This document shows positions 1-64,000 of a stretch of DNA of 64,000 bases, in pieces. Position 1 is the first letter of the stretch, and each line of letters opens with the position of its first letter. The DNA comes from Solwaraspora sp. WMMD406 (lineage in GTDB: Bacteria; Actinomycetota; Actinomycetes; Mycobacteriales; Micromonosporaceae): assembly GCF_029626025.1 (NCBI RefSeq), contig NZ_JARUBF010000001.1, positions 372,001 through 436,000 on the forward strand, given 5' to 3'. The notes under the pieces are model-generated. The model searched no databases and was not told the DNA's origin. It saw only the letters and a program-made list of their open reading frames with translations. The translations under genes and the position numbers were made by a program.

Positions 1-118
1 CGTCGTCGACGACGAGGAGCTCGATCTCGCACGGGTAGTCTACGGCGAGAGCCTGCTTGAGGGCGTCTCCGACGCGTTCTTCCTCGTTGTAGACCGGCAT
101 GAGGATCGAGAGCTTCAC
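1..118 (-). CDS. Family 2 glycosyltransferase, N-terminal fragment (runs off the window)
   Basis: Only the first 39 codons are present and the gene continues beyond the left edge. Read on the minus strand from a GTG at 118, it gives KLSILMPVYNEEE and ends at ELLVVDD. This is the first beta-strand, the N-terminal nucleotide-binding motif and the start of the second strand of a GT-A fold family 2 glycosyltransferase, such as a dolichyl-phosphate mannose synthase-like enzyme. Acceptor and sugar cannot be told. The family call is firm; the exact role is open because the catalytic region is missing. Confidence 0.8.
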   Translation of the reverse strand, partial: MKLSILMPVYNEEERVGDALKQALAVDYPCEIELLVVDD

Positions 119-325
119 GGTGGTCTCCGTACGGCCTGACGACAATCGCCCTAGCGTAGCTTGAGCGCCTGGCTACCACGCGTCCGGCGACACTCCTGGA
201 TCGGCTGCCCTGATCCGGGCGTGGATCGTGGCAGCCGGTCCAGCGGGCCACCTCCGCGTGGTGACGGGGTCCGGCCGCTTCGATCGGCAACCGCTATCCG
301 CGAAGGTGGCGGTAAGGTCGCCAAC

Positions 326-502
326 ATGGGCGAAAAGCACGACCTACCGGGACCCAGGAGGCGACGGCCACCGATCTGCCCCAAGTGTCTCGGTGCCGGC
401 AAGGCGTTCACCTTTGCCCTGATCGGCGGACGGACCCGGGAAGTGTGGTTGAAGTGCTCGACCTGCTCCGGCTCGATCCAGTCGGCGGTCCCTGGGCCCT
501 GA
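326..502 (+). CDS. Small zinc-ribbon-like protein of unknown function
   Basis: A 58-residue protein with two CxxC pairs, CPKC near residue 17 and CSTC near residue 44, spaced like a zinc ribbon or zinc knuckle. The frame is open further upstream to 161, but the ATG at 326 gives a compact protein without the Arg/Pro-rich stretch typical of non-coding frames in this genome. No purine-rich ribosome binding site is obvious. I do not recognise the family. It stands alone between two minus-strand genes. A chance ORF cannot be excluded, although the paired cysteines argue for a real product. Confidence 0.5.
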   Translation: MGEKHDLPGPRRRRPPICPKCLGAGKAFTFALIGGRTREVWLKCSTCSGSIQSAVPGP

Positions 503-564
503 GCCCAGCTGTTCGGCTACCCAGGGCCTCGACGGTCGGGAGCCGCCGACCGGGATTCGGCGGC

Positions 565-1035
565 TCAGGCGGCGGTGATGGCGGTGGTGGCGGTGGTGGT
601 ACGGGCGTCCACCGGCTGGGCCAGGAACGCATAACTCAGTAGTGCTTCGACGTGTGCGGCGTGCTCCCGATCGCCGAGCTTGATCATGAATCGTTCCCGT
701 ACGCCGTCGATCGCGGTCACCGCGAGTTCGACGATCGCGGACCTCGGGTCAGCGGTCCAGGTGACGTGGTCGAGGTGGCGGAGCTCGCTGTTGAGATGCA
801 GCCGCAGCCGGCGCAGCAGCAGCGTCTCATGCGTCACGACGAGCCGCCGTTTGGTGAGTAACAGCAGGTAGTCACCCTGCATGTGTTGTTCGGGGCGCTG
901 ACACCGGGCGACGAGGACGGTGCGTTCGTTGGGTGAGACACAACGCCGGAACACCGGCATGTGACGGCTGGTAGTCGAGATCGGCACGCTGGTTTCGGCC
1001 GCGGCGGGCAGAAACGTGCGTGAGAAGACGTCCAT
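565..1035 (-). CDS. Conserved hypothetical protein, possibly PH-like
   Basis: A 156-residue soluble protein with no signal peptide or membrane segment. The middle part (about residues 55-130) alternates hydrophobic strands: LLLLTKRRLVVT, an Arg-rich turn, VTWTADP and AIVELAVTAIDG. It then ends in a helix around EHAAHVEALLSYAFLA. That strand-rich, helix-capped pattern resembles bacterial PH-like domains, where the phrase TKRRLVVT is common, but I cannot assign a family. The C-terminus is a low-complexity Ala/Thr tail encoded by GGT/GGC-type repeats. It is probably a single-gene transcript. Confidence 0.6.
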   Translation of the reverse strand: MDVFSRTFLPAAAETSVPISTTSRHMPVFRRCVSPNERTVLVARCQRPEQHMQGDYLLLLTKRRLVVTHETLLLRRLRLHLNSELRHLDHVTWTADPRSAIVELAVTAIDGVRERFMIKLGDREHAAHVEALLSYAFLAQPVDARTTTATTAITAA

Positions 1036-1130
1036 GTCGCGTTAACGACACGTCAACCTACGACGACTCGGCGTAGTGGCGAATTTTCAGCCACAGAAGT
1101 TCCACCACCTGTGACTGGACGCCACCCAGG

Positions 1131-2348
1131 CTAGAGGAGTTCCATGATCGTGGCGTTCGCCATCCCGCCACCCTCACACATCGTCTGCAGCCCGTACCGG
1201 ATGCCGTTGGCCCGCATGTGGTGCAGCATGGTCGTCATGATCCGGGCGCCACTGGCACCGAGCGGATGCCCGAGGGCGATCGCTCCGCCACGCGGGTTGA
1301 GCCGGCCCCGGTCGGCACCGGTCTCGGCGAGCCAGGCCAGCGGCACCGGTGCGAACGCCTCGTTGACCTCGTACACCCCGATGTCGGCCAGGTCGAGCCC
1401 GGCGCGGCGCAGCGCCTTGGCGGTGGCCGGTATCGGCGCGGTCAGCATCATCACCGGGTCGTCGCCGGTGACCACGGCGGTGTGCACCCGGGCCAACGGA
1501 CGCAGCCCGTGCGCCCGCGCCCACTCCGAGGTGGTCACCGCGAGCGCCGCCGCGCCGTCCGAGATCTGCGAGGCGGATCCGGCGGTGACCACGCCGTCGG
1601 CCCGGAACGGGGTCGCCAACTCGCCGAGTTTCGCCAGCGAGGTGTCGCGGCGGATCCCCTCGTCGACGCTGAACTTGTCGCCGCCCGACCCGACAGCGGC
1701 CGACCCGTCGCCGCCCGACCCGACAGCGCCGGGCACCGGGACCGGGGCGATCTCCGCGTCGAACTCGCCGGCGTCCTGGGCGGCCGCCGCCCGTTCGTGG
1801 CTGGACAGCGCGAACTCGTCCAACTCGGTACGGGACAACCCCCACCGCCGGGCGATCAACTCGGCCCCGACGCCCTGGTTGAACGGCACCGGCTCGTCCG
1901 CCGCGACGCCGTCGATCCCCCGGTACCGGTCGCGCACCTGGTCGCCGAACGGCCGACCGGTGCCGGTGCTGGCTCCCATCGGCACCCGGGTCATGGATTC
2001 CACTCCCCCGGCCACGACCAGGTCGGCCTGGCCGGAGATCACCGACGCGGCGGCGAAGTGCAACGCCTGCTGGCTGGAGCCGCACTGCCGGTCGATAGTG
2101 GTGCCCGGTACCGCCTCCGGCCACCCGGCGGCCAGCACCGCGCTCCGCCCGATGTTCCAGCTCTGGTCGCCGGCCTGGAAGACGCAGCCCCAGATCACGT
2201 CGTCGACACCGGCCGGGTCCAGACCGGTCCGCTCGGCGAGCGCCCGGAGTACGTGACTGGAGAGGTCCACCGGATGCACCGCCGCCAGGGCACCTTTCCG
2301 ACGCCCGACTGGAGTCCGTACCGCGCCGACGACGACCGCGTCCCTCAT
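1131..2348 (-). CDS. Acetyl-CoA C-acyltransferase (thiolase)
   Basis: 405 residues, normal length for a thiolase that condenses or cleaves acyl-CoA in fatty-acid metabolism. The start MRDAVVVGAVRTPVG is a canonical thiolase N-terminus. The nucleophilic cysteine is C89 in DRQCGSSQQ. The oxyanion-hole motif NEAFA, the histidine motif GGAIALGHPLGASG and the C-terminal acid/base cysteine motif CEGGGMANA are all intact. A Gly/Ser-rich imperfect repeat (GAVGSGGDGSAAVGSGGD) interrupts the loop region near residue 210 and looks like a local slippage expansion. A longer open frame fuses this gene to upstream minus-strand sequence, but that part is antisense to the rhomboid gene. Substrate length is not predictable. 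Confidence 0.93.
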   Translation of the reverse strand: MRDAVVVGAVRTPVGRRKGALAAVHPVDLSSHVLRALAERTGLDPAGVDDVIWGCVFQAGDQSWNIGRSAVLAAGWPEAVPGTTIDRQCGSSQQALHFAAASVISGQADLVVAGGVESMTRVPMGASTGTGRPFGDQVRDRYRGIDGVAADEPVPFNQGVGAELIARRWGLSRTELDEFALSSHERAAAAQDAGEFDAEIAPVPVPGAVGSGGDGSAAVGSGGDKFSVDEGIRRDTSLAKLGELATPFRADGVVTAGSASQISDGAAALAVTTSEWARAHGLRPLARVHTAVVTGDDPVMMLTAPIPATAKALRRAGLDLADIGVYEVNEAFAPVPLAWLAETGADRGRLNPRGGAIALGHPLGASGARIMTTMLHHMRANGIRYGLQTMCEGGGMANATIMELL

Positions 2349-2418
2349 GCCTACTCCCCGGTAACTTGGTGTGCTCCGATCGTACGCGCTACCGGCGGCG
2401 GCTGGCATCCTTGACTGC

Positions 2419-2976
2419 GTGCCCGATTCACCCGACCTGCCGAACACGCCCGACGCGTACCTGGCGAACACGCCCGGTACGCCAGAAATGCCGAGCGGAC
2501 CGGCAGGCAACCTGAGTGGATCGACCGAGCCGCAGGTGAGCTGGCGGGTGCCCGGCAAGCTTCCGGTGCTCAAGGCGCTCGGCGCGGTGTCAATCGCGGC
2601 GCTCGGGCTCCTGCTCGCCGACGGCGACCCGGTACGGCTGGCGCTGGCCGGCCTGACCGGCATCGGATTGCTCGGGTGGGCGATCCGCGACCTGATCGCG
2701 CCGGTACGCCTGGCGGCCGGGCCGGACGGAATCACCGTCGTCGAGGGAATCGCCGGCCGGCGGCTGCTGCCCTGGGCCCGGATCGAGGCGATCACCGTCG
2801 ACCGGCGCGGGCACCGGGGAATCCGTACCGAACTGCTGGAAGTCGACGCCGGAGAGACGTTGCGGCTGTTCGGGGCCAACGAGCTGGGTGCCCCGCCGGC
2901 CGACGTCGCCGCGACGCTGCGGGCGATGTGGCTCCGGTTCAGACCGCCTGGGCCAGAGCCATCCGGGCAACGGTGA
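2419..2976 (+). CDS. Membrane-associated PH-domain-like protein
   Basis: About 185 residues from a GTG at 2419; upstream in-frame codons to 2371 look non-coding. A Pro/Thr-rich N-terminus of about 45 residues is followed by two hydrophobic segments (VSIAALGLLLA and LTGIGLLGWAI) separated by a short loop. A C-terminal region (LAAGPDGITVVEGIAGRRLLPWARIEAITVD) then has the strand and tryptophan pattern of the short bacterial PH domains found in actinobacterial membrane proteins. The 3' end overlaps the convergent rhomboid gene by 38 nt. The function is unknown. Confidence 0.7.
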   Translation: MPDSPDLPNTPDAYLANTPGTPEMPSGPAGNLSGSTEPQVSWRVPGKLPVLKALGAVSIAALGLLLADGDPVRLALAGLTGIGLLGWAIRDLIAPVRLAAGPDGITVVEGIAGRRLLPWARIEAITVDRRGHRGIRTELLEVDAGETLRLFGANELGAPPADVAATLRAMWLRFRPPGPEPSGQR

Positions 2977-3874
2977 TCAGCACCAGGAAAAGCACCACCG
3001 CGCCGCAGCCGACCGCTTGGACCACCGTACGGTTGGTGCGGGGCGCGTACGCCAGGATCGCGCCGATCAGACCACCGGTGATCAGGCCGCCGAGGTGCCC
3101 GGCGATGGAGAGACTGGACACGGTGAACGTCAGGATCAGGTTGATCACCAGGATGCCGACCACGGCGGAGGTGTCCCGCTTCAACCGGCGCAGCACGATG
3201 AAGAAGGCCGCGAACAGGCCGAAGACCGCCGTGGAGGCACCGGCCGACAGCTTCTCCGGGTCGATCAGGTAGGCGGCCACGTTGCCACCGAGCCCGGCGA
3301 TCAGGTAGAGCGCCAGGAAGCGCAGTGGTCCGAGCACCGATTCGAGGTTGCGTCCGAGCACCCACAGCGCCCACATGTTGAACGCCAGGTGCAGCAGGCC
3401 GTAGTGGATGAACATGGCGGTGACGAGTCGCCAGACACCGCCGCCGTCGATGCCGACGAAGACGTCGCCGTACGCCGGCAACGCCCCGGCCAGCACGTCC
3501 CCGTTGGGGCGGACCGTGACGTCCGACCCGATCACCCCTCCGAAGGCGTGCAGCCGGCCGGCGGCGGAGAACAGCCCGAGGCTGAGCCCCTGTCCACCGG
3601 CCATGACCAGGCCGATCAGCGCGGCGAGCGCGTTGAGGCCGATCAGGATCTTGGTGATGTGACCCTGCTGGCCGGCGGCACTGCCACCAAAGGCAGTGCG
3701 CGCCGACCGCTGGGTGCGCCGGCCGTCGGCGACGCACTCCGGGCACTGGTGCCCGACCGCCGCTTCCTGCATGCAGTCCGGGCAGATGGGCCGATCACAC
3801 CGGGAGCACCGGACCCAGGTCTCCCGTGACGTGTGCCGGTAGCAGACCGGCACGGTCGGGGCTGGATCACTCAT
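2939..3874 (-). CDS. Rhomboid family intramembrane serine protease with N-terminal zinc finger
   Basis: 311 residues. Residues 1-50 hold a B-box-like zinc finger with cysteine pairs (CYRH, CSRC, CPDC, CPEC), as in many actinobacterial rhomboids. The membrane domain follows from about residue 75. Key residues are visible: HYGLLHLAFNMWAL in the second membrane helix, the serine motif GASTAVFG, and the catalytic histidine in SIAGHLGGLITGG. About six transmembrane segments fit the family. It cleaves transmembrane substrates within the bilayer; the substrate is unknown. The gene is monocistronic, with its 3' end overlapping the plus-strand gene at 2419-2976. Confidence 0.93.
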   Translation of the reverse strand: MSDPAPTVPVCYRHTSRETWVRCSRCDRPICPDCMQEAAVGHQCPECVADGRRTQRSARTAFGGSAAGQQGHITKILIGLNALAALIGLVMAGGQGLSLGLFSAAGRLHAFGGVIGSDVTVRPNGDVLAGALPAYGDVFVGIDGGGVWRLVTAMFIHYGLLHLAFNMWALWVLGRNLESVLGPLRFLALYLIAGLGGNVAAYLIDPEKLSAGASTAVFGLFAAFFIVLRRLKRDTSAVVGILVINLILTFTVSSLSIAGHLGGLITGGLIGAILAYAPRTNRTVVQAVGCGAVVLFLVLITVARMALAQAV

Positions 3875-3985
3875 CGCGCCACCTCACTGCGCCGTATCCG
3901 GCGATCCCGGTGCTTGCTCATGAGCGCCAAGGTTACCCCGCCGAGGTGTGGACCCCGCCGCTCATGATCAACTCAGCCGGACGTC

Positions 3986-4052
3986 GTCCCGGGATGACAC
4001 CAGGTGGTCCCGGGGATGACACCAGGTGGTCCCGGGGATGACACCAGGTGGT
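3986..4052. repeat. 22-bp tandem repeat, about three copies, next to the cyclophilin stop codon
   Basis: The unit GATGACACCAGGTGGTCCC plus GGG recurs at 3993, 4015 and 4037 with a 22-bp period and is almost perfect. It ends 7 bp from the stop codon of the cyclophilin gene (4059), in the 184-bp gap downstream of that gene and upstream of the rhomboid start. No other element is seen in this gap. Confidence 0.9.
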
Positions 4053-4058
4053 ACTGGA

Positions 4059-4589
<531 letters not shown>

Positions 4590-4709
4590 GGGTACTCCTC
4601 AGTTGTTGGTCAGTTCCATGCGGATCCTCCCATGTGCCCGATCCGGCCGCGCGGAGGCACCCGAAGGTGGAGGATGACGGCGTGACGACAGCACAGGAGG
4701 TAGGCGCAG

Positions 4710-5441
4710 GTGTTGAGGATCTCCAGGCGCAAGACCCGGCGGGCCCTCGTCCGGGCGGAACTCGGTGAAGGACTCGACCATTTCCGGCGGGCCGCGACGC
4801 ACGCGGCCGGAGGTGTCGGCGCCTCCGTGGGGCCGCGCGTTCTCGCGGCCCGGGACGCCGTGACACCCACCGCCGACCGGGTACGGGACTCCGCCGCGCA
4901 GAGCGTGGCCGCGACGATGGCCGCGTTGGCCCCGCTGGCGGTGGCGGCCGCCGACGGTGCCCGTCAGGCCAGCCAGGCAACCAGAAAGGTGAAGGCGAAG
5001 AACATGAAGGCAACGAAGCTGACCGGGATGAAGGCGATGGCCGCCAAGACCAAGGCCAGCCGGCTCAAGCCCGGCAAGAGCACGTCGATGAAGAGCAGGC
5101 TGATGCCCTCGTCGGGCGGATCCGGACGCCGCCGGTGGCCGATCGTGGTCGGTGTGCTCGCGGCCGGTGCGGCGATCGGCACCATGGTGGTACGCCGTCG
5201 GCGCGCCACCCAGTGGGAGGAGTACGACCCGGGTCAGGCGATGGAGTCGGCGGGCTCGACGACCGGCGCCACATCCGGTTCGGTCGGCCCGAAGGCCGCC
5301 TCGGACGGCACCATGACCTCCGGCACCGCCGCGACCTCCGGCGCCAAGGTGACCCCACCGGCCGGCAGCAAGCCGCACGGTGACCCGATCGACCAGCTCG
5401 GCAACGACCCGGCGGCCGCCATGCGCAACGGCCGCGCCTGA
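4710..5441 (+). CDS. Hypothetical Ala/Lys-rich protein with one membrane segment
   Basis: 243 residues from a GTG at 4710 with an excellent AGGAGG at 4695-4700. The N-terminal part is Arg/Ala-rich and helical (AAAT, AAARD and AAQSVAATMAAL patterns). It leads into a Lys-rich stretch (VKAKNMKATKL) and a membrane segment near residue 145 (PIVVGVLAAGAAIGTMVV). The tail is Ser/Thr/Gly-rich and ends in a conserved-looking DPAAAMRNGRA. The layout resembles the DUF5324-type actinobacterial membrane-associated proteins, but I am not certain of the family. The stop is followed by a strong terminator shared with the convergent transporter gene. Confidence 0.75.
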   Translation: MLRISRRKTRRALVRAELGEGLDHFRRAATHAAGGVGASVGPRVLAARDAVTPTADRVRDSAAQSVAATMAALAPLAVAAADGARQASQATRKVKAKNMKATKLTGMKAMAAKTKASRLKPGKSTSMKSRLMPSSGGSGRRRWPIVVGVLAAGAAIGTMVVRRRRATQWEEYDPGQAMESAGSTTGATSGSVGPKAASDGTMTSGTAATSGAKVTPPAGSKPHGDPIDQLGNDPAAAMRNGRA

Positions 5442-5470
5442 GCCCGGCCGACGACGCCGTACGCCGTACC

Positions 5471-5500
5471 AGGGCGCGCCGGGGTGACCCGGCGCGCCCT
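5471..5500. terminator. Bidirectional terminator hairpin
   Basis: A perfect 13-bp stem, AGGGCGCGCCGGG pairing with 5488-5500, closes a GTGA tetraloop. It lies between the convergent stops at 5441 and 5518. There is no T-tract, as is usual in actinomycetes. Confidence 0.85.
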
Positions 5501-5517
5501 GCGGCGGGTAGCTCGGC

Positions 5518-6669
5518 TCACAACCAGCCGTTACGCCGGAACGACCGGTAGAGCACCAACGAGATACCGAGCATCAACGCGAGCACGATCGGATAGCCGA
5601 ACGTCCAGCCGGTCTCCGGCATGAACTCGAAGTTCATCCCGTAGATGCCGGCCAACGCGGTCCACACCGCGGCGATACCCGCCCACGCCGCGATCTTGCG
5701 CATGTCGTTGTTCTGCGCCACGGTGACCTGCGCCAACCGGGCCTGCAGGATCGAGTTGAGCAGGTCGTCGTAGGCGTTGACCTGCTCGACGACCCGGCTC
5801 AGGTGATCCTGCACGTCCCGGAAGTAGCGCCGGATCTCCACCGGCACCACCTCGTTGATCTCGGCGGTCAGCGTCATCATCGGCCGCTGCAACGGAGCCA
5901 CCGTCCGCTTGAACTCCACCAGTTCCCGCTTCAACTGGTAGATCTCGTGCACCTTGTCGCTCGCCTCGGGCGAGAACACGTCCGCCTCGACGGTGTCCAG
6001 GTCGGTCTCCACCCGGTCGGTCACCTCCAGGTAGAGGTCCACCACCCGGTCGGTCACCGCGTACGCCACCGCCCAGGGGCCCTGCACCATCAGGTCCCGG
6101 TTACGTTCCAGATCCGCCCGGACCGGCGCCAACCGACAGGCGTCCCCGTGCCGGACGGTGATCACGAAGCCCTGCCCGATGAAGAGCATCACCTGCCCGG
6201 TCTCGACCACCTCCGAGTCCCCGGTGAGCTTCTCGTGGTCGACGTAGCGGGCGGTCCGCAGCACCAGGAAGTGCACCTCGCCGAACTGTTCGAGCTTGGG
6301 CCGCTGCTCGGCCTTGACCGCGTCCTCCACCGCGAGCTCGTGCAGCCCGTACGTGTCGGCGATGCCGGCCATCTCGGCCAGGCTCGGCTCGTGCAGACCC
6401 AGCCACACGAAGGCGTTGCGCTCGCGGCGGGCGGTCGCCAGCGCCTCCGGATGCTTCCAGCTGCCGGGCTGCCGGATCCCGTCGATGTAGAGGGCACAGT
6501 CGACGATCCCGCTGCGCGGCTCGGGCGGTGGCGACGCCTCCGCCACCGGGGTGCCGTCGGCGGAGTGGAGCATCCGGCTGACCGCCCGCACCGGGGCCGT
6601 CCAGGCCCGCGACAACGCCCGACCGCTGCCGCCCTCCGGCCACCGCTGCCCACGATCCTGATCCGCCAT
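5518..6669 (-). CDS. corA: CorA family magnesium/divalent cation transporter
   Basis: 383 residues. I chose the ATG at 6669 because GGAGGGAG lies about 9 nt upstream; the frame stays open to 6927 but that part is Arg/Ser-rich shadow. The long cytoplasmic N-terminal domain includes VWLGLHEPS and ELAVEDAVKAEQRPKLEQF. A coiled helix (VHEIYQLKRELVEFKRTVAPLQ) comes next, then two C-terminal transmembrane helices. The selectivity motif GMNF is present in YGMNFEFMPE at the end of the first helix. The family forms pentameric Mg2+/Co2+ channels in the inner membrane. The stop is shared with a terminator hairpin. Confidence 0.93.
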   Translation of the reverse strand: MADQDRGQRWPEGGSGRALSRAWTAPVRAVSRMLHSADGTPVAEASPPPEPRSGIVDCALYIDGIRQPGSWKHPEALATARRERNAFVWLGLHEPSLAEMAGIADTYGLHELAVEDAVKAEQRPKLEQFGEVHFLVLRTARYVDHEKLTGDSEVVETGQVMLFIGQGFVITVRHGDACRLAPVRADLERNRDLMVQGPWAVAYAVTDRVVDLYLEVTDRVETDLDTVEADVFSPEASDKVHEIYQLKRELVEFKRTVAPLQRPMMTLTAEINEVVPVEIRRYFRDVQDHLSRVVEQVNAYDDLLNSILQARLAQVTVAQNNDMRKIAAWAGIAAVWTALAGIYGMNFEFMPETGWTFGYPIVLALMLGISLVLYRSFRRNGWL

Positions 6670-6820
6670 CGGCCCGTCTCCCTCCCCGTGTCCGCGCGGC
6701 AACCGCCCTAGAACAGGAAACCACCACGCGACATGCTCGCGGCACCCTTCCCCCAGCGCCGCGAGCATGATCGGGGATGCCGGCCGGCGAGAATGCCGAA
6801 CCGACCGGGATGCCGGCCGG

Positions 6821-7918
6821 CTACGCCGCGCGTACCTCGTCGACCGCCTCGGCCAACCGGCGGACACCCTCGTCGATCTGATCCACCGTGACCGCCGAGT
6901 AGGCCAGCCGCAGCGCGTGCTCACCACCGGTCAGCAGGAAGTCGCTGCCCTTGACCACCGCGACGCCGCGCTTCGCGGCCGCCGGCACCAACGCGTCGAC
7001 CAGCACGTCCTCGGGCAGCTCCACCCAGAGGAAGTAGCCGCCGTCCGGCTCGGTGAACCGTACGCCCGGAATGTGCTTGCGCAGCGACTCGCCCAACACC
7101 TGGGCGCGCTCGGACAGCGCGGCCCGGACCGTGGCGATCGACCGGTCCAGGTCACCGGAGACGCAGAACTGGTGCACGATCGCCTGCGCCACCATGCCGG
7201 GCGAGATGTACAGGTTGGTGGCCCGCCCGGCGATCGCCTTGATCAGCCCGGCCTCGCCGACAAGGTAGCCGACCCGTACCCCGGGGCAGACCGTCTTGGT
7301 GAAACTGGAGGCGTGCACCACGACACCGTCGGTGTCCAGCGACAGCATCGACGGCAGCACTTCGCCCCGGAACCGGATGTCGGCGTACGGGTCGTCCTCG
7401 AAGATGGTGAACCCGAACTCGACCGCCAACTCCAGCAACGCCCGCCGCTTCGCCAGCGACAGGGTCACCCCGGCCGGGTTCTGGTAGTTGGGAATGACGT
7501 GCGCCAGCTTCGGCCGGACCCCCGACTCCAACAACTTGCGCAGCTCGTCGGTGTCCAGCCCGTCCGGCTGGATGGTCACCGGATGCACCTGCGCGCCGAG
7601 CTGGCGCAGGTTGAGCAGCGTACGGTCGTACGTCGGCCGCTCGACGACCACCGCGTCCCCGGGCGTGACCAGGTGGTCGAAGAGAAACGCGTCGGCCTGC
7701 AGGGAACCGTTGGTGACCAGCACCTGTTCGGGCGCGACGCCGTGCTTGTCGGCGATCCAGCGACGTAGCGGGAGGTAGCCGACGGAGGTGCCGTACGCGG
7801 TCACCCCGGCCGGGTCGGCGTCGAAGGCGCGGCCGGCGGCGGCTTTCAGCCCCTCGATGTCGACGATGTCCAGCGACGGCGCCCCACGGGCGAAGGAGAT
7901 CAGCTGCTCGGCGCTCAT
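6821..7918 (-). CDS. PLP-dependent class I/II aminotransferase, 2-aminoadipate-transaminase-like
   Basis: 365 residues from MSAEQLISFARGAPSLD, a start typical of stand-alone MocR-like or LysN-like aminotransferases. Fold-type I landmarks are present: YGTSVGYLPLRRWIA, the cofactor-stacking segment VTNGSLQADAF, PNYQNPAGVTLS, DDPYADIRF and the Schiff-base lysine motif SSFTKTVCPGVRVGY. There is no N-terminal GntR domain, so it is an enzyme and not a MocR regulator. The substrate is not predictable; aromatic or branched-chain amino acids and 2-aminoadipate are used by relatives. It diverges from the NUDIX gene at 8055. Direct repeats of GGGATGCCGGCCGGC occur in the 151-bp gap toward corA. Confidence 0.92.
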   Translation of the reverse strand: MSAEQLISFARGAPSLDIVDIEGLKAAAGRAFDADPAGVTAYGTSVGYLPLRRWIADKHGVAPEQVLVTNGSLQADAFLFDHLVTPGDAVVVERPTYDRTLLNLRQLGAQVHPVTIQPDGLDTDELRKLLESGVRPKLAHVIPNYQNPAGVTLSLAKRRALLELAVEFGFTIFEDDPYADIRFRGEVLPSMLSLDTDGVVVHASSFTKTVCPGVRVGYLVGEAGLIKAIAGRATNLYISPGMVAQAIVHQFCVSGDLDRSIATVRAALSERAQVLGESLRKHIPGVRFTEPDGGYFLWVELPEDVLVDALVPAAAKRGVAVVKGSDFLLTGGEHALRLAYSAVTVDQIDEGVRRLAEAVDEVRAA

Positions 7919-8054
7919 GGGTGCCAGACTACGACCCGCCCGGCCGGTTGCCGCCGGCTGGTGTGGCAGGACACGTCCGGGCTGCCCGGCTTCTCCCCGG
8001 GTGCCCGGAGCTGGTCCTGGTTCTTTACCGGGCCCGCTCGCTACTGTCACAGGC

Positions 8055-8531
8055 GTGTCCGCCCCACCCCCCGGCCGCGACGCACCCGGCGATCCGCTGC
8101 GGTGCGTCGGCGCGTTGATCGTCGACGACGACGGCCGGATCTTCTTCCAGCTCCGGTCACCGCACCGGCGGCTGTTCCCCAACACCTGGGACGTCGCCGG
8201 CGGACACGTCGAGCCGGGCGAAACGCTGGTCGAAGCCCTGCACCGGGAGGTACACGAAGAGACCGGGTGGACCGTCTCCCACGTCCTTGCCGAGGTCGGC
8301 GAGTACGCCTACGTCGGCGACGACGGCATCGCCCGGGTGGAAACCGACTACCTGGTACGGGTCGACGGTGACCTGGCCCACCCCCGACTGGAAGCCGGCA
8401 AGCACACCGAGTTCCGCTGGCTCACCGCCGCCGAACTCCACGTCCTGGACGAATCACGCGACGTCAACGACGGACTGATCCGCCAGATCGCCGAAGACGG
8501 CTTCGCCGTACTGCGCACCCTGGGCCTGTGA
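8055..8531 (+). CDS. NUDIX hydrolase
   Basis: 158 residues from a GTG at 8055. The NUDIX box is complete and canonical: GHVEPGETLVEALHREVHEE followed by TGW, supplying the metal-binding glutamates. The protein is close to the bare domain length and hydrolyses a nucleoside diphosphate linked to another moiety; the substrate is unknown. No Shine-Dalgarno sequence is seen upstream of the GTG, so a leaderless transcript is possible. The last bases overlap the next gene (GTGA). Confidence 0.88.
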   Translation: MSAPPPGRDAPGDPLRCVGALIVDDDGRIFFQLRSPHRRLFPNTWDVAGGHVEPGETLVEALHREVHEETGWTVSHVLAEVGEYAYVGDDGIARVETDYLVRVDGDLAHPRLEAGKHTEFRWLTAAELHVLDESRDVNDGLIRQIAEDGFAVLRTLGL

Positions 8532-9376
8532 GCGGCACCGACCAGCTGTGGCTGCCGGGCCATCGCTGCGCCACCCTGACCGCGCCCGCCATCGACCGGG
8601 TGCACGGCACCGCGATGACCGCCGCCGCGTCCGCCGGCACCGAGCTGCGGCAGCGGTACGGCGGGCCGGCGGCGATCGGGTTCCTGATCGACCTGCGTAC
8701 CCGGCTCGCCGCCCCCGGTGGCCTGATCAGCGCCGCTGGTTTCGCCGCCGTCACCCGCTACCGCGACCCGGCCGGCTGTCAGCGGGCCCTGGACAAGCAG
8801 GTCGCGTACGGCATGGTGGTGCGCCACCCGGACGGGGCGCTGCGGGCCACCGAACGCGGTGCCGCCTTCCTGGCCGATCTGTACGCCCTGCACGCCGAGG
8901 TGACCGCGACGATCTGGGGACCGGAACACGCCACTCGGCTGGCCCGGCTGGTCGAGCTCACCGGCCGGTTGCTCGCCGCCGCGCTCGCCGAACCGACCGG
9001 CGGCACCGGGCTGCCCGACGACGGCGCGGACCCGACCGGCGCGGGTGGCGCGGGTGGCGCGGGTGGCGCGACCGACGACGGTGGTGGTGGTGGTGCCTTC
9101 CGGGCCGTCGCCCCGCCCTACGAGCCGGAAGGGACCCCGCCCGGCGTACTGCTGCTCAACCGGTTGACCGTCCTGCGGCACCACCGCGCGGACGCGCACG
9201 CCGCCGCCTGGACCGCCGCCGGGCACACCGCACGCAGCATCGTCGACCTGCCGGTCGGCGCCCAACGGCTGGCCATCGAGCAGGAGACCGACCGCCGGGC
9301 CGCGGGGCCGTACCAGGCTCTGGACCCCGACCAACGGGTCACCCTGCTGGCCGACCTGGCGGCCCTGCCCGGCTGA
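8528..9376 (+). CDS. Conserved hypothetical protein, winged-helix-like (SCO6745-type)
   Basis: 282 residues, translationally coupled to the NUDIX gene through a GTGA overlap. The N-terminal half reads like a MarR-type winged helix: VTRYRDPAGCQRALDKQVAYGMVVRHPDGALRATERG resembles recognition helix plus wing. The C-terminal half is helical with RHHRADAHAAAWTAAG, recalling the SCO6745 family of actinobacterial proteins. A Gly-rich hinge (GAGGAGGAGG and a GGGGG run) connects the halves and is coded by short repeats. The function is unknown; co-transcription with a NUDIX hydrolase suggests a small-molecule or regulatory role. Confidence 0.7.
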   Translation: MSGTDQLWLPGHRCATLTAPAIDRVHGTAMTAAASAGTELRQRYGGPAAIGFLIDLRTRLAAPGGLISAAGFAAVTRYRDPAGCQRALDKQVAYGMVVRHPDGALRATERGAAFLADLYALHAEVTATIWGPEHATRLARLVELTGRLLAAALAEPTGGTGLPDDGADPTGAGGAGGAGGATDDGGGGGAFRAVAPPYEPEGTPPGVLLLNRLTVLRHHRADAHAAAWTAAGHTARSIVDLPVGAQRLAIEQETDRRAAGPYQALDPDQRVTLLADLAALPG

Positions 9377-9445
9377 GCGACTATCCTCCTGCGTACCCCC
9401 GGGTGCCCGTACACCCGTCCCACCCCCCGCCAGGAGGACCACCTG

Positions 9446-10177
9446 ATGATCGGTCTCGTGCTCGCCGCTGGAGCCGGACGCCGGCTGCGACCACACACCG
9501 ACAGCCTGCCCAAGGCGTTGGTGCCGGTCGACGGCGACACCACGATCCTGGACATCGGGCTGCGCAACCTGGCCGCCGCCGGGCTCACCGACGTGGTCGT
9601 GGTCGTCGGCTACGCCGCCGACGCGGTCCGGACCCGTCAGGCCGCATTGGAGAGCCGACACGGCGTACGGCTGACCCTGGTGCACAACGACCGCGCGGAG
9701 GAATGGAACAACGCGTACTCGCTGTGGCTGGCCCGGGACCACTTCGCCGGCGGCGCGTTGCTGGTCAACGGCGACACGGTGCACCCGGTGAGCGTCGAGG
9801 AGACGCTGCTGGCCCGGCGCGGGCCGGGCATCCTGCTCGCCGTCGACACCGTCAAGAAGCTCGCCGACGAGGAGATGAAAGTGGTCTTCGCCGACGACGG
9901 CCGACTCACCCGGATCACCAAACTGATGGATCCGGCGCAAGCCCACGGCGAATACATCGGCGCCACCCTGATCGAGGCCCCCGCCGCCGCCGGGCTCGCC
10001 GACGCGCTGGAGGCGACCTGGCGCCGCGACCCCAACCTCTACTACGAGGACGGCTACCAGGAGTACGCCGACCGTGGCGGTGAGGTACGAGGCGCGCCGA
10101 TCGGCGACCTGCCGTGGGTCGAGGTCGACAACCACGACGACCTGGCCAAGGCGCGGGACATCGCATGCCGCTACTAG
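9446..10177 (+). CDS. Nucleotidyltransferase, sugar/phosphoalcohol cytidylyltransferase-like
   Basis: 243 residues; ATG at 9446 preceded by AGGAGG at 9432-9437. The signature LAAGAGRRLRPHTDSLPKALVPV is the NTP-binding loop of the GlmU/RmlA-like nucleotidyltransferase fold, and LLVNGDTV carries the metal-binding aspartate. Close relatives are annotated as phosphocholine or inositol-phosphate cytidylyltransferases. Because the next two genes are a polyol-phosphate dehydrogenase and a CDP-alcohol transferase, a role in making a CDP-activated alcohol from CTP is the best inference. It is the first gene of a three-gene operon whose reading frames all overlap. Confidence 0.88.
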   Translation: MIGLVLAAGAGRRLRPHTDSLPKALVPVDGDTTILDIGLRNLAAAGLTDVVVVVGYAADAVRTRQAALESRHGVRLTLVHNDRAEEWNNAYSLWLARDHFAGGALLVNGDTVHPVSVEETLLARRGPGILLAVDTVKKLADEEMKVVFADDGRLTRITKLMDPAQAHGEYIGATLIEAPAAAGLADALEATWRRDPNLYYEDGYQEYADRGGEVRGAPIGDLPWVEVDNHDDLAKARDIACRY

Positions 10178-11232
10178 CCCGTACCGTCGCCACTCCGCTC
10201 GCGATCGACGTACGCCGCGGCGCGGTCGCCGGCCTGGGCGCGCTGCTGGCCGACCGGCGGATCTCCGGCGGCGGCGAGGTCGCCGTCGTCGTCGGCCCCG
10301 GCCAGGGTGAGCGGATCGCCGACCTGATCGCCCCCGGACTCGGCCGGGCCGACGTGTTCACCGTCGCCGGCGGCACCCTGGACGCCGCCCACGACCTCGG
10401 TGACAAGCTGCGGCAACGTTCCTACGACGCCGTCGTCGGCATCGGTGGCGGCAAGACCATCGACACCGCCAAGTACGCCGCGTCGCGGTACGCGATCCCG
10501 ATGGTGAGCGTGGCGACCAGCCTGGCCAACGACGGGATCGCCTCGCCGGTGGCGTCGCTCGACCACGACGGCGGCCGGGGCTCGTACGGCGTCCACATCC
10601 CGATCGCGATCGTGGTCGACCTCGACTTCGTCGGCGACGGCCCGGACCGGCAGACCCGTGCCGGAATCGGCGACGCGTTGAGCAACCTCAGCGCGGTCGC
10701 CGACTGGGAGCTGGCGCACGCCGTACGGGACGAGCCGATCGACGGGCTGGCGGTGACGCTCGCCCGCACCGGGGCGGAGGCGCTGGTCAACCACGCTGGC
10801 GGGATCGGCGACGACGCGTTCCTGACCACGCTCGCCGAAGCGTTGATCCTCGGCGGGATCGCGATGGCGGTGTGCGGGTCGAGCCGGCCGGCCAGCGGTG
10901 GCTGCCACGAGATCTCGCACGCCCTGGACCTGCTCTTCCCGGGCGCGGGCTCGCACGGCGAGCAGGTCGGACTCGGCGCGTTGTTCTGCACCTTCCTGCG
11001 CGGCGACGAGCCGCGTTTCCGGCAGCTGGCGGCGACGCTGCACCGGCACGGGCTGCCGACCCGCCCGGCCGAGCTGGGGTTGACCGACGAGGATTTCGTG
11101 GCCGCCGTCCTGCACGCTCCGCACACCCGGCCGGACCGGTACACCATCCTGGAACACCTGAAACTCGATACAGACGCCGTCCAGGAGCGGCTGGCAGAAT
11201 ACCTGGGTGCCCTTCGCATACCCTCAAGGTGA
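10165..11232 (+). CDS. Glycerol-1-phosphate dehydrogenase-like, iron-containing alcohol dehydrogenase family
   Basis: 355 residues from the ATG at 10165, which overlaps the upstream gene by 13 nt. The dehydroquinate-synthase/alcohol-dehydrogenase fold is clear: nucleotide loop GIGGGKTIDTAKYAA, then TSLANDGIASPVASL. The metal ligands are likely the Asp of AGIGDALSN, the first His of GCHEISHALD and the His of GSHGEQVGLG. This motif set is that of sn-glycerol-1-phosphate dehydrogenase (AraM/EgsA), which reduces dihydroxyacetone phosphate with NAD(P)H. A related polyol phosphate is also possible. Glycerol-1-phosphate is the archaeal lipid backbone stereoisomer, so its product being activated and transferred by the neighbouring genes is notable. 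Confidence 0.88.
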   Translation: MPLLARTVATPLAIDVRRGAVAGLGALLADRRISGGGEVAVVVGPGQGERIADLIAPGLGRADVFTVAGGTLDAAHDLGDKLRQRSYDAVVGIGGGKTIDTAKYAASRYAIPMVSVATSLANDGIASPVASLDHDGGRGSYGVHIPIAIVVDLDFVGDGPDRQTRAGIGDALSNLSAVADWELAHAVRDEPIDGLAVTLARTGAEALVNHAGGIGDDAFLTTLAEALILGGIAMAVCGSSRPASGGCHEISHALDLLFPGAGSHGEQVGLGALFCTFLRGDEPRFRQLAATLHRHGLPTRPAELGLTDEDFVAAVLHAPHTRPDRYTILEHLKLDTDAVQERLAEYLGALRIPSR

Positions 11233-11938
11233 ACAAACGGTAACCGTAGCCCGGCTGGACGACTTCTATCAGGCGAACAGAGGGGGCGGGCTGTTCAGCG
11301 AGACGGTCAGCCAGCGCCTCGGTGCCGTGTTCGCGCTCGCCGGGGCCCGGACCGGTTTGGCTCCGACCGTACTGACCGTGACGAACCTGCTGCTCGGGTT
11401 GGCCGCGTCGGTCGCGGTCATCGCGTCCGCCGGCGCGGTCGCCGACGGGACCGTCCCGGGCTGGCTGATCGGTCTGGTCGCGCTGGTCGGCTGGCAGGTG
11501 GCGTACGCCTTGGACTGTGCCGACGGTCAGTTGGCCCGGGTGACCGGGCAGACCAGTCCGGCTGGTGCCCGCGTCGACGTGCTCTGCGACGTGGCCGCGC
11601 AGATCGCCCTGGTGACGGCGTTGTCGGCGGTGGCGGTTGCGCAGGTCCCGGAAACCCCGGTGTGGCTGATCGGGGCGTTCGCCGGCACCTGGATGGTCAA
11701 CCTGGTGACCTCGGTGATGCAGGCCGGCCCCAACGCGGCCAGCATGGTCACCTCGACCTCGCTACCCGTACGGCTGGTGAAGCTGATCCGCGACTACGGC
11801 GCGGTGATCGTCGTCGCCGGGGTGGTGCTGACCGCCGCTCCCGCGCTCACCATCTGGCTGATCGCCGCGTTCACCGTCGTCAACGGCGGTTTCCTGCTGG
11901 CCAGCGTCGCCTTCTCCGCCCGCTCCGCCCTGCGCTGA
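11207..11938 (+). CDS. CDP-alcohol phosphatidyltransferase
   Basis: 243 residues from a GTG at 11207, overlapping the upstream gene by 26 nt. The family motif is perfect: D-x2-DG-x2-AR-x8-G-x3-D-x3-D is seen in DCADGQLARVTGQTSPAG and the following ARVDVLCD. About six membrane helices follow the family plan. The enzyme transfers a phosphoalcohol from or to a CDP-linked partner in the membrane, with Mg2+ or Mn2+. A soluble N-terminal segment (TVARLDDFYQANRGGGLF) precedes the helices, as in family members that use non-glycerol head groups. It completes the operon; a palindromic hairpin lies 50 nt past the stop. Confidence 0.93.
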   Translation: MPFAYPQGEQTVTVARLDDFYQANRGGGLFSETVSQRLGAVFALAGARTGLAPTVLTVTNLLLGLAASVAVIASAGAVADGTVPGWLIGLVALVGWQVAYALDCADGQLARVTGQTSPAGARVDVLCDVAAQIALVTALSAVAVAQVPETPVWLIGAFAGTWMVNLVTSVMQAGPNAASMVTSTSLPVRLVKLIRDYGAVIVVAGVVLTAAPALTIWLIAAFTVVNGGFLLASVAFSARSALR

Positions 11939-11988
11939 CCCACCTGCGGGAGGACTCGCCGAGGCCGAGCCCGTCCGGGGAGACGTTC

Positions 11989-12041
11989 AGCTGTACGTGA
12001 GCCACCTTCGGTGCCCCGGCGACGGTGGCTGACGTACAGCT
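11989..12041. terminator. Long hairpin, first copy of a repeated palindrome
   Basis: AGCTGTACGTGAGCCACC (11989-12006) pairs with 12024-12041 with one mismatch around a 17-nt loop. It sits between the convergent stops of the CDP-alcohol transferase and the DUF559 gene, so it can terminate both. Its 3' arm belongs to a 21-bp sequence repeated exactly at 13074-13094. Confidence 0.8.
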
Positions 12042-12045
12042 CAGC
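12025..12045. repeat. Left copy of a 21-bp direct repeat flanking the DUF559 gene
   Basis: The 21 bases beginning GTGGCTGACGTACAGCTC recur without mismatch at 13074-13094 in the same orientation. This copy overlaps the stop codon of the DUF559 gene, and the other lies 131 bp upstream of its chosen start. Confidence 0.9.
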
Positions 12046-12943
12046 CGATCGATGTGCGTTCCGTGATCGCTCGCCGCACCTCCTCGATCAGCTGCGTCGA
12101 CCGGCGCAGCACGTCGTCGGCGGTGAACCGCAGCACCAGCCAGCCCTCGGCCCGCAACGCGTTGTAGCGACGGACGTCCCGCCGAAACACCGACCGTTCC
12201 CGATGATGGTCTCCCTCGTACTCGATGGCGATCCGCCATGGCGGATAGGCAAAGTCGACTCGTGCGACGAAGTAGCGCTGTGCGGTCCTGATCTCGAACT
12301 GCGGTACGGGGCGCGGCAGCCCTGCGTCGTGCAACAGCAGTCGCAGCCGGCTTTCCATCGGCGAGGCGCACGACGCGTCGGCGAGCCCGCCGATCTCGCG
12401 CAGTTGGCTTATCCCGGGCCAGCCCGGATGCTCATCGACATAGTGGATCAACTGGTCCACTCGGAGGAGCCGACGATGCAGGAAGGCGTCGACAGCAGCG
12501 AGTGCATCGGCGCGCGGCAGCAGCCGGCCAAGGTCGAACGCGGTTCGCACCTCACTCGTCACCGGCATCTCGAACAGGCGCGTGGCGTCCCGCGCGGCAA
12601 GCGTGAAGTACGTCGCGGACACCCACGGGTGCTTCCGGATCCGCCGTCCGCGTGGCACGACGACGTGCACCGGACTGCGACGAGGCAGCAGATCGACGCC
12701 CCACAGGTAGGCGGCGCTGGGGCCGCCGATCGCACCGGAATCGGGGAGATTGAGCGCCACCGCCGCGCACCACATCCGGTGATCGTCGATGTCGAAGGCA
12801 CCCGCGTACACGTACACGTCGGGCAGCAGCCGGCGCCACGTCGAACCATCCAACATGCGCCTGGTCAGCAACCCGGTGGCCACGGCACGCCTGCCGGAGA
12901 ACGGCCCGACAGTCAGCTCTCGTGGCACCACAGCGGCAGGCAT
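12041..12943 (-). CDS. DUF559 (Vsr-like endonuclease fold) protein with AbiEi-like N-terminal region
   Basis: 300 residues from the ATG at 12943; the frame is open to 13054, but that extension is encoded by the flanking hairpin repeat. The N-terminal 170 residues (FSGRRAVATGLLTRRML, GGPSAAYLWGVDLLP, VHVVVPRGRRIR) resemble the AbiEi-type transcriptional-regulator/antitoxin fold. The C-terminal 100 residues carry the DUF559 nuclease-like motif set: SPMESRLRLLL, VDFAYPPWRIAIEYEGDHH and RDVRRYNALRAEGW. Such proteins are common and numerous in actinobacteria, but their role is not established. Neighbouring hairpin repeats make a mobile or cassette-like origin possible. Confidence 0.75.
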   Translation of the reverse strand: MPAAVVPRELTVGPFSGRRAVATGLLTRRMLDGSTWRRLLPDVYVYAGAFDIDDHRMWCAAVALNLPDSGAIGGPSAAYLWGVDLLPRRSPVHVVVPRGRRIRKHPWVSATYFTLAARDATRLFEMPVTSEVRTAFDLGRLLPRADALAAVDAFLHRRLLRVDQLIHYVDEHPGWPGISQLREIGGLADASCASPMESRLRLLLHDAGLPRPVPQFEIRTAQRYFVARVDFAYPPWRIAIEYEGDHHRERSVFRRDVRRYNALRAEGWLVLRFTADDVLRRSTQLIEEVRRAITERTSIG

Positions 12944-13037
12944 CGCACCACGATGCGGGTGGATCGGGCCGCGCGCTGCCCCGACGGGCAGTCCGGTCGC
13001 TCTTCCGACACGGAATCCGAGATGGACGACATCGCCG

Positions 13038-13090
13038 AGCTGTACACCAGCCACCTCGGTAGCCCCGTTGTACGTGGCTGACGTACAGCT
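13038..13090. terminator. Long hairpin, second copy of the repeated palindrome
   Basis: AGCTGTACACCAGCCAC (13038-13054) pairs with 13074-13090 with two mismatches around a 19-nt loop whose sequence resembles that of the first copy (CGGT, then GCCCCG). It lies 20 bp downstream of the GT4 glycosyltransferase stop (minus strand) and may terminate it. Confidence 0.75.
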
Positions 13091-13094
13091 CAGC
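13074..13094. repeat. Right copy of the 21-bp direct repeat
   Basis: Identical to 12025-12045 and in the same orientation. Together the two copies bracket the DUF559 gene over 1,070 bp. Confidence 0.9.
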
Positions 13095-13110
13095 GAGGAC
13101 AGGGCAGACG

Positions 13111-14310
13111 TCAGCGCCGAGCAGTCACCGCGTCGTAGATGGCGAGGTGCTGCTTCATGACCACGTCGGGGTGGAAGGTGCTCTCATAGCGGGTGCGGGC
13201 GACGCCGGCCAAGGCGGTAGCGCCGTCGCGGGCGACCGGCAGGGCGGCGGCCAGCGCGGCCGCCTCCGGCGGCACCACCCAGCCGGCCGGACCACTGGCC
13301 CCGCCGGCACCGGCGGAGTCGGCGGCATCGGCGCCGATCAGGTACGGAATGCCGCCGAGCGCGGTACCGAGCACCGGCCGGCCGCTGGCCAGCGCTTCGA
13401 TCACCACGGTCGGCAGGACGTCGTGCCAGGTGGAGACGGCCAACACCACGGCGGTGGCGCGCAGCGCGTCGCGTACCGCTGATCTGTCCAGCGGGCCGAG
13501 GAAGTCGATGTCGGCGCGGTCGGCGGCGGCCGACTCGACGAAGGGCCGCAGTTCGCCGTCGCCGCCGATCCGCAGCGTGCCGAGCGCCCCGTCGGGGTGC
13601 CGCCGCCAAGCGTCGAGCAGCAGGCCGATGCCTTTTTCCGGGGTGAGCCGGCCGAGGAACAGGAAGCCGTCGCCGAGCGGGGCGGGCGGTCCGGGGTCCG
13701 GGATCGCGTTCGGCTTGACCGTGATCCGCTCGTCGGGAATGCCGTACTCGCGCAGGTGCGCGGCGACGGCGGAGGTGAGCGCGATGAACCGGTCGACCGA
13801 ACGCCAGGTGGGTCGGTGCAGGGCCAGAGTGGCGGCCATCACCGCGCTCTGCGCCCGGGAGCCCCGGTAGCAGCGGTGCAGCACGCCCGGCAGGCCGATC
13901 GCCCGCCCCCGGCAGTCGGTGCAGATCCGGCCGTCGCGAAAGTACAGGCCCGACGAACAGACCTGCCGGTAGTTGTGCACGGTGTGCACCACCGGCACCT
14001 GGTGACGGTGGGCGGTGCGGATCGCCCAGGGCGAGATCAACGGGTACGGGTTGTGCAGGTGCAGCACATCGGGTCGGTGCTCGCGGAGCAGGCGGTCCAG
14101 GTCGCGCTCGGCGGCCGGGGCATAGCCGGGCGAGATCGGCAGCAGCGCCTTGCCGGCCGCCGACATCGCCGGGATGTCGTCGGAGCTGCGCAGGAACGGG
14201 ACGACGTCGACTCCGGCGGCGGCGAGTTGGGCGATCTCGCTGTCGACGATGACGTTCTCGCCGGACGGCTGGGCCTGCCGGTAACGGTTGTGCGCCACGA
14301 CGACTCTCAC
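13111..14310 (-). CDS. GT4 family glycosyltransferase (group 1)
   Basis: 399 residues with a GT-B fold. The N-terminal half has MRVVVAHNRYRQAQPSGEN, LHLHNPYPLISPWA and VVHTVHNYRQVC. The C-terminal donor-binding half has FLFLGRLTPEKGIGLLL and the E-x7-E-type motif LPTVVIEALASGRPVLGT. It transfers a sugar from an NDP-sugar; donor and acceptor are unknown. A cysteine cluster (CSSGLYFRDGRICTDCRGRAIGLPG) is typical of a subfamily acting in exopolysaccharide assembly, consistent with the polyprenyl sugar transferase 1.2 kb away. It is divergent from the glycosylase gene with only 45 bp between starts. Confidence 0.9.
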   Translation of the reverse strand: MRVVVAHNRYRQAQPSGENVIVDSEIAQLAAAGVDVVPFLRSSDDIPAMSAAGKALLPISPGYAPAAERDLDRLLREHRPDVLHLHNPYPLISPWAIRTAHRHQVPVVHTVHNYRQVCSSGLYFRDGRICTDCRGRAIGLPGVLHRCYRGSRAQSAVMAATLALHRPTWRSVDRFIALTSAVAAHLREYGIPDERITVKPNAIPDPGPPAPLGDGFLFLGRLTPEKGIGLLLDAWRRHPDGALGTLRIGGDGELRPFVESAAADRADIDFLGPLDRSAVRDALRATAVVLAVSTWHDVLPTVVIEALASGRPVLGTALGGIPYLIGADAADSAGAGGASGPAGWVVPPEAAALAAALPVARDGATALAGVARTRYESTFHPDVVMKQHLAIYDAVTARR

Positions 14311-14355
14311 CGGTCAACCCTCCTGCTCGACGTCGTCAGACGCTACCGTCTGAGG

Positions 14356-15273
14356 GTGCCCGAGTTGCCGGAGGTCCAGGCGCTCGCGGCCTACCTGCGG
14401 GAGCGCGCGGTGGGTCGCCGGGTGCAGCGTGTCGAGGTGTGCGCGATCAACGCGCTCAAGACCTACGATCCGCCGCCGTCGGCGCTGGCCGGCCGTACGG
14501 TGACCGATGCCGGCCGGCACGGCAAGTTCCTCGACGTCGAGTTCGGTGACGGCAACGAGGTGCACGGCGTCGACGGCGGCGGCGACGATGGCGAGGTGCA
14601 CGGCGAACCCGTGCGTCTGGTGGTGCACCTGGCGCGGGCCGGTTGGCTGCACTACCGGGAACGTTTCCCGTCGGCGGCGCCGTTGAAGCCGGGCAAGGGG
14701 CCGATAGCGCTGCGGGTACGGCTCGACGACGGTTCCGGCTTCGACCTGACCGAGGCCGGTACGCAGAAGAAGTTGGCCGCCTATCTGGTGACCGATCCGG
14801 GTGCCGTGCCGGGGGTGGCCCGGCTGGGTCCGGACGCGCTCACCGCCGATCTGGCGACCTTCAGCGAGCGGTTGCGTGGTCGCCGGGGTCAGGTCAAAGG
14901 GGTGTTGACCGATCAGGAGGTGCTGGCCGGGATCGGCAACGCGTACTCGGACGAGATCCTGCACACGGCGCGGTTGTCGCCGTTCGCCCTCACCCACCGG
15001 CTGAGCGACGAGCAGCTGGGCGTCCTGCACGCGGCGACCGGCCAGGTGTTGTCGGACGCGGTGCGGCGGTCGGTCGGGCAACGGGCGGCGGAGTTGAAGG
15101 GTGAGAAGCGTTCCGGACTCCGGGTGCACGCCCGGACCGGCCTCCCTTGCCCGGTTTGCGGCGATCAAGTGAGAGAAGTCTCTTTTGCAGATTCGAGCCT
15201 GCAGTACTGCCCCATCTGCCAGACCGGCGGCAAGCCACTCGCTGACCGACGGTTGTCCCGTCTTGTGCGTTAG
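14356..15273 (+). CDS. Fpg/Nei family DNA glycosylase
   Basis: 305 residues from a GTG at 14356. The mature N-terminus PELPEVQALAAYL supplies the catalytic proline and glutamate. The helix-two-turn-helix region has LTDQEVLAGIGNAYSDEILH. The C-terminal zinc finger is complete (CPVCGD, then CPIC). These enzymes excise oxidised bases and nick the abasic site. An acidic Gly-rich insertion (GDGNEVHGVDGGGDDGEVHG) sits near residue 60. The frame is open upstream to 13597, antisense to the glycosyltransferase, and that part is rejected. Confidence 0.9.
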   Translation: MPELPEVQALAAYLRERAVGRRVQRVEVCAINALKTYDPPPSALAGRTVTDAGRHGKFLDVEFGDGNEVHGVDGGGDDGEVHGEPVRLVVHLARAGWLHYRERFPSAAPLKPGKGPIALRVRLDDGSGFDLTEAGTQKKLAAYLVTDPGAVPGVARLGPDALTADLATFSERLRGRRGQVKGVLTDQEVLAGIGNAYSDEILHTARLSPFALTHRLSDEQLGVLHAATGQVLSDAVRRSVGQRAAELKGEKRSGLRVHARTGLPCPVCGDQVREVSFADSSLQYCPICQTGGKPLADRRLSRLVR

Positions 15274-15481
15274 GTGACCAATTACGCCCGCAAACGACGA
15301 ACGCCCCGCGCCACGACGATCTGCACCACAACGGAGTCTTCCTTGGTGACAATCCATCGGTATAGTGGCCCGGTCCCAATGCTTCAACACCACCGGATTC
15401 GCCGGTCCCCGCCGTCGCGGCGGGGGGCGTAAAGTCATTCGGGTCACCGTGCGTGCACGGTCATCGTGAAAGACTGAGCTG
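15274..15481 (+). promoter_or_regulatory. Promoter/leader region of the sugar transferase gene
   Basis: A possible -10 element TATAGT lies at 15361-15366 with TTCCTT about 16 bp upstream. Downstream, a hairpin at 15407-15425 (CCCCGCCG pairs with CGGCGGGG) sits in the leader and could act as a terminator for the upstream gene or an attenuator. This is pattern-based only. Confidence 0.3.
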
Positions 15482-17110
15482 GTGGGCGAGCCAAGCCTTC
15501 ACGGAGAGTGGGCGGCACGTGTCACGCGGGAGGACGTGGGTGAGGTGACGACAAGCCTCCAGCGCCCGGTAACCAACACCAGCCGGAGCAACAGGGTGCG
15601 CCACGTCGACAGCTTCGAGATCCAACCACCCGTACCGGTGCCGCCGACCAACGGCGTACCCCGGTCCGCTTGGGCACGGGCCCGCCGCCGCGCGTCGCGC
15701 TGGCACCGCCCGTACACGGCGATCCTGCTCGGCCTGGACTTCGCCGCCGCCGTGCTGGCCAGCTTCGTGTCGATTTCGCTGTTCGAGAAGGCGACCTCCG
15801 GGTTCTCCGACGCGGACGTCGACGCCACCTGGTTCCACACCGTCACCTACCTGCTGCTGCCGCTCGGTTGGATCGTGGTCCTCTGGGCCACCGGCGCGTA
15901 TGACCGCCGCTACCTCGGGTTGGGAACGGACGAGTTCAAGCGGGTCCTGCGGGGGGCGGTGACCGTCGCGGCGAGCGTTTCCTTTCTCGCCTTCGCCACC
16001 AAGACCGACCTTTCTCGACTTTCCGTCGCCACCGCACTACTCGGCGCGCTGGTGTTCATTCTGTTGTTCCGCTTCCTGGCCCGTTACGCCCTGCACGTCC
16101 TGCGCCGCCGGATCGGTCACGCGGCGCACCGGATGGTGCTGATCGGCACCCTGCCCGAAGCGCTGGAGGTCTTCACCGCGGTCACCCGCAGCCCGGCGGC
16201 CGGGCTGATCCCGGTCGCCATCCACCTCACCGACGGCTACGCGGCGGCCCGGGGGATCGAGACCCCGGTGCCCGTGTACGCCGGCCGCAACGTGCTCGCT
16301 CTGGTCCGGGAGGTGGGTGCGGACACCATCGCGGTCTGCGGATCGGCCAGCTCCGAGCCGGGAGAGCTGCGTCGGCTGGCCTGGCAACTCGAAGGCAGCG
16401 GGGTCGACCTGGTGGTCGCTCCGCAGCTCACCGACATCGCCGGCCCCCGGGTACACATCCGCCCGATCGAGGGCCTGCCGCTGCTGCACGTCGAGGAACC
16501 GACCTTGTCCGGGCTCGGCTGGCTGGCCAAGAACCTGCTCGACCGGGTGGCCGCCGGTCTGGGGCTGCTGGTGCTGGCACCGTTGTTCCTGGCCGTCGCG
16601 ATCGCCATCCGGGCCTCCGATCGCGGTCCGGTGTTCTTCCGGCAGTCCCGGGTCGGGCACGAGGGCAAGGTCTTCCGGGTCTGGAAGTTCCGCACCATGT
16701 ACGTCGACGCCGAGGATCGACTCGCCTCCCTGGTCGATCAGAACGAGACCGACGGCATGCTGTTCAAGATCCGCAACGATCCACGGGTCTTCCCGGTCGG
16801 CCGCTTCCTACGGGCCAGCTCGATCGACGAACTACCGCAGTTGATCAACGTGCTCAAGGGCGAGATGTCGCTGGTCGGTCCCCGGCCGCTGCCCGCCGAC
16901 GACGGCGACTTCCTCGGCGACGTCCGGCGGCGGCTGCTGGTCCGGCCGGGCATGACCGGCCTGTGGCAGGTCTCCGGACGCTCCGACCTCTCCTGGGACG
17001 AGGCAGTCCGGCTGGACCTCTACTACGTCGACAACTGGTCGCTCACGTACGACCTGGGCATCCTCTGGCGCACCATCGGCGTCGTCCTGGCCCGCAAGGG
17101 CGCCTACTGA
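15482..17110 (+). CDS. Exopolysaccharide polyprenyl glycosylphosphotransferase
   Basis: 542 residues from a GTG at 15482. After a basic N-terminus come about four transmembrane helices (LDFAAAVLASFVSI and LLLPLGWIVVLWATG among them). A CoA-binding-like region (about residues 215-335) follows, then a fifth helix and the bacterial sugar transferase domain (about 350-540) with RVWKFRTMYVDAEDR, KIRNDPRVFPVGRFLR, SIDELPQL and GLWQVSGRSDLSW. It transfers a sugar-1-phosphate to undecaprenyl phosphate, starting polysaccharide assembly at the membrane. The last codons (VLARKGAY) form the first unit of a 29-bp tandem repeat that runs on past the stop. Confidence 0.93.
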   Translation: MGEPSLHGEWAARVTREDVGEVTTSLQRPVTNTSRSNRVRHVDSFEIQPPVPVPPTNGVPRSAWARARRRASRWHRPYTAILLGLDFAAAVLASFVSISLFEKATSGFSDADVDATWFHTVTYLLLPLGWIVVLWATGAYDRRYLGLGTDEFKRVLRGAVTVAASVSFLAFATKTDLSRLSVATALLGALVFILLFRFLARYALHVLRRRIGHAAHRMVLIGTLPEALEVFTAVTRSPAAGLIPVAIHLTDGYAAARGIETPVPVYAGRNVLALVREVGADTIAVCGSASSEPGELRRLAWQLEGSGVDLVVAPQLTDIAGPRVHIRPIEGLPLLHVEEPTLSGLGWLAKNLLDRVAAGLGLLVLAPLFLAVAIAIRASDRGPVFFRQSRVGHEGKVFRVWKFRTMYVDAEDRLASLVDQNETDGMLFKIRNDPRVFPVGRFLRASSIDELPQLINVLKGEMSLVGPRPLPADDGDFLGDVRRRLLVRPGMTGLWQVSGRSDLSWDEAVRLDLYYVDNWSLTYDLGILWRTIGVVLARKGAY

Positions 17111-17198
17111 CCGTCCTGGCCCGCAAGGGCGCCTACTGACCGTCCTGGCCCGCAAGGGCGCCTACTGACCGTCCTGGCCCGCAAGGGCGCCCACTGAG
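17083..17198. repeat. 29-bp tandem repeat, four copies, spanning the sugar transferase stop codon
   Basis: Units start at 17083, 17112, 17141 and 17170. Each begins CGTCCTGGCCCGCAAGGGCG and contains the TGA stop. The first encodes the natural C-terminus and the other three are non-coding copies after the stop. Only the last copy shows a substitution (CCTACT to CCCACT). The unit is not a multiple of three. Confidence 0.95.
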
Positions 17199-17271
17199 CC
17201 CTCGCCCGGCAACGGGCGCGGATCCCCGCCGGGCGCTTGGCAGCGCGCCCGGCAGGCGACAAGATCTGTCC

Positions 17272-18591
17272 GTGGCGGCAAACGTATCCGCGTCGCTCGC
17301 GGTCCTGGCCCTGGTGACGGCCCTGGCCGCAGCCGTCTACGCGGTGGTCCGGCTCCGGGCCCGTCGGGGCATCGCCACCGCCACGCAGCGCGCGACCTAC
17401 CAGGTTCTGCACACCGCCGGCCTGGCCGCCGAGCCACTGCGCAACGGCCTCGACTCCGCCACGGCGGCGAAAGCCGTACGGCAGCTTCGGGCCCTGGTCG
17501 GCGCGCCGGGCGCGGCGTTGGCCACCGCCAGCACCGTGCTCGCCTTCGACGGCCGGGGCAGCCACCACGCCGCGCAGCTGACCGCCGCCTCGGCGCGAGC
17601 CATCGAGGCCGGCCGGTCGCTGGTGCTCGGCGGTCGCGACCTCGCGTGCGACCGGCCCGACTGCCCGATCCGGGGCGCCGTCGTCGCCCCGCTGACCGGA
17701 CCGGACGGCACCTCGGCGGTGGTGCTGGTCGCCGTCGTCGACGACGATCCCGCACCCGGCCTGGTGCAGGCGACGCTGGAGACCGCCCGCTGGGCCGCCA
17801 GCCAGCTGGCGCTCGCCGAGCTGGACTCGTCGCGGGAACGGCTCGCCCGCGCCGAGGTACGGGCGCTACGTGCCCAGATCAGCCCACATTTCATCTACAA
17901 CGCGCTGACCGCAATCGCCTCGTTCGTCCGTACCGATCCGGAACGGGCCCGGAATCTGATCCTTGAGTTCGCCGAGTTCACCCGGTACTCCTTCCGGGCG
18001 CACGGCGAGTTCACCACACTGGCCGAGGAGCTGCGCTCCATCGATCGCTATCTGACCATCGAACGGGCCCGGTTCGGCGAACGCCTTCAGGTACGGCTGC
18101 AGATCGCCCCCGAGGTGCTTCCCGTCAACCTGCCGTTCCTCTGCCTGCAGCCACTGGTCGAGAACGCGGTGCGGCACGGCCTGTCGCGCAAGCCGGGACT
18201 GGGTACGGTGAGCATCCAGGCCCGGGACGCGGGCACCGAATGCCACATCACGGTCGAAGACGACGGAGTAGGCATGGATCCCGCCGTACTGTCGGACCGA
18301 TCCACCGGCGGCGCGGCGACCGGCGGCGCGGACGGTGGCGGCACGGCGACTGGTGGCGGCACGGACGGTGGCGGGCCGGACCGTCGACCCAGTGGCGATC
18401 CACTCGACGACGCCGGCCAGCACGTCGGTCTGTCGAACGTCGACGAGCGGCTTCGGTCGGTCTTCGGGGATCAGTTCGGGCTGGTGGTCGAGACGGCGGT
18501 GGGAGCGGGTACGAAGGTGAGCATGCGGGTGCCGAAGTTCCACCCCGACGTCCGCACCGGGACGGCCGGGCGCTGGGAGGTGATCCCGTGA
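17272..18591 (+). CDS. LytS-type sensor histidine kinase
   Basis: 439 residues from a GTG at 17272. One N-terminal membrane helix (LAVLALVTALAAAVYAVV), a GAF-like sensory region (about 60-170) and a short coiled segment lead to the His_kinase domain. The phosphoacceptor is H206 in AQISPHFIYNAL. The ATPase has LVENAVRHGL, EDDGVGMD and GLSNVDERL. Between the last two motifs lies an unusual Gly/Thr/Ala-rich insert of about 30 residues coded by GGCGGC-type repeats. The gene overlaps the response regulator (GTGA), so the two form a pair. The signal is unknown; DRPDCP in the sensory region supplies cysteines that might bind a ligand. Confidence 0.92.
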   Translation: MAANVSASLAVLALVTALAAAVYAVVRLRARRGIATATQRATYQVLHTAGLAAEPLRNGLDSATAAKAVRQLRALVGAPGAALATASTVLAFDGRGSHHAAQLTAASARAIEAGRSLVLGGRDLACDRPDCPIRGAVVAPLTGPDGTSAVVLVAVVDDDPAPGLVQATLETARWAASQLALAELDSSRERLARAEVRALRAQISPHFIYNALTAIASFVRTDPERARNLILEFAEFTRYSFRAHGEFTTLAEELRSIDRYLTIERARFGERLQVRLQIAPEVLPVNLPFLCLQPLVENAVRHGLSRKPGLGTVSIQARDAGTECHITVEDDGVGMDPAVLSDRSTGGAATGGADGGGTATGGGTDGGGPDRRPSGDPLDDAGQHVGLSNVDERLRSVFGDQFGLVVETAVGAGTKVSMRVPKFHPDVRTGTAGRWEVIP

Positions 18592-19343
18592 CACCTTTCC
18601 TGCGGGTACTCGCCGTCGACGACGAGCCACCGGCGCTCGACGAATTGGCGTACCTGCTGCGCGCCGACCCCCGGGTGGCGCGGCTGCACACCGCGTCCGA
18701 CGCCACCGAAGCGCTGCGGGTGTTGCGGGACACCGACGTCGACGCGGTCTTCCTCGACATCCGGATGCCCGGCCTCAACGGGATGGAACTGGCCCGGATC
18801 CTGCGCCGGTTCGCCCGTCCACCGGCGATCGTCTTCGTCACCGCCTACGACGACGCGGCGGTGGACGCGTTCGACCTGGGCGTCACCGACTACGTCCGCA
18901 AGCCGGTCCGGGCCGAGCGACTCGCCGAATCGGTCCGGCGGGTGCTCACCGCACGGGTCGTGCCGGCGCAGCCGGCCGCGCTGGCCCGTGCCGAGGAGGA
19001 TCCGGCGATTCCGGTCGAGCTGGCCGGCACCACCCGGATGCTGCCCCGGTCCGCCGTACGGTGGGTGGAGGCGCAGGGCGACTACGCCCGACTGCACACG
19101 GCCGAAGGGTCCCATCTGGTCCGGGTGCCGCTCGCCACCCTCGGGGACCGCTGGGCCGACGCCGGGTTCGTCCGCATCCACCGGTCTTTCCTCGTCCAAC
19201 TACGGCTAATCACCGAACTACGATTGGCCAATTCTGGCTACGTGGTGGTGATCGACGGCACCGAGCTTCCGGTCTCCCGCCGGCATACCCGCGAGTTGAA
19301 GGACAAGCTGGTTCGAGCCGCCAAGCACGACTGGAGCAAGTGA
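18588..19343 (+). CDS. LytTR family response regulator
   Basis: 251 residues, translationally coupled to the kinase. The receiver domain (1-120) has the acidic pair DDE at 11-13, phosphoacceptor D57 in FLDIRMPG, and the lysine in DYVRKPVRAE. A linker of about 25 residues precedes the LytTR DNA-binding domain (about 145-250) with VRWVEAQGDYARLHT, RVPLATLGDRW, FVRIHRSFLV and LPVSRRHTRELK. Targets of this kind of regulator are usually cell-envelope or transport genes. No candidate target lies next to it: the following gene is convergent. Confidence 0.93.
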   Translation: MTPFLRVLAVDDEPPALDELAYLLRADPRVARLHTASDATEALRVLRDTDVDAVFLDIRMPGLNGMELARILRRFARPPAIVFVTAYDDAAVDAFDLGVTDYVRKPVRAERLAESVRRVLTARVVPAQPAALARAEEDPAIPVELAGTTRMLPRSAVRWVEAQGDYARLHTAEGSHLVRVPLATLGDRWADAGFVRIHRSFLVQLRLITELRLANSGYVVVIDGTELPVSRRHTRELKDKLVRAAKHDWSK

Positions 19344-19387
19344 CCGGAAGCCGGGCCGGCGTGTGGACGACGGCGGGGCGGCTCGGA

Positions 19388-19786
19388 TCAGGCCGCCCGG
19401 CGGCGCAGGGTGGCCACCGCCGAACCGGCGAGCGTGAGGAGACACTCCGGCAACTGTCCGTCGGCGAGCGCCGCGCCGAACAGCGCCTCGCCGGTCGAGA
19501 CGTCCGAATTCGCGTAGGCGCTGAGGAACCGGGCCACCCAGCGGGCGTCGTAGCGGGCTTCGTCGATCCCAGGGAAGTCCAGGGTCCAGGAGCCGACCGG
19601 GACGTCCTCCCCGACCATCGTCGCGGCGAGGCGCCAGGCGACGTCGTACGCGCCGGCCACCCCGCTCCGGTCGACCACCGCGTCGAAGGTGCCCACCACG
19701 GCCTCGCTGTCCCCGGCGAGAGCGGAGCGCAGCACCTGCGCAGCGTCGTCGAACGCCTCGTCGGCACCATCGCGTCGGTCGGTCAT
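19388..19786 (-). CDS. Conserved hypothetical protein
   Basis: 132 residues from the ATG at 19786; the frame upstream to 20011 lacks coding character. It is an acidic, helical cytoplasmic protein (DEAFDDAAQVLRSALAGDSEAVV, YDVAWRLAATMV, ARFLSAYANSDVSTGEALF). I recognise no domain. It lies convergent to the LytTR regulator and divergent, by 212 bp, from the binding-protein gene at 19999. Confidence 0.6.
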   Translation of the reverse strand: MTDRRDGADEAFDDAAQVLRSALAGDSEAVVGTFDAVVDRSGVAGAYDVAWRLAATMVGEDVPVGSWTLDFPGIDEARYDARWVARFLSAYANSDVSTGEALFGAALADGQLPECLLTLAGSAVATLRRRAA

Positions 19787-19998
19787 GAGCGGAAGGGTAT
19801 GCGCCAGGGTCAAGAAGCGACCAGGGAACGCGCCGCCCGGCGCCGCACCCGCTCGGTGAGAACTGGCCGCCGACGTGGCGTTTCCGCCAACCGCCGCCTC
19901 CGCTGCCGTCCGACGCCTCCACCAGGCCACGCTGTCGCGTTTACGCGGGTAAGGCGCTATGGTGCCCTGCGGACCTTCGGCCGATGGAGGACGTCCCC

Positions 19999-21354
19999 AT
20001 GCTCGTGTCACGCGGCTCCCGCACCGCCGCTCTGGCCGTCTGCGCGACTCTGCTGGTCACCGCCAGCGGCTGTGGCGAGTCGTCAGCCGAGGGCGACGAC
20101 GACGCCCCGCCCGCCTCCGTCCGGTTGTATGGCACCGACGGCAACATGAGCAACTCGTTCGGCGCCGAGTTCGCCGATCAGGTCGGCCTGCTCGCCGGGA
20201 TGAAGGGCACCAGCCCGCTCACGCCGCTCTCCGACGACTTCATCGGACGGCTGCGGGCCGTCGACTCGCAACTGACCGGTTTCCTCTACGCCGGGGAAGC
20301 GTACGACGCCGTGGTGATCACCGCCCTGGCCGCGCAGCTGGCCGGTAACACCGACCCGGCGGACATCGCCGCCCAGATCAACGGGGTCACCACCGGCGGT
20401 GAACCCTGTGACGTCGTCGCGCGCTGCCTCGAACTCGCCCGCGACGGTACGGACATCGAGTATCGCGGCATCTCGCTCAAGCGCGGCGGTTTCACCGACG
20501 CCGGGGAACCCTCCACCGCGAGCTACGCCACGTTGCACTTCGGTGAGAACGGTCAGATCAACGACGGCAAGACCGAGTTCGTGGGAGCCGGCGACGAGTC
20601 GACAACGACCACGGCCGCGCCGCCGCCGGCCAAGGCGCAGAACGGTTCCGGCCGGGGCAGTGGTGCTCCGCTCAAGCTCGGCGGACTGTTACCCCGTACC
20701 GGTGATCTGTCGCTGGCCTATCCGCCGCTGGCCGCCGGTGCCGCGCTCGGCGTCGAGGAGGTCAACGCCGCCGGTGGTGTGCTCGGCGACTCGGTGGAGT
20801 GGTTCGACGGCGACGACGGCACCAATCCGGACGTCGCCCGCGCGACGGTCGCCCGGCACGTCGACGAAGGCGTACACGTCATCATCGGCGCCGGCGCCTC
20901 CGGCATCTCCCGGGCGGTGTTGCCGGACGTCGTAGCCGCCGGCCTGATCCTCTTCTCCCCGTCCAACACCGACGCCGGGCTCAGCAGCGTCGCCGACGAA
21001 GGTCTGTACTTCCGGACCGCGCCGTCGGACCTGCTGCAGGGCCGGGCGCTGGCCGACGTCATCCTGCGGGACGGCCCGCAACGCGTCGCCGTGGTGGCAC
21101 GCAAGGACTCGTACGGCGAAGGGCTCCAGGAGAACGTCCGGGCCGAGTTGGCCCGGGCCGGGATCGGGCCGGAGCGGATCAAGCTGCTCACCTACGAACT
21201 ACCGGAGGGCGCGGACGCCCCGCCGATCGACTTCGACAGCGGCGCCGAGGAGGTCAAGGAGTTCGGCGCCGACGCGATCCTCGTCATCGGGTTCGGCGAG
21301 TCGGCCGAGGTGATCAAGGCACTGGCCGCGGTGGGGTTGCCGATAGCCGGATAG
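19999..21354 (+). CDS. Type I periplasmic-binding lipoprotein with its two halves in swapped (circularly permuted) order
   Basis: 451 residues; the ATG at 19999 has GGAGG 8 nt upstream. Residues 1-25 are a lipoprotein signal ending in TASGC. Residues 41-200 (RLYGTDGNMSNSF, FLYAGEAYDAVVITALAA, GGFTDAGEPSTASYATLHF) correspond to the C-terminal half of branched-chain amino-acid type binding proteins. Residues 201-224 are a Thr/Pro/Gly linker. Residues 225-451 (KLGGLLPRTGDLS, EEVNAAGGVLGD, YFRTAPSDLLQGRALADVI, AILVIGFGESAEVIKAL) are the normal N-terminal half. The protein stops just after GLPIAG, where the C-terminal half would normally begin. No transport genes adjoin it. Ligand unknown. The order is read directly; the fold comparison rests on family knowledge. 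Confidence 0.85.
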   Translation: MLVSRGSRTAALAVCATLLVTASGCGESSAEGDDDAPPASVRLYGTDGNMSNSFGAEFADQVGLLAGMKGTSPLTPLSDDFIGRLRAVDSQLTGFLYAGEAYDAVVITALAAQLAGNTDPADIAAQINGVTTGGEPCDVVARCLELARDGTDIEYRGISLKRGGFTDAGEPSTASYATLHFGENGQINDGKTEFVGAGDESTTTTAAPPPAKAQNGSGRGSGAPLKLGGLLPRTGDLSLAYPPLAAGAALGVEEVNAAGGVLGDSVEWFDGDDGTNPDVARATVARHVDEGVHVIIGAGASGISRAVLPDVVAAGLILFSPSNTDAGLSSVADEGLYFRTAPSDLLQGRALADVILRDGPQRVAVVARKDSYGEGLQENVRAELARAGIGPERIKLLTYELPEGADAPPIDFDSGAEEVKEFGADAILVIGFGESAEVIKALAAVGLPIAG

Positions 21355-21453
21355 GCCGGTCCGGGTGGCACTTTCTCGGGATCACGTGGCGGTCGCCGGC
21401 TGCGTACGGTTGCCCCAGTCACCAGTGAGAACGATCTCGAAAGAGGAACCGCG

Positions 21454-22062
21454 ATGAGCGAGTACGTCGACCCGACCCTCAGCGACGACACCATCGAGGC
21501 GGAGCAGGGTCTCGGCGGCCACGACGACCCGGGGTACGGCGACCCGGGCCACACCGACGCCGGCTACGAGCCGTACGGCGGCGACGCGTACACGGTGGTC
21601 CAGCACAACATCGACGGCTCCACCGACGTGGTGATCGACTCCGACGGTGACGGGTACGCCGACACGGTGCTGCACGACCAGGACAGCGACGGGATCGCCG
21701 AGGTCGCATACCACGACGTCAACGGCGACGGCCGGCTGGACAGCATGCTGCGGGACTTCGACGGAGATGGTCTGGTGGACCAGGTCAGCGTGGACACCAA
21801 CGGTGACGGCATGATCGACGTCACCTCGTCGGACACCAACGGTGACGGTCTGATCGACCACGTGGTGGAGGACACCAACTTCGACGGCCAGGCGGACACC
21901 TGGACCCAGGACACCAACTTCGACGGTCGGGCCGACCAGGTCCAGGTCGACCTGACCGGTGACGGGGTGGCGGACCAGATCCTGCGGGACATCGACCAGG
22001 ACGGGATCGCCGACCAGGTCACCTACGTCAACCCCGAGGTCAACCCGTACGCCGCGCGCTGA
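21454..22062 (+). CDS. Acidic protein of ten 13-residue DxDxDG repeats (calcium-binding type)
   Basis: 202 residues, ATG with AGAGGA upstream. After a Gly/Asp/Tyr-rich N-terminus (about 45 residues), ten consecutive 13-residue units follow, such as DSDGDGYADTVLH, DVNGDGRLDSMLR and DTNGDGMIDVTSS. These are thrombospondin-type-3/EF-loop-like calcium-binding sequences. There is no signal peptide, anchor or other domain, so the protein appears cytoplasmic unless exported by an unrecognised route. The shorter paralogue follows at 22144. Pairing with it suggests a shared role; the function is unknown. Confidence 0.85.
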   Translation: MSEYVDPTLSDDTIEAEQGLGGHDDPGYGDPGHTDAGYEPYGGDAYTVVQHNIDGSTDVVIDSDGDGYADTVLHDQDSDGIAEVAYHDVNGDGRLDSMLRDFDGDGLVDQVSVDTNGDGMIDVTSSDTNGDGLIDHVVEDTNFDGQADTWTQDTNFDGRADQVQVDLTGDGVADQILRDIDQDGIADQVTYVNPEVNPYAAR

Positions 22063-22143
22063 GTGGGCTCGGGTCGCGGCGAATCGGCCGGCACCCTACT
22101 GTCACATCCGGGAAGTCGCGACGTGAGCTATGGAGGAACAGCG

Positions 22144-22392
22144 ATGAGCGAGACCCAGGAGACGGTCGAGACCCGTGGGGAAGACCGGGTCGACCTGCTC
22201 AAGGCGGACACCAACAACGACGGTCAGACCGACGTCTGGGTGGTGGACACCGACGGCGACGGCAAGGCCGACATGTACCAGTTCGACACGGATGGCGATG
22301 GCAAAGTGGACATCACCATGGTCGACCTCGACGAGGACGGCACCCCGGACGAGGTGGTGGACGGAGACGGCGGGCACCCGCCGACGAGCTGA
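22144..22392 (+). CDS. Small paralogue with four 13-residue DxDxDG repeats
   Basis: 82 residues from the ATG at 22144 with GGAGGA upstream. A Glu/Thr-rich N-terminus starting MSETQETVETRGED leads to units DTNNDGQTDVWVV, DTDGDGKADMYQF, DTDGDGKVDITMV and DLDEDGTPDEVVD. It has the same architecture, spacing and MSE start as the preceding gene, and probably arose by duplication. It has no signal peptide. A strong terminator follows. Confidence 0.85.
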   Translation: MSETQETVETRGEDRVDLLKADTNNDGQTDVWVVDTDGDGKADMYQFDTDGDGKVDITMVDLDEDGTPDEVVDGDGGHPPTS

Positions 22393-22432
22393 TCCGTCCC
22401 GAGCCGATCCGTCTTGGGCGCGGACAGACTAA

Positions 22433-22473
22433 GGGGGCGGGAATCTCCGGACGTACCGCAGATTCCCGCCCCC
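22433..22473. terminator. Bidirectional terminator hairpin
   Basis: GGGGGCGGGAATCT (22433-22446) pairs perfectly with 22460-22473 around a 13-nt loop, between the convergent stops of the DxDxDG gene and bldC. Confidence 0.85.
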
Positions 22474-22509
22474 GGCTAGCCGATGTCAGCCCATCTGGAG
22501 AGAGGCTTG

Positions 22510-22719
22510 TCAATCACCCTGACGCTGCTGGGGAATCTGCCCCTGCAGCAGGGCACGAACTTCCGACTCCCGGTAACGGCGGTGCCCACCCAACGTCCGG
22601 ATGGCGCTGAGCTTGCCGGCTTTCGCCCACCGGGTGACGGTTTTCGGGTCGACTCGGAACATCGACGCCACCTCGGCCGGCGTGAGCAGCGGCTCTGGTT
22701 CGTGCGTACGCGATGCCAT
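22510..22719 (-). CDS. bldC: Developmental transcriptional regulator BldC
   Basis: 69 residues: a single MerR-type winged helix-turn-helix (LTPAEVASMFRVDPKTVTRWAKAGKL) and the wing TLGGHRRYRESEVRALL. This is the short BldC family of actinobacteria, which binds DNA cooperatively at direct repeats and controls the onset of development in Streptomyces. Length and sequence fit full-length BldC. A long AT-rich leader lies upstream. The order bldC - hypothetical - valine dehydrogenase matches the arrangement I recall from Streptomyces coelicolor. Confidence 0.95.
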   Translation of the reverse strand: MASRTHEPEPLLTPAEVASMFRVDPKTVTRWAKAGKLSAIRTLGGHRRYRESEVRALLQGQIPQQRQGD

Positions 22720-23016
22720 CAGTCACTCCTCCACAGTGCTATAGACATCGGCCGGGGTCCCGCCGGCCGACGCGTCTCCCATGGTCCGGCTAGTCCCCGA
22801 TGTCCGACATGGGCCGAACGGCCGAACGTCCTTGGATGGACGGATGAGCAATGACCGATTTTTGTATATTTTTTACACCAGAACATATCTTAATCGGACT
22901 CTTGATCACCAGTCGTGAAGGCCTGATTACGAATAAACCTCGGAAACGACGGTTCGGTGCCACTAAGATATGCGTGATTTGGGATGGTATCGACCGATCG
23001 TGACTACCGAAGGTCA
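22720..23016 (-). promoter_or_regulatory. AT-rich upstream region of bldC
   Basis: This 297-bp gap has no gene. Its right two-thirds (about 22850-22990) is far richer in A/T than the surroundings, with runs such as TTTTTGTATATTTTTT. On the minus strand a TATACA at 22863-22868 could be a -10 element, which would leave a 5' leader of roughly 140 nt before bldC. The exact start site is not determinable by eye. Confidence 0.4.
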
Positions 23017-23856
23017 CTAGTTGCAGCGTTCGAGCAACTGCACGGCCCGCCAGCGGGCCACCAGCTTCTCGTACGCCTCGCTGGCCTCATCGGCGTCGCC
23101 CCGGGACAATGCCGCGAGCCCCGCCGCGACCAACCCGGGTGAGTCGTCCGACTCCAGCGCCTCGTCCGGCAACAGCTGCACCAACCCGCCGTAGTCGAGC
23201 TCGACGACCGAACGCGGATGGAACTCCTCCAACCACCGGGCGCTCTCCTCGACCGCCTCGGTGATCGGGGCGTCACCCACCGACTTGCGCAGCACCGACA
23301 GCCCTCGGGAAGCCCGTCGCCGCGCCTTGGAGATCTCGGTCCGGTAGCGCAGCGCGCGACGCGGCCGGGCGGTCACCAGTTCGCGCTCGGTGAGATCGAC
23401 GAAGACGAACCACCGCAGCGGCACTCCCCACGTCGCCGCCTGTTCATGCACCCTCGGCACGCCCTGCTCCAACACCCGCGCTCCGCTGCGCCAGTCGTCG
23501 ACCACCGCCCTGGCCTGCCCGGCCAGGATCGGCGGCACGAAGGCGTCGGCCAGCACGGACGGGACGCCGTCCCGGGCGCTCAACGCCGCCTCCGCGACCC
23601 GCACCCGAAGGTTCCACGGACAGATCAGCAAGGAGTCGTCGGACTCCAGCACGTACGCCTCGTCCGGCAGGTCGGGCAGCCGCGTCCAGCCCGCCCCGAG
23701 CGCCTCGATGACCACGGTGCGCTGCCGGCCCGGACCGTCGAGCGGGCCGACTGCCCGACCGTCACGGACATAGCGACGCCAGTACGCCTGCCGCTCGCGG
23801 TCGAAGGCGGTCAGCGGCTCGTAGACCCGCAGGTACGCGGCAAAGAGGGACGGCAC
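23017..23856 (-). CDS. Conserved actinobacterial hypothetical protein
   Basis: 279 residues from a GTG at 23856 (GGGAGGATCG upstream); the frame upstream to 23940 lacks support. It begins PSLFAAYLRVYEPLTAFDRE, and the Trp in WRRYVRDGR and WLEEFHPRSVVELDYGGL look conserved. The protein is soluble and has no recognised catalytic motif. Synteny with bldC on one side and valine dehydrogenase on the other is shared with Streptomyces as I recall, so it is probably an orthologue of the gene between them there. The function is unknown. Confidence 0.8.
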   Translation of the reverse strand: MPSLFAAYLRVYEPLTAFDRERQAYWRRYVRDGRAVGPLDGPGRQRTVVIEALGAGWTRLPDLPDEAYVLESDDSLLICPWNLRVRVAEAALSARDGVPSVLADAFVPPILAGQARAVVDDWRSGARVLEQGVPRVHEQAATWGVPLRWFVFVDLTERELVTARPRRALRYRTEISKARRRASRGLSVLRKSVGDAPITEAVEESARWLEEFHPRSVVELDYGGLVQLLPDEALESDDSPGLVAAGLAALSRGDADEASEAYEKLVARWRAVQLLERCN

Positions 23857-24058
23857 GGCGCGATCCTCCCACGAAACCGCTCGGCGTCGCCCCTGGCGGG
23901 CACAACCGGTATGTGAGCGCAAGCCGGTACGCGAGCGCAAACCGGTACGTCGGCGAGGTCGCCCACGTCGCGGTCGATACTAGGCTCGATCGCACCGGCT
24001 CACCGGCCGGCGCCACGGACCGCACCTCACGAGGGTGCCACCGACCCCAGGAGTAGAC

Positions 24059-25174
24059 ATGGGCGTCTTCGCCACCACCGCCGACCCGGCGGCGACCGGG
24101 CACGAACAGGTCGTCTTCTGCCAGGACCGACCCACCGGGCTGAGGGCCATCATCGCCATCTATTCGACCGCGCTCGGACCGGCCCTCGGCGGGACCCGGT
24201 TCCATCCGTACGCCAGCGAGGCCGACGCCCTCCGCGACGTGCTCGAGCTGTCCCGGGGAATGGCGTACAAGAACGCCATGGCCGGCCTCGACCTCGGCGG
24301 CGGCAAGGCGGTGATCTGGGGCGACCCGGAACAGCTCAAGACCGAACCCCTGCTGCGCGCGTACGGGCGCTTCGTCGAATCGCTGGGCGGTCGCTACTAC
24401 ACCGCCTGCGACGTCGGCACCTACGTACCGGACATGGACGTCGTCGCCCGGGAGACCCGCTTCGCCACCGGGCGCAGCCGCGAGTCCGGCGGCGCCGGCG
24501 ACTCGTCGATCCTCACTGCCTGGGGCGTCTTCCAAGGCATGCGGGCGGCGGCGCAACACCGCTGGGGTACGCCGAGCCTGGCCGGCCGTCGGGTCGGCAT
24601 CGCCGGGCTCGGCAAGGTCGGCAAGCACCTGACCGGCCATCTGATCGACGAAGGCGCCTCGGTGGTGGCCACCGACGTCGACGAGCAGGCCCTAGCCTGG
24701 GCCAAGGCCAGTTACCCACAGGTGGATCTGATCGCCGACGTGGAGGCCCTGATCCGCAGCGACATCGAGATCTACGCCCCGTGCGCGCTCGGCGGCGGGT
24801 TGGACGACCACACCGTCGAGGTGTTGCGGGCGGCGATCGTCGCGGGCGCCGCCAACAACCAGCTCGCGCATCCCGGCATCGACAAGTCGCTGGCTGAGCG
24901 GGGCATCCTCTACGCGCCCGACTACGTCGTCAACGCCGGAGGCGTGATCCAGGTCGCCGACGAGGTGATCGGCGGCCGGACGCCGTCAGCGAGCGGCCGG
25001 TACGGGTTCGACTTCGACCGGGCCAAGGCCCGGGCCACCCGGATCTTCGACACCACCCTGCAGATCTTGCGCGGCGCCCAAGACGAGGGAGTGCCACCGG
25101 CGGTGGTGGCCGACCGACTGGCCGAACGGCGGATGGCCGAAGTCGGCCGATTGCGGACGATCCATCTGCGTTGA
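24059..25174 (+). CDS. vdh: Leucine/valine dehydrogenase (Glu/Leu/Phe/Val dehydrogenase family)
   Basis: 371 residues from the ATG at 24059, with AGGAG 6 nt upstream. Family landmarks are [12 protein letters not shown], the catalytic lysine region [29 protein letters not shown], and the NAD+-binding loop [12 protein letters not shown]. The C-terminal part has [20 protein letters not shown] and [18 protein letters not shown]. The enzyme deaminates branched-chain L-amino acids with NAD+, giving 2-oxoacids for catabolism and acyl-CoA precursors. The gene is divergent from the hypothetical at 23017-23856 and followed by the DUF3073 gene. Confidence 0.95.
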
Positions 25175-25391
25175 ACGGGTCACGGCGGGTCACGGGCGGC
25201 GGGGACGAGAGCTCCTTACCCCGCCGTCAGCCGGGGGTTGACGAATATTCGATGACGCGCGGGGACGACCCGATGCAACCCGAGGTGCCGAACCCGGGTC
25301 TGCCCATGTACCGTAAGAGCCACGAGAGATGCCTGACGTCATCGGGGCCCGCCTTCGGGCTGCCCCGAATTCTGTGCGAGGGGGTCGAGCC

Positions 25392-25607
25392 ATGGGGCGC
25401 GGCCGTGCTAAGGCCAAGCAGACAAAGGTGGCCAGGGAGCTGAAGTATCACTCCCCGAACACCGACCTCGCCGCCTTGCAGCGAGAGCTCGCCGGCAGCG
25501 GCAAGTCGGACCGTGAATTCGACGACGAGTACGACCCGTACCTCGCCGACGATGACGAGGACGACGAGGACGGCCGGGGTAGTTGGACACCCGCCTCGTC
25601 CCGCTGA
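25392..25607 (+). CDS. DUF3073 family protein
   Basis: 71 residues starting MGRGRAKAKQTKVARELKYH, the invariant N-terminus of DUF3073, followed by SPNTDLAALQREL and a very acidic tail (DDDEDDEDG). It is small, basic at the front and acidic at the back, with unknown function. It is widely conserved in actinobacteria next to purM and valine dehydrogenase. A terminator hairpin lies 18 bp after the stop. Confidence 0.92.
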   Translation: MGRGRAKAKQTKVARELKYHSPNTDLAALQRELAGSGKSDREFDDEYDPYLADDDEDDEDGRGSWTPASSR

Positions 25608-25624
25608 GGGTCCGGCTGGAGCAG

Positions 25625-25647
25625 AGCACGCGGTAGGTCCGCGTGCT
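25625..25647. terminator. Terminator hairpin after the DUF3073 gene
   Basis: AGCACGCGG (25625-25633) pairs with CCGCGTGCT (25639-25647) around TAGGT. The rest of the 306-bp gap up to 25913 holds only a 29-bp tandem repeat and no credible gene. Confidence 0.7.
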
Positions 25648-25782
25648 GATTCATGTCGACGGAAGACTCCGGCCCAAGCAAGCGAGTGTGCGTCGGAACA
25701 GTCACCATCCGGTGGTGCGCGGCCTTGACGATCTGGGCGCGCACCACCGGACAGTTCCCACGTTCGGGTCACCGCCGACCTT

Positions 25783-25923
25783 CCGGACCCGGACGCCTCA
25801 GCGCGGCTGAACCGGACCCGGACGCCTCAGCGCGGCTGAACCGGACCCGGACGCCTCAGCGCGGCTGAACCGGACCCGGACGCCTCAGCGCGGCTGAACC
25901 GGACCCGGACGCCTCAGCGCGGC
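25783..25923. repeat. 29-bp tandem repeat, nearly five copies, reaching the stop codon of the peptide precursor gene
   Basis: Units beginning CCGGACCCGGACGCCTCAGC start at 25783, 25812, 25841, 25870 and 25899. The last copy carries the TCA (TGA on the minus strand) that stops the cyclophane precursor gene and then runs into its final codons. The other copies are downstream of that gene. Confidence 0.95.
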
Positions 25924-26339
25924 CGGTTGTTCCAGTTGTAGAAGGTCGGGATGTTTTCGAAGTGGTTCCAGGCACAGACCGCAGACCCGTCGGCGGTATC
26001 GGTCGCCTCGGCACGTCGGCGTCTGGCCTGATCCGCCTCGGCGAGCAGCCGGACGAGTCCGTGCCGGGCCTCGTGCACCCGCTCCGTCACCAGGTCGACC
26101 CCGTCGACCCCGCTGCTGGCCGGGTCATGGTCACCGGGCTCGGCGTCGCTGATGACCGCAGGGTGCACCGACGGCCCGGACGGTCCAGCGGCCGCGACGA
26201 CTCCAGCGGCCGCGACGACCCCGGTGGGCGGTACGGCGGTCAGCTGCCCGGTGCCGGGCGACCGGCCGGGTCCGAGCGGTGGCGCGGCAGCGCCGACGTC
26301 GGCGCGGTCACTCCGGGGACGACTGCTGGTCTCTGGCAT
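25914..26339 (-). CDS. amcA: Multiple-cyclophane RiPP precursor peptide (AmcA-like)
   Basis: 141 residues from the ATG at 26339, which has GGAGGGAG about 9 nt upstream and overlaps the end of the radical SAM gene by 32 nt. The long leader is Pro/Ala/Gly-rich, then helical (DLVTERVHEARHGLVRLLAEADQARRR). The last 20 residues (122-141) form the probable core. They contain W124-N-H, F127-E-N, F133-Y-N and W136-N-N, four aromatic-x-(N/H) triplets of the type cross-linked to three-residue cyclophanes. Position after a SPASM radical SAM maturase supports a ribosomally made, modified peptide. No transporter or protease gene is adjacent. Mature structure and activity are unknown. Confidence 0.8.
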   Translation of the reverse strand: MPETSSRPRSDRADVGAAAPPLGPGRSPGTGQLTAVPPTGVVAAAGVVAAAGPSGPSVHPAVISDAEPGDHDPASSGVDGVDLVTERVHEARHGLVRLLAEADQARRRRAEATDTADGSAVCAWNHFENIPTFYNWNNRPR

Positions 26340-27474
26340 GGGCCAACACTCCCTCCAGTAGGTGGATCTTGCTGTTACGGCAGTGATTGGTCTCCGTACC
26401 GTCAAAACGCCCGTGTTCGAAGTAACGGTTGGCAGCATGTCCACCTCCGCAAAAACGGAAATACGCACAACTGGTACGACATGCCTCGACGCCGGCAACG
26501 AACTCCTGCACCCAGGCGGCGCGTTGCGCCGTCCCCAGGATTTTCGCCAAGCTGTCCGTTAGCACGTTTCCGCTGCTGAAGTCCCCGTACCTGGGGTCGG
26601 AAAAGCCGGCCAGCTCGGGTGAGAGCAGCACCACCGCGCCGTCGTAGCCGATCGTGGGGATCGGGTCGAGCTGGCGGGGCAGCACTTGGTCGGCGTGACC
26701 GTCCAAGACGGCGGCGGCATACCGCAACGACCACTCCACCTCGCGCAGGTGAATGTGGGGCGACCGCCGCCAGGCACCGACCAGTTCCGCCCAGAACCCG
26801 GAGACCGCCTGCGGGGACCAGGCGTTGGACCGGGTGTTCAGCCCTTCCGTCTCCTCGATGTTGATACCGAGGACGTCGCAGCCCAGGCCGAGAAAGTATT
26901 CGTACAGCTCGGTAGCCAGGCCCGGCGTCGGGTCGCTGACCACGCAGAGCGCCGAGAAGTCGATTCCGTGCCGGCGCAGCGTCTCGACCCCCCGGACGAT
27001 CTGGTCGTACGCGGGACGCCCGCTGCGACCACGGCGCTCGTCGTTGCGGGCCCGTGGGCCGTCCACGCTGATGCTCACCCGGATCTGGCGGTCGACGAAG
27101 AACTCGCACCAGGCGTCGTCGATCAGGGTGGCGTTGGTCTGCACGTGGTGCTCGACGTCCGGGCTGAACGGCGCCAGCAGACCGGCCAGGTGCTCCCGGC
27201 CGGCGGCGAGCGGCTCACCGCCGTGCCAGACCACCGAGAACCGCTGCCGCGCCGCCCATCCGTTGACCGACTCCGCCACGGCGGCGGCGACAGACACCGG
27301 CATCCGTCGGTTCGCCGCCCGCAACGGGAGATAGCAATAAGTACAGTCGAGATTACATAGAGTTGTCGGCTGCATCACCACATAGCTGGGAACGCTGGCC
27401 AGACCGCGCATTCCGGCCGGGACCGGTCGTGCACCACCACCTGACCCGAGCGGCCGGCTTCCGTCCCTGATCAT
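26308..27474 (-). CDS. amcB: Cyclophane-forming radical SAM/SPASM peptide maturase (AmcB-like)
   Basis: 388 residues, ATG with GGAGG 5 nt upstream. The [4Fe-4S]/SAM motif is C40-x3-C44-x2-C47 (CNLDCTYCYLP). VVWHGGEPL and VSISVDGP are typical radical SAM barrel motifs. The C-terminal SPASM region carries further cysteines (CRTSCAYFRFCGGGHAANRYF, then NHC) for auxiliary clusters; GGGHAANRYFEHG is characteristic of peptide-modifying members. It is expected to abstract hydrogen from side-chain beta carbons of the precursor and join them to aromatic rings. It is co-transcribed with, and overlaps, the precursor gene. It lies in the otherwise conserved interval between DUF3073 and purM. Confidence 0.9.
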   Translation of the reverse strand: MIRDGSRPLGSGGGARPVPAGMRGLASVPSYVVMQPTTLCNLDCTYCYLPLRAANRRMPVSVAAAVAESVNGWAARQRFSVVWHGGEPLAAGREHLAGLLAPFSPDVEHHVQTNATLIDDAWCEFFVDRQIRVSISVDGPRARNDERRGRSGRPAYDQIVRGVETLRRHGIDFSALCVVSDPTPGLATELYEYFLGLGCDVLGINIEETEGLNTRSNAWSPQAVSGFWAELVGAWRRSPHIHLREVEWSLRYAAAVLDGHADQVLPRQLDPIPTIGYDGAVVLLSPELAGFSDPRYGDFSSGNVLTDSLAKILGTAQRAAWVQEFVAGVEACRTSCAYFRFCGGGHAANRYFEHGRFDGTETNHCRNSKIHLLEGVLAHARDQQSSPE

Positions 27475-27482
27475 CGACCCTC

Positions 27483-27520
27483 CTACCGCCTGTCCGGTGT
27501 CGTTTCAGGCTAGGCGGTAG
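27483..27520. promoter_or_regulatory. Inverted repeat upstream of the radical SAM gene
   Basis: CTACCGCCT (27483-27491) and AGGCGGTAG (27512-27520) form a perfect 9-bp dyad with a 20-nt centre, directly over the ribosome binding region of the maturase. It could terminate purM transcription, form a leader hairpin hiding the ribosome site, or be an operator. Confidence 0.45.
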
Positions 27521-27618
27521 AGGCACCGGATCGAGCCGTCGTCGACCGGCACCCGGACATCCCGGGCGGCGGACCTCAGCCATCGACCACGCCACCGCGA
27601 CCGGGGCGGATCGACGCT

Positions 27619-28788
27619 TCAGCCGCGGGTGTGGTGACCGACCATCTGCACCTTGCCGGTGCCCTCGATGATGTCGCCGACCTGCCAGGCCTCGATGCCC
27701 CGGCCGGTCAGGCAGGCCAGCGCCCGGTCGGCGTCCTGCGCCGACACGATCGCGAACATGCCGACACCCATGTTGAACGTCGACTCCATCTCGTTGTCCT
27801 CGATGCGGCCCTTGGCCTGCACCAGATCGAAGATCGGCTGCGGACGCCAGGTGGCCCGGTTGACCAGCGCGTCCACGTGCTCGGGCAGAATCCGCACCAG
27901 ATTGCCGGGAATGCCACCACCGGTCACGTGGGCGATCGCCCGCACCTCGCACTCCTCGATCAGCTTGAGGCAGTCGCGTGCGTAGATCTTGGTGGGGGTC
28001 AACAGTTCCTCGCCGAGGGTCCGTTGTCCGCCGAAGTCGTCCACGACGGTGTCCAGCCGCATCCGGCCAGCACCCAGCAGGACGTGTCGCACCAGTGAGT
28101 ATCCGTTCGAATGCAGACCGGACGAGCGCATCGCGATCACCACGTCGCCGACCTCGACCCGGTCCCGGCCGAGGATGTCGCTCTCCTCCACGACGCCGAC
28201 CCCGGTGGCCGACACGTCGTACTCGTCCGGACGCAGCACACCCGGATGCTCGGCGGTCTCCCCACCGAGCAGCGCGCAGCCGGCGTACCGGCAACCGTCG
28301 GAGATGCCCGCACCGATCTCCGCGACCTTGTCCGGGACCACCTCGCCGCAGGCGATGTAGTCGAGCAGGAACAGCGGTTCAGCGCCGCAGGCGACCAGAT
28401 CGTCGACCACCATCGCGACCAGGTCGATGCCGACGGTGTCGTGAATGTCCATCTGCTGCGCGATGACCAACTTCGTGCCCACCCCGTCGGTGGACGAGGC
28501 GAGGATGGGGTGCTTGTACCGCTGCACGTCGAGCCGGAACAGACCGGCGAACCCCCCGATGTCGCCCATCACTTCCGGGCGGGTGGTCTTGCGCACCTTC
28601 GACTTGAGCAGCTCGACCGCCCGCTCGCCGGCATGGATCGAGACCCCCGCGTCGGCGTAGGTCACCGTGCGTTTGCGCCCGGACCGGCCGGACCCGGCGG
28701 TCCACGGCTGACGGTTGGCCGATTTGGCCCCGGATCCGTCGGCTGTCGGGCCGGTCTCCGCGTTGCCGCGCTCAGTCACGTGCGTCAC
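27619..28788 (-). CDS. purM: Phosphoribosylformylglycinamidine cyclo-ligase
   Basis: 389 residues. It converts formylglycinamidine ribonucleotide to aminoimidazole ribonucleotide with ATP (fifth step of purine synthesis). Motifs: VTYADAGVSIHAGERAVELLK, DGVGTKLVIAQ, GIDLVAMVVDDLVACGAEPLF, LLGGETAEHPGV and HVTGGGIPGNLVRILP. The N-terminus has about 40 extra polar residues (ERGNAETGPTADGSGAKSAN) before the conserved part; an alternative later start cannot be excluded. It lies downstream of purF by 104 nt and is likely co-transcribed with it. Confidence 0.95.
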   Translation of the reverse strand: MTHVTERGNAETGPTADGSGAKSANRQPWTAGSGRSGRKRTVTYADAGVSIHAGERAVELLKSKVRKTTRPEVMGDIGGFAGLFRLDVQRYKHPILASSTDGVGTKLVIAQQMDIHDTVGIDLVAMVVDDLVACGAEPLFLLDYIACGEVVPDKVAEIGAGISDGCRYAGCALLGGETAEHPGVLRPDEYDVSATGVGVVEESDILGRDRVEVGDVVIAMRSSGLHSNGYSLVRHVLLGAGRMRLDTVVDDFGGQRTLGEELLTPTKIYARDCLKLIEECEVRAIAHVTGGGIPGNLVRILPEHVDALVNRATWRPQPIFDLVQAKGRIEDNEMESTFNMGVGMFAIVSAQDADRALACLTGRGIEAWQVGDIIEGTGKVQMVGHHTRG

Positions 28789-28892
28789 GGTTCTCCCCTT
28801 TGTGCTTCTCGCGGCTACGACCGCGTCGGGTAGCTGTCGAGGATCACTCGACTCGGGCTGCCGACCGGAACAGCTGGGCGGTCCGGTCGGTG

Positions 28893-30479
28893 CTACGGGC
28901 GGTGCAGGGCGTCGACGCCGCCGGGACTGACAGCGAACGGTGGAACGCCCGGGCCGGTCCGGTCGACCCCGGCCTGGTGGTCCTGCTCTGCGGTGCCCCC
29001 CTGCTGGCCGACCCCGCCTACGACTCGGCGGTCCACACCTTCGAGCACGTGCTTACCGATCAGGTTGCCAGCTGGCAACTCGATTGGGTACTCCCCATCG
29101 AAACATGCCCGACACAATCGTGTCTTCGGCTGCTCGGTTGCTGCTATCAAGCCGGCAAGCGACACGTAACCCAGGGTATCCGCACCGATCGAACGACGGA
29201 TACCCTCCGTGTCGAGACCGTTGGCCAACAGTTCGGCCCGGGTGGCGAAGTCGATGCCGTAGAAACACGGCCAGCTGACCGGCGGTGACGAGATCCGTAC
29301 GTGCACCTCCAGCGCGCCGGCTTCCCGCAGCATCCGGACGATCGCCCGCTGGGTGTTGCCGCGCACGATCGAGTCGTCGACCACGACCAGCCGCTTGCCA
29401 CGCACATTCTCCCGCAGCGGGTTGAGTTTGAGCCGGATGCCCAGCTGCCGCAGGGTCTGCGAGGGCTGGATGAAGGTCCGCCCGACGTACCCGTTCTTGA
29501 GCAGACCGGCGCCGTAGGTGATGCCGGACTCCTCCGCGTATCCGATCGCCGCCGGGGTCCCCGACTCCGGCACCGGTATCACCAGGTCGGCCTCGACGGG
29601 GTGCTCCAGCGCCAACGTGCGGCCGATCCGTACCCGGGCCGAGTGCACGTTGCGCCCGGCGATCGAGGTGTCCGGGCGAGCGATGTAGACGTACTCGAAC
29701 AAGCAGCCCTTCGGGTCCGGTGGGGCGAACCGGGCCGACCGCAGGCCATGCTCGTCGATGGCGATCAACTCGCCCGGCTCGACCTCACGAACCACCGACG
29801 CGCCGACGATGTCCAGCGCCGCAGTCTCGCTCGCCACCACCCAGCCACGCTCCAGCCGGCCCATCACCAGAGGCCGGACACCGTGCGGATCACGGGCCGC
29901 GTACAGGGTGGTCTCGTCCATGAACACGAAGCTGAACGCGCCACGCAGGGTCGGCAGGACCTCCAGGGCGGCCGCTTCGACCGACAGATCCGGCCGGCTG
30001 GCCAGCAGGGTGGTGACCAGCGCGGTGTCGGAGGTCGAGCCGTCGGCCGACATGCCGCGCTCGGCCGCCTCGCGGGCGAGTTCGGCGGTGTTGACCAGAT
30101 TTCCGTTGTGCGCCAGAGCGATGGTCGTCCCCGCGCTGGTGGCACGGATGGTCGGTTGAGCGTTCTCCCAGGTCGATCCGCCGGTGGTGGAGTACCGGGC
30201 GTGCCCGATGGCCAGATGTCCACGCAGGCTGGCCAGGGTCGGTTCGTCGAAGACCTGCGCCACCAGACCGAGGTCCTTGTAGACGACCACCCCGGAACCG
30301 TCGCTCACCGCGATCCCGGCGGCCTCCTGGCCCCGGTGCTGCAGTGCGTAGAGACCGAAATAGCTGAGCTTGGCGACCTCCTCGCCGGGGGCCCAGACAC
30401 CGAACACGCCGCACGCGTCCTGCGGACCGGGTCGTTGGGGATCAAGGTCGTGACTCAACCGGCCGTCGCCTCGAGGCAC
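28893..30479 (-). CDS. purF: Amidophosphoribosyltransferase
   Basis: 528 residues from a GTG at 30479 with GAGGAG about 6 nt upstream. The N-terminal propeptide ends before the nucleophilic cysteine of DACGVFGVW (residue 23). The Ntn glutaminase half includes GLYALQHRGQEAAGIA, GHARYSTTG and LAHNGNLVN. The phosphoribosyltransferase half includes the PRPP loop LVVVDDSIVRGNTQRAI, and Cys motifs typical of the Fe-S type enzyme. It makes phosphoribosylamine, the first committed step of purine synthesis. The C-terminus carries about 40 extra low-complexity residues (VGGVGQQGGTAEQDHQAG) beyond the usual end. Confidence 0.96.
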   Translation of the reverse strand: MPRGDGRLSHDLDPQRPGPQDACGVFGVWAPGEEVAKLSYFGLYALQHRGQEAAGIAVSDGSGVVVYKDLGLVAQVFDEPTLASLRGHLAIGHARYSTTGGSTWENAQPTIRATSAGTTIALAHNGNLVNTAELAREAAERGMSADGSTSDTALVTTLLASRPDLSVEAAALEVLPTLRGAFSFVFMDETTLYAARDPHGVRPLVMGRLERGWVVASETAALDIVGASVVREVEPGELIAIDEHGLRSARFAPPDPKGCLFEYVYIARPDTSIAGRNVHSARVRIGRTLALEHPVEADLVIPVPESGTPAAIGYAEESGITYGAGLLKNGYVGRTFIQPSQTLRQLGIRLKLNPLRENVRGKRLVVVDDSIVRGNTQRAIVRMLREAGALEVHVRISSPPVSWPCFYGIDFATRAELLANGLDTEGIRRSIGADTLGYVSLAGLIAATEQPKTRLCRACFDGEYPIELPAGNLIGKHVLEGVDRRVVGGVGQQGGTAEQDHQAGVDRTGPGVPPFAVSPGGVDALHRP

Positions 30480-30707
30480 CTGCCGCTCCTCAATTACTGG
30501 TCTGAACTGACGCCTGACCTGCCGCCTCAGCCCGAGCTGTCACCGCACTACCGTCGCCGAACAGTGTACGCGAGGTTCCAGTTGGCCCAGAGTGCTCCTT
30601 TTGGGGTGACCCACCCCCAGGTCGCCGAACTCGTCGGGCTCTTGCGGTCACTCGCCCCGGCCCGCTCGGCACCGTCCCATCGGCGGAGTTGCCGTCGCCC
30701 CGGCACC

Positions 30708-31079
30708 TCAAACCTCTTCACCGTGATAGATCGGCAAATAGTCAGAGATGTCGGATCGTGCGCCGCTGACTGCTATCCGTCCGTTCTGTACGGCAGTCGA
30801 CCACTCGAGCCGCCCGGTTGCCACCAGCACCCAGGTGATCGGATCGGTCTCCACCACGTTCGACGGGGTGCCTCTGGTGTGTCGCGGACCGGCTACGCAT
30901 TGAATTGCACCGTAAGGTGGGACCCGTACCTCCACCGATCGGCCTGGCGCGCGATCGGCCAGACCCGCCAGCAGCAGCCGGACGGCGTCCCGCAACTCGG
31001 CACGCGGCGGCGGCACACCAGCGGTCAGCGCGTCGCAGACCGTGACCAGCGCAGCGGACTTACTGTGCGGAGAGGACAC
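30708..31079 (-). CDS. Sterol carrier family protein
   Basis: 123 residues, entirely an SCP-type domain: RDAVRLLLAGLADRAPGRSVEVRVPPYGAIQCV, then TDPITWVLVATGRLEW and the C-terminal SGARSDISDYLPI. These are the motifs of the actinobacterial sterol-carrier-like proteins encoded beside purF. It probably binds a lipid or an unidentified small hydrophobic molecule. Its position upstream of purF on the same strand is conserved in relatives. The 228-bp gap to purF holds nothing recognisable. Confidence 0.88.
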   Translation of the reverse strand: MSSPHSKSAALVTVCDALTAGVPPPRAELRDAVRLLLAGLADRAPGRSVEVRVPPYGAIQCVAGPRHTRGTPSNVVETDPITWVLVATGRLEWSTAVQNGRIAVSGARSDISDYLPIYHGEEV

Positions 31080-31237
31080 GTCGGGACGATACGACCTCCC
31101 CCAGCCCTAGTTCCTGCCGGCCCTGGGTCGCGCTGATCCGTCTCGGCAAGGCATAGTTGCCGACGGTGTACTCGTCACGGGTGGCCCCTGCCCGACGCCC
31201 GGCGCGGGGGGAAGGATCGAACCGGAAGGCGGTGGAC

Positions 31238-33832
31238 GTGACAACACACCCACGAGCCTGGCTCACGCGGGCCGGTGTTGTCGCGGCACTGGCAGCCGTG
31301 ACACTCGTCGCCCTACCCGGCGCCCCCGCCCTGGCCGCTGCGCCCCAGGTGGACATCCGCGCCCTCTCCAACGGCACCCTGAGCCCCGGTGAGCGGGCCA
31401 CCCTGGAGTTCGAGGTCCGCAACAACAACAGCTCCGACGACGAGAACCCGCAGACGTCGTTCAACATCCGGGTCACCACCAACATCGGCGAACTACGCTG
31501 CGAAGGCTCCTGCGACTTCACCGACACCATCGACCTCGGGCAGAGTAAGCGGTTCACCGTTCAGCTCGTCGCCGGCGAGATCGGCACCAACCAGACCCGT
31601 AACGGCCGGGTCGAGATCCTCGCGCAGGTCGGCGACGAGAGCGGCACCGCCCGGCGCGACGTCACCGTACGCGGGCCGCAGGAAGCGCCCCGGGTGAAGG
31701 AGGTGGCCGGCAAGGTCACCGACGTCTCCACCGGCGAGCCGATCGAAGGCGCCACCGTCGCGATGAGCGACTCGCAGAACAACACCTACGACACCACCAC
31801 CAACGCGAACGGCAACTACCGTTTCACGTCCTCCGCCGAGCGGCCGATCGCCCCCGGGGACATCCGGATCGCCGCGCTCGCCGACGGATACGACCAGAGC
31901 GAACCGAAACGGATCACCGCCTCGGCTGGCCAGTCGGTCACCGTGGACCGGATAACGCTCAAGTCGAACGTGCAACCGACCCCCTCGCCGACTCCCGAGG
32001 CCACCCCGGAAGCGTCCGCAGAGGCCACGCCGACCGCCGCCGTGGAGAGCATCCCGCCGGTCGACACGCAGAACCTCGCCAACGAAGACAGCACGGGTGG
32101 CGGCATGGGCTCCTGGCTTCTGATCATCATGGGCGGCCTGCTGGTCGCGCTCGGGGTCGGCGCGATCGTGCTGCTACTGGTCCGCCGCAAGGACAACGAT
32201 CTCGCCGACGAGGCGGAGCCGGCGGACGACGGTCCCGGTGGAGGCGGCCGGGCCTCGGCACCGGCCAGTCGGGGCATCTACCACGGCGCGCCGGACGACG
32301 CGACCCGGGTGGCCATGCCACCGATGCCCGATGGTCCGGTGTCGGACGCGACGATGGTCACCCGACCGTCCCTGGCAGACGCGCCGACCATGCTGCACAA
32401 TATGGCGCCGATCAGAGACGAGTTCCCCGACCCGTACGGGGCACCGCCACCCGGTCCGAATCCACCGGCTGGTCCCACGCCCGGGTTCGGCTCCGAGCAA
32501 CGTTCCGGTTGGGGCGGCCCGCCGACCCAACCTGTGTACGGCGCCAGCGCGGCTGGTGCCGCCGGTGCGACCAGCGTCTACGGCGCGCCGTCGTCCGGCG
32601 GACCGTACGGCTCACCGCCGCCGTCGTCCGGCGGACCGTACGGCAACGCACCCTCCTCCGGCGCGGCCGGTGCGTACGGAAGCACCCCGCAGGCCAGCCC
32701 GTCCAGTGGCACCTACGGCAACACCCCGTCGTCCGGCGGACCGTACAGCTCACCACCCTCCTCCGGCGGACCGTACGGCTCACCACCCTCCTCCGGCGGA
32801 CCGTACAGCTCACCACCCTCCTCCGGCGGACCGTACGGCTCACCACCCTCCTCCGGCGGACCGTACGGCTCACCACCCTCCTCCGGCGGACCGTACGGCT
32901 CACCACCCTCCTCCGGCGGACCGTACGGCTCACCACCGTCGTCCGGCGGACCGTACGGCAACGCACCCTCCTCCGGCGGCGGATACGGCAGTGCCTCCAT
33001 GCCGGGCCAGTACGGCGCTCCCGCCGGACGGCCACCGGTCGACGACGGATACGCCGCCGAGGGATATCGGGCCCGTGGCGGCTACGGTGGCGACCCCGGC
33101 ACAGGTGGCTATTCCGCCGGTGGGTACGGCAACGAGCCGGCCGGCGGGTACGGCAACGACCGCTACGACGAGCCGACCGGACGATACGATCCGAACGCCA
33201 GCTACGGACGCGCCGCTTCGCCGTACGACTCCGCGCCGTACGGCAGCCAGGAGCCCGGCCGGGACGACGTCCCGCCGCCGCCTCGGGGGCCGGAGCCACC
33301 GCGTGCCGGCTACCGGGGAGACCAGCCACAGTCGCCGTATGGCGGTGCCGGGGACGGCTACGGTGCCCCGGCGGGCAGTTACGGCGGTGACGGTTACGGC
33401 GATCCCCAGCGGTCCGGTGGCGGTGGTTACCAGTCGGCTGGTTACGGCGGCGACCGAGGCGGCGACCGAGGCGGCGACCGAGGCGGCGACCGAGGCGGCG
33501 ACTACGGTGGCCAGCAGTACGGCGGGCCCGGCTACGGCAGCGCTCCCGACGCTGGCGGCAACCCGTACGGTCCGCCGGCCGGGACCGGCTACGACCAGGC
33601 CGGGACCGGCTACGACCGGCGCGACGCCGGTTATCCACCGCCGGCCGGTTACGACGATCGCCGTGTCCCGGACCAGCGCGGTGGTTACGAGCAGCAGCAG
33701 ACCTACGGTCAGCCGTATGGTCAGCCGCCGCCCTACGACGACCCGCCACCAGCCGATCAGTCCCGGCACGGTGCCGGCGCGCCGCCGGCCGGCCGCGCCG
33801 AACGCCGTTCGCTCGACTGGTTGGATGACTAG
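31238..33832 (+). CDS. Large single-pass membrane protein with extracellular domains and a repeat-rich cytoplasmic tail
   Basis: 864 residues from a GTG at 31238, 9 nt after GGAAGG. Signal peptide ([21 protein letters not shown]), then an Ig/CARDB-like domain with CEGSC (about 40-145). A carboxypeptidase-regulatory-like domain follows ([19 protein letters not shown], about 155-240), then a Pro/Thr stalk. One membrane helix ([23 protein letters not shown], shown in part) lies near 290-315. The tail has [16 protein letters not shown] and DAPTMLHN, motifs like FHA-recognised phosphothreonine sites. It continues through some eleven [10 protein letters not shown] repeats and Gly/Tyr-rich sequence to a terminal SLDWLDD. 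Likely an envelope scaffold or kinase substrate; function unknown. Confidence 0.85.
32587..32990 (+). repeat. In-frame 30-bp tandem repeats coding [10 protein letters not shown]
   Basis: Up to about eleven copies of a 30-bp unit around TCCTCCGGCGGACCGTACGG; the central copies are nearly identical and alternate GGC and AGC (Gly/Ser) at one codon. A second short repeat (GGCGGCGACCGA, four copies) lies at about 33446-33497. The near-identity suggests recent expansion or contraction. Confidence 0.9.
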
Positions 33833-33921
33833 CAACCGGCTGCGCCACACGAGTTCTGCACAGCCCAACCAGCACTGCCCACCGACCTGCCCGGTTCCAC
33901 GGCTGCGCCGCACCGGACTCC

Positions 33922-33986
33922 ATGATCGGATGCGCTCCATCTGCTCCGCACCCGGCGTGTCGCGCAGATGGAGCGCGTCCGATCAT
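33922..33986. terminator. Long bidirectional hairpin
   Basis: ATGATCGGATGCGCTCCATC plus TGC (33922-33944) pairs with 33964-33986 with a single mismatch over 23 bp; the loop is 19 nt. It lies between the convergent stops of the membrane protein gene (33832) and purL (34125). Confidence 0.85.
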
Positions 33987-34028
33987 CAACCGCGAACTGA
34001 CATCGCCGAAGGCCCCTTGCACCACAAG

Positions 34029-34080
34029 CAGGGATCACCTAGCCGGCAGGGATCACCAACCGGCAGGCGAGGATCACGGC
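34029..34080. repeat. Short degenerate tandem repeat downstream of purL
   Basis: Units around GCAGGGATCACCTAGCCG recur 2-3 times with an approximately 18-bp period, close to the purL stop. Nothing else is recognisable in the 292-bp gap apart from the hairpin. Confidence 0.6.
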
Positions 34081-34124
34081 TGTTCGCTGGTCAGTCCTTC
34101 CCGGCTGGCCGGCCGGCGGCCGAC

Positions 34125-36854
34125 TCACCCCGGATTGGTAGCAGCCGGATCGGAGCCGGCCGGATCGGAAGCAGACGAGTCGCTGGCGTCGGGTTCCTCG
34201 GCCACCACCACCGTCGACGGACGGTCGACGGGCTGTGCGGGATCCGCAGCGGCTCGCGGCCCGTCAGGCACCGAACTTTGTGTGACGTCGACGTTCTCGT
34301 CGTCGGAAACCGACGCGTCCGGGTCGACATCGATGGTCGCCGGACCTCCGGTGGCATCGATCGGCGTGTCCACGGCGGTCGCCTCGGCCGAGACCGCGCC
34401 GATGGCATCCGGGTCCTCGGGAGCCGCCGGTACGTTGACCGGACCTACCCCGCTGAACAGCGCCGGCAAGGTGCCGGTGTACGCCGCCCGCAGCTCGTCC
34501 AGCCCGACGGTGAACTGGTCGCGGATCTCCAGCAGCCGGGCTCCGGGATCGGTGACCCCGATCATCGTCCACGGCAGGCCGTGTTCGACGCAGAGCGCGG
34601 TGAACGCCTTTTCCCGCCCGCGCGGCACGGCCACCATCGCCCGGCCGGCGGACTCGCTGAACAGGAAGACGAACGGCATGGAGCCGTCGGTGAACCCGTC
34701 GGGCAGCGCGATCCGGGCACCGATCCCCCGCCGTAGGCAGGCCTCGACCAGCGTCTGCGCCAAGCCGCCGTCGGACAGGTCGTGCGCCGAGCTGATGTGG
34801 CCGACCCGGGCGGCTTCGGCGAGCACCGTCGCCAGCGTCTGTTCGCGGGCCAGGTCGACGGTGGGCGGCGTACCGCCGAGGTGCTGGTGGGTGACCCACG
34901 CCCACTCGGACCCGGAAAGCTCGACCCGGGTCTCACCGAGCAGCATGATCAGGTCGCCGTCGGCGTGGGAGGGCGGCAGAAAGCCCATCGGCACCCGTTG
35001 GGTGACGTCGTCGAGTACGCCGAGCACCCCGACGACCGGGGTGGGGTGGATCGCCGCCGCCCCGGTCTGGTTGTAGAAGCTGACGTTGCCGCCGGTCACC
35101 GGGATGCCCAATTCGGCACAGCCGTCGGCCAGCCCTCGGACCGCTTCGGCGAACTGCCACATCACGCTCGGGTCCTCGGGCGAGCCGAAGTTGAGGCAGT
35201 TGGTCACCGCGACCGGCCGGGCTCCGCTGACGGCGACGTTGCGGTAGGACTCGGCGAGCGCCAGCTTGGCGCCGTGGTAGGGGTCGAGCCGGGCGTACCG
35301 GCCGTTGCCGTCGACCGACAGCGCGACCCCGAGCCCGGTCCGTTCGTCGATCCGGATGACACCGGCGTCCTCGGGCTGGGCGAGCACCGTGTTGCCGAGC
35401 ACGTACCGGTCGTACTGTTCGGTGACCCAGGTCCGGTCGCACAGGTTCGGCGACGAGATCATGCGCAGCAGGGTTTCCCGCAGCTCGTCGGGCGTACCGG
35501 GCCGGGGCAGGGTCTCGGCCCGGTCGGCCTGCAGCAGGATCAGGTCCGCCGGCTCGCGCATCGGCCGGGCGTAGACCGGCCCGTCGTCGGCCAGCGACCC
35601 CGGCGGTACGTCGACCACGACGTGATCGTGCCAGCTGATCACCAGCCGGCCCGGTCGCCCGTCCGGCTCGGCCGGGGTGACCTCGCCGATCGCGGTGGCG
35701 AGTACGCCCCACTTGGCGGCGGTGCCGAGTACGGCGTCGAGCTTGGCCGGTTCGACGATCAGCAGCATCCGTTCCTGGGACTCGCTGGCCAGGATCTCGT
35801 GCGGGTCCATGGACGGTTCGCGCAGCGGGACGCGTTCCAGCCAGACCCGCATGCCGGTGCCGGCGGCGGCGGCGGTTTCGGTCAACGCGCAGGTCAGGCC
35901 GGCTCCGCCGAGGTCCTGGATGCCGACGACCAGACCGGCGTCGTAGAGCTCCAGGCACGACTCGATCAGCAGCTTCTCCATGAACGGGTCGCCGACCTGC
36001 ACCGAGGGGCGGCGCTGCTGGCTGGCGTCGTCGAAGGTGGCGCTGGCTAGCACCGACACCCCGCCGATGCCGTCGCGGCCGGTCTTGGCACCCATCAGCA
36101 CCACGATGTTGCCGGCGCCGGCGGCAGCCTTGTTCTGCAGCCGGTGCACCGGCAGTACGCCGAGGCAGAGCGCGTTGACCAGCGGGTTGCCCTGGTAGCA
36201 GGGGTCGAAGACGACCTCGCCGCCGATGTTGGGCAGGCCGAGGCAGTTGCCGTAGCCGCCGACCCCGGCGACGACGCCGGGCAGCACCCGGGCGGTGTCG
36301 GGGTGGTCGGCGGCGCCGAAGCGCAGCGGGTCCATCACGGCGACCGGTCGGGCGCCCATGGCCAGGATGTCCCGGACGATGCCGCCGACGCCGGTGGCCG
36401 CGCCCTGATAGGGCTCGACGAAGCTGGGGTGGTTGTGCGACTCGACCTTGAAGGTGACCGCGAGGTCGTCGGAGACCCGGATCACGCCGGCGTTCTCGCC
36501 GATGCCGGCGAGCATCAGCTCGCTCGGCGGGGCCTTCTCACTGAACTGCCGCAGGTGCACCTTGCTCGACTTGTATGAGCAGTGCTCGCTCCACATGATC
36601 GAGTACATGGCGAGCTCGGACTGGGTGGGCCGGCGACCGAGGATCTGCCGGATCCGCTCGTACTCGTCGTCGCGTAGCCCGAGGTCCGGGTAGGGCTGGA
36701 GTTCGTCGGGCGTGTCGGTGGCCCGCTCGACGGTGTCCGGGCTGCCCACGTACTGGTCGATCGGCAGCGCCGGGCCGCCGCTGGCCGTGGCCGGTCCGAC
36801 TGCACCGGTCGGACCACCGGCACCGGTCGACGTCGTGTCGGACTGGATGGTCAT
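34125..36854 (-). CDS. purL: Phosphoribosylformylglycinamidine synthase subunit PurL, with an extra C-terminal acidic tail
   Basis: 909 residues from the ATG at 36854, overlapping the purQ stop by 4 nt. Small-type PurL motifs are present: [68 protein letters not shown] and HDLSDGG. With PurQ and PurS it makes formylglycinamidine ribonucleotide. After the normal end (about residue 800, near [10 protein letters not shown]) there are roughly 110 residues of Asp/Ala/Ser/Pro-rich sequence ([23 protein letters not shown]) not typical of the family. An N-terminal extension of about 40 Gly/Thr-rich residues precedes the conserved part. The core assignment is certain. Confidence 0.95.
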
Positions 36855-37534
36855 GCCGGCACTCCCGCGAGGTGCTTGAGGATGGAGGTGAAGAACCCGA
36901 GCCCGTCGCGGGATGGGCCGGTCAGGTCCTCGACGGCGTGTTCCGGGTGGGGCATCAGCCCGACGACGTTGCCGGCCTTGTTGGTGACGCCGGCGATGTC
37001 GCGCAGCGACCCGTTGGGGTTTCCGCCGACGTACCGGGCCACCACGCGGCCGGTCGCCTCCAGCTCGTCGAGGGTCCGATCGTCGGCGACGTAGCACCCT
37101 TCGCCGCTCTTGAGCGGGATGAGCACTTCCTGCCGGGGCGAGAAGGCGTTGGTGAACGCGGTGCCGGCGGTCTCGATCCGGATCATCTGATCCCGGTTGC
37201 GGAAGTGCAGATGCTGGTTGCGCGTGAGCGCCCCCGGTAGCAGATGGGCCTCGCACAGGATCTGAAAACCGTTGCAGATGCCCAGTACCGGCATTCCGCC
37301 GTGCGCGGCGGCGACGATCGACTGCATCACCGGAGCGAACCGGGCGATCGCCCCACACCGCAGATAGTCGCCGTACGAGAAGCCGCCCGGCAGCACGACC
37401 GCCTCGACGCCGCGCAGATCGGCGTCGTCGTGCCAGAGCCGCACGGCGTCACCACCGGCCAGCCGTACGGCCCGCGCGGCGTCACCGTCGTCGAGCGACC
37501 CAGGGAAGGTCACCACACCGATCCGGGCGGTCAT
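36851..37534 (-). CDS. purQ: Phosphoribosylformylglycinamidine synthase glutaminase subunit PurQ
   Basis: 227 residues, class I glutamine amidotransferase. The oxyanion motif is [17 protein letters not shown], the nucleophile is the Cys of [11 protein letters not shown], and the His/Glu pair is in [11 protein letters not shown]. It supplies ammonia to PurL. Its start overlaps the purS stop by 4 nt and its stop overlaps the purL start, so purS-purQ-purL are translationally coupled. Confidence 0.97.
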
Positions 37535-37794
37535 GACGGCTCGTCCGCTCCTTCGGTCCGCTCGCCCAGGTGCACCGAGTAGTCCTCGATCACCGGGTTG
37601 GCCAGCAACTTGTCCGCGATCTCACGAGCCCGGTCGAGATCGGGTTCGCCAGCGAACTCGATCTCGATCCGCCGGCCGATCCGTACCGACGAAACGTCAC
37701 CGACCCCGAGTCGAGGCAGCGCGTTGGCGACCGCCTGACCCTGTGGATCGAGGATTTCCGGCTTGAGCATGACGTCGACGACGACGCGAGCCAC
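37531..37794 (-). CDS. purS: Phosphoribosylformylglycinamidine synthase subunit PurS
   Basis: 87 residues with the family pattern [38 protein letters not shown] and the C-terminal [10 protein letters not shown]. It is the small scaffold subunit that joins PurL and PurQ. It is the first gene of the purSQL operon; its promoter must lie in the 37795-38000 region, where I see no clear element. Confidence 0.96.
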
Positions 37795-38178
37795 GTGGCA
37801 CTCCTGACCGTGTACGCGTTGGGGTGCCGGCCACGAACGGGCCGCGCAATGGTCAGCCTACCTGGTGACGCCGGGTCCGCCGCAGCTGCCGTCCACGAGG
37901 CGAACCGGTGATCGGGCCACGAATCAGCCACGATCGGATAACGGGCCGACGGGGACGACGGCGACGACGCGCCGTACCGACCAGGAGGACATCACCGCAT
38001 CGTATGACCTCGATTTGATCCTTGTAGATGCCCCCGCCGACGCCTACCGTCAATCGTCAAACGGCTGATGGCAGCCATCGGACGTTCGCTGTAACACTCC
38101 GCCGACCGGACACCCGTCCGGAGGCGGTGGCTCACCCGACCCGTCACCTCGGGTTACCCCTCGGAAGGAGCCCCCTCC
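37795..38178. promoter_or_regulatory. Divergent intergenic region between purS and the protease gene
   Basis: 384 bp without a gene. It contains a nested 5' leader hairpin before the protease: CCGGAC (38106-38111) pairs with GTCCGG (38116-38121), enclosed by CCGCC (38099-38103) and GGCGG (38123-38127). The protease has AAGGAG at about 38164-38169. No promoter hexamers or riboswitch could be assigned with confidence. Confidence 0.4.
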
Positions 38179-38853
38179 ATGCGCTTTCGCCTGACCCTGG
38201 CGGCAGTCGCCACCACCCTGATCGGCGTACTCGCCGCCCCCTCGACAGCCGCCGCCGCGCCGGAAGAAATCATCGGCGGCGGTACGGTCTCCTCGGCGCC
38301 GTGGGCCGCCGCGGTCTTCAGCAACGGCTCGTTCACCTGCTCCGGCTCGATCATCGCCCCCAACTGGGTGCTGACCGCGCGGCACTGCGTCAGCGGCTCG
38401 ATGTCGGTCCGGGTCGGCAGCGTCTACCGGTCGTCCGGCGGCGTCACCCGTACCGTCAGCGCCGCGTACGGACAGTACGACCTGGCCCTGCTCTACTTCT
38501 CCAGCCCGATCAGCACCTCGTACGTGACGCTGTCCAGCAGCTACCCGCCGGTGGGCTCGACCAACAGCATCTACGGCTGGGGCATGACCTGCTACAGCGG
38601 CTGCTCGGCGTCGAGCCAGCTCAAGACCGCCTCGGTTCAGGTGACCAGCACCAGCGTCACCGACGCGTACGGCGGACGGGCCATCCGCAGCACCCGGATC
38701 AACGGCAACGCCTGGCGCGGTGACTCCGGCGGCCCGCAGTTCTACAACGGCCAGCAGGTCGGGGTGGCCTCCACCGCCAACGGCGTCAACATCCAGAACT
38801 ACGGTTCGGTCGCCTACAACCGCAGCTGGATCCGGTCGGTCTCCGGGGTCTGA
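38179..38853 (+). CDS. Secreted trypsin-like serine protease (S1 family)
   Basis: 224 residues. Signal peptide (LTLAAVATTLIGVLAAPSTAAAA) then directly EEIIGGGTVSSAPW, the mature S1-type N-terminus, with almost no propeptide. The catalytic triad is in LTARHC (His), GQYDLALL (Asp) and WRGDSGGPQF (Ser). Cysteine pairs SFTCSG/ARHC and TCYSGC allow two disulfides. It is compact, close to the streptogrisin/trypsin core. The residue six before the active Ser, the S1 pocket base, is Asn/Ala rather than a clear Asp, so trypsin-type specificity is uncertain. It is followed by a terminator. Confidence 0.92.
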   Translation: MRFRLTLAAVATTLIGVLAAPSTAAAAPEEIIGGGTVSSAPWAAAVFSNGSFTCSGSIIAPNWVLTARHCVSGSMSVRVGSVYRSSGGVTRTVSAAYGQYDLALLYFSSPISTSYVTLSSSYPPVGSTNSIYGWGMTCYSGCSASSQLKTASVQVTSTSVTDAYGGRAIRSTRINGNAWRGDSGGPQFYNGQQVGVASTANGVNIQNYGSVAYNRSWIRSVSGV

Positions 38854-38900
38854 GCACCCCTGTCCGAAACGTCGCCGGAAGCTACGAACACGACGGTAAC

Positions 38901-38938
38901 CGGCGCGGACTCCGAGATCAGGTACGGAGTCCGCGCCG
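38901..38938 (+). terminator. Terminator hairpin after the protease gene
   Basis: CGGCGCGGACTCCG (38901-38914) pairs perfectly with 38925-38938 around a 10-nt loop, followed by TTCCGTTT, a short T-rich stretch. Confidence 0.85.
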
Positions 38939-39012
38939 TTCCGTTTCGCAGATGGCGCCGGGGCCACCAATGCTCGCATGACGAGCATCACGCTCCTTCT
39001 AGCATCGACGGC

Positions 39013-39432
39013 GTGCTGGTCGTGACGACGGATCATCTACCCGGCTACGAGATCAGGGCCGTGCTGGGCGAGGTGGTGACCTCGGTGGTCCGGTCTATCA
39101 ACCCGTTCAAGGAAGGCGTCAAGCAACTCCGGGGCGGCAAGTCGGATCCGGACGGGGCGGCGAACCTGACCAAGTACCGGACCGAGATCGTCGGCAAGCT
39201 CGGCGAGGCGGCCAAGAAGAAGGGCGCCAACGCGGTGATCGGGATGCGCTTCGACACCCGGCAGATCGGCAACACCCACATGGAGCTCTGCGCCTACGGC
39301 ACCGCCGCGGTGGTGCTGCAGATCCGTCCGGACGCCGGCGACGACTCCAAACAGCTGAAGGTCGAGGCCAGTCACGCCGACGCCAGCGCCGGAAACGAGA
39401 CCGGCGGTTCCGCCGGCTCCGGCAGCAAATAG
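39013..39432 (+). CDS. YbjQ/UPF0145-type putative heavy-metal-binding protein
   Basis: 139 residues from a GTG at 39013. The domain starts VVTTDHLPGYEIRAVLGEV and includes NPFKEGVKQLRGG, TEIVGKLGEAAKKKGANAVIGMRFDT and LCAYGTAAVVL, the typical YbjQ fold seen as pentamers. About 25 extra Ser/Gly-rich residues form the C-terminus. It is cytoplasmic; metal binding in this family is inferred from structure and not established. It stands alone, convergent with purB. Confidence 0.88.
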   Translation: MLVVTTDHLPGYEIRAVLGEVVTSVVRSINPFKEGVKQLRGGKSDPDGAANLTKYRTEIVGKLGEAAKKKGANAVIGMRFDTRQIGNTHMELCAYGTAAVVLQIRPDAGDDSKQLKVEASHADASAGNETGGSAGSGSK

Positions 39433-39473
39433 GTCGGGACCAGCGCGGCGAGGTTCGGCGGACGCGGCGAGGT

Positions 39474-40907
39474 TCAGAGGATCGGCGCGGGGTGGTAGGC
39501 GGCGGCCTTCGGATGGGCCGCGACCACCTCTGCCACCAGATCCGCCACCGCCCGTACCTGCGCGAGTGCCGCGCCCACGAAGCCGGCCCGGTCGTCGGCG
39601 ACCGTGGCCAGCTCGTCGCGGCTCAGGCCGAGCCGGTAGTCGGCGGCCAACCGGTCGAACAGGTCGTTACCCGCCGCGCCCTCTTCCCGCATGGCGAGCG
39701 CCACCGCGACCGCGTGCTCCTTGATCACCTCGTGGGCGACCTCCCGGCCGACGCCCTTGCGAACGGCGGCGACCAGCACCCGGGTGGTGGCCAGGAACGG
39801 CAGGTAGCGGTCGAGCTCCCGGGAGATCACCGCCGGGTACGCCCCGAATTCATCCAGTACGGTGAGGAAGGTCTGGAACAATCCGTCGGCGGCGAAGAAG
39901 GCGTCCGGCAGAGCCACCCGGCGCACCACCGAACAGGACACGTCCCCCTCGTTCCACTGGTCGCCGGCCAACTCGCCGACCATGGACACGTATCCCCGGA
40001 TCACCACGGCCAGTCCGTTCACCCGCTCGCTGGACCGGGTGTTCATCTTGTGCGGCATCGCGCTCGACCCGACCTGGCCGGGTCGGAATCCCTCGGTGAC
40101 CAGCTCCTGGCCGACCATCAGCCGGATGGTGGTGGCCAGTGACGACGGCGCCGCCGCGACCTGCGCCAGGGCGGAGAGGACGTCGAGGTCGAGCGAACGC
40201 GGATAGACCTGACCGACGCTGTGCAGCACCCGTTCGAACCCCAGGTGCGCCGCGACTCGCTGCTCCAGCTCCGCGACCTTGGCCGGGTCGCCGTCGAACA
40301 GGTCGAGTTGATCGGCGGCCGTACCGACCGGGCCCTTGATCCCGCGCAGCGGGTACCGGCCGATCAGCTCGGTCAGCCGCTCGTACCCGATGAGCAGTTC
40401 CTCAGCCGCCGAGGCGAACCGCTTTCCCAAGGTGGTGGCCTGGGCCGCAACGTTGTGCGACCGACCGGCCATCACCAGATCGCCGTACTCGATCGCGAGC
40501 CGGGCCAGCCGCACCAGCGCCGCGACCGTCCGGTCACGGATCAGTTCCATGGACGCCCGGATCTGCAGCTGTTCGACGTTCTCGGTGAGATCCCGGGACG
40601 TCATTCCCTTGTGTACGTGCTCGTGTCCGGCCAGCGCGCTGAATTCCTCGATCCGGGCCTTCACGTCGTGGCGGGTGACCCGCTCACGGTCCGCGATCGC
40701 CGCCAGGTCGACCCGGTCGAGAACCCGCTCGTACGCCTCGACGACCCCGTCCGGCAGCGTCACGCCGAGATCCCGCTGGGCGCGCAGCACAGCCAGCCAC
40801 AGCCGCCGCTCCATCCGGATCTTCTCCTCCGGGGACCAGATGGCGACGAGTTCCGGGGAGGCGTAGCGAGCGGCGAGCACGTTGGGGATCTGCGGGCGCG
40901 AAGTCAC
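39474..40907 (-). CDS. purB: Adenylosuccinate lyase
   Basis: 477 residues from a GTG at 40907. Superfamily signature SSAMPHKMNTRSSERVNGL contains the mobile catalytic serine loop. TRHDVKARIEEF, HKGMTSRDLTENVEQLQ and the catalytic His region GRSHNVAAQATTLGKR match the PurB family. It cleaves SAICAR to AICAR and adenylosuccinate to AMP. It lies alone, separate from purSQL, and is convergent with the YbjQ-like gene. The 255-bp gap after 40907 holds no recognised element. Confidence 0.96.
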   Translation of the reverse strand: MTSRPQIPNVLAARYASPELVAIWSPEEKIRMERRLWLAVLRAQRDLGVTLPDGVVEAYERVLDRVDLAAIADRERVTRHDVKARIEEFSALAGHEHVHKGMTSRDLTENVEQLQIRASMELIRDRTVAALVRLARLAIEYGDLVMAGRSHNVAAQATTLGKRFASAAEELLIGYERLTELIGRYPLRGIKGPVGTAADQLDLFDGDPAKVAELEQRVAAHLGFERVLHSVGQVYPRSLDLDVLSALAQVAAAPSSLATTIRLMVGQELVTEGFRPGQVGSSAMPHKMNTRSSERVNGLAVVIRGYVSMVGELAGDQWNEGDVSCSVVRRVALPDAFFAADGLFQTFLTVLDEFGAYPAVISRELDRYLPFLATTRVLVAAVRKGVGREVAHEVIKEHAVAVALAMREEGAAGNDLFDRLAADYRLGLSRDELATVADDRAGFVGAALAQVRAVADLVAEVVAAHPKAAAYHPAPIL

Positions 40908-41162
40908 GTACCGCAGTCTGTCATGTCGCCGGACCCCGTCGGACCGGTCGGGCCAGCTGGCGACGGTGCGGTCGGCACCGTGGCGCGATCACGTACCTGG
41001 GGATCGCTATCCCGTCCGCTACCTTGACGACCGCCGGCTGCCCAATCTCGACATAAATGCGTAACTAGCCGCATTTTTCGTCGTTCAGCCAGACGGGTCC
41101 ATCGCCGGCCGGGCCACTCCTGCCCTCGAAGCCGGACGTCGCCACCACTGAGACGAAGGAAC

Positions 41163-41741
41163 GTGCGCCTCACCATGCAACGAAGAATCTCGATCACCTT
41201 GCTGGCGGCGTTCGCCGGTGCCGTCATCAGCTCGGAGACGACCGGTCCGGCCGACGCGACACTCGCCGACACCGCCCCGCCGACCGACGCGCGGGTCGCC
41301 GGCATCGACGCGGACACCGGACCGGCCTCGGGCGGAACCACCGTCGTCATCACCGGCACCGGCCTCACGGCCGCGACAGGTGTCACCTTCGCCGGCAGCC
41401 CCGGCGACAACTTCGCGGTGGACCGGGACGGAATGGTGATCATCGTGGACACTCCGCCCAACGCTGGCGGTCCCACCTCGGTCGAGGTCGTGTTCCCCGC
41501 CGGAGCCGTGCCGGCCGGTACGTACACCTACGTCGAACCGACCAGCCCGGACGGCGAACCCGAGACCGGGCGGAACGACACTGGGCGAGACGACACGACT
41601 GGCCTGACCCTCGTCGGCGCTTCCGGACCCGAGTTGCCGGTGACCGGGCCGGAGCCGGGCGACGTCGCGGCCGGCGGGGTACTGGCGATCCTGCTCGGCG
41701 CGGCGTTGCGGGTGGCCGCCGGCCGACGCCCCCCGCACTGA
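41163..41741 (+). CDS. Secreted IPT/TIG-domain protein with LPxTG cell-wall sorting signal
   Basis: 192 residues from a GTG at 41163 (an ATG at 41175 is also possible; AAGGA at 41155 fits neither perfectly). A signal-like N-terminus (RISITLLAAFAGAVISS) is followed by one IPT/TIG domain, about residues 44-124 (GPASGGTTVVITGTGL, TSVEVVFPAGAVPAGTYTY). The C-terminus is LPVTG at 158-162, a hydrophobic stretch (GGVLAILLGAALRVAAG) and RRPPH, a classic sortase signal. It should be covalently anchored to peptidoglycan or pili. No sortase gene is in the window. Confidence 0.82.
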   Translation: MRLTMQRRISITLLAAFAGAVISSETTGPADATLADTAPPTDARVAGIDADTGPASGGTTVVITGTGLTAATGVTFAGSPGDNFAVDRDGMVIIVDTPPNAGGPTSVEVVFPAGAVPAGTYTYVEPTSPDGEPETGRNDTGRDDTTGLTLVGASGPELPVTGPEPGDVAAGGVLAILLGAALRVAAGRRPPH

Positions 41742-41820
41742 CCACGCGCTCAGGTCTCACCGCGCAGCGGTACGCACTGCGACGGACCGCACCGCAGCGG
41801 TCCTCACACCTCAGCGGACC

Positions 41821-43112
41821 TCACCGCTCGACGATCGCCGTGACGCCCTGCCCGCCGGCCGCACAGATCGAGATCAGCGCGCGCCCGGAGCCGCGTTCGG
41901 CGAGCAGTTCGCCGCGGTCGCGACGATCCGCCCGCCGGTGGCGGCGAACGGGTGCCCGGCGGCGAGCGACGACCCGTTGACGTTGAGCTTGGCCCGATCG
42001 ATGCTGCCGAGAGCCTCGGCCAGACCGAGACGGTCCCGGCAGAACTCCGGCGACTCCCAAGCCGCCAGCGTCGCCAGCACCTGTGCGGCGAACGCCTCGT
42101 GGATCTCGTAGAAGTCGAAGTCCCGCAGGGTCAGCCCGGCCCGTGCCAACAGGCGCGGCACCGCGTACACCGGGGCCGTCAACAGCCCGTCGTCGCCGTG
42201 CACGAAGTCGACGGCGGCGACCTCGGACGGCCCGAACCAGGCCAGCACCGGAAGGTCGCGCCGCGTCGCCCACTCCTCGCTGGCCAACAGTACGGCGGAC
42301 GCCCCGTCGGTGAGCGGGGAGGAGTTGCCGGCGGTCAGGGTCGCCCGGTCGGCGTTTCGGCCCCGGGTGCCGAAGACCGGTCGGAGCCGGGCGAGTTTGT
42401 CGACGCTGGCGTCCGGTCGCAGGTTCTGGTCGCTGGTCAGCCCCAGGTAGGGCGTCATCAGGTCGTCGAAGAAGCCCCGCTCGTACGCGGCGGCCAGCCG
42501 ACGATGCGAGGCGAGCGCCAGTTCGTCCTGTGCCTGTCGGTCGATGTTCCATTCCAGAGCTGTGATCGCCGCGTGTTCCCCCATGGACAGTCCGGTACGG
42601 GGTTCGGCGTTGCGTGGGGCCTCCGGGGCGAACATCTGACCCGGTCGCAGCCGCCGGGCGGCCCGGAGCCGGTCGCCGAGAGTCCGGGCGGAGTTGATCC
42701 GCAGCAGCGTACGGCGCAGTTCCTCGTTGACCGCCAACGGCGCGTCACTGGTGGTGTCGACACCGCCGGCGATCCCGACCTCGATCTGACCCAACGCGAT
42801 CTTGTTGGCGACGAGGATGGCCGCTTCCAGCCCGGTGCCGCAGGCCTGCCCGATGTCGTAGGCCGGCGTACGGGGGTCGAGGCGCGAGCCGAGCACGACC
42901 TCCCGGGTGAGGTTGAAGTCCCGGGCGTGCTTGAGCACCGCCCCGGCCACGACCTCGCCGAGCAGTTCACCGGCCAGCCCGAACCGGGCGATCAAACCGT
43001 CGATCGCCGCGGTCAGCATGTCCTGGTTGGTGGCGTCGGCGTAGTGACTGTTGGACCGCGCGAACGGAATCCGGTTGCCTCCGACGATCGCGACCCGGCG
43101 GATGCTCGCCAC
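41821..43112 (-). pseudogene. Acetyl-CoA acyltransferase (thiolase, FadI-like) with a frameshift near the 3' end
   Basis: The reading frame from 43112 gives 412 residues of a good thiolase: nucleophile in GQACGTGLEAA, EIHEAFAAQVL, and NVNGSSLAAGHPFAATGGRI. It then diverges after IVATAA into unrelated residues and stops at 41874. The correct ending (LLAERGSGRALISICAAGGQGVTAIVER, given here in two parts: LLAERGSGRALISI and CAAGGQGVTAIVER) is present one frame away, up to 41821. One base is missing next to 41907, where AAG CTG became AACTG. The lost segment contains the second catalytic cysteine (CAAGGQG), so the product should be inactive unless this is a sequencing error. It lies among other broken lipid genes. 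Confidence 0.85.
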
Positions 43113-43174
43113 GATGTGCCTCCTCCAGACACCGATCCCCTTGCCGATACCCTACTGACGAGTAGGATACGCCC

Positions 43175-43702
43175 ATGGGTGACCGGTACGCGAGCTTCGC
43201 CAACTCCGCGCCGGGCCGCGCACGCCGCCCGGCTACGACCGCGTCGCCGAGGCTGGATGTTCGACGTGGTCGCCACGGCGAGTGTGGACGACGAGGTGGT
43301 GTGGCGCGGCGAGTCGACGTACCCGCACCGTACGGGCGGCCGCCGCCGTCGCGGCGAGGGTCCCGACGGCCCTCCTGGTGGCGGGTCCCGGCCCAGGTGG
43401 GTACGCGGTACGCCCGGGTCTCCGGGGACCACAATCCGATCCACACCTCGACCCTCGGCGCCCGGCTGTTCGGCTTCCGCCGGCGGATCGCCCACGGCAT
43501 GTGGAGTACGGCACGGTGTCTGGCCGCTCTGGAGGGTCGGCTGCCCTCGGCGTACACGGTGGCGGTGACCTTCGCCGCGCCGATGCCGCTGCCGGCGACC
43601 GTCTCGTTCGCCGCCCGGGCCGACCTGGCCGGAAACGGTTGGACGTTCGGGCTGCACGACGCCCGGACCGCCCGCCCGCATCTGACGGGTACGGTCAGCT
43701 GA
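43175..43702 (+). pseudogene. MaoC-like acyl dehydratase remnant, truncated and frameshifted
   Basis: The 3' part in the frame of 43175 is a clear hot-dog-fold dehydratase ending: VGTRYARVSGDHNPIH with the catalytic Asp/His, then LFGFRRRIAHGMW and FAAPMPLPATVSF. The preceding segment MFDVVATASVDDEVVWRGES (43257 onward) is in another frame, so a shift lies between about 43346 and 43376. The normal first 100 or so residues are missing: only GDRYASF remains near the apparent start. In relatives a 3-oxoacyl-ACP reductase usually lies between the thiolase and this gene; here it is absent, which suggests a deletion. Confidence 0.8.
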
Positions 43703-43773
43703 CGGCCCGACGCGCTCAGCTGACGCTGGCCGGGCTCAGCTGACGCTGGCCGGGCTCAGCCGACGGCTGGCCG
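43694..43773. repeat. 20-bp tandem repeat spanning two convergent stop codons
   Basis: Units GCTCAGCTGACGCTGGCCGG start at 43714 and 43734, with degenerate copies at 43694 and 43754. The first holds the TGA of the MaoC remnant and the last holds the stop of the TetR gene. Confidence 0.85.
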
Positions 43774-44415
43774 CCACAGTCGACCCCGCAGGAGTTGGGC
43801 CGCACCGAGCCAGGCCACGTTCATCATCCGGGCGGCGGTGACGTCCGGATCGGCTTCGGGATGGTCGACCAGCCAATCCGCGAGCGATTCGATCGCGCCC
43901 ACCAGGGCGTGCGCCATGACGTCGAGATCGACCGGCCGCACCGGACGGCGAGGCGACTGCTCCTGCGGGTCGTCGACGCCGACCGCGCGGCCGAGCAGGC
44001 CGACGATCGCCGTCACCATGCTGGCCCGCAGGGTGGCGAGTTCCCCGGCGAACCGCTGCTCGGCCCGTGCCTGCCGGTAGAGCACCGACCAGCCGTCCCG
44101 GTGCGCGCCGACGAAGCCGAAGAAGGCCCGCAGCCCACGCCAGAGTTGCTCGTCACCCGCGAGGTCGGGACCGACCGCTCCGACGACCGCCTCCAGCAGC
44201 CGGGCCGCTTCCCGGTGCAGGCAGGCGACGAAGAGTTGCTCTTTGGTGCCGAGGTACGCGTACAGCATCGGTTTGGAGATGCCGGCCTGTTCGGCGATCT
44301 CGTCCATCGCGGCGGCGTGGTAGCCGCGTCGGGAGAAGATCAGCACCGCGGCGTCGAGCATCTGCCGCTCCCGTACGGCCCGGGGCAGGCGGCGGAACGC
44401 TGGGGCGGTGGACAC
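43756..44415 (-). CDS. TetR family transcriptional regulator
   Basis: 219 residues from a GTG at 44415. N-terminal helix-turn-helix: RQMLDAAVLIFSRRGYHAAA, MDEIAEQAGISKPMLYAYLGTKEQLF. The ligand domain is typical of regulators of fatty-acid or acyl-CoA metabolism. It diverges from the SCP2 gene at 44488 across a strong symmetrical operator, so it most likely represses that gene and itself. The genes around it (thiolase, MaoC, acyl-CoA synthetase remnants) suggest an acyl-CoA or sterol-like ligand. Confidence 0.92.
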   Translation of the reverse strand: MSTAPAFRRLPRAVRERQMLDAAVLIFSRRGYHAAAMDEIAEQAGISKPMLYAYLGTKEQLFVACLHREAARLLEAVVGAVGPDLAGDEQLWRGLRAFFGFVGAHRDGWSVLYRQARAEQRFAGELATLRASMVTAIVGLLGRAVGVDDPQEQSPRRPVRPVDLDVMAHALVGAIESLADWLVDHPEADPDVTAARMMNVAWLGAAQLLRGRLWRPAVG

Positions 44416-44424
44416 CTTGTGAGC

Positions 44425-44462
44425 ATACCTACGCGTGCGTAAGGTTACGCTAGAGTAGGTAT
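44425..44462. promoter_or_regulatory. TetR operator, nested 38-bp dyad
   Basis: ATACCTAC (44425-44432) and GTAGGTAT (44455-44462) are perfect inverted arms. Inside them, on the same centre (44443.5), lie GCGTAA (44437-44442) and TTACGC (44445-44450). It sits between the divergent TetR and SCP2 starts, overlapping where both promoters must be. Confidence 0.8.
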
Positions 44463-44487
44463 GGTAAATCAACCCGGAGGGTGCATA

Positions 44488-44940
44488 ATGACCGACTTCG
44501 ACCCCGCGCGGCTCGCCTCGATGGACGCCAAGGAATTCACCAAACTGGTGAAATCGACGCCGGATTCCACAATCAACGAGGTGATGCAGAGCGACCTGCG
44601 CGGCCCCATCCTCGACGAGGCGTTCGGTCGGATGCCGTCCCTGTTCCGCCCGGAAAAGGCCGGATCCACCAGCGCGGTGATCCACTGGAACATCACCGGA
44701 CGGCCGGACGGCGGCACCGACACCTACGAGATCGTCATCGACAACGGGACCTGCCAGGTCACCAGCACCCCGGAGCGGGAACCGCGCCTGACGCTGACTC
44801 TCGCGCCGCTCGACTTCGTCAAGGTGATCTCCGGCAGCGCCAACCCGATGATGATGTTCATGACCGGCAAGCTGAAGGCCAAGGGCGACCTCGGCCTCGC
44901 CGCCAACATCGCCAATCTCTTCGACATCCCCAAAGGCTGA
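44488..44940 (+). CDS. SCP2 sterol-binding domain protein
   Basis: 150 residues from the ATG at 44488 with GGAGGG at 44476-44481. The SCP2 fold is evident: FRPEKAGSTSAVIHWNITG, YEIVIDNGTCQVT, PRLTLTLAPLDFVKVISGSANPMMMFMTGKLKAKGDLGLAANIANLF. It binds fatty acyl-CoA or sterol-like lipids in the cytoplasm. It is divergent from TetR and probably under its control. It appears intact, unlike its neighbours. Confidence 0.92.
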   Translation: MTDFDPARLASMDAKEFTKLVKSTPDSTINEVMQSDLRGPILDEAFGRMPSLFRPEKAGSTSAVIHWNITGRPDGGTDTYEIVIDNGTCQVTSTPEREPRLTLTLAPLDFVKVISGSANPMMMFMTGKLKAKGDLGLAANIANLFDIPKG

Positions 44941-45075
44941 CCAGCCCGGCCCTCCTGATCCGCCGGCACCGATCCCCGATCACACCGACACCGATCCGCA
45001 GGCCGCCCCGATGCGTGTCCTCTGCTGAGGGGCGGTCGGCCACCGGCCCACCGGCCCCACGGCTGGGGGTTTGAC

Positions 45076-45576
45076 GTGGAGCTGCCGTTCGTGATCACCA
45101 CACTCGCCCGACGCGGCGTACTCACACCTGGGAACCCGATGCGGGTGGCGGCGCAACTCGACTCGCTGCGACGCTGGGGCTTCGGACTGGCCGGCGAGTT
45201 ACGCCAGGCCGCCGCCCGCGACCCGGACCGGGTGGCGCTGATCGACGACGCCGACCGGGAGGTCACCTACCGCGAGCTGCTCACCCACGCCGAAGGCCTG
45301 CCGGGACGTTGCGTTCCACGTACGGTGTCGCCGCCGACCACCCAGCTCCGGGTCCTGCTGCACGACCGGGAGTTCAGCGAACAGCTCCTGGCCGTACCGG
45401 CCGACGTCGTCCGCGTCGACGCGACCCGGTACGCCGAGTTGTCACCGTCGGCACCGGCAACCGCGACCGCCCTCGGGCCGCCCGAACGCGAGGGCCGGAC
45501 CATCGTGCTGACCTCCGGCACCACCGGCACCGGCAAGGTGGTGGCCCGCGAACTGCCCCGGCCGGCCGGCTTCTGA
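45076..45576 (+). pseudogene. Acyl-CoA synthetase (AMP-binding) remnant
   Basis: 166 residues from a GTG at 45076. The start matches acyl-CoA synthetases (ELRQAAARDPDRVALIDDADREVTYRELL), and the AMP-binding P-loop appears as RTIVLTSGTTGTGKVVARE. The usual stretch of about 80 residues between these parts is shortened to a Pro/Thr-rich link. The protein stops about 10 residues after the P-loop, so the catalytic and C-terminal domains (roughly 330 residues) are missing. In place of the usual Pro after GTTGT there is Gly. It is most likely a decayed gene downstream of the SCP2 gene. Confidence 0.78.
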
Positions 45577-45589
45577 ACCAGAGTCGGCG

Positions 45590-45865
45590 TCACGGCTGGC
45601 GCAGATGCTGGGCGACCCGCTGATGGTCCCGGAACCGCGCCCGCGCGGCCCGCTCGGCCGGATCCTGCTCGGGAGCCGGGTCGATCGCGGCCGACCGCGC
45701 CACCTGCGCCCGGTTGGCGTACTCGACCGGCGGCAACGCCCGCAACGCCCGCAGCACGCCCGGATCGGCACCGGCCCGCTGCGCCTCGGCGACGATCCGG
45801 TCCTTGTCCGCCGGGAAGTCCAGCTCGTTCAGGCTGTTCAGCACGTCCTGGTAGCTCGTCACCAT
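45590..45865 (-). CDS. DUF2795 family protein
   Basis: 91 residues. SYQDVLNSLNELDFPADKDRIVAEAQ and DPGVLRALRALPPVEYANRAQVARS are the conserved parts of DUF2795, short helical proteins common in actinobacteria. The function is not known. It lies downstream of purD (stop at 45929) on the same strand with 63 nt between, and may be read through from it. Confidence 0.85.
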   Translation of the reverse strand: MVTSYQDVLNSLNELDFPADKDRIVAEAQRAGADPGVLRALRALPPVEYANRAQVARSAAIDPAPEQDPAERAARARFRDHQRVAQHLRQP

Positions 45866-45928
45866 GCCGGGTCGGTACCCGGCCCCGCTGCGGATATCCG
45901 ATCGGGGCAGGATGATCCGGCCTTCGGC

Positions 45929-47173
45929 TCAGGGCAGGGTGATCCGACCTTCGGCGGCGGCCAGCGCGATGTCCCGCCGGGAGTGCCCGCCGGGCAGGGT
46001 GATCCCGGCCAGCAACCGGTACGCGGCGTCGCGCGCCTCTGCCAGATCGGCGCCGGTGCCGGTGGCGGCCAGCACCCGCCCACCGGCCGAGACGAGGTCA
46101 CCGGAGTCGGTACGGGCGGTGCCGGCGTGGATCACGCCCGGCTGCTCGGCACCGGTGAGCACGTCGCCGGACCGCGACGTCGTCGGGTAACCGGCGGAGG
46201 CGAGCACCACGGTCACCGCCGCCCCGTCCCGCCAGCGCAGCCGCGGATGGTCGGCGAGGGTGCCGGTCGCGGCGGCGGACAGCAGCCCGGCGAGCGGCGT
46301 CTCCAGCAGGGCCAGCACCACCTGGGTCTCCGGGTCACCGAACCGGGCGTTGAACTCGATCACCCGGGGACCGGCGGCGGTGATCGCCAACCCCACGTAG
46401 AGCAGCCCGACGAACGGGGTGCCCCGGTGGCGCATCTCGGCGAGCGTCGGGTGCACCACCTCCGCCATCACCTGGTCCACCAGGCCGGGCGGCGCCCACG
46501 GCAACGGCGCGTACGCCCCCATGCCGCCGGTGTTCGGACCGCTGTCGCCGTCGCCGACCCGTTTGAAGTCCTGCGCCGGCAGCAGCGGCACCGCCGCCGT
46601 GCCGTCGGTCACCACGAACAGCGACACCTCGGGGCCGGCGAGGTACTCCTCGACCACCACCTGCCCACACGACTCGGCGTGGGCGAGGGCGGCGGTCCGG
46701 TCCTCGGTCACCACCACGCCCTTGCCGGCCGCCAGTCCGTCGTTCTTCACCACGTACGGGGCGCCGAAGTCGTCCAGCGCGGCTGCCACCTCCGCCGCCG
46801 TACGGCAGGTGGCGGATCGGGCGGTCGGCACCCCGGCGGCGGCCATCACGTCCTTGGCGAACGTCTTGGATCCTTCGAGTTCGGCGGCGGCGGCCGACGG
46901 CCCGAAGCAGGCGATGCCCTTCGCGCGTACCGCGTCGGCGACGCCGGCGACCAGCGGTGCCTCCGGGCCGACCACAACCAGGTCGGCGTGGGCCTCGACG
47001 GCGAGGGCGGCGACGGACTGCGGGTCGGTCGCGGTGACCGACCGCAGTTCGGCGACGGCCGCGATGCCGGGGTTGCCGGGGGCGGCGATCAGCTGGTCGA
47101 CGGCGGGGTCGGCGGCCATGCTCAGGGCGAGCGCATGCTCGCGACCGCCGCTGCCGATGAGAAGTACGCGCAC
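45929..47173 (-). CDS. purD: Phosphoribosylamine-glycine ligase
   Basis: 414 residues, start MRVLLIGSGGREHALA. ATP-grasp enzyme: VVVGPEAPLVAGVAD, FGPSAAAAELEGSKTFAK, PYVVKNDGLAAGKGVVV, DGDSGPNTGGMGAYAP, RVIEFNARFGDPETQVVL. It joins glycine to phosphoribosylamine, the second purine step, so it completes the product of purF about 16 kb away. Full length and well conserved. Confidence 0.97.
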   Translation of the reverse strand: MRVLLIGSGGREHALALSMAADPAVDQLIAAPGNPGIAAVAELRSVTATDPQSVAALAVEAHADLVVVGPEAPLVAGVADAVRAKGIACFGPSAAAAELEGSKTFAKDVMAAAGVPTARSATCRTAAEVAAALDDFGAPYVVKNDGLAAGKGVVVTEDRTAALAHAESCGQVVVEEYLAGPEVSLFVVTDGTAAVPLLPAQDFKRVGDGDSGPNTGGMGAYAPLPWAPPGLVDQVMAEVVHPTLAEMRHRGTPFVGLLYVGLAITAAGPRVIEFNARFGDPETQVVLALLETPLAGLLSAAATGTLADHPRLRWRDGAAVTVVLASAGYPTTSRSGDVLTGAEQPGVIHAGTARTDSGDLVSAGGRVLAATGTGADLAEARDAAYRLLAGITLPGGHSRRDIALAAAEGRITLP

Positions 47174-47208
47174 GACGACCGATCCTAGACGCCGGTCTGC
47201 GCCGTCTC

Positions 47209-48573
47209 CTAGACGCCGGCCTGCGCCATCCGTGAGCCGCGCCGCAGGTAGGCGAACCAGGTGACGGCCAACATCACCAGGAACAGGACCACGTAGAAGC
47301 GCAGCGCCGGTTCGATGTCACCGTACGTCGACCGGGCCCACGCGTAGCAGATCGGCACCAGGAAGCCGCCGAAGGCGCCGACCGAGGAGATGATGCCGAG
47401 CGCGCCGGCCGCTTCGCGGCGCATCCGCAGCATGGTCTCCGGGGAGCCGCCGCGATCCTCGCCCTTGACCCGGAAGATCTTCGAGATCATCCGGTACGTG
47501 GAACCGTTGCCGACGCCGGTGGCGACGAACAGCAGCATGAAGCTGACGAAGAAGATGCCCAGGTTCTGCTGCTGGACGGCCCAGAGCGCGGCGTAGGCGC
47601 CGGCCGCGAGGACGATGAAGCTGCCCGCGGTCACCCGGGCACCGCCGATCCGGTCGGAGAGCCGGCCGCCGAGCGGTCGGCTGACCGAGCCGATCCCGGC
47701 CCCGAGGAACGCCCAGCCGAGCGCGATGTCCGGCCGGTCGAACACCGCGTTCAGCAGGGTCGGGAACGCCGCCGAGTAGCCGATGAACGAGCCGAACGTT
47801 CCGATGTAGAGCAGCGACATGATCCAGGTGTCGCTGTGCCGCAGCGACGACCACACCGGTTCGACGTCGGCCTTGGCCTCGGCCAGGTTGTCCATGTATA
47901 GGTAGGCGCAGACAGCCGCGATGACCGCCAGCGGGATGTAGATGAGACCGGCCCAGGACAGCGCCAGCCCGCCGCCGATGACGAGCACCTTGGGCACCAC
48001 GAACTGCACCACCGCGACGCCGATGTTGCCGCCGGCGGCGTTCAGCCCGAGCGCCCAGCCCTTTTCCCGTTCGGGGTAGAAGAACGAGATGTTCGCCATG
48101 CTGGAGGCGAAGTTGCCGCCGCCGAATCCGGCCGTCGCGGCGATCACCAACAACCAGCCGTACCCGATTTGTGGATTCTCGACCGCCCAGGCGAGACCGG
48201 CGCACGGAATCAGCAGCAGCAGCGCGGAGACGACGGTCCAGTTGCGGCCGCCAAAGATCGGCACCGCGAAGGTGTACGGCAGGCGCAGGAACGCTCCGAC
48301 GCCGCTGGGTACGGCGGTCAGCCAGAGCGACTGGCTGACCGTGAGATCCCATCCCGCGCTGCCCAGCCGGACCACGACGATGCTCCAGAGCAGCCACACC
48401 GAGAAGCCGATGTGCTCGGCGAAGATGGAGAAGATGAGGTTCCGTCGGGCCACCGGCCGCCCCACGGTCTGCCAGAACTGGGGGTTCTCTGGCTCCCAGT
48501 GGGCGATCCAGCGCTTCCGGTTCTCGCGGGATTGGTCCTTTACCGTCTCGGTATCGACTGTCTCGTTGGCCAT
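47209..48573 (-). CDS. narK: Nitrate/nitrite transporter (MFS, NarK/NasA type)
   Basis: 454 residues, major facilitator superfamily with about twelve membrane segments. The N-terminal signature FWQTVGRPVARRNLIFSIFA, followed by EHIGFSVWLLWS, is typical of NarK. The nitrate-signature glycine-rich motifs are GFGGGNFASSMANISFFYP and GNGSTYRMISKIF. It imports nitrate for the nitrate and nitrite reductases encoded immediately upstream on the same strand (nasA to nirD). A 195-bp gap separates it from nirD, so it may have its own promoter. Confidence 0.95.
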   Translation of the reverse strand: MANETVDTETVKDQSRENRKRWIAHWEPENPQFWQTVGRPVARRNLIFSIFAEHIGFSVWLLWSIVVVRLGSAGWDLTVSQSLWLTAVPSGVGAFLRLPYTFAVPIFGGRNWTVVSALLLLIPCAGLAWAVENPQIGYGWLLVIAATAGFGGGNFASSMANISFFYPEREKGWALGLNAAGGNIGVAVVQFVVPKVLVIGGGLALSWAGLIYIPLAVIAAVCAYLYMDNLAEAKADVEPVWSSLRHSDTWIMSLLYIGTFGSFIGYSAAFPTLLNAVFDRPDIALGWAFLGAGIGSVSRPLGGRLSDRIGGARVTAGSFIVLAAGAYAALWAVQQQNLGIFFVSFMLLFVATGVGNGSTYRMISKIFRVKGEDRGGSPETMLRMRREAAGALGIISSVGAFGGFLVPICYAWARSTYGDIEPALRFYVVLFLVMLAVTWFAYLRRGSRMAQAGV

Positions 48574-48768
48574 CAGGTGGCTCCTTGCGATCGGGTGGCG
48601 GACGGTGGCGATCGATGACGTCCGGGCAGATCCCGGAATCGACCAGGGAGCGGGTTTTCCGGGTGAATTGAGTGCTCAGCCTACGAAGCGAGTGTTTACT
48701 AGACGAGAAAACGGTGATGTCGATACGTGGTCATCGTCCGCACCGGCCGACCACAGGCATTGTGAGGT
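48574..48768 (-). promoter_or_regulatory. Upstream region of narK
   Basis: A 195-bp gap after nirD. An A/T-rich patch with GTTTAC (48694-48699) and GAAAAC (48707-48712) lies about 120 bp upstream of narK. The spacing does not fit a GlnR site well, and I assign only a general promoter role. Confidence 0.3.
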
Positions 48769-49206
48769 CTATCCGTGGCTGTCGGCCGGAGCCGACACCC
48801 ACACGGTGCCGTCCGGGTCCTGGCGTATCGGGTAGACGCGCAGCGGCTGCTGCCCGCTACGGGAGCAGCCGGTCGCCAACTCGAAGATGTGCTGATGCAG
48901 TGGGCAGATCACCACCTCGGTGTCGACGAGGCCGTCGGCGATCGGGCCGCCGGCGTGCGGGCAGACCGCCGACACCGCCCGTAGCGCCCCCGTGGTCAGC
49001 CGGAACACCGCCACCATCTCGCCGTCGACCGGATAGGCCCGCCCTTCGCCCGGCGGAATCTCCGCCGCCGGACCGATCCGATGCTCGACCAACCGCCCGT
49101 CGGCCACGCCGCCGTCGTGCAACCGCCCGTCGGCCACGCCGCCGTCGACCAGGCGGCCGTCGGCCACGCCGCCGTCGACCAGGCGGCCGTCGTTCACGGC
49201 GGTCAC
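48769..49206 (-). CDS. nirD: Nitrite reductase small subunit NirD with N-terminal decapeptide repeats
   Basis: 145 residues from a GTG at 49206 that overlaps the nirB stop (GTGA). Residues about 40-145 form a Rieske-like [2Fe-2S]-type domain: VCPHAGGPIADGLV and VICPLHQHIFEL keep the Cys-x-His and Cys-x2-His ligands. Residues 5-38 are an unusual insertion of about four near-perfect repeats, VADGRLVDGG, that NirD proteins normally lack; it is coded by 30-bp tandem DNA. Translationally coupled to nirB. Confidence 0.92.
   Translation of the reverse strand: MTAVNDGRLVDGGVADGRLVDGGVADGRLHDGGVADGRLVEHRIGPAAEIPPGEGRAYPVDGEMVAVFRLTTGALRAVSAVCPHAGGPIADGLVDTEVVICPLHQHIFELATGCSRSGQQPLRVYPIRQDPDGTVWVSAPADSHG
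49086..49200 (-). repeat. 30-bp in-frame tandem repeat in nirD
   Basis: About four copies of a 30-bp unit around CGGCCACGCCGCCGTCGACC encode VADGRLVDGG in the nirD N-terminus. The copies differ by only a few bases. Confidence 0.88.
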
Positions 49207-51710
49207 GGCCGGTCCCCGGCGCGCACCGGCACCGCCGGTAGCGGCAGCAACGGCAGCGCGGTCCGGAACTGGCCCGGGGTCGCCGGGGTGTCCCGCTCCC
49301 GCCACGGATCCCGGTACGCGGCCACCGACTCCGCCATCCGTTCGTCGAGCCCGGCCCCGAGCCCGTCGCTGTCCTCGACGATCAACTCCCGCAGCCGTTC
49401 GATGCCGATCCTGGGCACGAACGCGTAGGTGCGTTCCAGCCAGTTGGCGTTCTCCCGGTAGTACTGCAGGAACCGGCCGGTCAACACCACCACCTCTTCA
49501 GGTGTGTCCACTGTGGCAAGCAGGTCACCTTTGCGGACGTGGGCACCGGCCGCGCCGCCGACGTAGATCTCCCACCTGCCGCCTTCGATCGCGACCACAC
49601 CCAGGTCCTTGACGTACGCCTCGGCGCAGTTGCGCGGGCAGCCGGTGACCGCCAGCTTCAGCTTGCCCGGCGCCTCCAGCCCCTGGAACCGTTCCTCGAT
49701 CGCGATGCCGAGCGCGGTCGAGTCGCCCAGCCCGAACCGGCAGAAGTCGCTACCGACACAGGTCTTCACGGTCCGGAAGCTCTTGCCGTACGCGTACCCG
49801 GACGGCATGTCCAGGTCGGCCCACACCTTCGGCAGGTCCTCCTTGCGAATGCCGAGCAGGTCGATGCGCTGCCCGCCGGTCAACTTCACCAACGGCACCT
49901 GGTGCTTCTCGGCCACGTCGGCGATCCGGCGCAGCTGGGCGGGAGTGGTGCAGCCGCCTTTCATCTGCGGTACGACCGAGAAGGTGCCGTCCCGCTGGAT
50001 GTTGGCGTGCACCCGGTCGTTGATGAAGCGGGCACCGCGCTCGTCGACGTACTCGTCGCCCCACATCATCCGCAGCAGCGACACCAGGCCCATCTTGCTC
50101 TTGGCGTCCTCGCGGCCGTCGGCGAGCGCGTCGAACACCGCCGACACGCTGCGCAGACCTCGGGCGCGGATCTCGGCCATCAGGGTCGGCTTGTCCATCG
50201 GCACCCCGGGCACGTACCAGTTGGCGCTCGGGTCCGCCTCGACCTCGCCGCCGGCCGCCCAATCGACGATCTGCGCGACCAGGCTCTTGCAGGAGCCGCA
50301 GCCTTTGCCGGCGCGGGTGGCGTCCATCACCCCGGTCAGCGTGCGTACCCCGCCGGTCACGGTGGCGACCAGCGCGCCTTTGCTGACCCCGTTGCAGTTG
50401 CAGACCTGGGCGTCGTCGGCGAGTTCGGCGGCGGAGACCTCGGCCGACGGCCCGCCGAGGTCGAACAGCAGCCGGACCCGTTCCTCCGGCAGCGGCAGAC
50501 CCCGGTCGAACGCCTGCATCAGGAAGCCGACCTTGCTGACGTCACCGACCAGGGTGGCGCCGATCAGCCGGTCGTCGCGGACCACCACGCTCTTGTAGAC
50601 GCCGCGTCGGGGTTCGGCGAAGACCACGAACTCGTCGTCGTCACGTTCAGGGGCGGTGACGCCCATCGCGGCCACGTCGACCCCGGCGACCTTCAGCTTG
50701 GTCGCGGTCCGCGAGCCGTGGTACGCGGCCGTCGGGTCGGTGCCGGTGAGATGTCCGGCGAGCACCTTCGCCTGCTCCCACAGCGGGGCGACCAGTCCGT
50801 ACGTCTGGCCCCGGTGCTGCACGCACTCGCCGACCGCGTAGATGTCCGGCTCGTCGAGCACCCGCAGCTGGTCGTCGACGACGATGCCCCGCTCCACCGG
50901 CAAGCCACTGACCTGGGCGAGCGCGGTGTTCGGCCGGATCCCGGCGGCGATCACCACCATGTCGGCGGCGAACGTGCGTCCGTCGGCGAGCCGGACCCCT
51001 TCGACGGCGTCCTTGCCGAGGATCCGTTCGGTACGGGCCTTCGTGACGACCTCGATGCCGAGCCGTTCGACGCTGCGCCGCAGGATGTCCCCGCCGGTAG
51101 CGTCGAGTTGGGCGTTCATCAGGTGGCCGGCGGCGTGCAGCAGGGTCACCGACACGCCGTACTGCTGCAGGCCGCGGGCGGCTTCCAGGCCGAGCAGACC
51201 GCCGCCGATCACCACCGCCCGCTCGTGGTCGCGGGCGTAGCGGATCATCGCCCGGGTGTCGTCGAGCGTACGGAAGGTGAACACGCCCTGGTGGAAGCCG
51301 CGCCGGGGATGGTGCGCGCCGTCGATCGGCGGCACGTACGGCACGCTTCCGGTGGCGATCACCAACTTGTCGTACGGTGTGGCCCTGCCGTCGATCGCGT
51401 GCACCACCTTGGCGAATCCGTCGATCCGGGTGACCTCCAGGCCGGCCCGCAGGGTGATGCCGTTCTCCTGGTACCAGGGCAGGCTGTTGAGGAAGATGCC
51501 GTCCTCGGCCTCGGCTCCGGAGAGCACGTTGGACAGCAGGATCCGGTTGTAGTTGCCGTACGGTTCGGCCCCGAACATGGTGATGTCGTAGCGGTCCGGG
51601 CCGACCCGGTCGATGATCTCCTCGACGGTACGGGCACCGGCCATGCCGTTGCCGACCACCACCAGCCTCGGACGTCGCTGAATTTGCGTCTGCGTCTGCG
51701 TCTGCGTCAT
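49203..51710 (-). CDS. nirB: Assimilatory nitrite reductase (NAD(P)H) large subunit
   Basis: 835 residues. An N-terminal FAD/NAD(P)H reductase (LVVVGNGMAGARTVEE, VVIGGGLLGLEAARGL, VVIAAGIRPNT) is followed by a BFD-like [2Fe-2S] region (CNCNGVSKGAL, KGCGSCKSLVAQ). The sirohaem/[4Fe-4S] half has GGQRIDLLGI, TCVGSDFCRFGLGDS and GCPRNCAEAYVKDLG, with all four cluster cysteines. It reduces nitrite to ammonium with six electrons. The start carries a hexanucleotide repeat giving MTQTQTQTQIQ. Cotranscribed with nasA, the small gene and nirD. Confidence 0.96.
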   Translation of the reverse strand: MTQTQTQTQIQRRPRLVVVGNGMAGARTVEEIIDRVGPDRYDITMFGAEPYGNYNRILLSNVLSGAEAEDGIFLNSLPWYQENGITLRAGLEVTRIDGFAKVVHAIDGRATPYDKLVIATGSVPYVPPIDGAHHPRRGFHQGVFTFRTLDDTRAMIRYARDHERAVVIGGGLLGLEAARGLQQYGVSVTLLHAAGHLMNAQLDATGGDILRRSVERLGIEVVTKARTERILGKDAVEGVRLADGRTFAADMVVIAAGIRPNTALAQVSGLPVERGIVVDDQLRVLDEPDIYAVGECVQHRGQTYGLVAPLWEQAKVLAGHLTGTDPTAAYHGSRTATKLKVAGVDVAAMGVTAPERDDDEFVVFAEPRRGVYKSVVVRDDRLIGATLVGDVSKVGFLMQAFDRGLPLPEERVRLLFDLGGPSAEVSAAELADDAQVCNCNGVSKGALVATVTGGVRTLTGVMDATRAGKGCGSCKSLVAQIVDWAAGGEVEADPSANWYVPGVPMDKPTLMAEIRARGLRSVSAVFDALADGREDAKSKMGLVSLLRMMWGDEYVDERGARFINDRVHANIQRDGTFSVVPQMKGGCTTPAQLRRIADVAEKHQVPLVKLTGGQRIDLLGIRKEDLPKVWADLDMPSGYAYGKSFRTVKTCVGSDFCRFGLGDSTALGIAIEERFQGLEAPGKLKLAVTGCPRNCAEAYVKDLGVVAIEGGRWEIYVGGAAGAHVRKGDLLATVDTPEEVVVLTGRFLQYYRENANWLERTYAFVPRIGIERLRELIVEDSDGLGAGLDERMAESVAAYRDPWRERDTPATPGQFRTALPLLPLPAVPVRAGDRP

Positions 51711-51711
51711 G

Positions 51712-52059
51712 TCACACCTCGACCAGGCCGAGGTCGAGCACGACGGTGCCGGTGACCCCGGTCGGCGCGGCCACCTGCAGCTCCAGCACGGTGCCGCTGT
51801 CGAGGTCCTCGACCACCCGCAGCGGTACGTGCACCGCGTCGCGGGCGCCGATCGGGAAGTAGCGCATCGGGACGCCGTCGCGCAGCAGCAGGACGTAGAT
51901 CAGCTCGCCGGAGCTGTTGCCGCCCCGGAAGTAGACGGTCTGCGCGACCAGCCCGTCCGGGACCGTGTAGCGCAGGGCGTCGTCCAGCGGCAGCGGAGTC
52001 TCCAACCCTTTGCCGTCGAACGTGAACACTCCTTGCAGGAAGCGTGGGGTCGACTGCAT
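51712..52059 (-). CDS. Small conserved protein of the nitrate assimilation operon
   Basis: 115 residues, mostly beta-strand (FLQGVFTFDGKGLETPLPL, AQTVYFRGGNSSGELIYVLLLRDG, MRYFPIGARDAVHVPLRVVED). No cofactor motifs or cysteines. It lies between nasA (14 nt) and nirB (1 nt), so it is certainly in the operon and probably assists assembly or function of the reductases. I do not recognise a characterised family. Confidence 0.8.
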   Translation of the reverse strand: MQSTPRFLQGVFTFDGKGLETPLPLDDALRYTVPDGLVAQTVYFRGGNSSGELIYVLLLRDGVPMRYFPIGARDAVHVPLRVVEDLDSGTVLELQVAAPTGVTGTVVLDLGLVEV

Positions 52060-52073
52060 CGTGGTTCCCTTCG

Positions 52074-54203
52074 TCAGGTGGCGGGATCGTCCGGCCCGGC
52101 GAGGCGGCGCAGCGCCACCGCGCAGACCTTGAAGGCCGGCATCCGGGAGTGGCGGTCCAGGGTCGGGTCGGTCAACGCGTTGGCGCTGGCCAGGCCGCCC
52201 CAGTGGAACGGCACGAAGACGGTGTCCGGACGGATGTGCTCGGTCAGGTAGGCCCGGAACACCGCCCGGCCCCGCCGGGTGGTCAACTCGACCAGGTCGG
52301 CGGTGCCGATGCCGAGCCGGCGGGCCAGGTCGGGGTGGATCTCGGCCTTCGGGTCGCTGGCGGTGCTGGCCAGCGACGGCGCGCGGCGGGTCTGGTTGCC
52401 GCTCTGGTACTGGCCCATGATCCGGCCGGTGGTGAGCAGGTACGGGTAGCGGTGGTCGGGCAGCTCGGCCGGGTCGCGGTGCTCCACCCGGATGAACCGG
52501 GCCCGCCCGTCACCGGTGGCGAACCGTTCGGTGAACAGTCGCGGCGTACCGGGGTGGTCGTCGGTCGGGCACGGCCAGAACACTCCCTCCTCGGCTTCGA
52601 TCCGCTGGTAGCTGATGCCGGCGTAGTCGGCGATCCCGCCGGCGCTGGCCCGGCGCAGCTCGTCGTAGACGGTCTGCGGGTCGGCGGAGAAGTAGGTGCC
52701 CCGGCCGAGCCGGTCGGCGAGCGCGGCCAGCACGCTCAGGTCGTCGCGTACGCCGTCCGGTGGCGGCAGCACCCGGCGGCGGCGCAGCACCCGACCTTCC
52801 AGGTTGGTCATGGTGCCTTCCTCCTCGGCCCATTGGGCGGTCGGCAGCACCACGTCGGCGACGGCGGCGGTCTCGGAGCGGAAGATGTCCGAGACGGCGA
52901 GGAAGTCCAGCGCGGCCAGCCGGTCGGCGGCCCGGTTCCGGTCGGGTGCGGAGACCAGGATGTTGGAGGCGAACACCAGCATGGTGCGGACTCCGCCGGG
53001 GGTGCCGATCTGGTCGATCATCTCGGTGGCGGAGACCCCGGGGCCGGGTAGTTCGGCCGGGTCGACACCCCATACGGCGGCGACGTGGGCGCGGGCGGCC
53101 GGGTCGTCGATCCGCCGGTAGCCGGGCAGCTGGTCGGCCTTCTGCCCGTGTTCGCGGCCGCCCTGGCCGTTGCCCTGACCGGTGACGGTGCCGAAGCCGC
53201 TGCCGGGTCGGCCGGGCAGCCCGAGAGCGAGGGCCAGATTGATGTACGCCTGGGTGGTGTCCGTACCGCTGCTGTGTTGCTCGGCGCCGCGCGCGGTGAG
53301 GATCATCGCGGTCGGCGCGGTCGCGAGGGCGTGCACCGTACGCTGCAGCAGGTCCTCGGAGACGCCGGTGATCCGTTCCACCCGGTCCGGCCAGTAGCCG
53401 GCGACGGCGGCGCGGACGGCGGCGTAGCCGGTGGTGCGGTCGCGGATGTACGCCTCGTCGATGTAGCCGGCCCGGATGGCGATGTGCAGCAGCCCGTTGG
53501 CCAGGGCCAGGTCGGTGCCGGGTGCCACCGGCAGGTGGATGCCGGCGCCCCGGGCGGTCGCCGTACGCCGGGGGTCGGCCACGATGTGGACGGCGCCGGC
53601 GGCCCGTCCGGCGTCGAAGTACTGCATGGCCGGTGGCATCGTGTCGGCCGGGTTGCCGCCGACGACGAGTACGGCGCGGGCGTCGGCGATGTCGGCGAGT
53701 GGGAACGGCAGGCCCCGGTCGATGCCGAAGGCCCGGTTGCCGGCGGTGGCCGCCGAGGACATGCAGAACCGGCCGTTGTAGTCGATGTGCGGGGTGCGCA
53801 GCCCGATCCGGGCGAATTTGCCCAGCTGGTACGCCTTTTCGTTGGTCAGCCCGCCGCCGCCGAACAGGCCGACGCTGGCCGGCCCGTACCGGTGCTGGCT
53901 GGTCTGGATCGCGGCGGTGATCCGATGGAGGGCCTCGTCCCAGCCGGCCGGACGCAGCGGGCTGCGTCGGTCGGCCGGGTCTGCCCGCACCAGCGGGGTG
54001 AGCAGCCGGTCCGGGTGGTCGAGCAGTTCGGGCGCGCTCCAGCCTTTGGCGCACAGTCCGCCCTGGTTGGTGGGGAAGTCGGCTGGCTCGATGACGGGTG
54101 GTCGGGGCGGTGCCGGCCACATCCGTACCCCGCACTGCAGGGAGCAGTACGGGCAGTGGGTCGGCACACCCCCGCCGAGGTCGGGACTACCGGGGTCGCC
54201 CAT
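52074..54203 (-). CDS. nasA: Assimilatory nitrate reductase catalytic subunit (molybdopterin oxidoreductase)
   Basis: 709 residues. The N-terminal [4Fe-4S] motif is HCPYCSLQCGVRMW with the fourth Cys in GGLCAKGW. Molybdopterin motifs include GGGGLTNEKAYQLGKFAR, YNGRFCMSSAATAGNRAFG, and VVLPTAQWAEEEGTMTNLEGR. The C-terminal molydop-binding domain has TGRIMGQYQSGNQTRR. It reduces nitrate to nitrite. The length fits NasA-type single-subunit enzymes without the C-terminal BFD domain. First gene of the nasA - small gene - nirB - nirD operon. Confidence 0.95.
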   Translation of the reverse strand: MGDPGSPDLGGGVPTHCPYCSLQCGVRMWPAPPRPPVIEPADFPTNQGGLCAKGWSAPELLDHPDRLLTPLVRADPADRRSPLRPAGWDEALHRITAAIQTSQHRYGPASVGLFGGGGLTNEKAYQLGKFARIGLRTPHIDYNGRFCMSSAATAGNRAFGIDRGLPFPLADIADARAVLVVGGNPADTMPPAMQYFDAGRAAGAVHIVADPRRTATARGAGIHLPVAPGTDLALANGLLHIAIRAGYIDEAYIRDRTTGYAAVRAAVAGYWPDRVERITGVSEDLLQRTVHALATAPTAMILTARGAEQHSSGTDTTQAYINLALALGLPGRPGSGFGTVTGQGNGQGGREHGQKADQLPGYRRIDDPAARAHVAAVWGVDPAELPGPGVSATEMIDQIGTPGGVRTMLVFASNILVSAPDRNRAADRLAALDFLAVSDIFRSETAAVADVVLPTAQWAEEEGTMTNLEGRVLRRRRVLPPPDGVRDDLSVLAALADRLGRGTYFSADPQTVYDELRRASAGGIADYAGISYQRIEAEEGVFWPCPTDDHPGTPRLFTERFATGDGRARFIRVEHRDPAELPDHRYPYLLTTGRIMGQYQSGNQTRRAPSLASTASDPKAEIHPDLARRLGIGTADLVELTTRRGRAVFRAYLTEHIRPDTVFVPFHWGGLASANALTDPTLDRHSRMPAFKVCAVALRRLAGPDDPAT

Positions 54204-54225
54204 TGCCCGATACTCATCAATCGAC

Positions 54226-54252
54226 GTTGCACTATCGTGTTGCTCGGGTCAC
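54226..54252 (-). promoter_or_regulatory. Possible GlnR box upstream of nasA
   Basis: On the minus strand the order is GTGAC, 6 nt, AACAC, 6 nt, GCAAC. This fits the GlnR pattern of alternating gTnAC and GaAAc half sites at 11-bp steps. It ends 23 bp from the nasA start. GlnR controls nitrate assimilation genes in actinomycetes, so the place is right, but the half sites are imperfect. Confidence 0.35.
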
Positions 54253-54321
54253 GTCGCTGTTGCCAGGTCTTGTCGCACTCGCCGCCGTGGATGTGATCCA
54301 GTCACCGGGCGGCGCTATCCG

Positions 54322-55257
54322 TCAGCGCGGATATTGGTCGGCCGGCGGTGGCGCGGCGAAGGTGTCGCGCAGCGCCGGATCGAGCGGCCGACCGGTCACC
54401 GGTTCGATGAACAGCTCGGCCAGGAGGACGTCGGCGAGGTGGTCCGGGGCGAGACCGGACTCCTTGCCGCCGAGCGCCTGCAGCACACCGCCAAGCCGCA
54501 GGCCGGCCCGGACCGCCCCGGCCGGCAGGCGGGTCACCCGACGGGGCCGGCCGACCGCCGCCGCGATCCGCGTGATCATCTCGTGCCAGGTAAGGTTCTC
54601 GTCGGCGACCGGGATGTCCGTGCCGCGCGCATGCTCCAGCGCGTCGACCGCGACCTCGGCGACACTGCGGGCCGAGATCGCGGCGGTTCCGCCGACCGGT
54701 ACGAGCAGGGGTGCCCCCGACCGCGCCCACCGGTCCAGCGGGCCGGCCCAGTTGGGCAGCCGGTCACCGGCCCGGCCGAAGACGAAGGGCAGTTCCAGCA
54801 CCGCGACCGGCAGGTCGGGCCCGGCCGCCGCCCGCGCCTGCGCGGCCTGCTCCAGTCGGCACCGGATGTACGCGTGACGGTCGGCGAGCCGCCACTGCGG
54901 ACGCAGCCGGTCGACGTAGGTGTAGTAGGAGCCGAGGATCACCCCGCGAGTGACCCCGGCGTCGCGGGTGGCGGTGAACGCGCGCGCCACGGGGTCGACG
55001 ATCTCGCGGCGGAGTACGGGAAGGATCGGCTTGCGGAGCACCCGCTGCTCGTCCGCGCGGCTGCCGTACACGATGCCGTCCTGGCCGGCGAGCAGTGGCC
55101 GCAGGTCGTCGACCGAGGCGGTCTCGACGTCGAGCACGTGGTCGACGCCGGCGCGCGGGGTCCGCGCCACCGTGGTCACGACGTGGTCCCGCTCGCGCAG
55201 CACGTCCACGACGTGGGTGCCGATGAGGCCCGTTCCACCTACCACGAGAATGCGCAC
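54322..55257 (-). CDS. NAD-dependent epimerase/dehydratase family protein
   Basis: 311 residues from a GTG at 55257. Rossmann start VRILVVGGTGLIGTHVVDVL; extended SDR features are seen in ATRDAGVTRGVILGSYYTYV and a Ser-x-Tyr pattern. The C-terminal part is NLTWHEMITRIAAAVGRP. The expected YxxxK is replaced by a less clear segment, so the catalytic class is uncertain. It may act on a nucleotide sugar or be an atypical SDR. It follows the other NAD(P)-binding gene by 32 bp on the same strand; the two probably form an operon driven from the divergent promoter with TetR. Confidence 0.85.
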   Translation of the reverse strand: MRILVVGGTGLIGTHVVDVLRERDHVVTTVARTPRAGVDHVLDVETASVDDLRPLLAGQDGIVYGSRADEQRVLRKPILPVLRREIVDPVARAFTATRDAGVTRGVILGSYYTYVDRLRPQWRLADRHAYIRCRLEQAAQARAAAGPDLPVAVLELPFVFGRAGDRLPNWAGPLDRWARSGAPLLVPVGGTAAISARSVAEVAVDALEHARGTDIPVADENLTWHEMITRIAAAVGRPRRVTRLPAGAVRAGLRLGGVLQALGGKESGLAPDHLADVLLAELFIEPVTGRPLDPALRDTFAAPPPADQYPR

Positions 55258-55289
55258 GTCGCATCGTCCACTGCGGATGCCGTCCCTTG

Positions 55290-56252
55290 TCAAGCCGTGG
55301 TGGCGCTCTGGTCGGCCAGCGCCCCGCCGACCGGCGTGCCGCCGAGCAGGGCGACGGCCTCGCGCAGCGCCGCGTCGATCGGCTGGTGCCGCAGGCCGAA
55401 GGTGGCGGTGGCGGCGGTGGAGTCCATGACGAACGGCCGCGCGAACTGGTAGGCGGTGGTCCGCAGTTCGCGCAGCATCGGGGAGAACAGGCCGGTGGCG
55501 TACACGATCGGACCGGGGATGGCGGTGAGCTTCGGCGCGGGTGCCCCGGCCACATCCGTGAAGCGGGTGGCGAGTTGCCGGATGGTCAGCGGCGGCGCGC
55601 TGGGGGTGTGCCAGGCGCGGTTCCAGGCCCGCTGGTCGGTGGCGGCGGCGACCAACATGGCCGCCATGTCGTTGGTCGAGGTCCAGGTGTGCGGTACGTC
55701 GAGCGGTGCCGGCACGAAGGCGCGGCGGCCGGCGAGCAGCGGCGCGCCGAGCACGTTGGTGAAGATCGACTGGGCCTGCAGGTAGTCGCTGCCCCGGACC
55801 TCGGTGACCGCGCGGATCCGGCCGGCGCGCTGGGCGGCGAGGGCGGCGCGCCAGATGTCGGCCCGCATGGCCAGCTTGGGGTGGCGGGCGGCGAGCGGGG
55901 TCTGTTCGGTCATCGGGTCGGTGACCTCGCCGTAGCCGTACAGGCAGCCGGCGATGACCAGTGGGGCGCCGGAGCGTTCGGCGGCGGTGAGCAGGGCGGC
56001 GGCCATCGGCGGCCAGTCGGTGAGCCAGCGGTGGTAGGCCGGGTTGAGGCAGTTGTAGATGGCGGTGACGCCGTTGGCGAGGCTGGCGAGCCGGTCGGCG
56101 TCGGTGGCGTCGGCGGCGATCCGCTCCACCTGCGGGTGGGTCGGGCCACGGCCGGAGCGGCTGACGATCCGGACCTGCTCGCCCCGGTCGGCCAGGTGGC
56201 GTGCGGTGGTGGTGCCGACCATGCCGGCGCCGAGGATCAGGTGTACGGACAC
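55290..56252 (-). CDS. Atypical SDR, NAD(P)H-binding protein
   Basis: 320 residues from a GTG at 56252. Nucleotide-binding start HLILGAGMVGTTTARHLADRG, then VSRSGRG, a common NADP-preferring feature. NCLNPAYHRWLTDWPPMAAAL, GCLYGYGEV and TWTSTNDMAAMLVAA match the atypical-SDR family also described as NAD-dependent epimerases. Its start region carries the left TetR operator, so it is the likely TetR target. The substrate is unknown; the TetR ligand may be its substrate. Confidence 0.86.
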   Translation of the reverse strand: MSVHLILGAGMVGTTTARHLADRGEQVRIVSRSGRGPTHPQVERIAADATDADRLASLANGVTAIYNCLNPAYHRWLTDWPPMAAALLTAAERSGAPLVIAGCLYGYGEVTDPMTEQTPLAARHPKLAMRADIWRAALAAQRAGRIRAVTEVRGSDYLQAQSIFTNVLGAPLLAGRRAFVPAPLDVPHTWTSTNDMAAMLVAAATDQRAWNRAWHTPSAPPLTIRQLATRFTDVAGAPAPKLTAIPGPIVYATGLFSPMLRELRTTAYQFARPFVMDSTAATATFGLRHQPIDAALREAVALLGGTPVGGALADQSATTA

Positions 56253-56272
56253 TGGAGTCTCCTCTGCTCATC

Positions 56273-56287
56273 GAGAGCACCGCTCTC
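56273..56287. promoter_or_regulatory. TetR operator O1
   Basis: GAGAGC-ACC-GCTCTC, a perfect palindrome with a 3-nt centre, 21 bp upstream of the SDR start codon. Confidence 0.75.
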
Positions 56288-56326
56288 TGGTGAGTTTGAT
56301 GCTCTCCCATCGGGTCGATGTTCGTC

Positions 56327-56341
56327 AAGAGCACTGCTCTC
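56327..56341. promoter_or_regulatory. TetR operator O2
   Basis: AAGAGC-ACT-GCTCTC, the same palindrome with one outer mismatch, 24 bp upstream of the TetR start. The centres of O1 and O2 are 54 bp apart, and the divergent promoters must lie between or over them. Confidence 0.75.
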
Positions 56342-56364
56342 GGAAGTGTGCGACACTCACTGGC

Positions 56365-57057
56365 ATGCCAGCCGCCGCCATCCGGGCCCGAGCCCGGGCC
56401 GAAATGATCACCGAAATCAAGGCGATCGCCCGCCGTCAGCTCGCCACCGACGGCGCGAACCTGTCGCTGCGGGCGGTCGCCCGCGACATGGGGATGGTCT
56501 CGTCGGCGATCTACCGCTACTTCCCGAGCCGCGACGACCTGCTCACCGCGCTCATCGTGGACGGCTACCACGCCCTCGCCGCCGACGCCGAAGCCGCCGA
56601 CGAGGAGGTCGGCGACCGGGCCGACCTGCGCGGCCGGTGGCTCGCCGTCTGCCACGCGATCCGCCGGTGGGCGCTGGCCCACCCCGCCGAGTACGCCCTG
56701 CTCTTCGGCAGCCCGGTACCCGGCTACGCCGCCCCGGCGGAAACCACCACGACGGCCGTACGGATTCCGACCGTCCTGATCCGGATCCTCGTCGACGGCG
56801 TCGCCGCCGGCCTGCTGGTCGACACTGGCGGCGAGAGCCTGCCCGGCCCGGTCCACGCCGACCTCGCCGCCGTCCGCGACGCGCTCTTTCCCGGGCTGCC
56901 CGAGACCCTGCTCGCCGGCGGCGCCCTAGGCTGGACCCAGTGTTTCGGCTCGGTCAGCTTCGAACTCTTCGGCCACCTCGACGGCACCATCCGCGCCCGC
57001 GAGGAATACTTCGACCACCAGATGCGGCAGATGGCGCACCTGATCGGGCTGCCCTGA
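56365..57057 (+). CDS. TetR family transcriptional regulator
   Basis: 230 residues from the ATG at 56365. The DNA-binding part is ARAEMITEIKAIARRQLATD, then LSLRAVARDMGMVSSAIYRYFPSRDDLLTALI. The C-terminal part (WTQCFGSVSFELFGHLDG) is the TetR_C_33-like ligand domain seen in many actinobacteria. Divergent from the SDR pair with two palindromic operators between, so autoregulation and control of the SDR genes are likely. Confidence 0.93.
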   Translation: MPAAAIRARARAEMITEIKAIARRQLATDGANLSLRAVARDMGMVSSAIYRYFPSRDDLLTALIVDGYHALAADAEAADEEVGDRADLRGRWLAVCHAIRRWALAHPAEYALLFGSPVPGYAAPAETTTTAVRIPTVLIRILVDGVAAGLLVDTGGESLPGPVHADLAAVRDALFPGLPETLLAGGALGWTQCFGSVSFELFGHLDGTIRAREEYFDHQMRQMAHLIGLP

Positions 57058-57060
57058 CAG

Positions 57061-57126
57061 GGCCTGCGCCCTGCGTTGGTGAGGCCTGCCGGCTCGGTTG
57101 GTGAGACCTGCTGGCTCAGTCGGTGA
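57061..57126. repeat. 22-bp tandem repeat, three diverged copies, over a stop codon
   Basis: Units start at 57061, 57083 and 57105 (GGCCTGCGCCCTGCGTTGGT plus GA is the first). The third contains the stop of the hydrolase gene (57116); the first begins 3 bp after the TetR stop. Confidence 0.8.
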
Positions 57127-58396
57127 GGAAGGCGTCGATCTGCGCCAGGAACTCCGGCCACGCCGGCTCGGACGCGGTGAGCAGATGGTTACGACTGTCC
57201 AGCAGGACCAGTTGGCTGTCCGGGATGAGCGTGGCCAGTTCGGTGGCCTGCGAGGTCGGCACCCGCAGGTCGTCGCGGGAATGCAAAATCAGGGTCGGGC
57301 ACCGTACCCGGTGGGCGATGTCCGACACGTCGATCTTGGCGAACTCCTCCAGGAAGCGGACCCCGTTGGCCGGTGACGTGGTCCGCCGCTGGAAGTTGAT
57401 GAACTCCTCCAGCTCCTCCGGGGTGCCCTCCGGCAGGAACTGGGCGGCGAACACCCCGAGAAAGCTCGGATCCTGATGGGTCCAGCCGATCCGGGCCAGA
57501 TCCAGATCGAGTGCGGCTTCGTCCCGCTCGGCCTGGTCACGCGCCCGGACCTGCCGACCCCGGGCGTACGCCCCGGCGAGGATCAGCCGGCTGACCCGTT
57601 CCGGGTGCCGGACGGCGTAGGCCACCGCGACCGCGCCGCCCTGCGACACCCCGAGCAGCGGAAACCGGTCGAGCCCGATGGCGTCGGCCAAGGTTTCGAG
57701 ATCGTCCACCCAGTCGTCGAACGTGAAGCTCGGCACCTCCCAGTCCGACATGCCGCACCCCCGCTCGTCGTAGCGGATCAGCTGCCGGTCACGGGCCAGA
57801 CCGCTGAGCCAGTGCGACCACACCGGGGTGGACCACTCCAGATCCAGGTGGGTCATCCAGTTGGCCGCCTTCAGCAGCGGGGGACCCGATCCGACGGTGG
57901 CGTAGGCGATGCGGGTGCCGTCGGCGGCCTGGCAGAACCGGACGACCTGACGGTCCGCGCCTATCGGCTGGCCAGCAGCCGGTGGACGTGCCACCTCCGG
58001 GCTCGCGGCCGGCGGGCTCGCGGCCGATGGCCGGCCGCCGGGCTCCGGCTCGGATCCGGGCGTACGGTGGTCGTCACGGGCCGCCGTCGCCTGGCCGACG
58101 AACTGGTAGCCCCGCCGATGCACGGTACGGATCAGCCGCTGCTGGCGACCGGTGTCGCCGATGGCCAGTCGGGCGCTGCGCAGCGCGGTGGTGAGTGCCG
58201 CTTCGCTGACGAAGCGATCTCCCCACACCTCGTCGAGCAGTTCGTTCTTTGGCACGACCCGATCCTGGTGCTCGATCAGGTAGTGCAACAGATCGAGGGC
58301 GCGCGGCTCGACGTGGACCGGCACGTCGGCTCGACACAGCTGATAGCGGGCCATGTCCAGTGCGTACTCGCCGAAGCGGTAGGTGTCACCGGCCAT
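57116..58396 (-). CDS. Winged-helix DNA-binding domain fused to an alpha/beta hydrolase
   Basis: 426 residues from the ATG at 58396; upstream codons to 58498 lack coding character. Residues about 1-100 are an OmpR/PhoB-type winged helix (FGEYALDMARYQL, VEPRALDLLHYLIEHQDRVVPK, ALTTALRSARLAIGDTG, IRTVHRRGYQFVG). After a Pro/Ala linker comes an alpha/beta hydrolase (about 150-425). Its nucleophile is the Ser of LLGVSQGGAVAV, the acid probably the Asp of LHSRDDLRVP, and the base the His of DSRNHLL. The combination suggests a regulator that senses a small molecule, or an enzyme tethered to DNA. The gene is complete; its target is unknown. Confidence 0.88.
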   Translation of the reverse strand: MAGDTYRFGEYALDMARYQLCRADVPVHVEPRALDLLHYLIEHQDRVVPKNELLDEVWGDRFVSEAALTTALRSARLAIGDTGRQQRLIRTVHRRGYQFVGQATAARDDHRTPGSEPEPGGRPSAASPPAASPEVARPPAAGQPIGADRQVVRFCQAADGTRIAYATVGSGPPLLKAANWMTHLDLEWSTPVWSHWLSGLARDRQLIRYDERGCGMSDWEVPSFTFDDWVDDLETLADAIGLDRFPLLGVSQGGAVAVAYAVRHPERVSRLILAGAYARGRQVRARDQAERDEAALDLDLARIGWTHQDPSFLGVFAAQFLPEGTPEELEEFINFQRRTTSPANGVRFLEEFAKIDVSDIAHRVRCPTLILHSRDDLRVPTSQATELATLIPDSQLVLLDSRNHLLTASEPAWPEFLAQIDAFLTD

Positions 58397-58651
58397 CGGC
58401 GTAGCGTACCCGGCCGCCGTACCCTGCGGGCCGGCTGGATGATCTTGGCGGTCACACACAGGCTCAGCACCGGCGCATGATCGACCTCCGTGGATCACAT
58501 CGAGGAATCTGCTTGAATCCCGACCGTTTCTGTGTACAGTTCTTGTCAGTGGGAGCGTCGCGCAGAGGTCGAATCGGATTCCTCATTTCTCCCTCAAGAA
58601 AAACCCAACCTCTCCTCAGGTATCCATTCATCGCGGTCAACAGACTCACCC

Positions 58652-59869
58652 ATGACATCCGTTCATCGTCACAAGACGTTCCGGGCCGCGCGTACGGCCG
58701 CCGCGCTCGCCGTGCTGATGCTGGGTCCGATGCTCGCCGTCAGCACCCCCGCTGCCGCCTCCGCCACCGTGCCCACGGCGGAGATGGCCGACTGTCTGCT
58801 CTACGAGTCGAGCGACCAGCTGGCCTGCTACCGCGACTTTCGGACCGCAATGAAGGTGGCGACGGCCGGGGCGGTCACCGACGCCCCGCGCGACGGCAGC
58901 CGACTCGACGCCGCGACCACCGAGCGGATCGCCGCCGCTGGCGAGACCGCCACCCGCGCCATGGCAGCCGGTACGGCCGCAGCCGCCCCGGTGGTGCTCG
59001 GAGTCGCGTACAAGAACGCTGACTTCACCGGCGGCACGCTCAACCTGATCTCGACCACCGGCACCTGCAGCGGCGGCAACCGCTACTTCTTCAACAGCTT
59101 CTCCAAGGGCGTCTTCAACGACGCGATCAGCTCGTTCAAGAACCTCACCGACTGTGCGAGCAACTACTACCTCGACGCCAACCCCACCGGCACCCACCAC
59201 ATGTGGTACTCCAACGACCAGCTCGCACAGGTGCCCGCCGACGACCAGTACAGCTCGGTCGAGTTCTGGGACGGCCCGTCCCGCCAGGAACTCTTCGACC
59301 GCTGTGACAGCCGCGCCGAATACTGCCGGTTCGAGCCGACAGCGGCGGTGACCGAGAGTGCGGCCGGCTTCCGTGAGGTGGCCCGACACTGGAACTGCAC
59401 CCCGTACGACAACAACCTGTCGGTCGAGTGGTCCGACACCACCGGCGGGTCGATCTCCATGGCCACTGAGGTCAGCGCGACGGCCAGCTTCGGCATCGGC
59501 GCGCTGGGCAACGTGTCGGCGAGCATCAGCCAGAGCATCGGCCGGGAGTGGAATTGGGAGTCGACCGTCTCCCGAACCACGTCGCTCGACGCCGGTCCGA
59601 TGGGCTGGGCCGCGCTGGACCGCAGCCCCAAGCTGCAGACCGTGCAAGGCACGATCGAGATGAAGCTGAAGAACAGCGCCTGGGGCCGCAAGGAGTGGCA
59701 CATCTGGGACTTCAAGGCGACCGTCGAGGTCCCCGGCCACCTGGGCGTCACCCGGTCCCGGGGCGGCCCGATGACCGAGGCCGAGATCGCCGCGCTCTGC
59801 ACCGACCCGGCCCGCCGAGCCGCCGCGCCGACCCGTTTCGAGACCCGTCACGAGCTCGCCGACGCCTGA
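58652..59869 (+). CDS. Secreted protein with crystallin-like and possible pore-forming-like regions
   Basis: 405 residues from the ATG at 58652. Signal peptide (TAAALAVLMLGPMLAVSTPAAA). Residues about 110-210 resemble a beta/gamma-crystallin fold (VLGVAYKNADFTGGTLNLIS, FKNLTDCASNYYLDANPTG), with paired cysteines. Residues about 255-380 are a run of alternating Ser/Thr-rich strands (ISMATEVSATASFGIGALG, NVSASISQSIGREWNWES) and WGRKEWHIWDFKATVEVPG. This recalls aerolysin/ETX-type beta-pore toxins or the insecticidal-type beta-strand region. The similarity is judged by eye only. No immunity or transport gene is recognised nearby. Confidence 0.65.
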   Translation: MTSVHRHKTFRAARTAAALAVLMLGPMLAVSTPAAASATVPTAEMADCLLYESSDQLACYRDFRTAMKVATAGAVTDAPRDGSRLDAATTERIAAAGETATRAMAAGTAAAAPVVLGVAYKNADFTGGTLNLISTTGTCSGGNRYFFNSFSKGVFNDAISSFKNLTDCASNYYLDANPTGTHHMWYSNDQLAQVPADDQYSSVEFWDGPSRQELFDRCDSRAEYCRFEPTAAVTESAAGFREVARHWNCTPYDNNLSVEWSDTTGGSISMATEVSATASFGIGALGNVSASISQSIGREWNWESTVSRTTSLDAGPMGWAALDRSPKLQTVQGTIEMKLKNSAWGRKEWHIWDFKATVEVPGHLGVTRSRGGPMTEAEIAALCTDPARRAAAPTRFETRHELADA

Positions 59870-59879
59870 TTGCAGACGG

Positions 59880-60275
59880 GTGTCCCGGGGTGTCTGTCAG
59901 CGCGCTGCCGGACACCTTGGTGGCGGCAAAGAACTCTCGCGCGGCTTCACGCAAATCACTTGGACCGGAGATGGTGCCGAGATCATTGAGGCATCACCAC
60001 CATCCGACCTGGCGGGAAACAACTGCGCCAGTTGGACAATTGGGCTGTCTACACACATTGGACTTTCATACGCTGTCCCACTATGCGATGATGGCTGGGA
60101 TGTAACCTGGAATCAGACACTTCATAAGGTCGAGTGGCACGGGGGCAGTGCAGGAGGAGAGTCCGACACACGAAGCGCATCCGGCGCTAACACCGCCCGC
60201 CTGCCCTGGACTACCACAAGAGTCCGCATGAATTTCTTGATCGGTTGGACGTACTCCTGTCTTTTCTCCTGTTGA
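59880..60275 (+). CDS. Doubtful ORF in a low-GC segment, possible remnant of a secreted protein
   Basis: 131 codons from a GTG at 59880. The latter part (ITWTGDGAEIIEASPPSDLA, SWTIGLSTHIGLSYAVPLCD, WNQTLHKVEWHGG) looks protein-like, with paired Cys and many Trp, but the first 25 codons do not. Base composition here is visibly lower in G+C than either neighbour, and third positions are not strongly G/C. It could be a transferred fragment or a decayed gene. There is no ribosome site. Otherwise this 458-bp interval holds only the terminator that follows. Confidence 0.3.
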   Translation: MSRGVCQRAAGHLGGGKELSRGFTQITWTGDGAEIIEASPPSDLAGNNCASWTIGLSTHIGLSYAVPLCDDGWDVTWNQTLHKVEWHGGSAGGESDTRSASGANTARLPWTTTRVRMNFLIGWTYSCLFSC

Positions 60276-60286
60276 CAGTCAAAGAT

Positions 60287-60319
60287 TGTCCCCGCAGCCA
60301 CCGGGTGGTTGCGGGGACA
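60287..60319 (+). terminator. Terminator hairpin
   Basis: TGTCCCCGCAGCCACC (60287-60302) pairs with 60304-60319 with one mismatch; the apex (CCACC/GGTGG) opens as the loop. It lies 9 bp before the lipoprotein start. Confidence 0.75.
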
Positions 60320-60327
60320 CACAAGTC

Positions 60328-60930
60328 ATGCATACTGGACCAGTGCGATACCGCATCGTCGGAGTCTTCCTGGCAGCACTTACCCTGACTGCGTGCAGCT
60401 CTGGGGTCGGCTCGGCCTTGTCCCCTCAGCCATCGTCCTCCCTCGTGTCCCCGCCCACGATTGGAGGCCCGGTAGCACTCGACGCGAGGGTTCCGGGCTG
60501 GGAGACGTCTGCCTGGATGGCCGGCGACTCCTTCTGCGTACGAACTGCCCGTTCCGACGACGAGTACGTGGTGGGCAGGGAAAACGACTTCATCTGGTGC
60601 GATCCAGCACCATCCGGAGCGCTGGATCCCGGCCCGCCAGCGCTTCCCGCCGACCCACTGCCATATCCAGCACCGCTGGATCCGGAGTCGCAACTGATCA
60701 TGCTGGTCGGAGTTGTTCGAGGGCCAGTTGCCAGCGTGTCGGTGACGATGTTCGGTCAGACCGCCACCTCGATGGTCCATCCGCTACCCGCGACGGATGA
60801 TCGGCACATCGGAGCGTACGCAGTCTGGCTTCCTCGCAGCGGCGACGAACGCAGCGGCATGGAGCTTTCCGATATCACAGAGGTTGTCGCCTACGACAGC
60901 GACGGCATCATGGTGGCACGCAGAGACTGA
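60328..60930 (+). CDS. Putative lipoprotein
   Basis: 200 residues from the ATG at 60328 (a GTG at 60343 is also possible). Signal with lipobox LTLTACSSG, Cys about residue 22. A Ser/Pro-rich stretch is followed by a folded region: GPVALDARVPGWETSAWMAGDSFCVRTA (in parts), FIWCDPAP, ASVSVTMFGQTATSMVHPLP and YAVWLPRSGDERSGMELSDI. Two cysteines may form a disulfide. It probably sits on the outer face of the membrane. The promoter seems to lie in the region of the preceding terminator. I do not recognise the family. Confidence 0.72.
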   Translation: MHTGPVRYRIVGVFLAALTLTACSSGVGSALSPQPSSSLVSPPTIGGPVALDARVPGWETSAWMAGDSFCVRTARSDDEYVVGRENDFIWCDPAPSGALDPGPPALPADPLPYPAPLDPESQLIMLVGVVRGPVASVSVTMFGQTATSMVHPLPATDDRHIGAYAVWLPRSGDERSGMELSDITEVVAYDSDGIMVARRD

Positions 60931-60935
60931 CGGCG

Positions 60936-61830
60936 TCAGTTCAGCCCAGTGCACGCCGACCGGTTGCGCAAGGCGTCGACGGCTTCGATCAGCTCCGCTG
61001 TGCCGCGTACGACGTAGACGCCCGGGCTGGTAGCGAAGGCCTGTGCCCAGTTGCTTTGCAGGGCATGGCTGGTCAGGATCACCGGCCGGCCATGCCCGAG
61101 CGCTAGGCGTGCCTGGATCCGGGCACCGCTGGTCTCGCCGGCTTCGACGACGAGGGTCGCCGCCGCGTAGCCGCTCATCACCGCGTTGCGCATCGGGAAG
61201 CTCTGCCTGGTGGGGCCGGCGTCGGGCCAGAACTGGCTGACCACCAGGCCGACGTCGGCGATGTGGTCCTGCAGCTGCCGGTTGGCGGACGGATAGTAAG
61301 TTGCGGATGCCGGTGCCGATGACCGCGACGGTCCGGCCACCGGCGGCGAGGGCTGCGGTATGGGCGGCAGTGTCGATGCCGTGAGCCAACCCGCTGGCGA
61401 CCGTCACTCCCCGGTTGGCCAGCGACGCGGCTACCGATCGTGCGATGGCCAGTCCACGCTTTGACGCCTTGCGGCTGCCGATGACGGCGATGGCCCGGTC
61501 GTTGGCCCGCAGCTCGCCACGGGTAAACAGCAGCGGAGGTGCCTCCTTGATGCCGCGCAGCTGGGCGGGGTAGCTGTCATCGGAGAAGGCGTGTACGCCG
61601 ATCCCGTCCGCCTGCCATCCGGCGATCTCGTCGGCAGTGGCGGCAACCAGCTCAGCACCGGAGCCGGTCACGGCCGGAAACAGTGTCTCGGGCTGACGCA
61701 ATGCCTGGTCGAGCACCTGCGCGGCGCTGCCGGTCTCCTGGATGTCGAGGACGACCTCCGACCAGTTCGCCGCTGATCGGCGCAGCAGAGCGACCAAAGC
61801 TGCAAGCTCAAGCATCGCCAGTCCGCTCAT
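60936..61830 (-). pseudogene. dprA: DNA-processing protein DprA-like gene, interrupted by a one-base insertion
   Basis: Read from the ATG at 61830, the first frame gives a DprA/SLOG fold: AIAVIGSRKASKRGLAIARS, ASGLAHGIDTAAHTAALAAGGRTVAVIGTGI (in parts). It then fails at RNLLS. From there the second frame continues properly: YYPSANRQLQDHIADVGLVV, SFPMRNAVMSGYAAATLVVE, GHGRPVILTSHAL, ending at 60936. An extra A near 61298-61299 (AACTTAC instead of AACTAC on the minus strand) explains it. If real, the gene is broken; it may also be a sequencing error. It lies 16 nt downstream of the toxin gene in what appears to be an operon. Confidence 0.82.
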
Positions 61831-61846
61831 GACATTGGTGCTGGGA

Positions 61847-62281
61847 TCACATGACTGGCTCGAAGCTCGTCCGGGTCGCGGCGTAGATGAACGGACCAGG
61901 CCGATCGAGGCATTTGACCAGGTCCCGCCAACGACACATCACCACCTCGAGTTGGTTGAAGGTGTTCGTCGCCTCCGCAGCCGTCAAGGCGACCATCCGG
62001 GCTCCGTACTCGCGGACGGCGGCGATCTCTCGGGGGCGAGTCCGGATGTGCCGGTCACGGGTCACAATCAGCCAACCCTGCTCGGTAACCTGCGGAATCC
62101 ACACGTCGTCCCTGGCTGCGACGTCGGTGACAACGCACGGCGGGCGGAGACGCTTGTGGACCTCACCACCGGGGTCTCCCGGGTACGTCACGTCCGAGCG
62201 GATGCGAGACAGGAGGATGCCGAGACCACGGATATCGGCGTCGAAGTAGAAGCGGACTCCCGCCGGTTTGGTCCTGGTCAT
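61847..62281 (-). CDS. VapC45-like PIN-domain toxin
   Basis: 144 residues from the ATG at 62281, which overlaps the antitoxin stop (ATGA). RFYFDADIRGLGILLSRIRS has the first acidic pair, DVWIPQVTEQGWLIVTRDRHIRTR the second set of acidic/polar residues, and IAAVREYGARMVALTAAEA closes the small PIN-like domain (VapC45 type). It likely cleaves RNA and is neutralised by the upstream gene. The trailing segment (VVMCRWRDLVKCLDRPGPFIYA) is typical of this subfamily. Confidence 0.83.
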   Translation of the reverse strand: MTRTKPAGVRFYFDADIRGLGILLSRIRSDVTYPGDPGGEVHKRLRPPCVVTDVAARDDVWIPQVTEQGWLIVTRDRHIRTRPREIAAVREYGARMVALTAAEATNTFNQLEVVMCRWRDLVKCLDRPGPFIYAATRTSFEPVM

Positions 62282-62961
62282 GCAGCTTTGGCGGTGGCCC
62301 GTACAGAGAATTCGTACGCCAACGCCCACGATACGTCGCTGGCGTCCAGGGCGTACATCTCGGCGATCGCGTCCGCGTCCTCGCCCGCATCATGTTGTTC
62401 GGCGATGACCTCGGTGCTCACGCCCTTGATCGACGGCTTCCCGAAGCGGACATCCGGCTGGATTCGTACCGGTGATTCCAGGTTGGCGTCGGGGCTGTAG
62501 CTGACGGCGACGTCGCCGGACCAGCCGACCCGCCGGATGAACGAATCCGCCGGCGTGGTGAGGAGGAGCTGGTCGCCCGCCACCGCCACCATCCAGTAGT
62601 CGACCCCGAGGCCGGCGGCGGTCTGGGCGTCGTAGACCAAGTTTCGGCCCGACACGAACGGACGTCGATCAGCAAGCGGGTACGGCACGCCGAACTCTTC
62701 ACGCAGCAGCTCGATGAACCGACGGAGCTCCTTCATTGGCACGTTGTGTGTCTGCCGGTACTGCCGCAGGTAGCCTGCCTCGACGAACTCCGCCCAGGTC
62801 ACAGTCCGAGTGCCGCGTGGTTTGTCACGTAGGATTGGTTTGTACGATTTGCTACTTCGCTGCGATCCTTCCAACCAGTAGTGCAGGGTCGACTGCCGGA
62901 CGCGCAGCAGTCGGGCCGCCTCCGCCTCCGAGAACATCTCGCGCTCCAGCACACCGGTCAT
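62278..62961 (-). CDS. DUF433/VapB45-like antitoxin with MerR-type helix-turn-helix
   Basis: 227 residues. N-terminal HTH (FSEAEAARLLRVRQSTLHYWLEG), then VTWAEFVEAGYLRQYRQTHNV, a linker domain, and the C-terminal DUF433 region (IQPDVRFGKPSIKGVSTEVIAEQ, DADAIAEMYALDASDVSWAL). In this family the DUF433 part inhibits the toxin and the HTH autoregulates the operon. It overlaps the toxin by 4 nt. Toxin and DprA-like genes follow in the same direction. Confidence 0.85.
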   Translation of the reverse strand: MTGVLEREMFSEAEAARLLRVRQSTLHYWLEGSQRSSKSYKPILRDKPRGTRTVTWAEFVEAGYLRQYRQTHNVPMKELRRFIELLREEFGVPYPLADRRPFVSGRNLVYDAQTAAGLGVDYWMVAVAGDQLLLTTPADSFIRRVGWSGDVAVSYSPDANLESPVRIQPDVRFGKPSIKGVSTEVIAEQHDAGEDADAIAEMYALDASDVSWALAYEFSVRATAKAA

Positions 62962-63010
62962 GGCGTCATTCTGGCATCCGGCCGCCGTCGCTGTGGGGTA
63001 GCGGCGTGCA

Positions 63011-63073
63011 CGCCGAGGTGAGGCCTATCCACGCTATCCGTCGATGTTGACGTGGATGAGCCTCACCTCGGCG
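63011..63073. terminator. Long hairpin
   Basis: CGCCGAGGTGAGGC (63011-63024) pairs perfectly with 63060-63073; including ATCCACG/CGTGGAT the stem extends to 23 bp with two mismatches and a 17-nt loop. It overlaps the end of the truncated minus-strand gene and precedes the antitoxin start. Confidence 0.75.
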
Positions 63074-63410
63074 ACGGTGCGCGGAGCAGCCGGGCCGCCG
63101 CCGCTTCGGCGTACACGGCTATTCGGCGGCGGGTACGAGGACTTCCGAGCCGGACCAGTTGAATGTCGAGGTTGCCGAGGTCGCTCTCGGGTTGATCGTC
63201 TTCGTCGAGGGTGCTGAAGGCGGCGTGGTAGCAGCCGAACCCGTGGCCGCCGGCGGTGAGGGTCGCCACCGCCCAGCCGCGCAGGTTCTCCCCCAGCTTC
63301 TCCGGCTGACGCGGGTCGACGGCGACCCGGATGACTCCGAGCAGGTCGTACGTCTGGTCGCGCGTGCCGGCGTTGTCGATGCGGCACAGCGAGAGTCGAA
63401 GCCGGCCGGG
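63063..63410 (-). pseudogene. 3' remnant of an unrecognised gene
   Basis: In frame from about 63410 to the stop at 63063 the sequence reads as coherent protein: LRLSLCRIDNAGTRDQTYDL, VIRVAVDPRQPEKLGENLRG, GGHGFGCYHAAFSTLDEDDQ, DIQLVRLGSPRTRRRIAVYA. The only start codon in the frame is a GTG at 63269, well inside the coherent region. The frame meets a stop just upstream, where unrelated sequence begins. So the 5' end appears lost by a rearrangement. The family is not recognised. Confidence 0.5.
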
Positions 63411-63412
63411 TC

Positions 63413-64000
63413 AAGTTGCCGGCGAAGCGGCTGGCGCAGCTCGTCGACATCTACGAACTGGAGCCGGACGAGGCCGCCGAGTTGGAGGAGTTGCGGGTGG
63501 GTGCCGCGCGTCGCGGCTGGTGGCAGGACTACGCCAAGCTCTTCCCGAACGAGTTCCTACGCTTCCTCGGCTACGAGGCCGGCGCATCCCAGATCCGCAG
63601 AGGCCATCCACGGCCTGTTGCAGACCGAGGAGTACGCCCGCGCGGTCATCCGTGGCGGCAACACTCTCGTACGTCTCACCGAGGTCGAGCGGCGGGTCGC
63701 CGTGCGGATGGCTCGTCAGGTCCGGCTCGGTGGCGACGACCCGATCCGGCTCAGTACCGTGATCAACGAAGGTGCGCTGCGTCAACAGGTCGGCGGCCCA
63801 GCGGTGATGCGCGACCAGCTCAACCACCTCGTCACCCTGATGACCGAGCGGCCGGAGCAGATCGAGATCCGGGTGATGCCGTTCAGTGCCGGAGCACATC
63901 CGGCATTCGGCGGCCCGTACCAGATCCTGTCCTTCGCCTCGCCCCGCCTCACCGACCTGGTCTGGCAGGAGATCCTGACCTTCATCGACATCGTCGACCA
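63413..64000 (+). pseudogene. DUF5753 (Scr1-type) regulator fragment, missing its HTH and frameshifted; runs off the window
   Basis: From 63413 the sequence gives KLPAKRLAQLVDIYELEPDE, ELEELRVGAARRGWWQDYAK, LFPNEFLRFLGYEAGASQIR. One extra base near 63598 then moves to EAIHGLLQTEEYARAVIRGG, VERRVAVRMARQVRLGGDDP, LTERPEQIEIRVMPFSAGAH-type sequence. This is the DUF5753 domain of XRE-family regulators. The first 30 or so residues (the helix-turn-helix) are absent and the fragment begins exactly where the minus-strand remnant ends. Confidence 0.75.

Follow-up and report, generated by a model that had tools for sequence, protein, structure and literature searches.

Sequence comparisons confirm that the window, the 64,000-nucleotide stretch of DNA from Solwaraspora sp. 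WMMD406 that was analysed, carries a gene for a LivJ/LivK-like lipoprotein with a natural circular permutation, in which the two halves of a binding protein follow each other in swapped order. We hold it to be very probable, as an overall explanation, that such proteins arose on several separate occasions from the ordinary binding protein (SBP) of a conserved Liv locus, and that the gene became an orphan in the branch to which the window belongs. The parts of the gene are collected in Table 1; an in-frame ATG at 19984 could also serve as its start.

Table 1. Parts of the permuted gene, in positions of the window.
Feature	Position	Strand	Description	Basis or remark
Permuted SBP lipoprotein ORF	19999..21354	+	Circularly permuted Leu/Ile/Val-type (Peripla_BP_6), 451 aa plus stop	Homology, rotated-query matches
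Signal peptide with lipobox-like motif TASGC25	19999..20073	+	Cys25 is the predicted lipid-anchored residue	Sequence
Acidic/Pro/Ala tether from lipid Cys to first strand	20074..20118	+	Residues 26-40	Variable in relatives
The family's second part	20119..20598	+	Residues 41-200; begins SVRLYGTDGN	Rotated alignments
New linker from old C-terminus to old mature N-terminus	20599..20664	+	Residues 201-222	Looser selection
The family's first part	20665..21351	+	Residues 223-451; ends VGLPIAG at the cut, then stop	

In its real order, the protein matches Peripla_BP_6 (PF13458) over residues 224-448 only, covering profile positions 1-216 of 343 (2e-31); the score of 110.4 bits, against a cut-off of 31.7, places it within the family. 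Residues 1-200 alone gave no Pfam match better than 0.057. When the protein was re-joined with its halves swapped back, the same profile was covered from 1 to 312 of 343 and the score rose to 125.9 bits. Similarly, the re-joined protein aligned with the Escherichia coli leucine-binding protein 1usg in one stretch, residues 25-306 (1.4e-15), with its artificial junction at about residue 220 of 1usg. The real-order protein matched residues 25-165 only, in a PDB search in which Leu/Ile/Val-binding proteins were matched by the same part. Ordinary-order paralogues gave the same picture. Residues 37-205 alone matched all six of them (L041-L046; E 9e-28 to 4e-11), just downstream of the match of the other half. 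A rotated query, which is the alignment to branched-chain amino-acid binding proteins that the preliminary description had proposed, gave a single HSP of 350-378 aa at 37-41% identity in each of the six. In the distant family members L002, L009, L010, L016, and L017, residues 37-205 alone gave no clear match. Both ends of the protein fit the unbroken junction of relatives, for example GIGPQETPLYLVDGN in L110. Since the matches become one piece after re-joining and the ends fit each other, the order is really swapped, with the second part (41-200) preceding the first (223-451) in place of the canonical arrangement. The preliminary description had read the gene as a precise circular permutation of a type I binding protein of the branched-chain amino-acid type; rotated alignments, Pfam, and 1usg all bear this out, and the halves and junction lie where it had put them. 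Permuted proteins are only partly covered by Pfam and NCBIfam models; the window protein reaches 75.7 bits with PRK15404 (NF011933, high-affinity branched-chain amino-acid SBP), below the curated cut-off of 477.

The swapped order is widely conserved. Same-order orthologues are present in all seven genomes of the genus, the other six at 80-82% to the window protein. Within Micromonosporaceae (family f1 in our coding), where a search for the same order had been suggested beforehand, it was found in 120 of 200 genomes, counted as rows with a best E below 1e-100, many of them single-contig assemblies. A search of the order (249 genomes) added 33 genomes of Geodermatophilaceae (f16) and one of f13 with permuted order, at 43-48%, and a search of the class (296 genomes) added seven outside the order (two in f49, four in f39, and one in f41). 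At the level of the phylum (396 genomes), six permuted genes from other classes were found. An assembly rearrangement, the objection that the preliminary description had itself raised, is ruled out by the same order across genus, family, and order genomes. Among plasmid records, 21 match, all under 60% identity, and one of them spans more than 80% of the query, its match being split in two. Permuted and ordinary relatives share up to 74% identity in the first half. Comparison with nine orthologues gave dN/dS values of 0.11-0.36 for both halves and 0.30-1.04 for the linker.

In many Actinomycetes, the ordinary-order relative occupies a conserved slot. A marker search of 60 loci gave an ordinary layout of an ANTAR response-regulator gene, the SBP, and then convergent livF-livG-livM-livH, often flanked at one end by pyk and gltD and at the other by polA and a 4HBT thioesterase gene; Pfam confirms LivH, LivM, LivG, LivF, ANTAR, and 4HBT at slot loci. 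Nine of the loci L107-L118 have ANTAR, SBP, and LivF in this order, the remaining three being L110, which ends before LivF, L118, with no ANTAR match, and L116, with a different layout. In Micromonosporaceae with an ordinary gene (L101-L106), the SBP is on that side of livF which faces polA; ANTAR was seen in five of these stretches, each time at the far end. At one slot locus with a permuted gene (L093, 3636-4910) the LivH permease has an extra N-terminal CarboxypepD_reg domain.

Permuted genes outside Micromonosporaceae are found in much the same setting. LivF adjoins in 16 of 20 permuted loci from f16, f13, f49, f39, and f41 (L074-L093), and 13 of these 16 also have ANTAR on the other side. 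Three f39 permuted loci had no ANTAR match; L079 and L082 have ANTAR and no LivF within the stretch, L082 being at a contig end, and L078 and L080 are second permuted copies located elsewhere. In fresh sets of permuted loci, LivF adjoins in 13/13 and ANTAR in 10/13 from f41, and ANTAR is present in 10/10 from f49, with LivF within the short flank in 7/10. Of the six permuted genes from other classes, four adjoin LivF and two (f67) adjoin LivH in a divergent layout. In most permuted branches, the permuted SBP takes the place of the ordinary one next to LivHMGF, and so presumably feeds that transporter.

The permutation is not a local peculiarity, and the trees speak against a single event. Permuted proteins were rotated to ordinary order before trees were built. 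Three clades share one cut: A (Micromonosporaceae, Geodermatophilaceae, and one f13 genome), B (genus g187 of f49, with f39), and C (f41); two further clades, D1 and D2, are cut about 20 residues later. Permuted and ordinary genes occur within the same family in f41, with 13 permuted genes in 197 genomes among the matches listed, and in f49, with 11 in 85 genomes, of which one is cut by a contig end and that of G890 shows one half only. A first whole-protein tree of 80 rows (L009 and L097 left out, close f1 rows thinned) had three order changes, all forced by supported branches. A quick tree of 106 rows had five, three of them forced, and weakly placed the ordinary f41 protein L194, on a long branch, among permuted f41 rows; for this tree f1 and f16 were thinned, L049-L053 were left out, and so were L009, L094, L095, L097, L104, L119, L136, and L140 (outgroup or long branches). 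Trees of each half alone, from 48 hand-picked rows, also gave five changes, three forced. In these, each permuted half from f41 groups with ordinary f41 proteins (support 100 for the N half and 95 for the C half), which rules out halves of different origin in f41.

Statistical comparison of topologies used hand-picked rows, 38 of 154 and then 47. In the 38-row tree the permuted f41 clade (98/97) is nested within f41 proteins (100/99). AU tests on these rows rejected one clade of all permuted rows (p 3.2e-7) and every pairing of clades (A+C 4e-6, A+B 8.6e-6, B+C 3.6e-4); A as a single clade was not rejected (0.57), and in the trees clade A is mixed with ordinary proteins of f8 and f15. Clade B has support of 87/77 in this tree and 95/96 in the 47-row tree. 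The latter includes the second cut type and has five changes, all forced; here the tests gave p values of 4.3e-9 for A+B+C, 0.0012 for A+D1, and 0.015 for D1+D2. The trees and AU tests together reject a single origin under the model used. On these comparisons at least three separate origins are well supported, and five are likely.

Cut positions, scored on a reference of 378 residues, are tightly grouped. Of the 48 rows assigned to f1, which include five misplaced ones (L049-L053, really f49, f39, and f41), 31 have the C-terminus at 224, as do 13 of the 14 rows from f16 and f13; it lies at 224-226 in five of nine B rows and at 223-224 in all 12 f41 rows. Six proteins from other classes (L283-L288, L308-L312; 11 rows) are cut after the DGN segment, with the C-terminus of this second cut type at 245 (8/8 rows) or 242 (3/3 rows). 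Most other values are, in our judgement, alignment artefacts of aligned linker. We are inclined to think that, within one phylum, the protein was permuted at least five separate times. Three of these events would have used the same loop, most of the new C-termini differing by no more than about two residues, and two a loop about 20 residues further on. The permuted genes usually stand where the operon has its ordinary SBP. With every event the lipid anchor would have shifted from lobe 1 to lobe 2, which would point away from accident and towards selection on the tethering site or towards an extra hinge strand.

Another way to explain these data is a permutation that took place once, long ago, and was passed on by horizontal transfer or survived as a paralogue that ordinary copies overwrote by gene conversion, so that the several origins are only apparent. 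Genus g187 offers observations in its favour. Ten of its 14 genomes have the permuted gene only (E below 1e-30), G887 has the ordinary gene only (by match order), G890 has half a gene, and one genome has nothing; G886 has both, a permuted SBP followed on the same strand by an adjacent ordinary one, with ANTAR and LivF to either side (L196, 1055-3980). The permuted proteins of g187 group with f39 and not with ordinary f49 proteins, so transfer is possible in this genus, and the patchy scatter of permuted genes over the f41 genomes counted above also counts for this reading. However, both permuted f41 halves separately group with ordinary f41 proteins, one permuted clade is rejected by AU, and there are two different cut sites. 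Furthermore, conversion would have to overwrite both halves and yet spare their order. We therefore regard a single ancient permutation as unlikely and favour repeated origins.

Tandem copies hint at how an origin might come about. Pairs of ordinary SBP genes stand in tandem in the slot of four genomes (G528, L113; G752, L181; G911, L197; and G907, L198), and, with the pair in G886, tandem copies fit duplication followed by replacement. Permutation by duplication is described in the available part of one review as the earliest proposed model (PMC3320104). The tandem-duplication route of the preliminary description is compatible with these copies, but a fused tandem duplicate was found in none of 190 ORFs. 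Derivation of the new linker from the usual post-signal linker, which it had been said to resemble, is at most a possibility; linkers differ between lineages.

The branch of the window departs from the usual setting. No Liv transporter marker matched in window positions 11000-30000, in agreement with the earlier observation that no transporter genes adjoin. Of 33 chosen Micromonosporaceae, 21 lack cognate LivM (best match 40% or less); all 21 carry the permuted gene, and they include the seven genomes of the genus. The other 12 keep LivM, and nine of them also have the permuted gene. Elsewhere in the genome of the window (L318, 5654-16441; C1, 3414000-3432000), ANTAR is followed by another ordinary-order SBP-LivHMGF set and then by polA. 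This set is at 30-45% to the family's Liv proteins, the same is seen in G009 and G042, and the slot looks as if the original Liv operon had been replaced. In the same genome, six Peripla_BP_6 genes score above the cut-off, the permuted one among them, and three of the others also had no neighbouring permease match.

Several other genes lie close to the permuted gene. Directly downstream, at 21454-22062 and 22063-22392, are two small Asp-rich proteins with DxDxDG-like repeats; they belong to one similarity cluster, seen in 14 of 41 loci compared, with sub-threshold Pfam matches only. A Glu/Leu/Phe/Val dehydrogenase (PF02812, PF00208), possibly a branched-chain amino-acid catabolic enzyme, lies at 24035-25174, 2.7 kb downstream, and 12 of the 41 loci have a member of its cluster in the vicinity of the permuted gene. 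A histidine kinase is 1.4 kb upstream, as it is in three of 41 rows (the window, L054, and L055). The 4HBT gene adjoins the permuted gene in seven of 20 fetched Micromonosporaceae loci, and not in the window.

Since the gene is an orphan and another Liv operon fills the slot, the protein probably acts in trans or as an uptake-linked receptor. On balance we lean towards the first, that is, a protein that would bind branched-chain or similar amino acids and work in trans with another transporter; LivJ and LivK share LivHMGF, and SBPs can serve transporters encoded elsewhere. That the orphan of Micromonosporaceae is instead a receptor that no longer feeds a transporter, for example one reporting branched-chain amino acids to a partner, is possible but less probable. 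Its orphan state and the dehydrogenase nearby are compatible with such a function, but no sensor domain is fused to the permuted protein, and the few rows in which the histidine kinase recurs speak against this reading. The sensor or stand-alone binder of the preliminary description could apply only to the Micromonosporaceae branch, because same-order relatives in other families adjoin LivHMGF. A gene left behind after transporter replacement might also be a functionless relic, decaying or neutral, as the loss of cognate LivM throughout the genus, the different Liv operon in the slot, and the lack of an adjoining transporter gene could suggest. We consider this very improbable, given an open frame in all seven genomes of the genus, dN/dS near 0.2 within the genus and at most 0.35 against other genera, and the retention of the binding columns and both cysteines.

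Conserved residues give an indication of the ligand. Ser301, Thr324, and Tyr372 align with Ser79, Thr102, and Tyr150 of the E. coli leucine-binding protein, and Asp47 (codon 20137-20139) aligns with, and replaces, its Glu226; we take these four residues, with Glu226 so numbered, to form the ligand site. Among permuted rows the columns are kept in 82/83 (Ser301), 82/83 (Thr324), 83/83 (Tyr372), and 83/83 (Asp47), and all four are kept in 71/71 ordinary rows; two cysteines are kept in every row of either order. As the ligand-site columns are kept, an alpha-amino acid is the likely ligand. By its alignments, the permuted protein most likely still folds as a two-lobed binding protein. The window protein has the signal peptide and lipobox cysteine of a lipoprotein, and a lipobox-like motif (loose pattern) precedes the first strand in 83/83 permuted ORFs, from which a shift of the anchor to the other lobe is to be expected. 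With the lobe limits of 1usg as we assume them, the cut at about residue 220 lies in the C lobe (lobe 2). The lipid anchor, which the ordinary protein carries at the N-terminus of lobe 1, would then be attached to a normally internal part of lobe 2. The old C- and N-termini would be bridged by a linker of about 20 residues, crossing between the lobes as a fourth connection.

Natural circular permutations are, to our knowledge, usually treated as ancient one-off events, the cause of which is difficult to test. Here both orders are found among close relatives, in the same slot, with the same transporter, several separate origins, and neighbouring cuts, so that the reasons why proteins permute, such as folding, anchoring, or hinge dynamics, become directly testable. 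The window protein resembles LivJ/LivK (Peripla_BP_6, type I or cluster B SBPs) in the homology of both halves, in its ligand-site columns, and in the Liv genes that adjoin permuted relatives in most lineages. In contrast to LivJ/LivK, it has swapped halves, an anchor before lobe-2 sequence, an extra linker, and no Liv neighbours.

In the literature found on permuted SBPs and natural permutation, which took in little subscription literature, no permuted Liv-type protein and no SBP permuted several times was found, and TpMglB-2 (Tp0684, with relatives) was the only natural permuted SBP recognised (PMC4990184). One natural permuted type I binding lipoprotein was therefore already known, and repeated permutation of one transporter gene did not turn up in this literature. 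According to the part of that paper available to us, TpMglB-2 belongs to the glucose-binding MglB family, has the first three N-lobe strands moved to its end, and gains a cross-over, a fourth inter-lobe connection; 'Type Ic / Cluster Bc' is proposed for it, and adaptation to tethering is raised as a possibility (PMC4990184). The window protein is, judging by its sequence, likewise a permuted type I binding lipoprotein, with a predicted added cross-over. Unlike TpMglB-2 as described there, it is of the Liv family, its best matches being Leu/Ile/Val-type, its cut at about 220 of 1usg lies by alignment in the C lobe, and the permutation appears to have several separate origins; it does not share the sugar-binding MglB homology with the first three N-lobe strands at the C-terminus. 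Repeated permutation of a lipoprotein does not prove the tethering idea, as worded in the accessible text, but is what it would predict. Saposin/swaposin and DNA methyltransferases, given in the available part of the review as cases of permutation by duplication (PMC3320104), show the same kind of rearrangement, for which tandem copies are the expected precursor. The Liv-type proteins differ from these examples, as far as that text describes them, in showing no fused duplicate among the ORFs searched and in a cut that recurs within a few residues across lineages.
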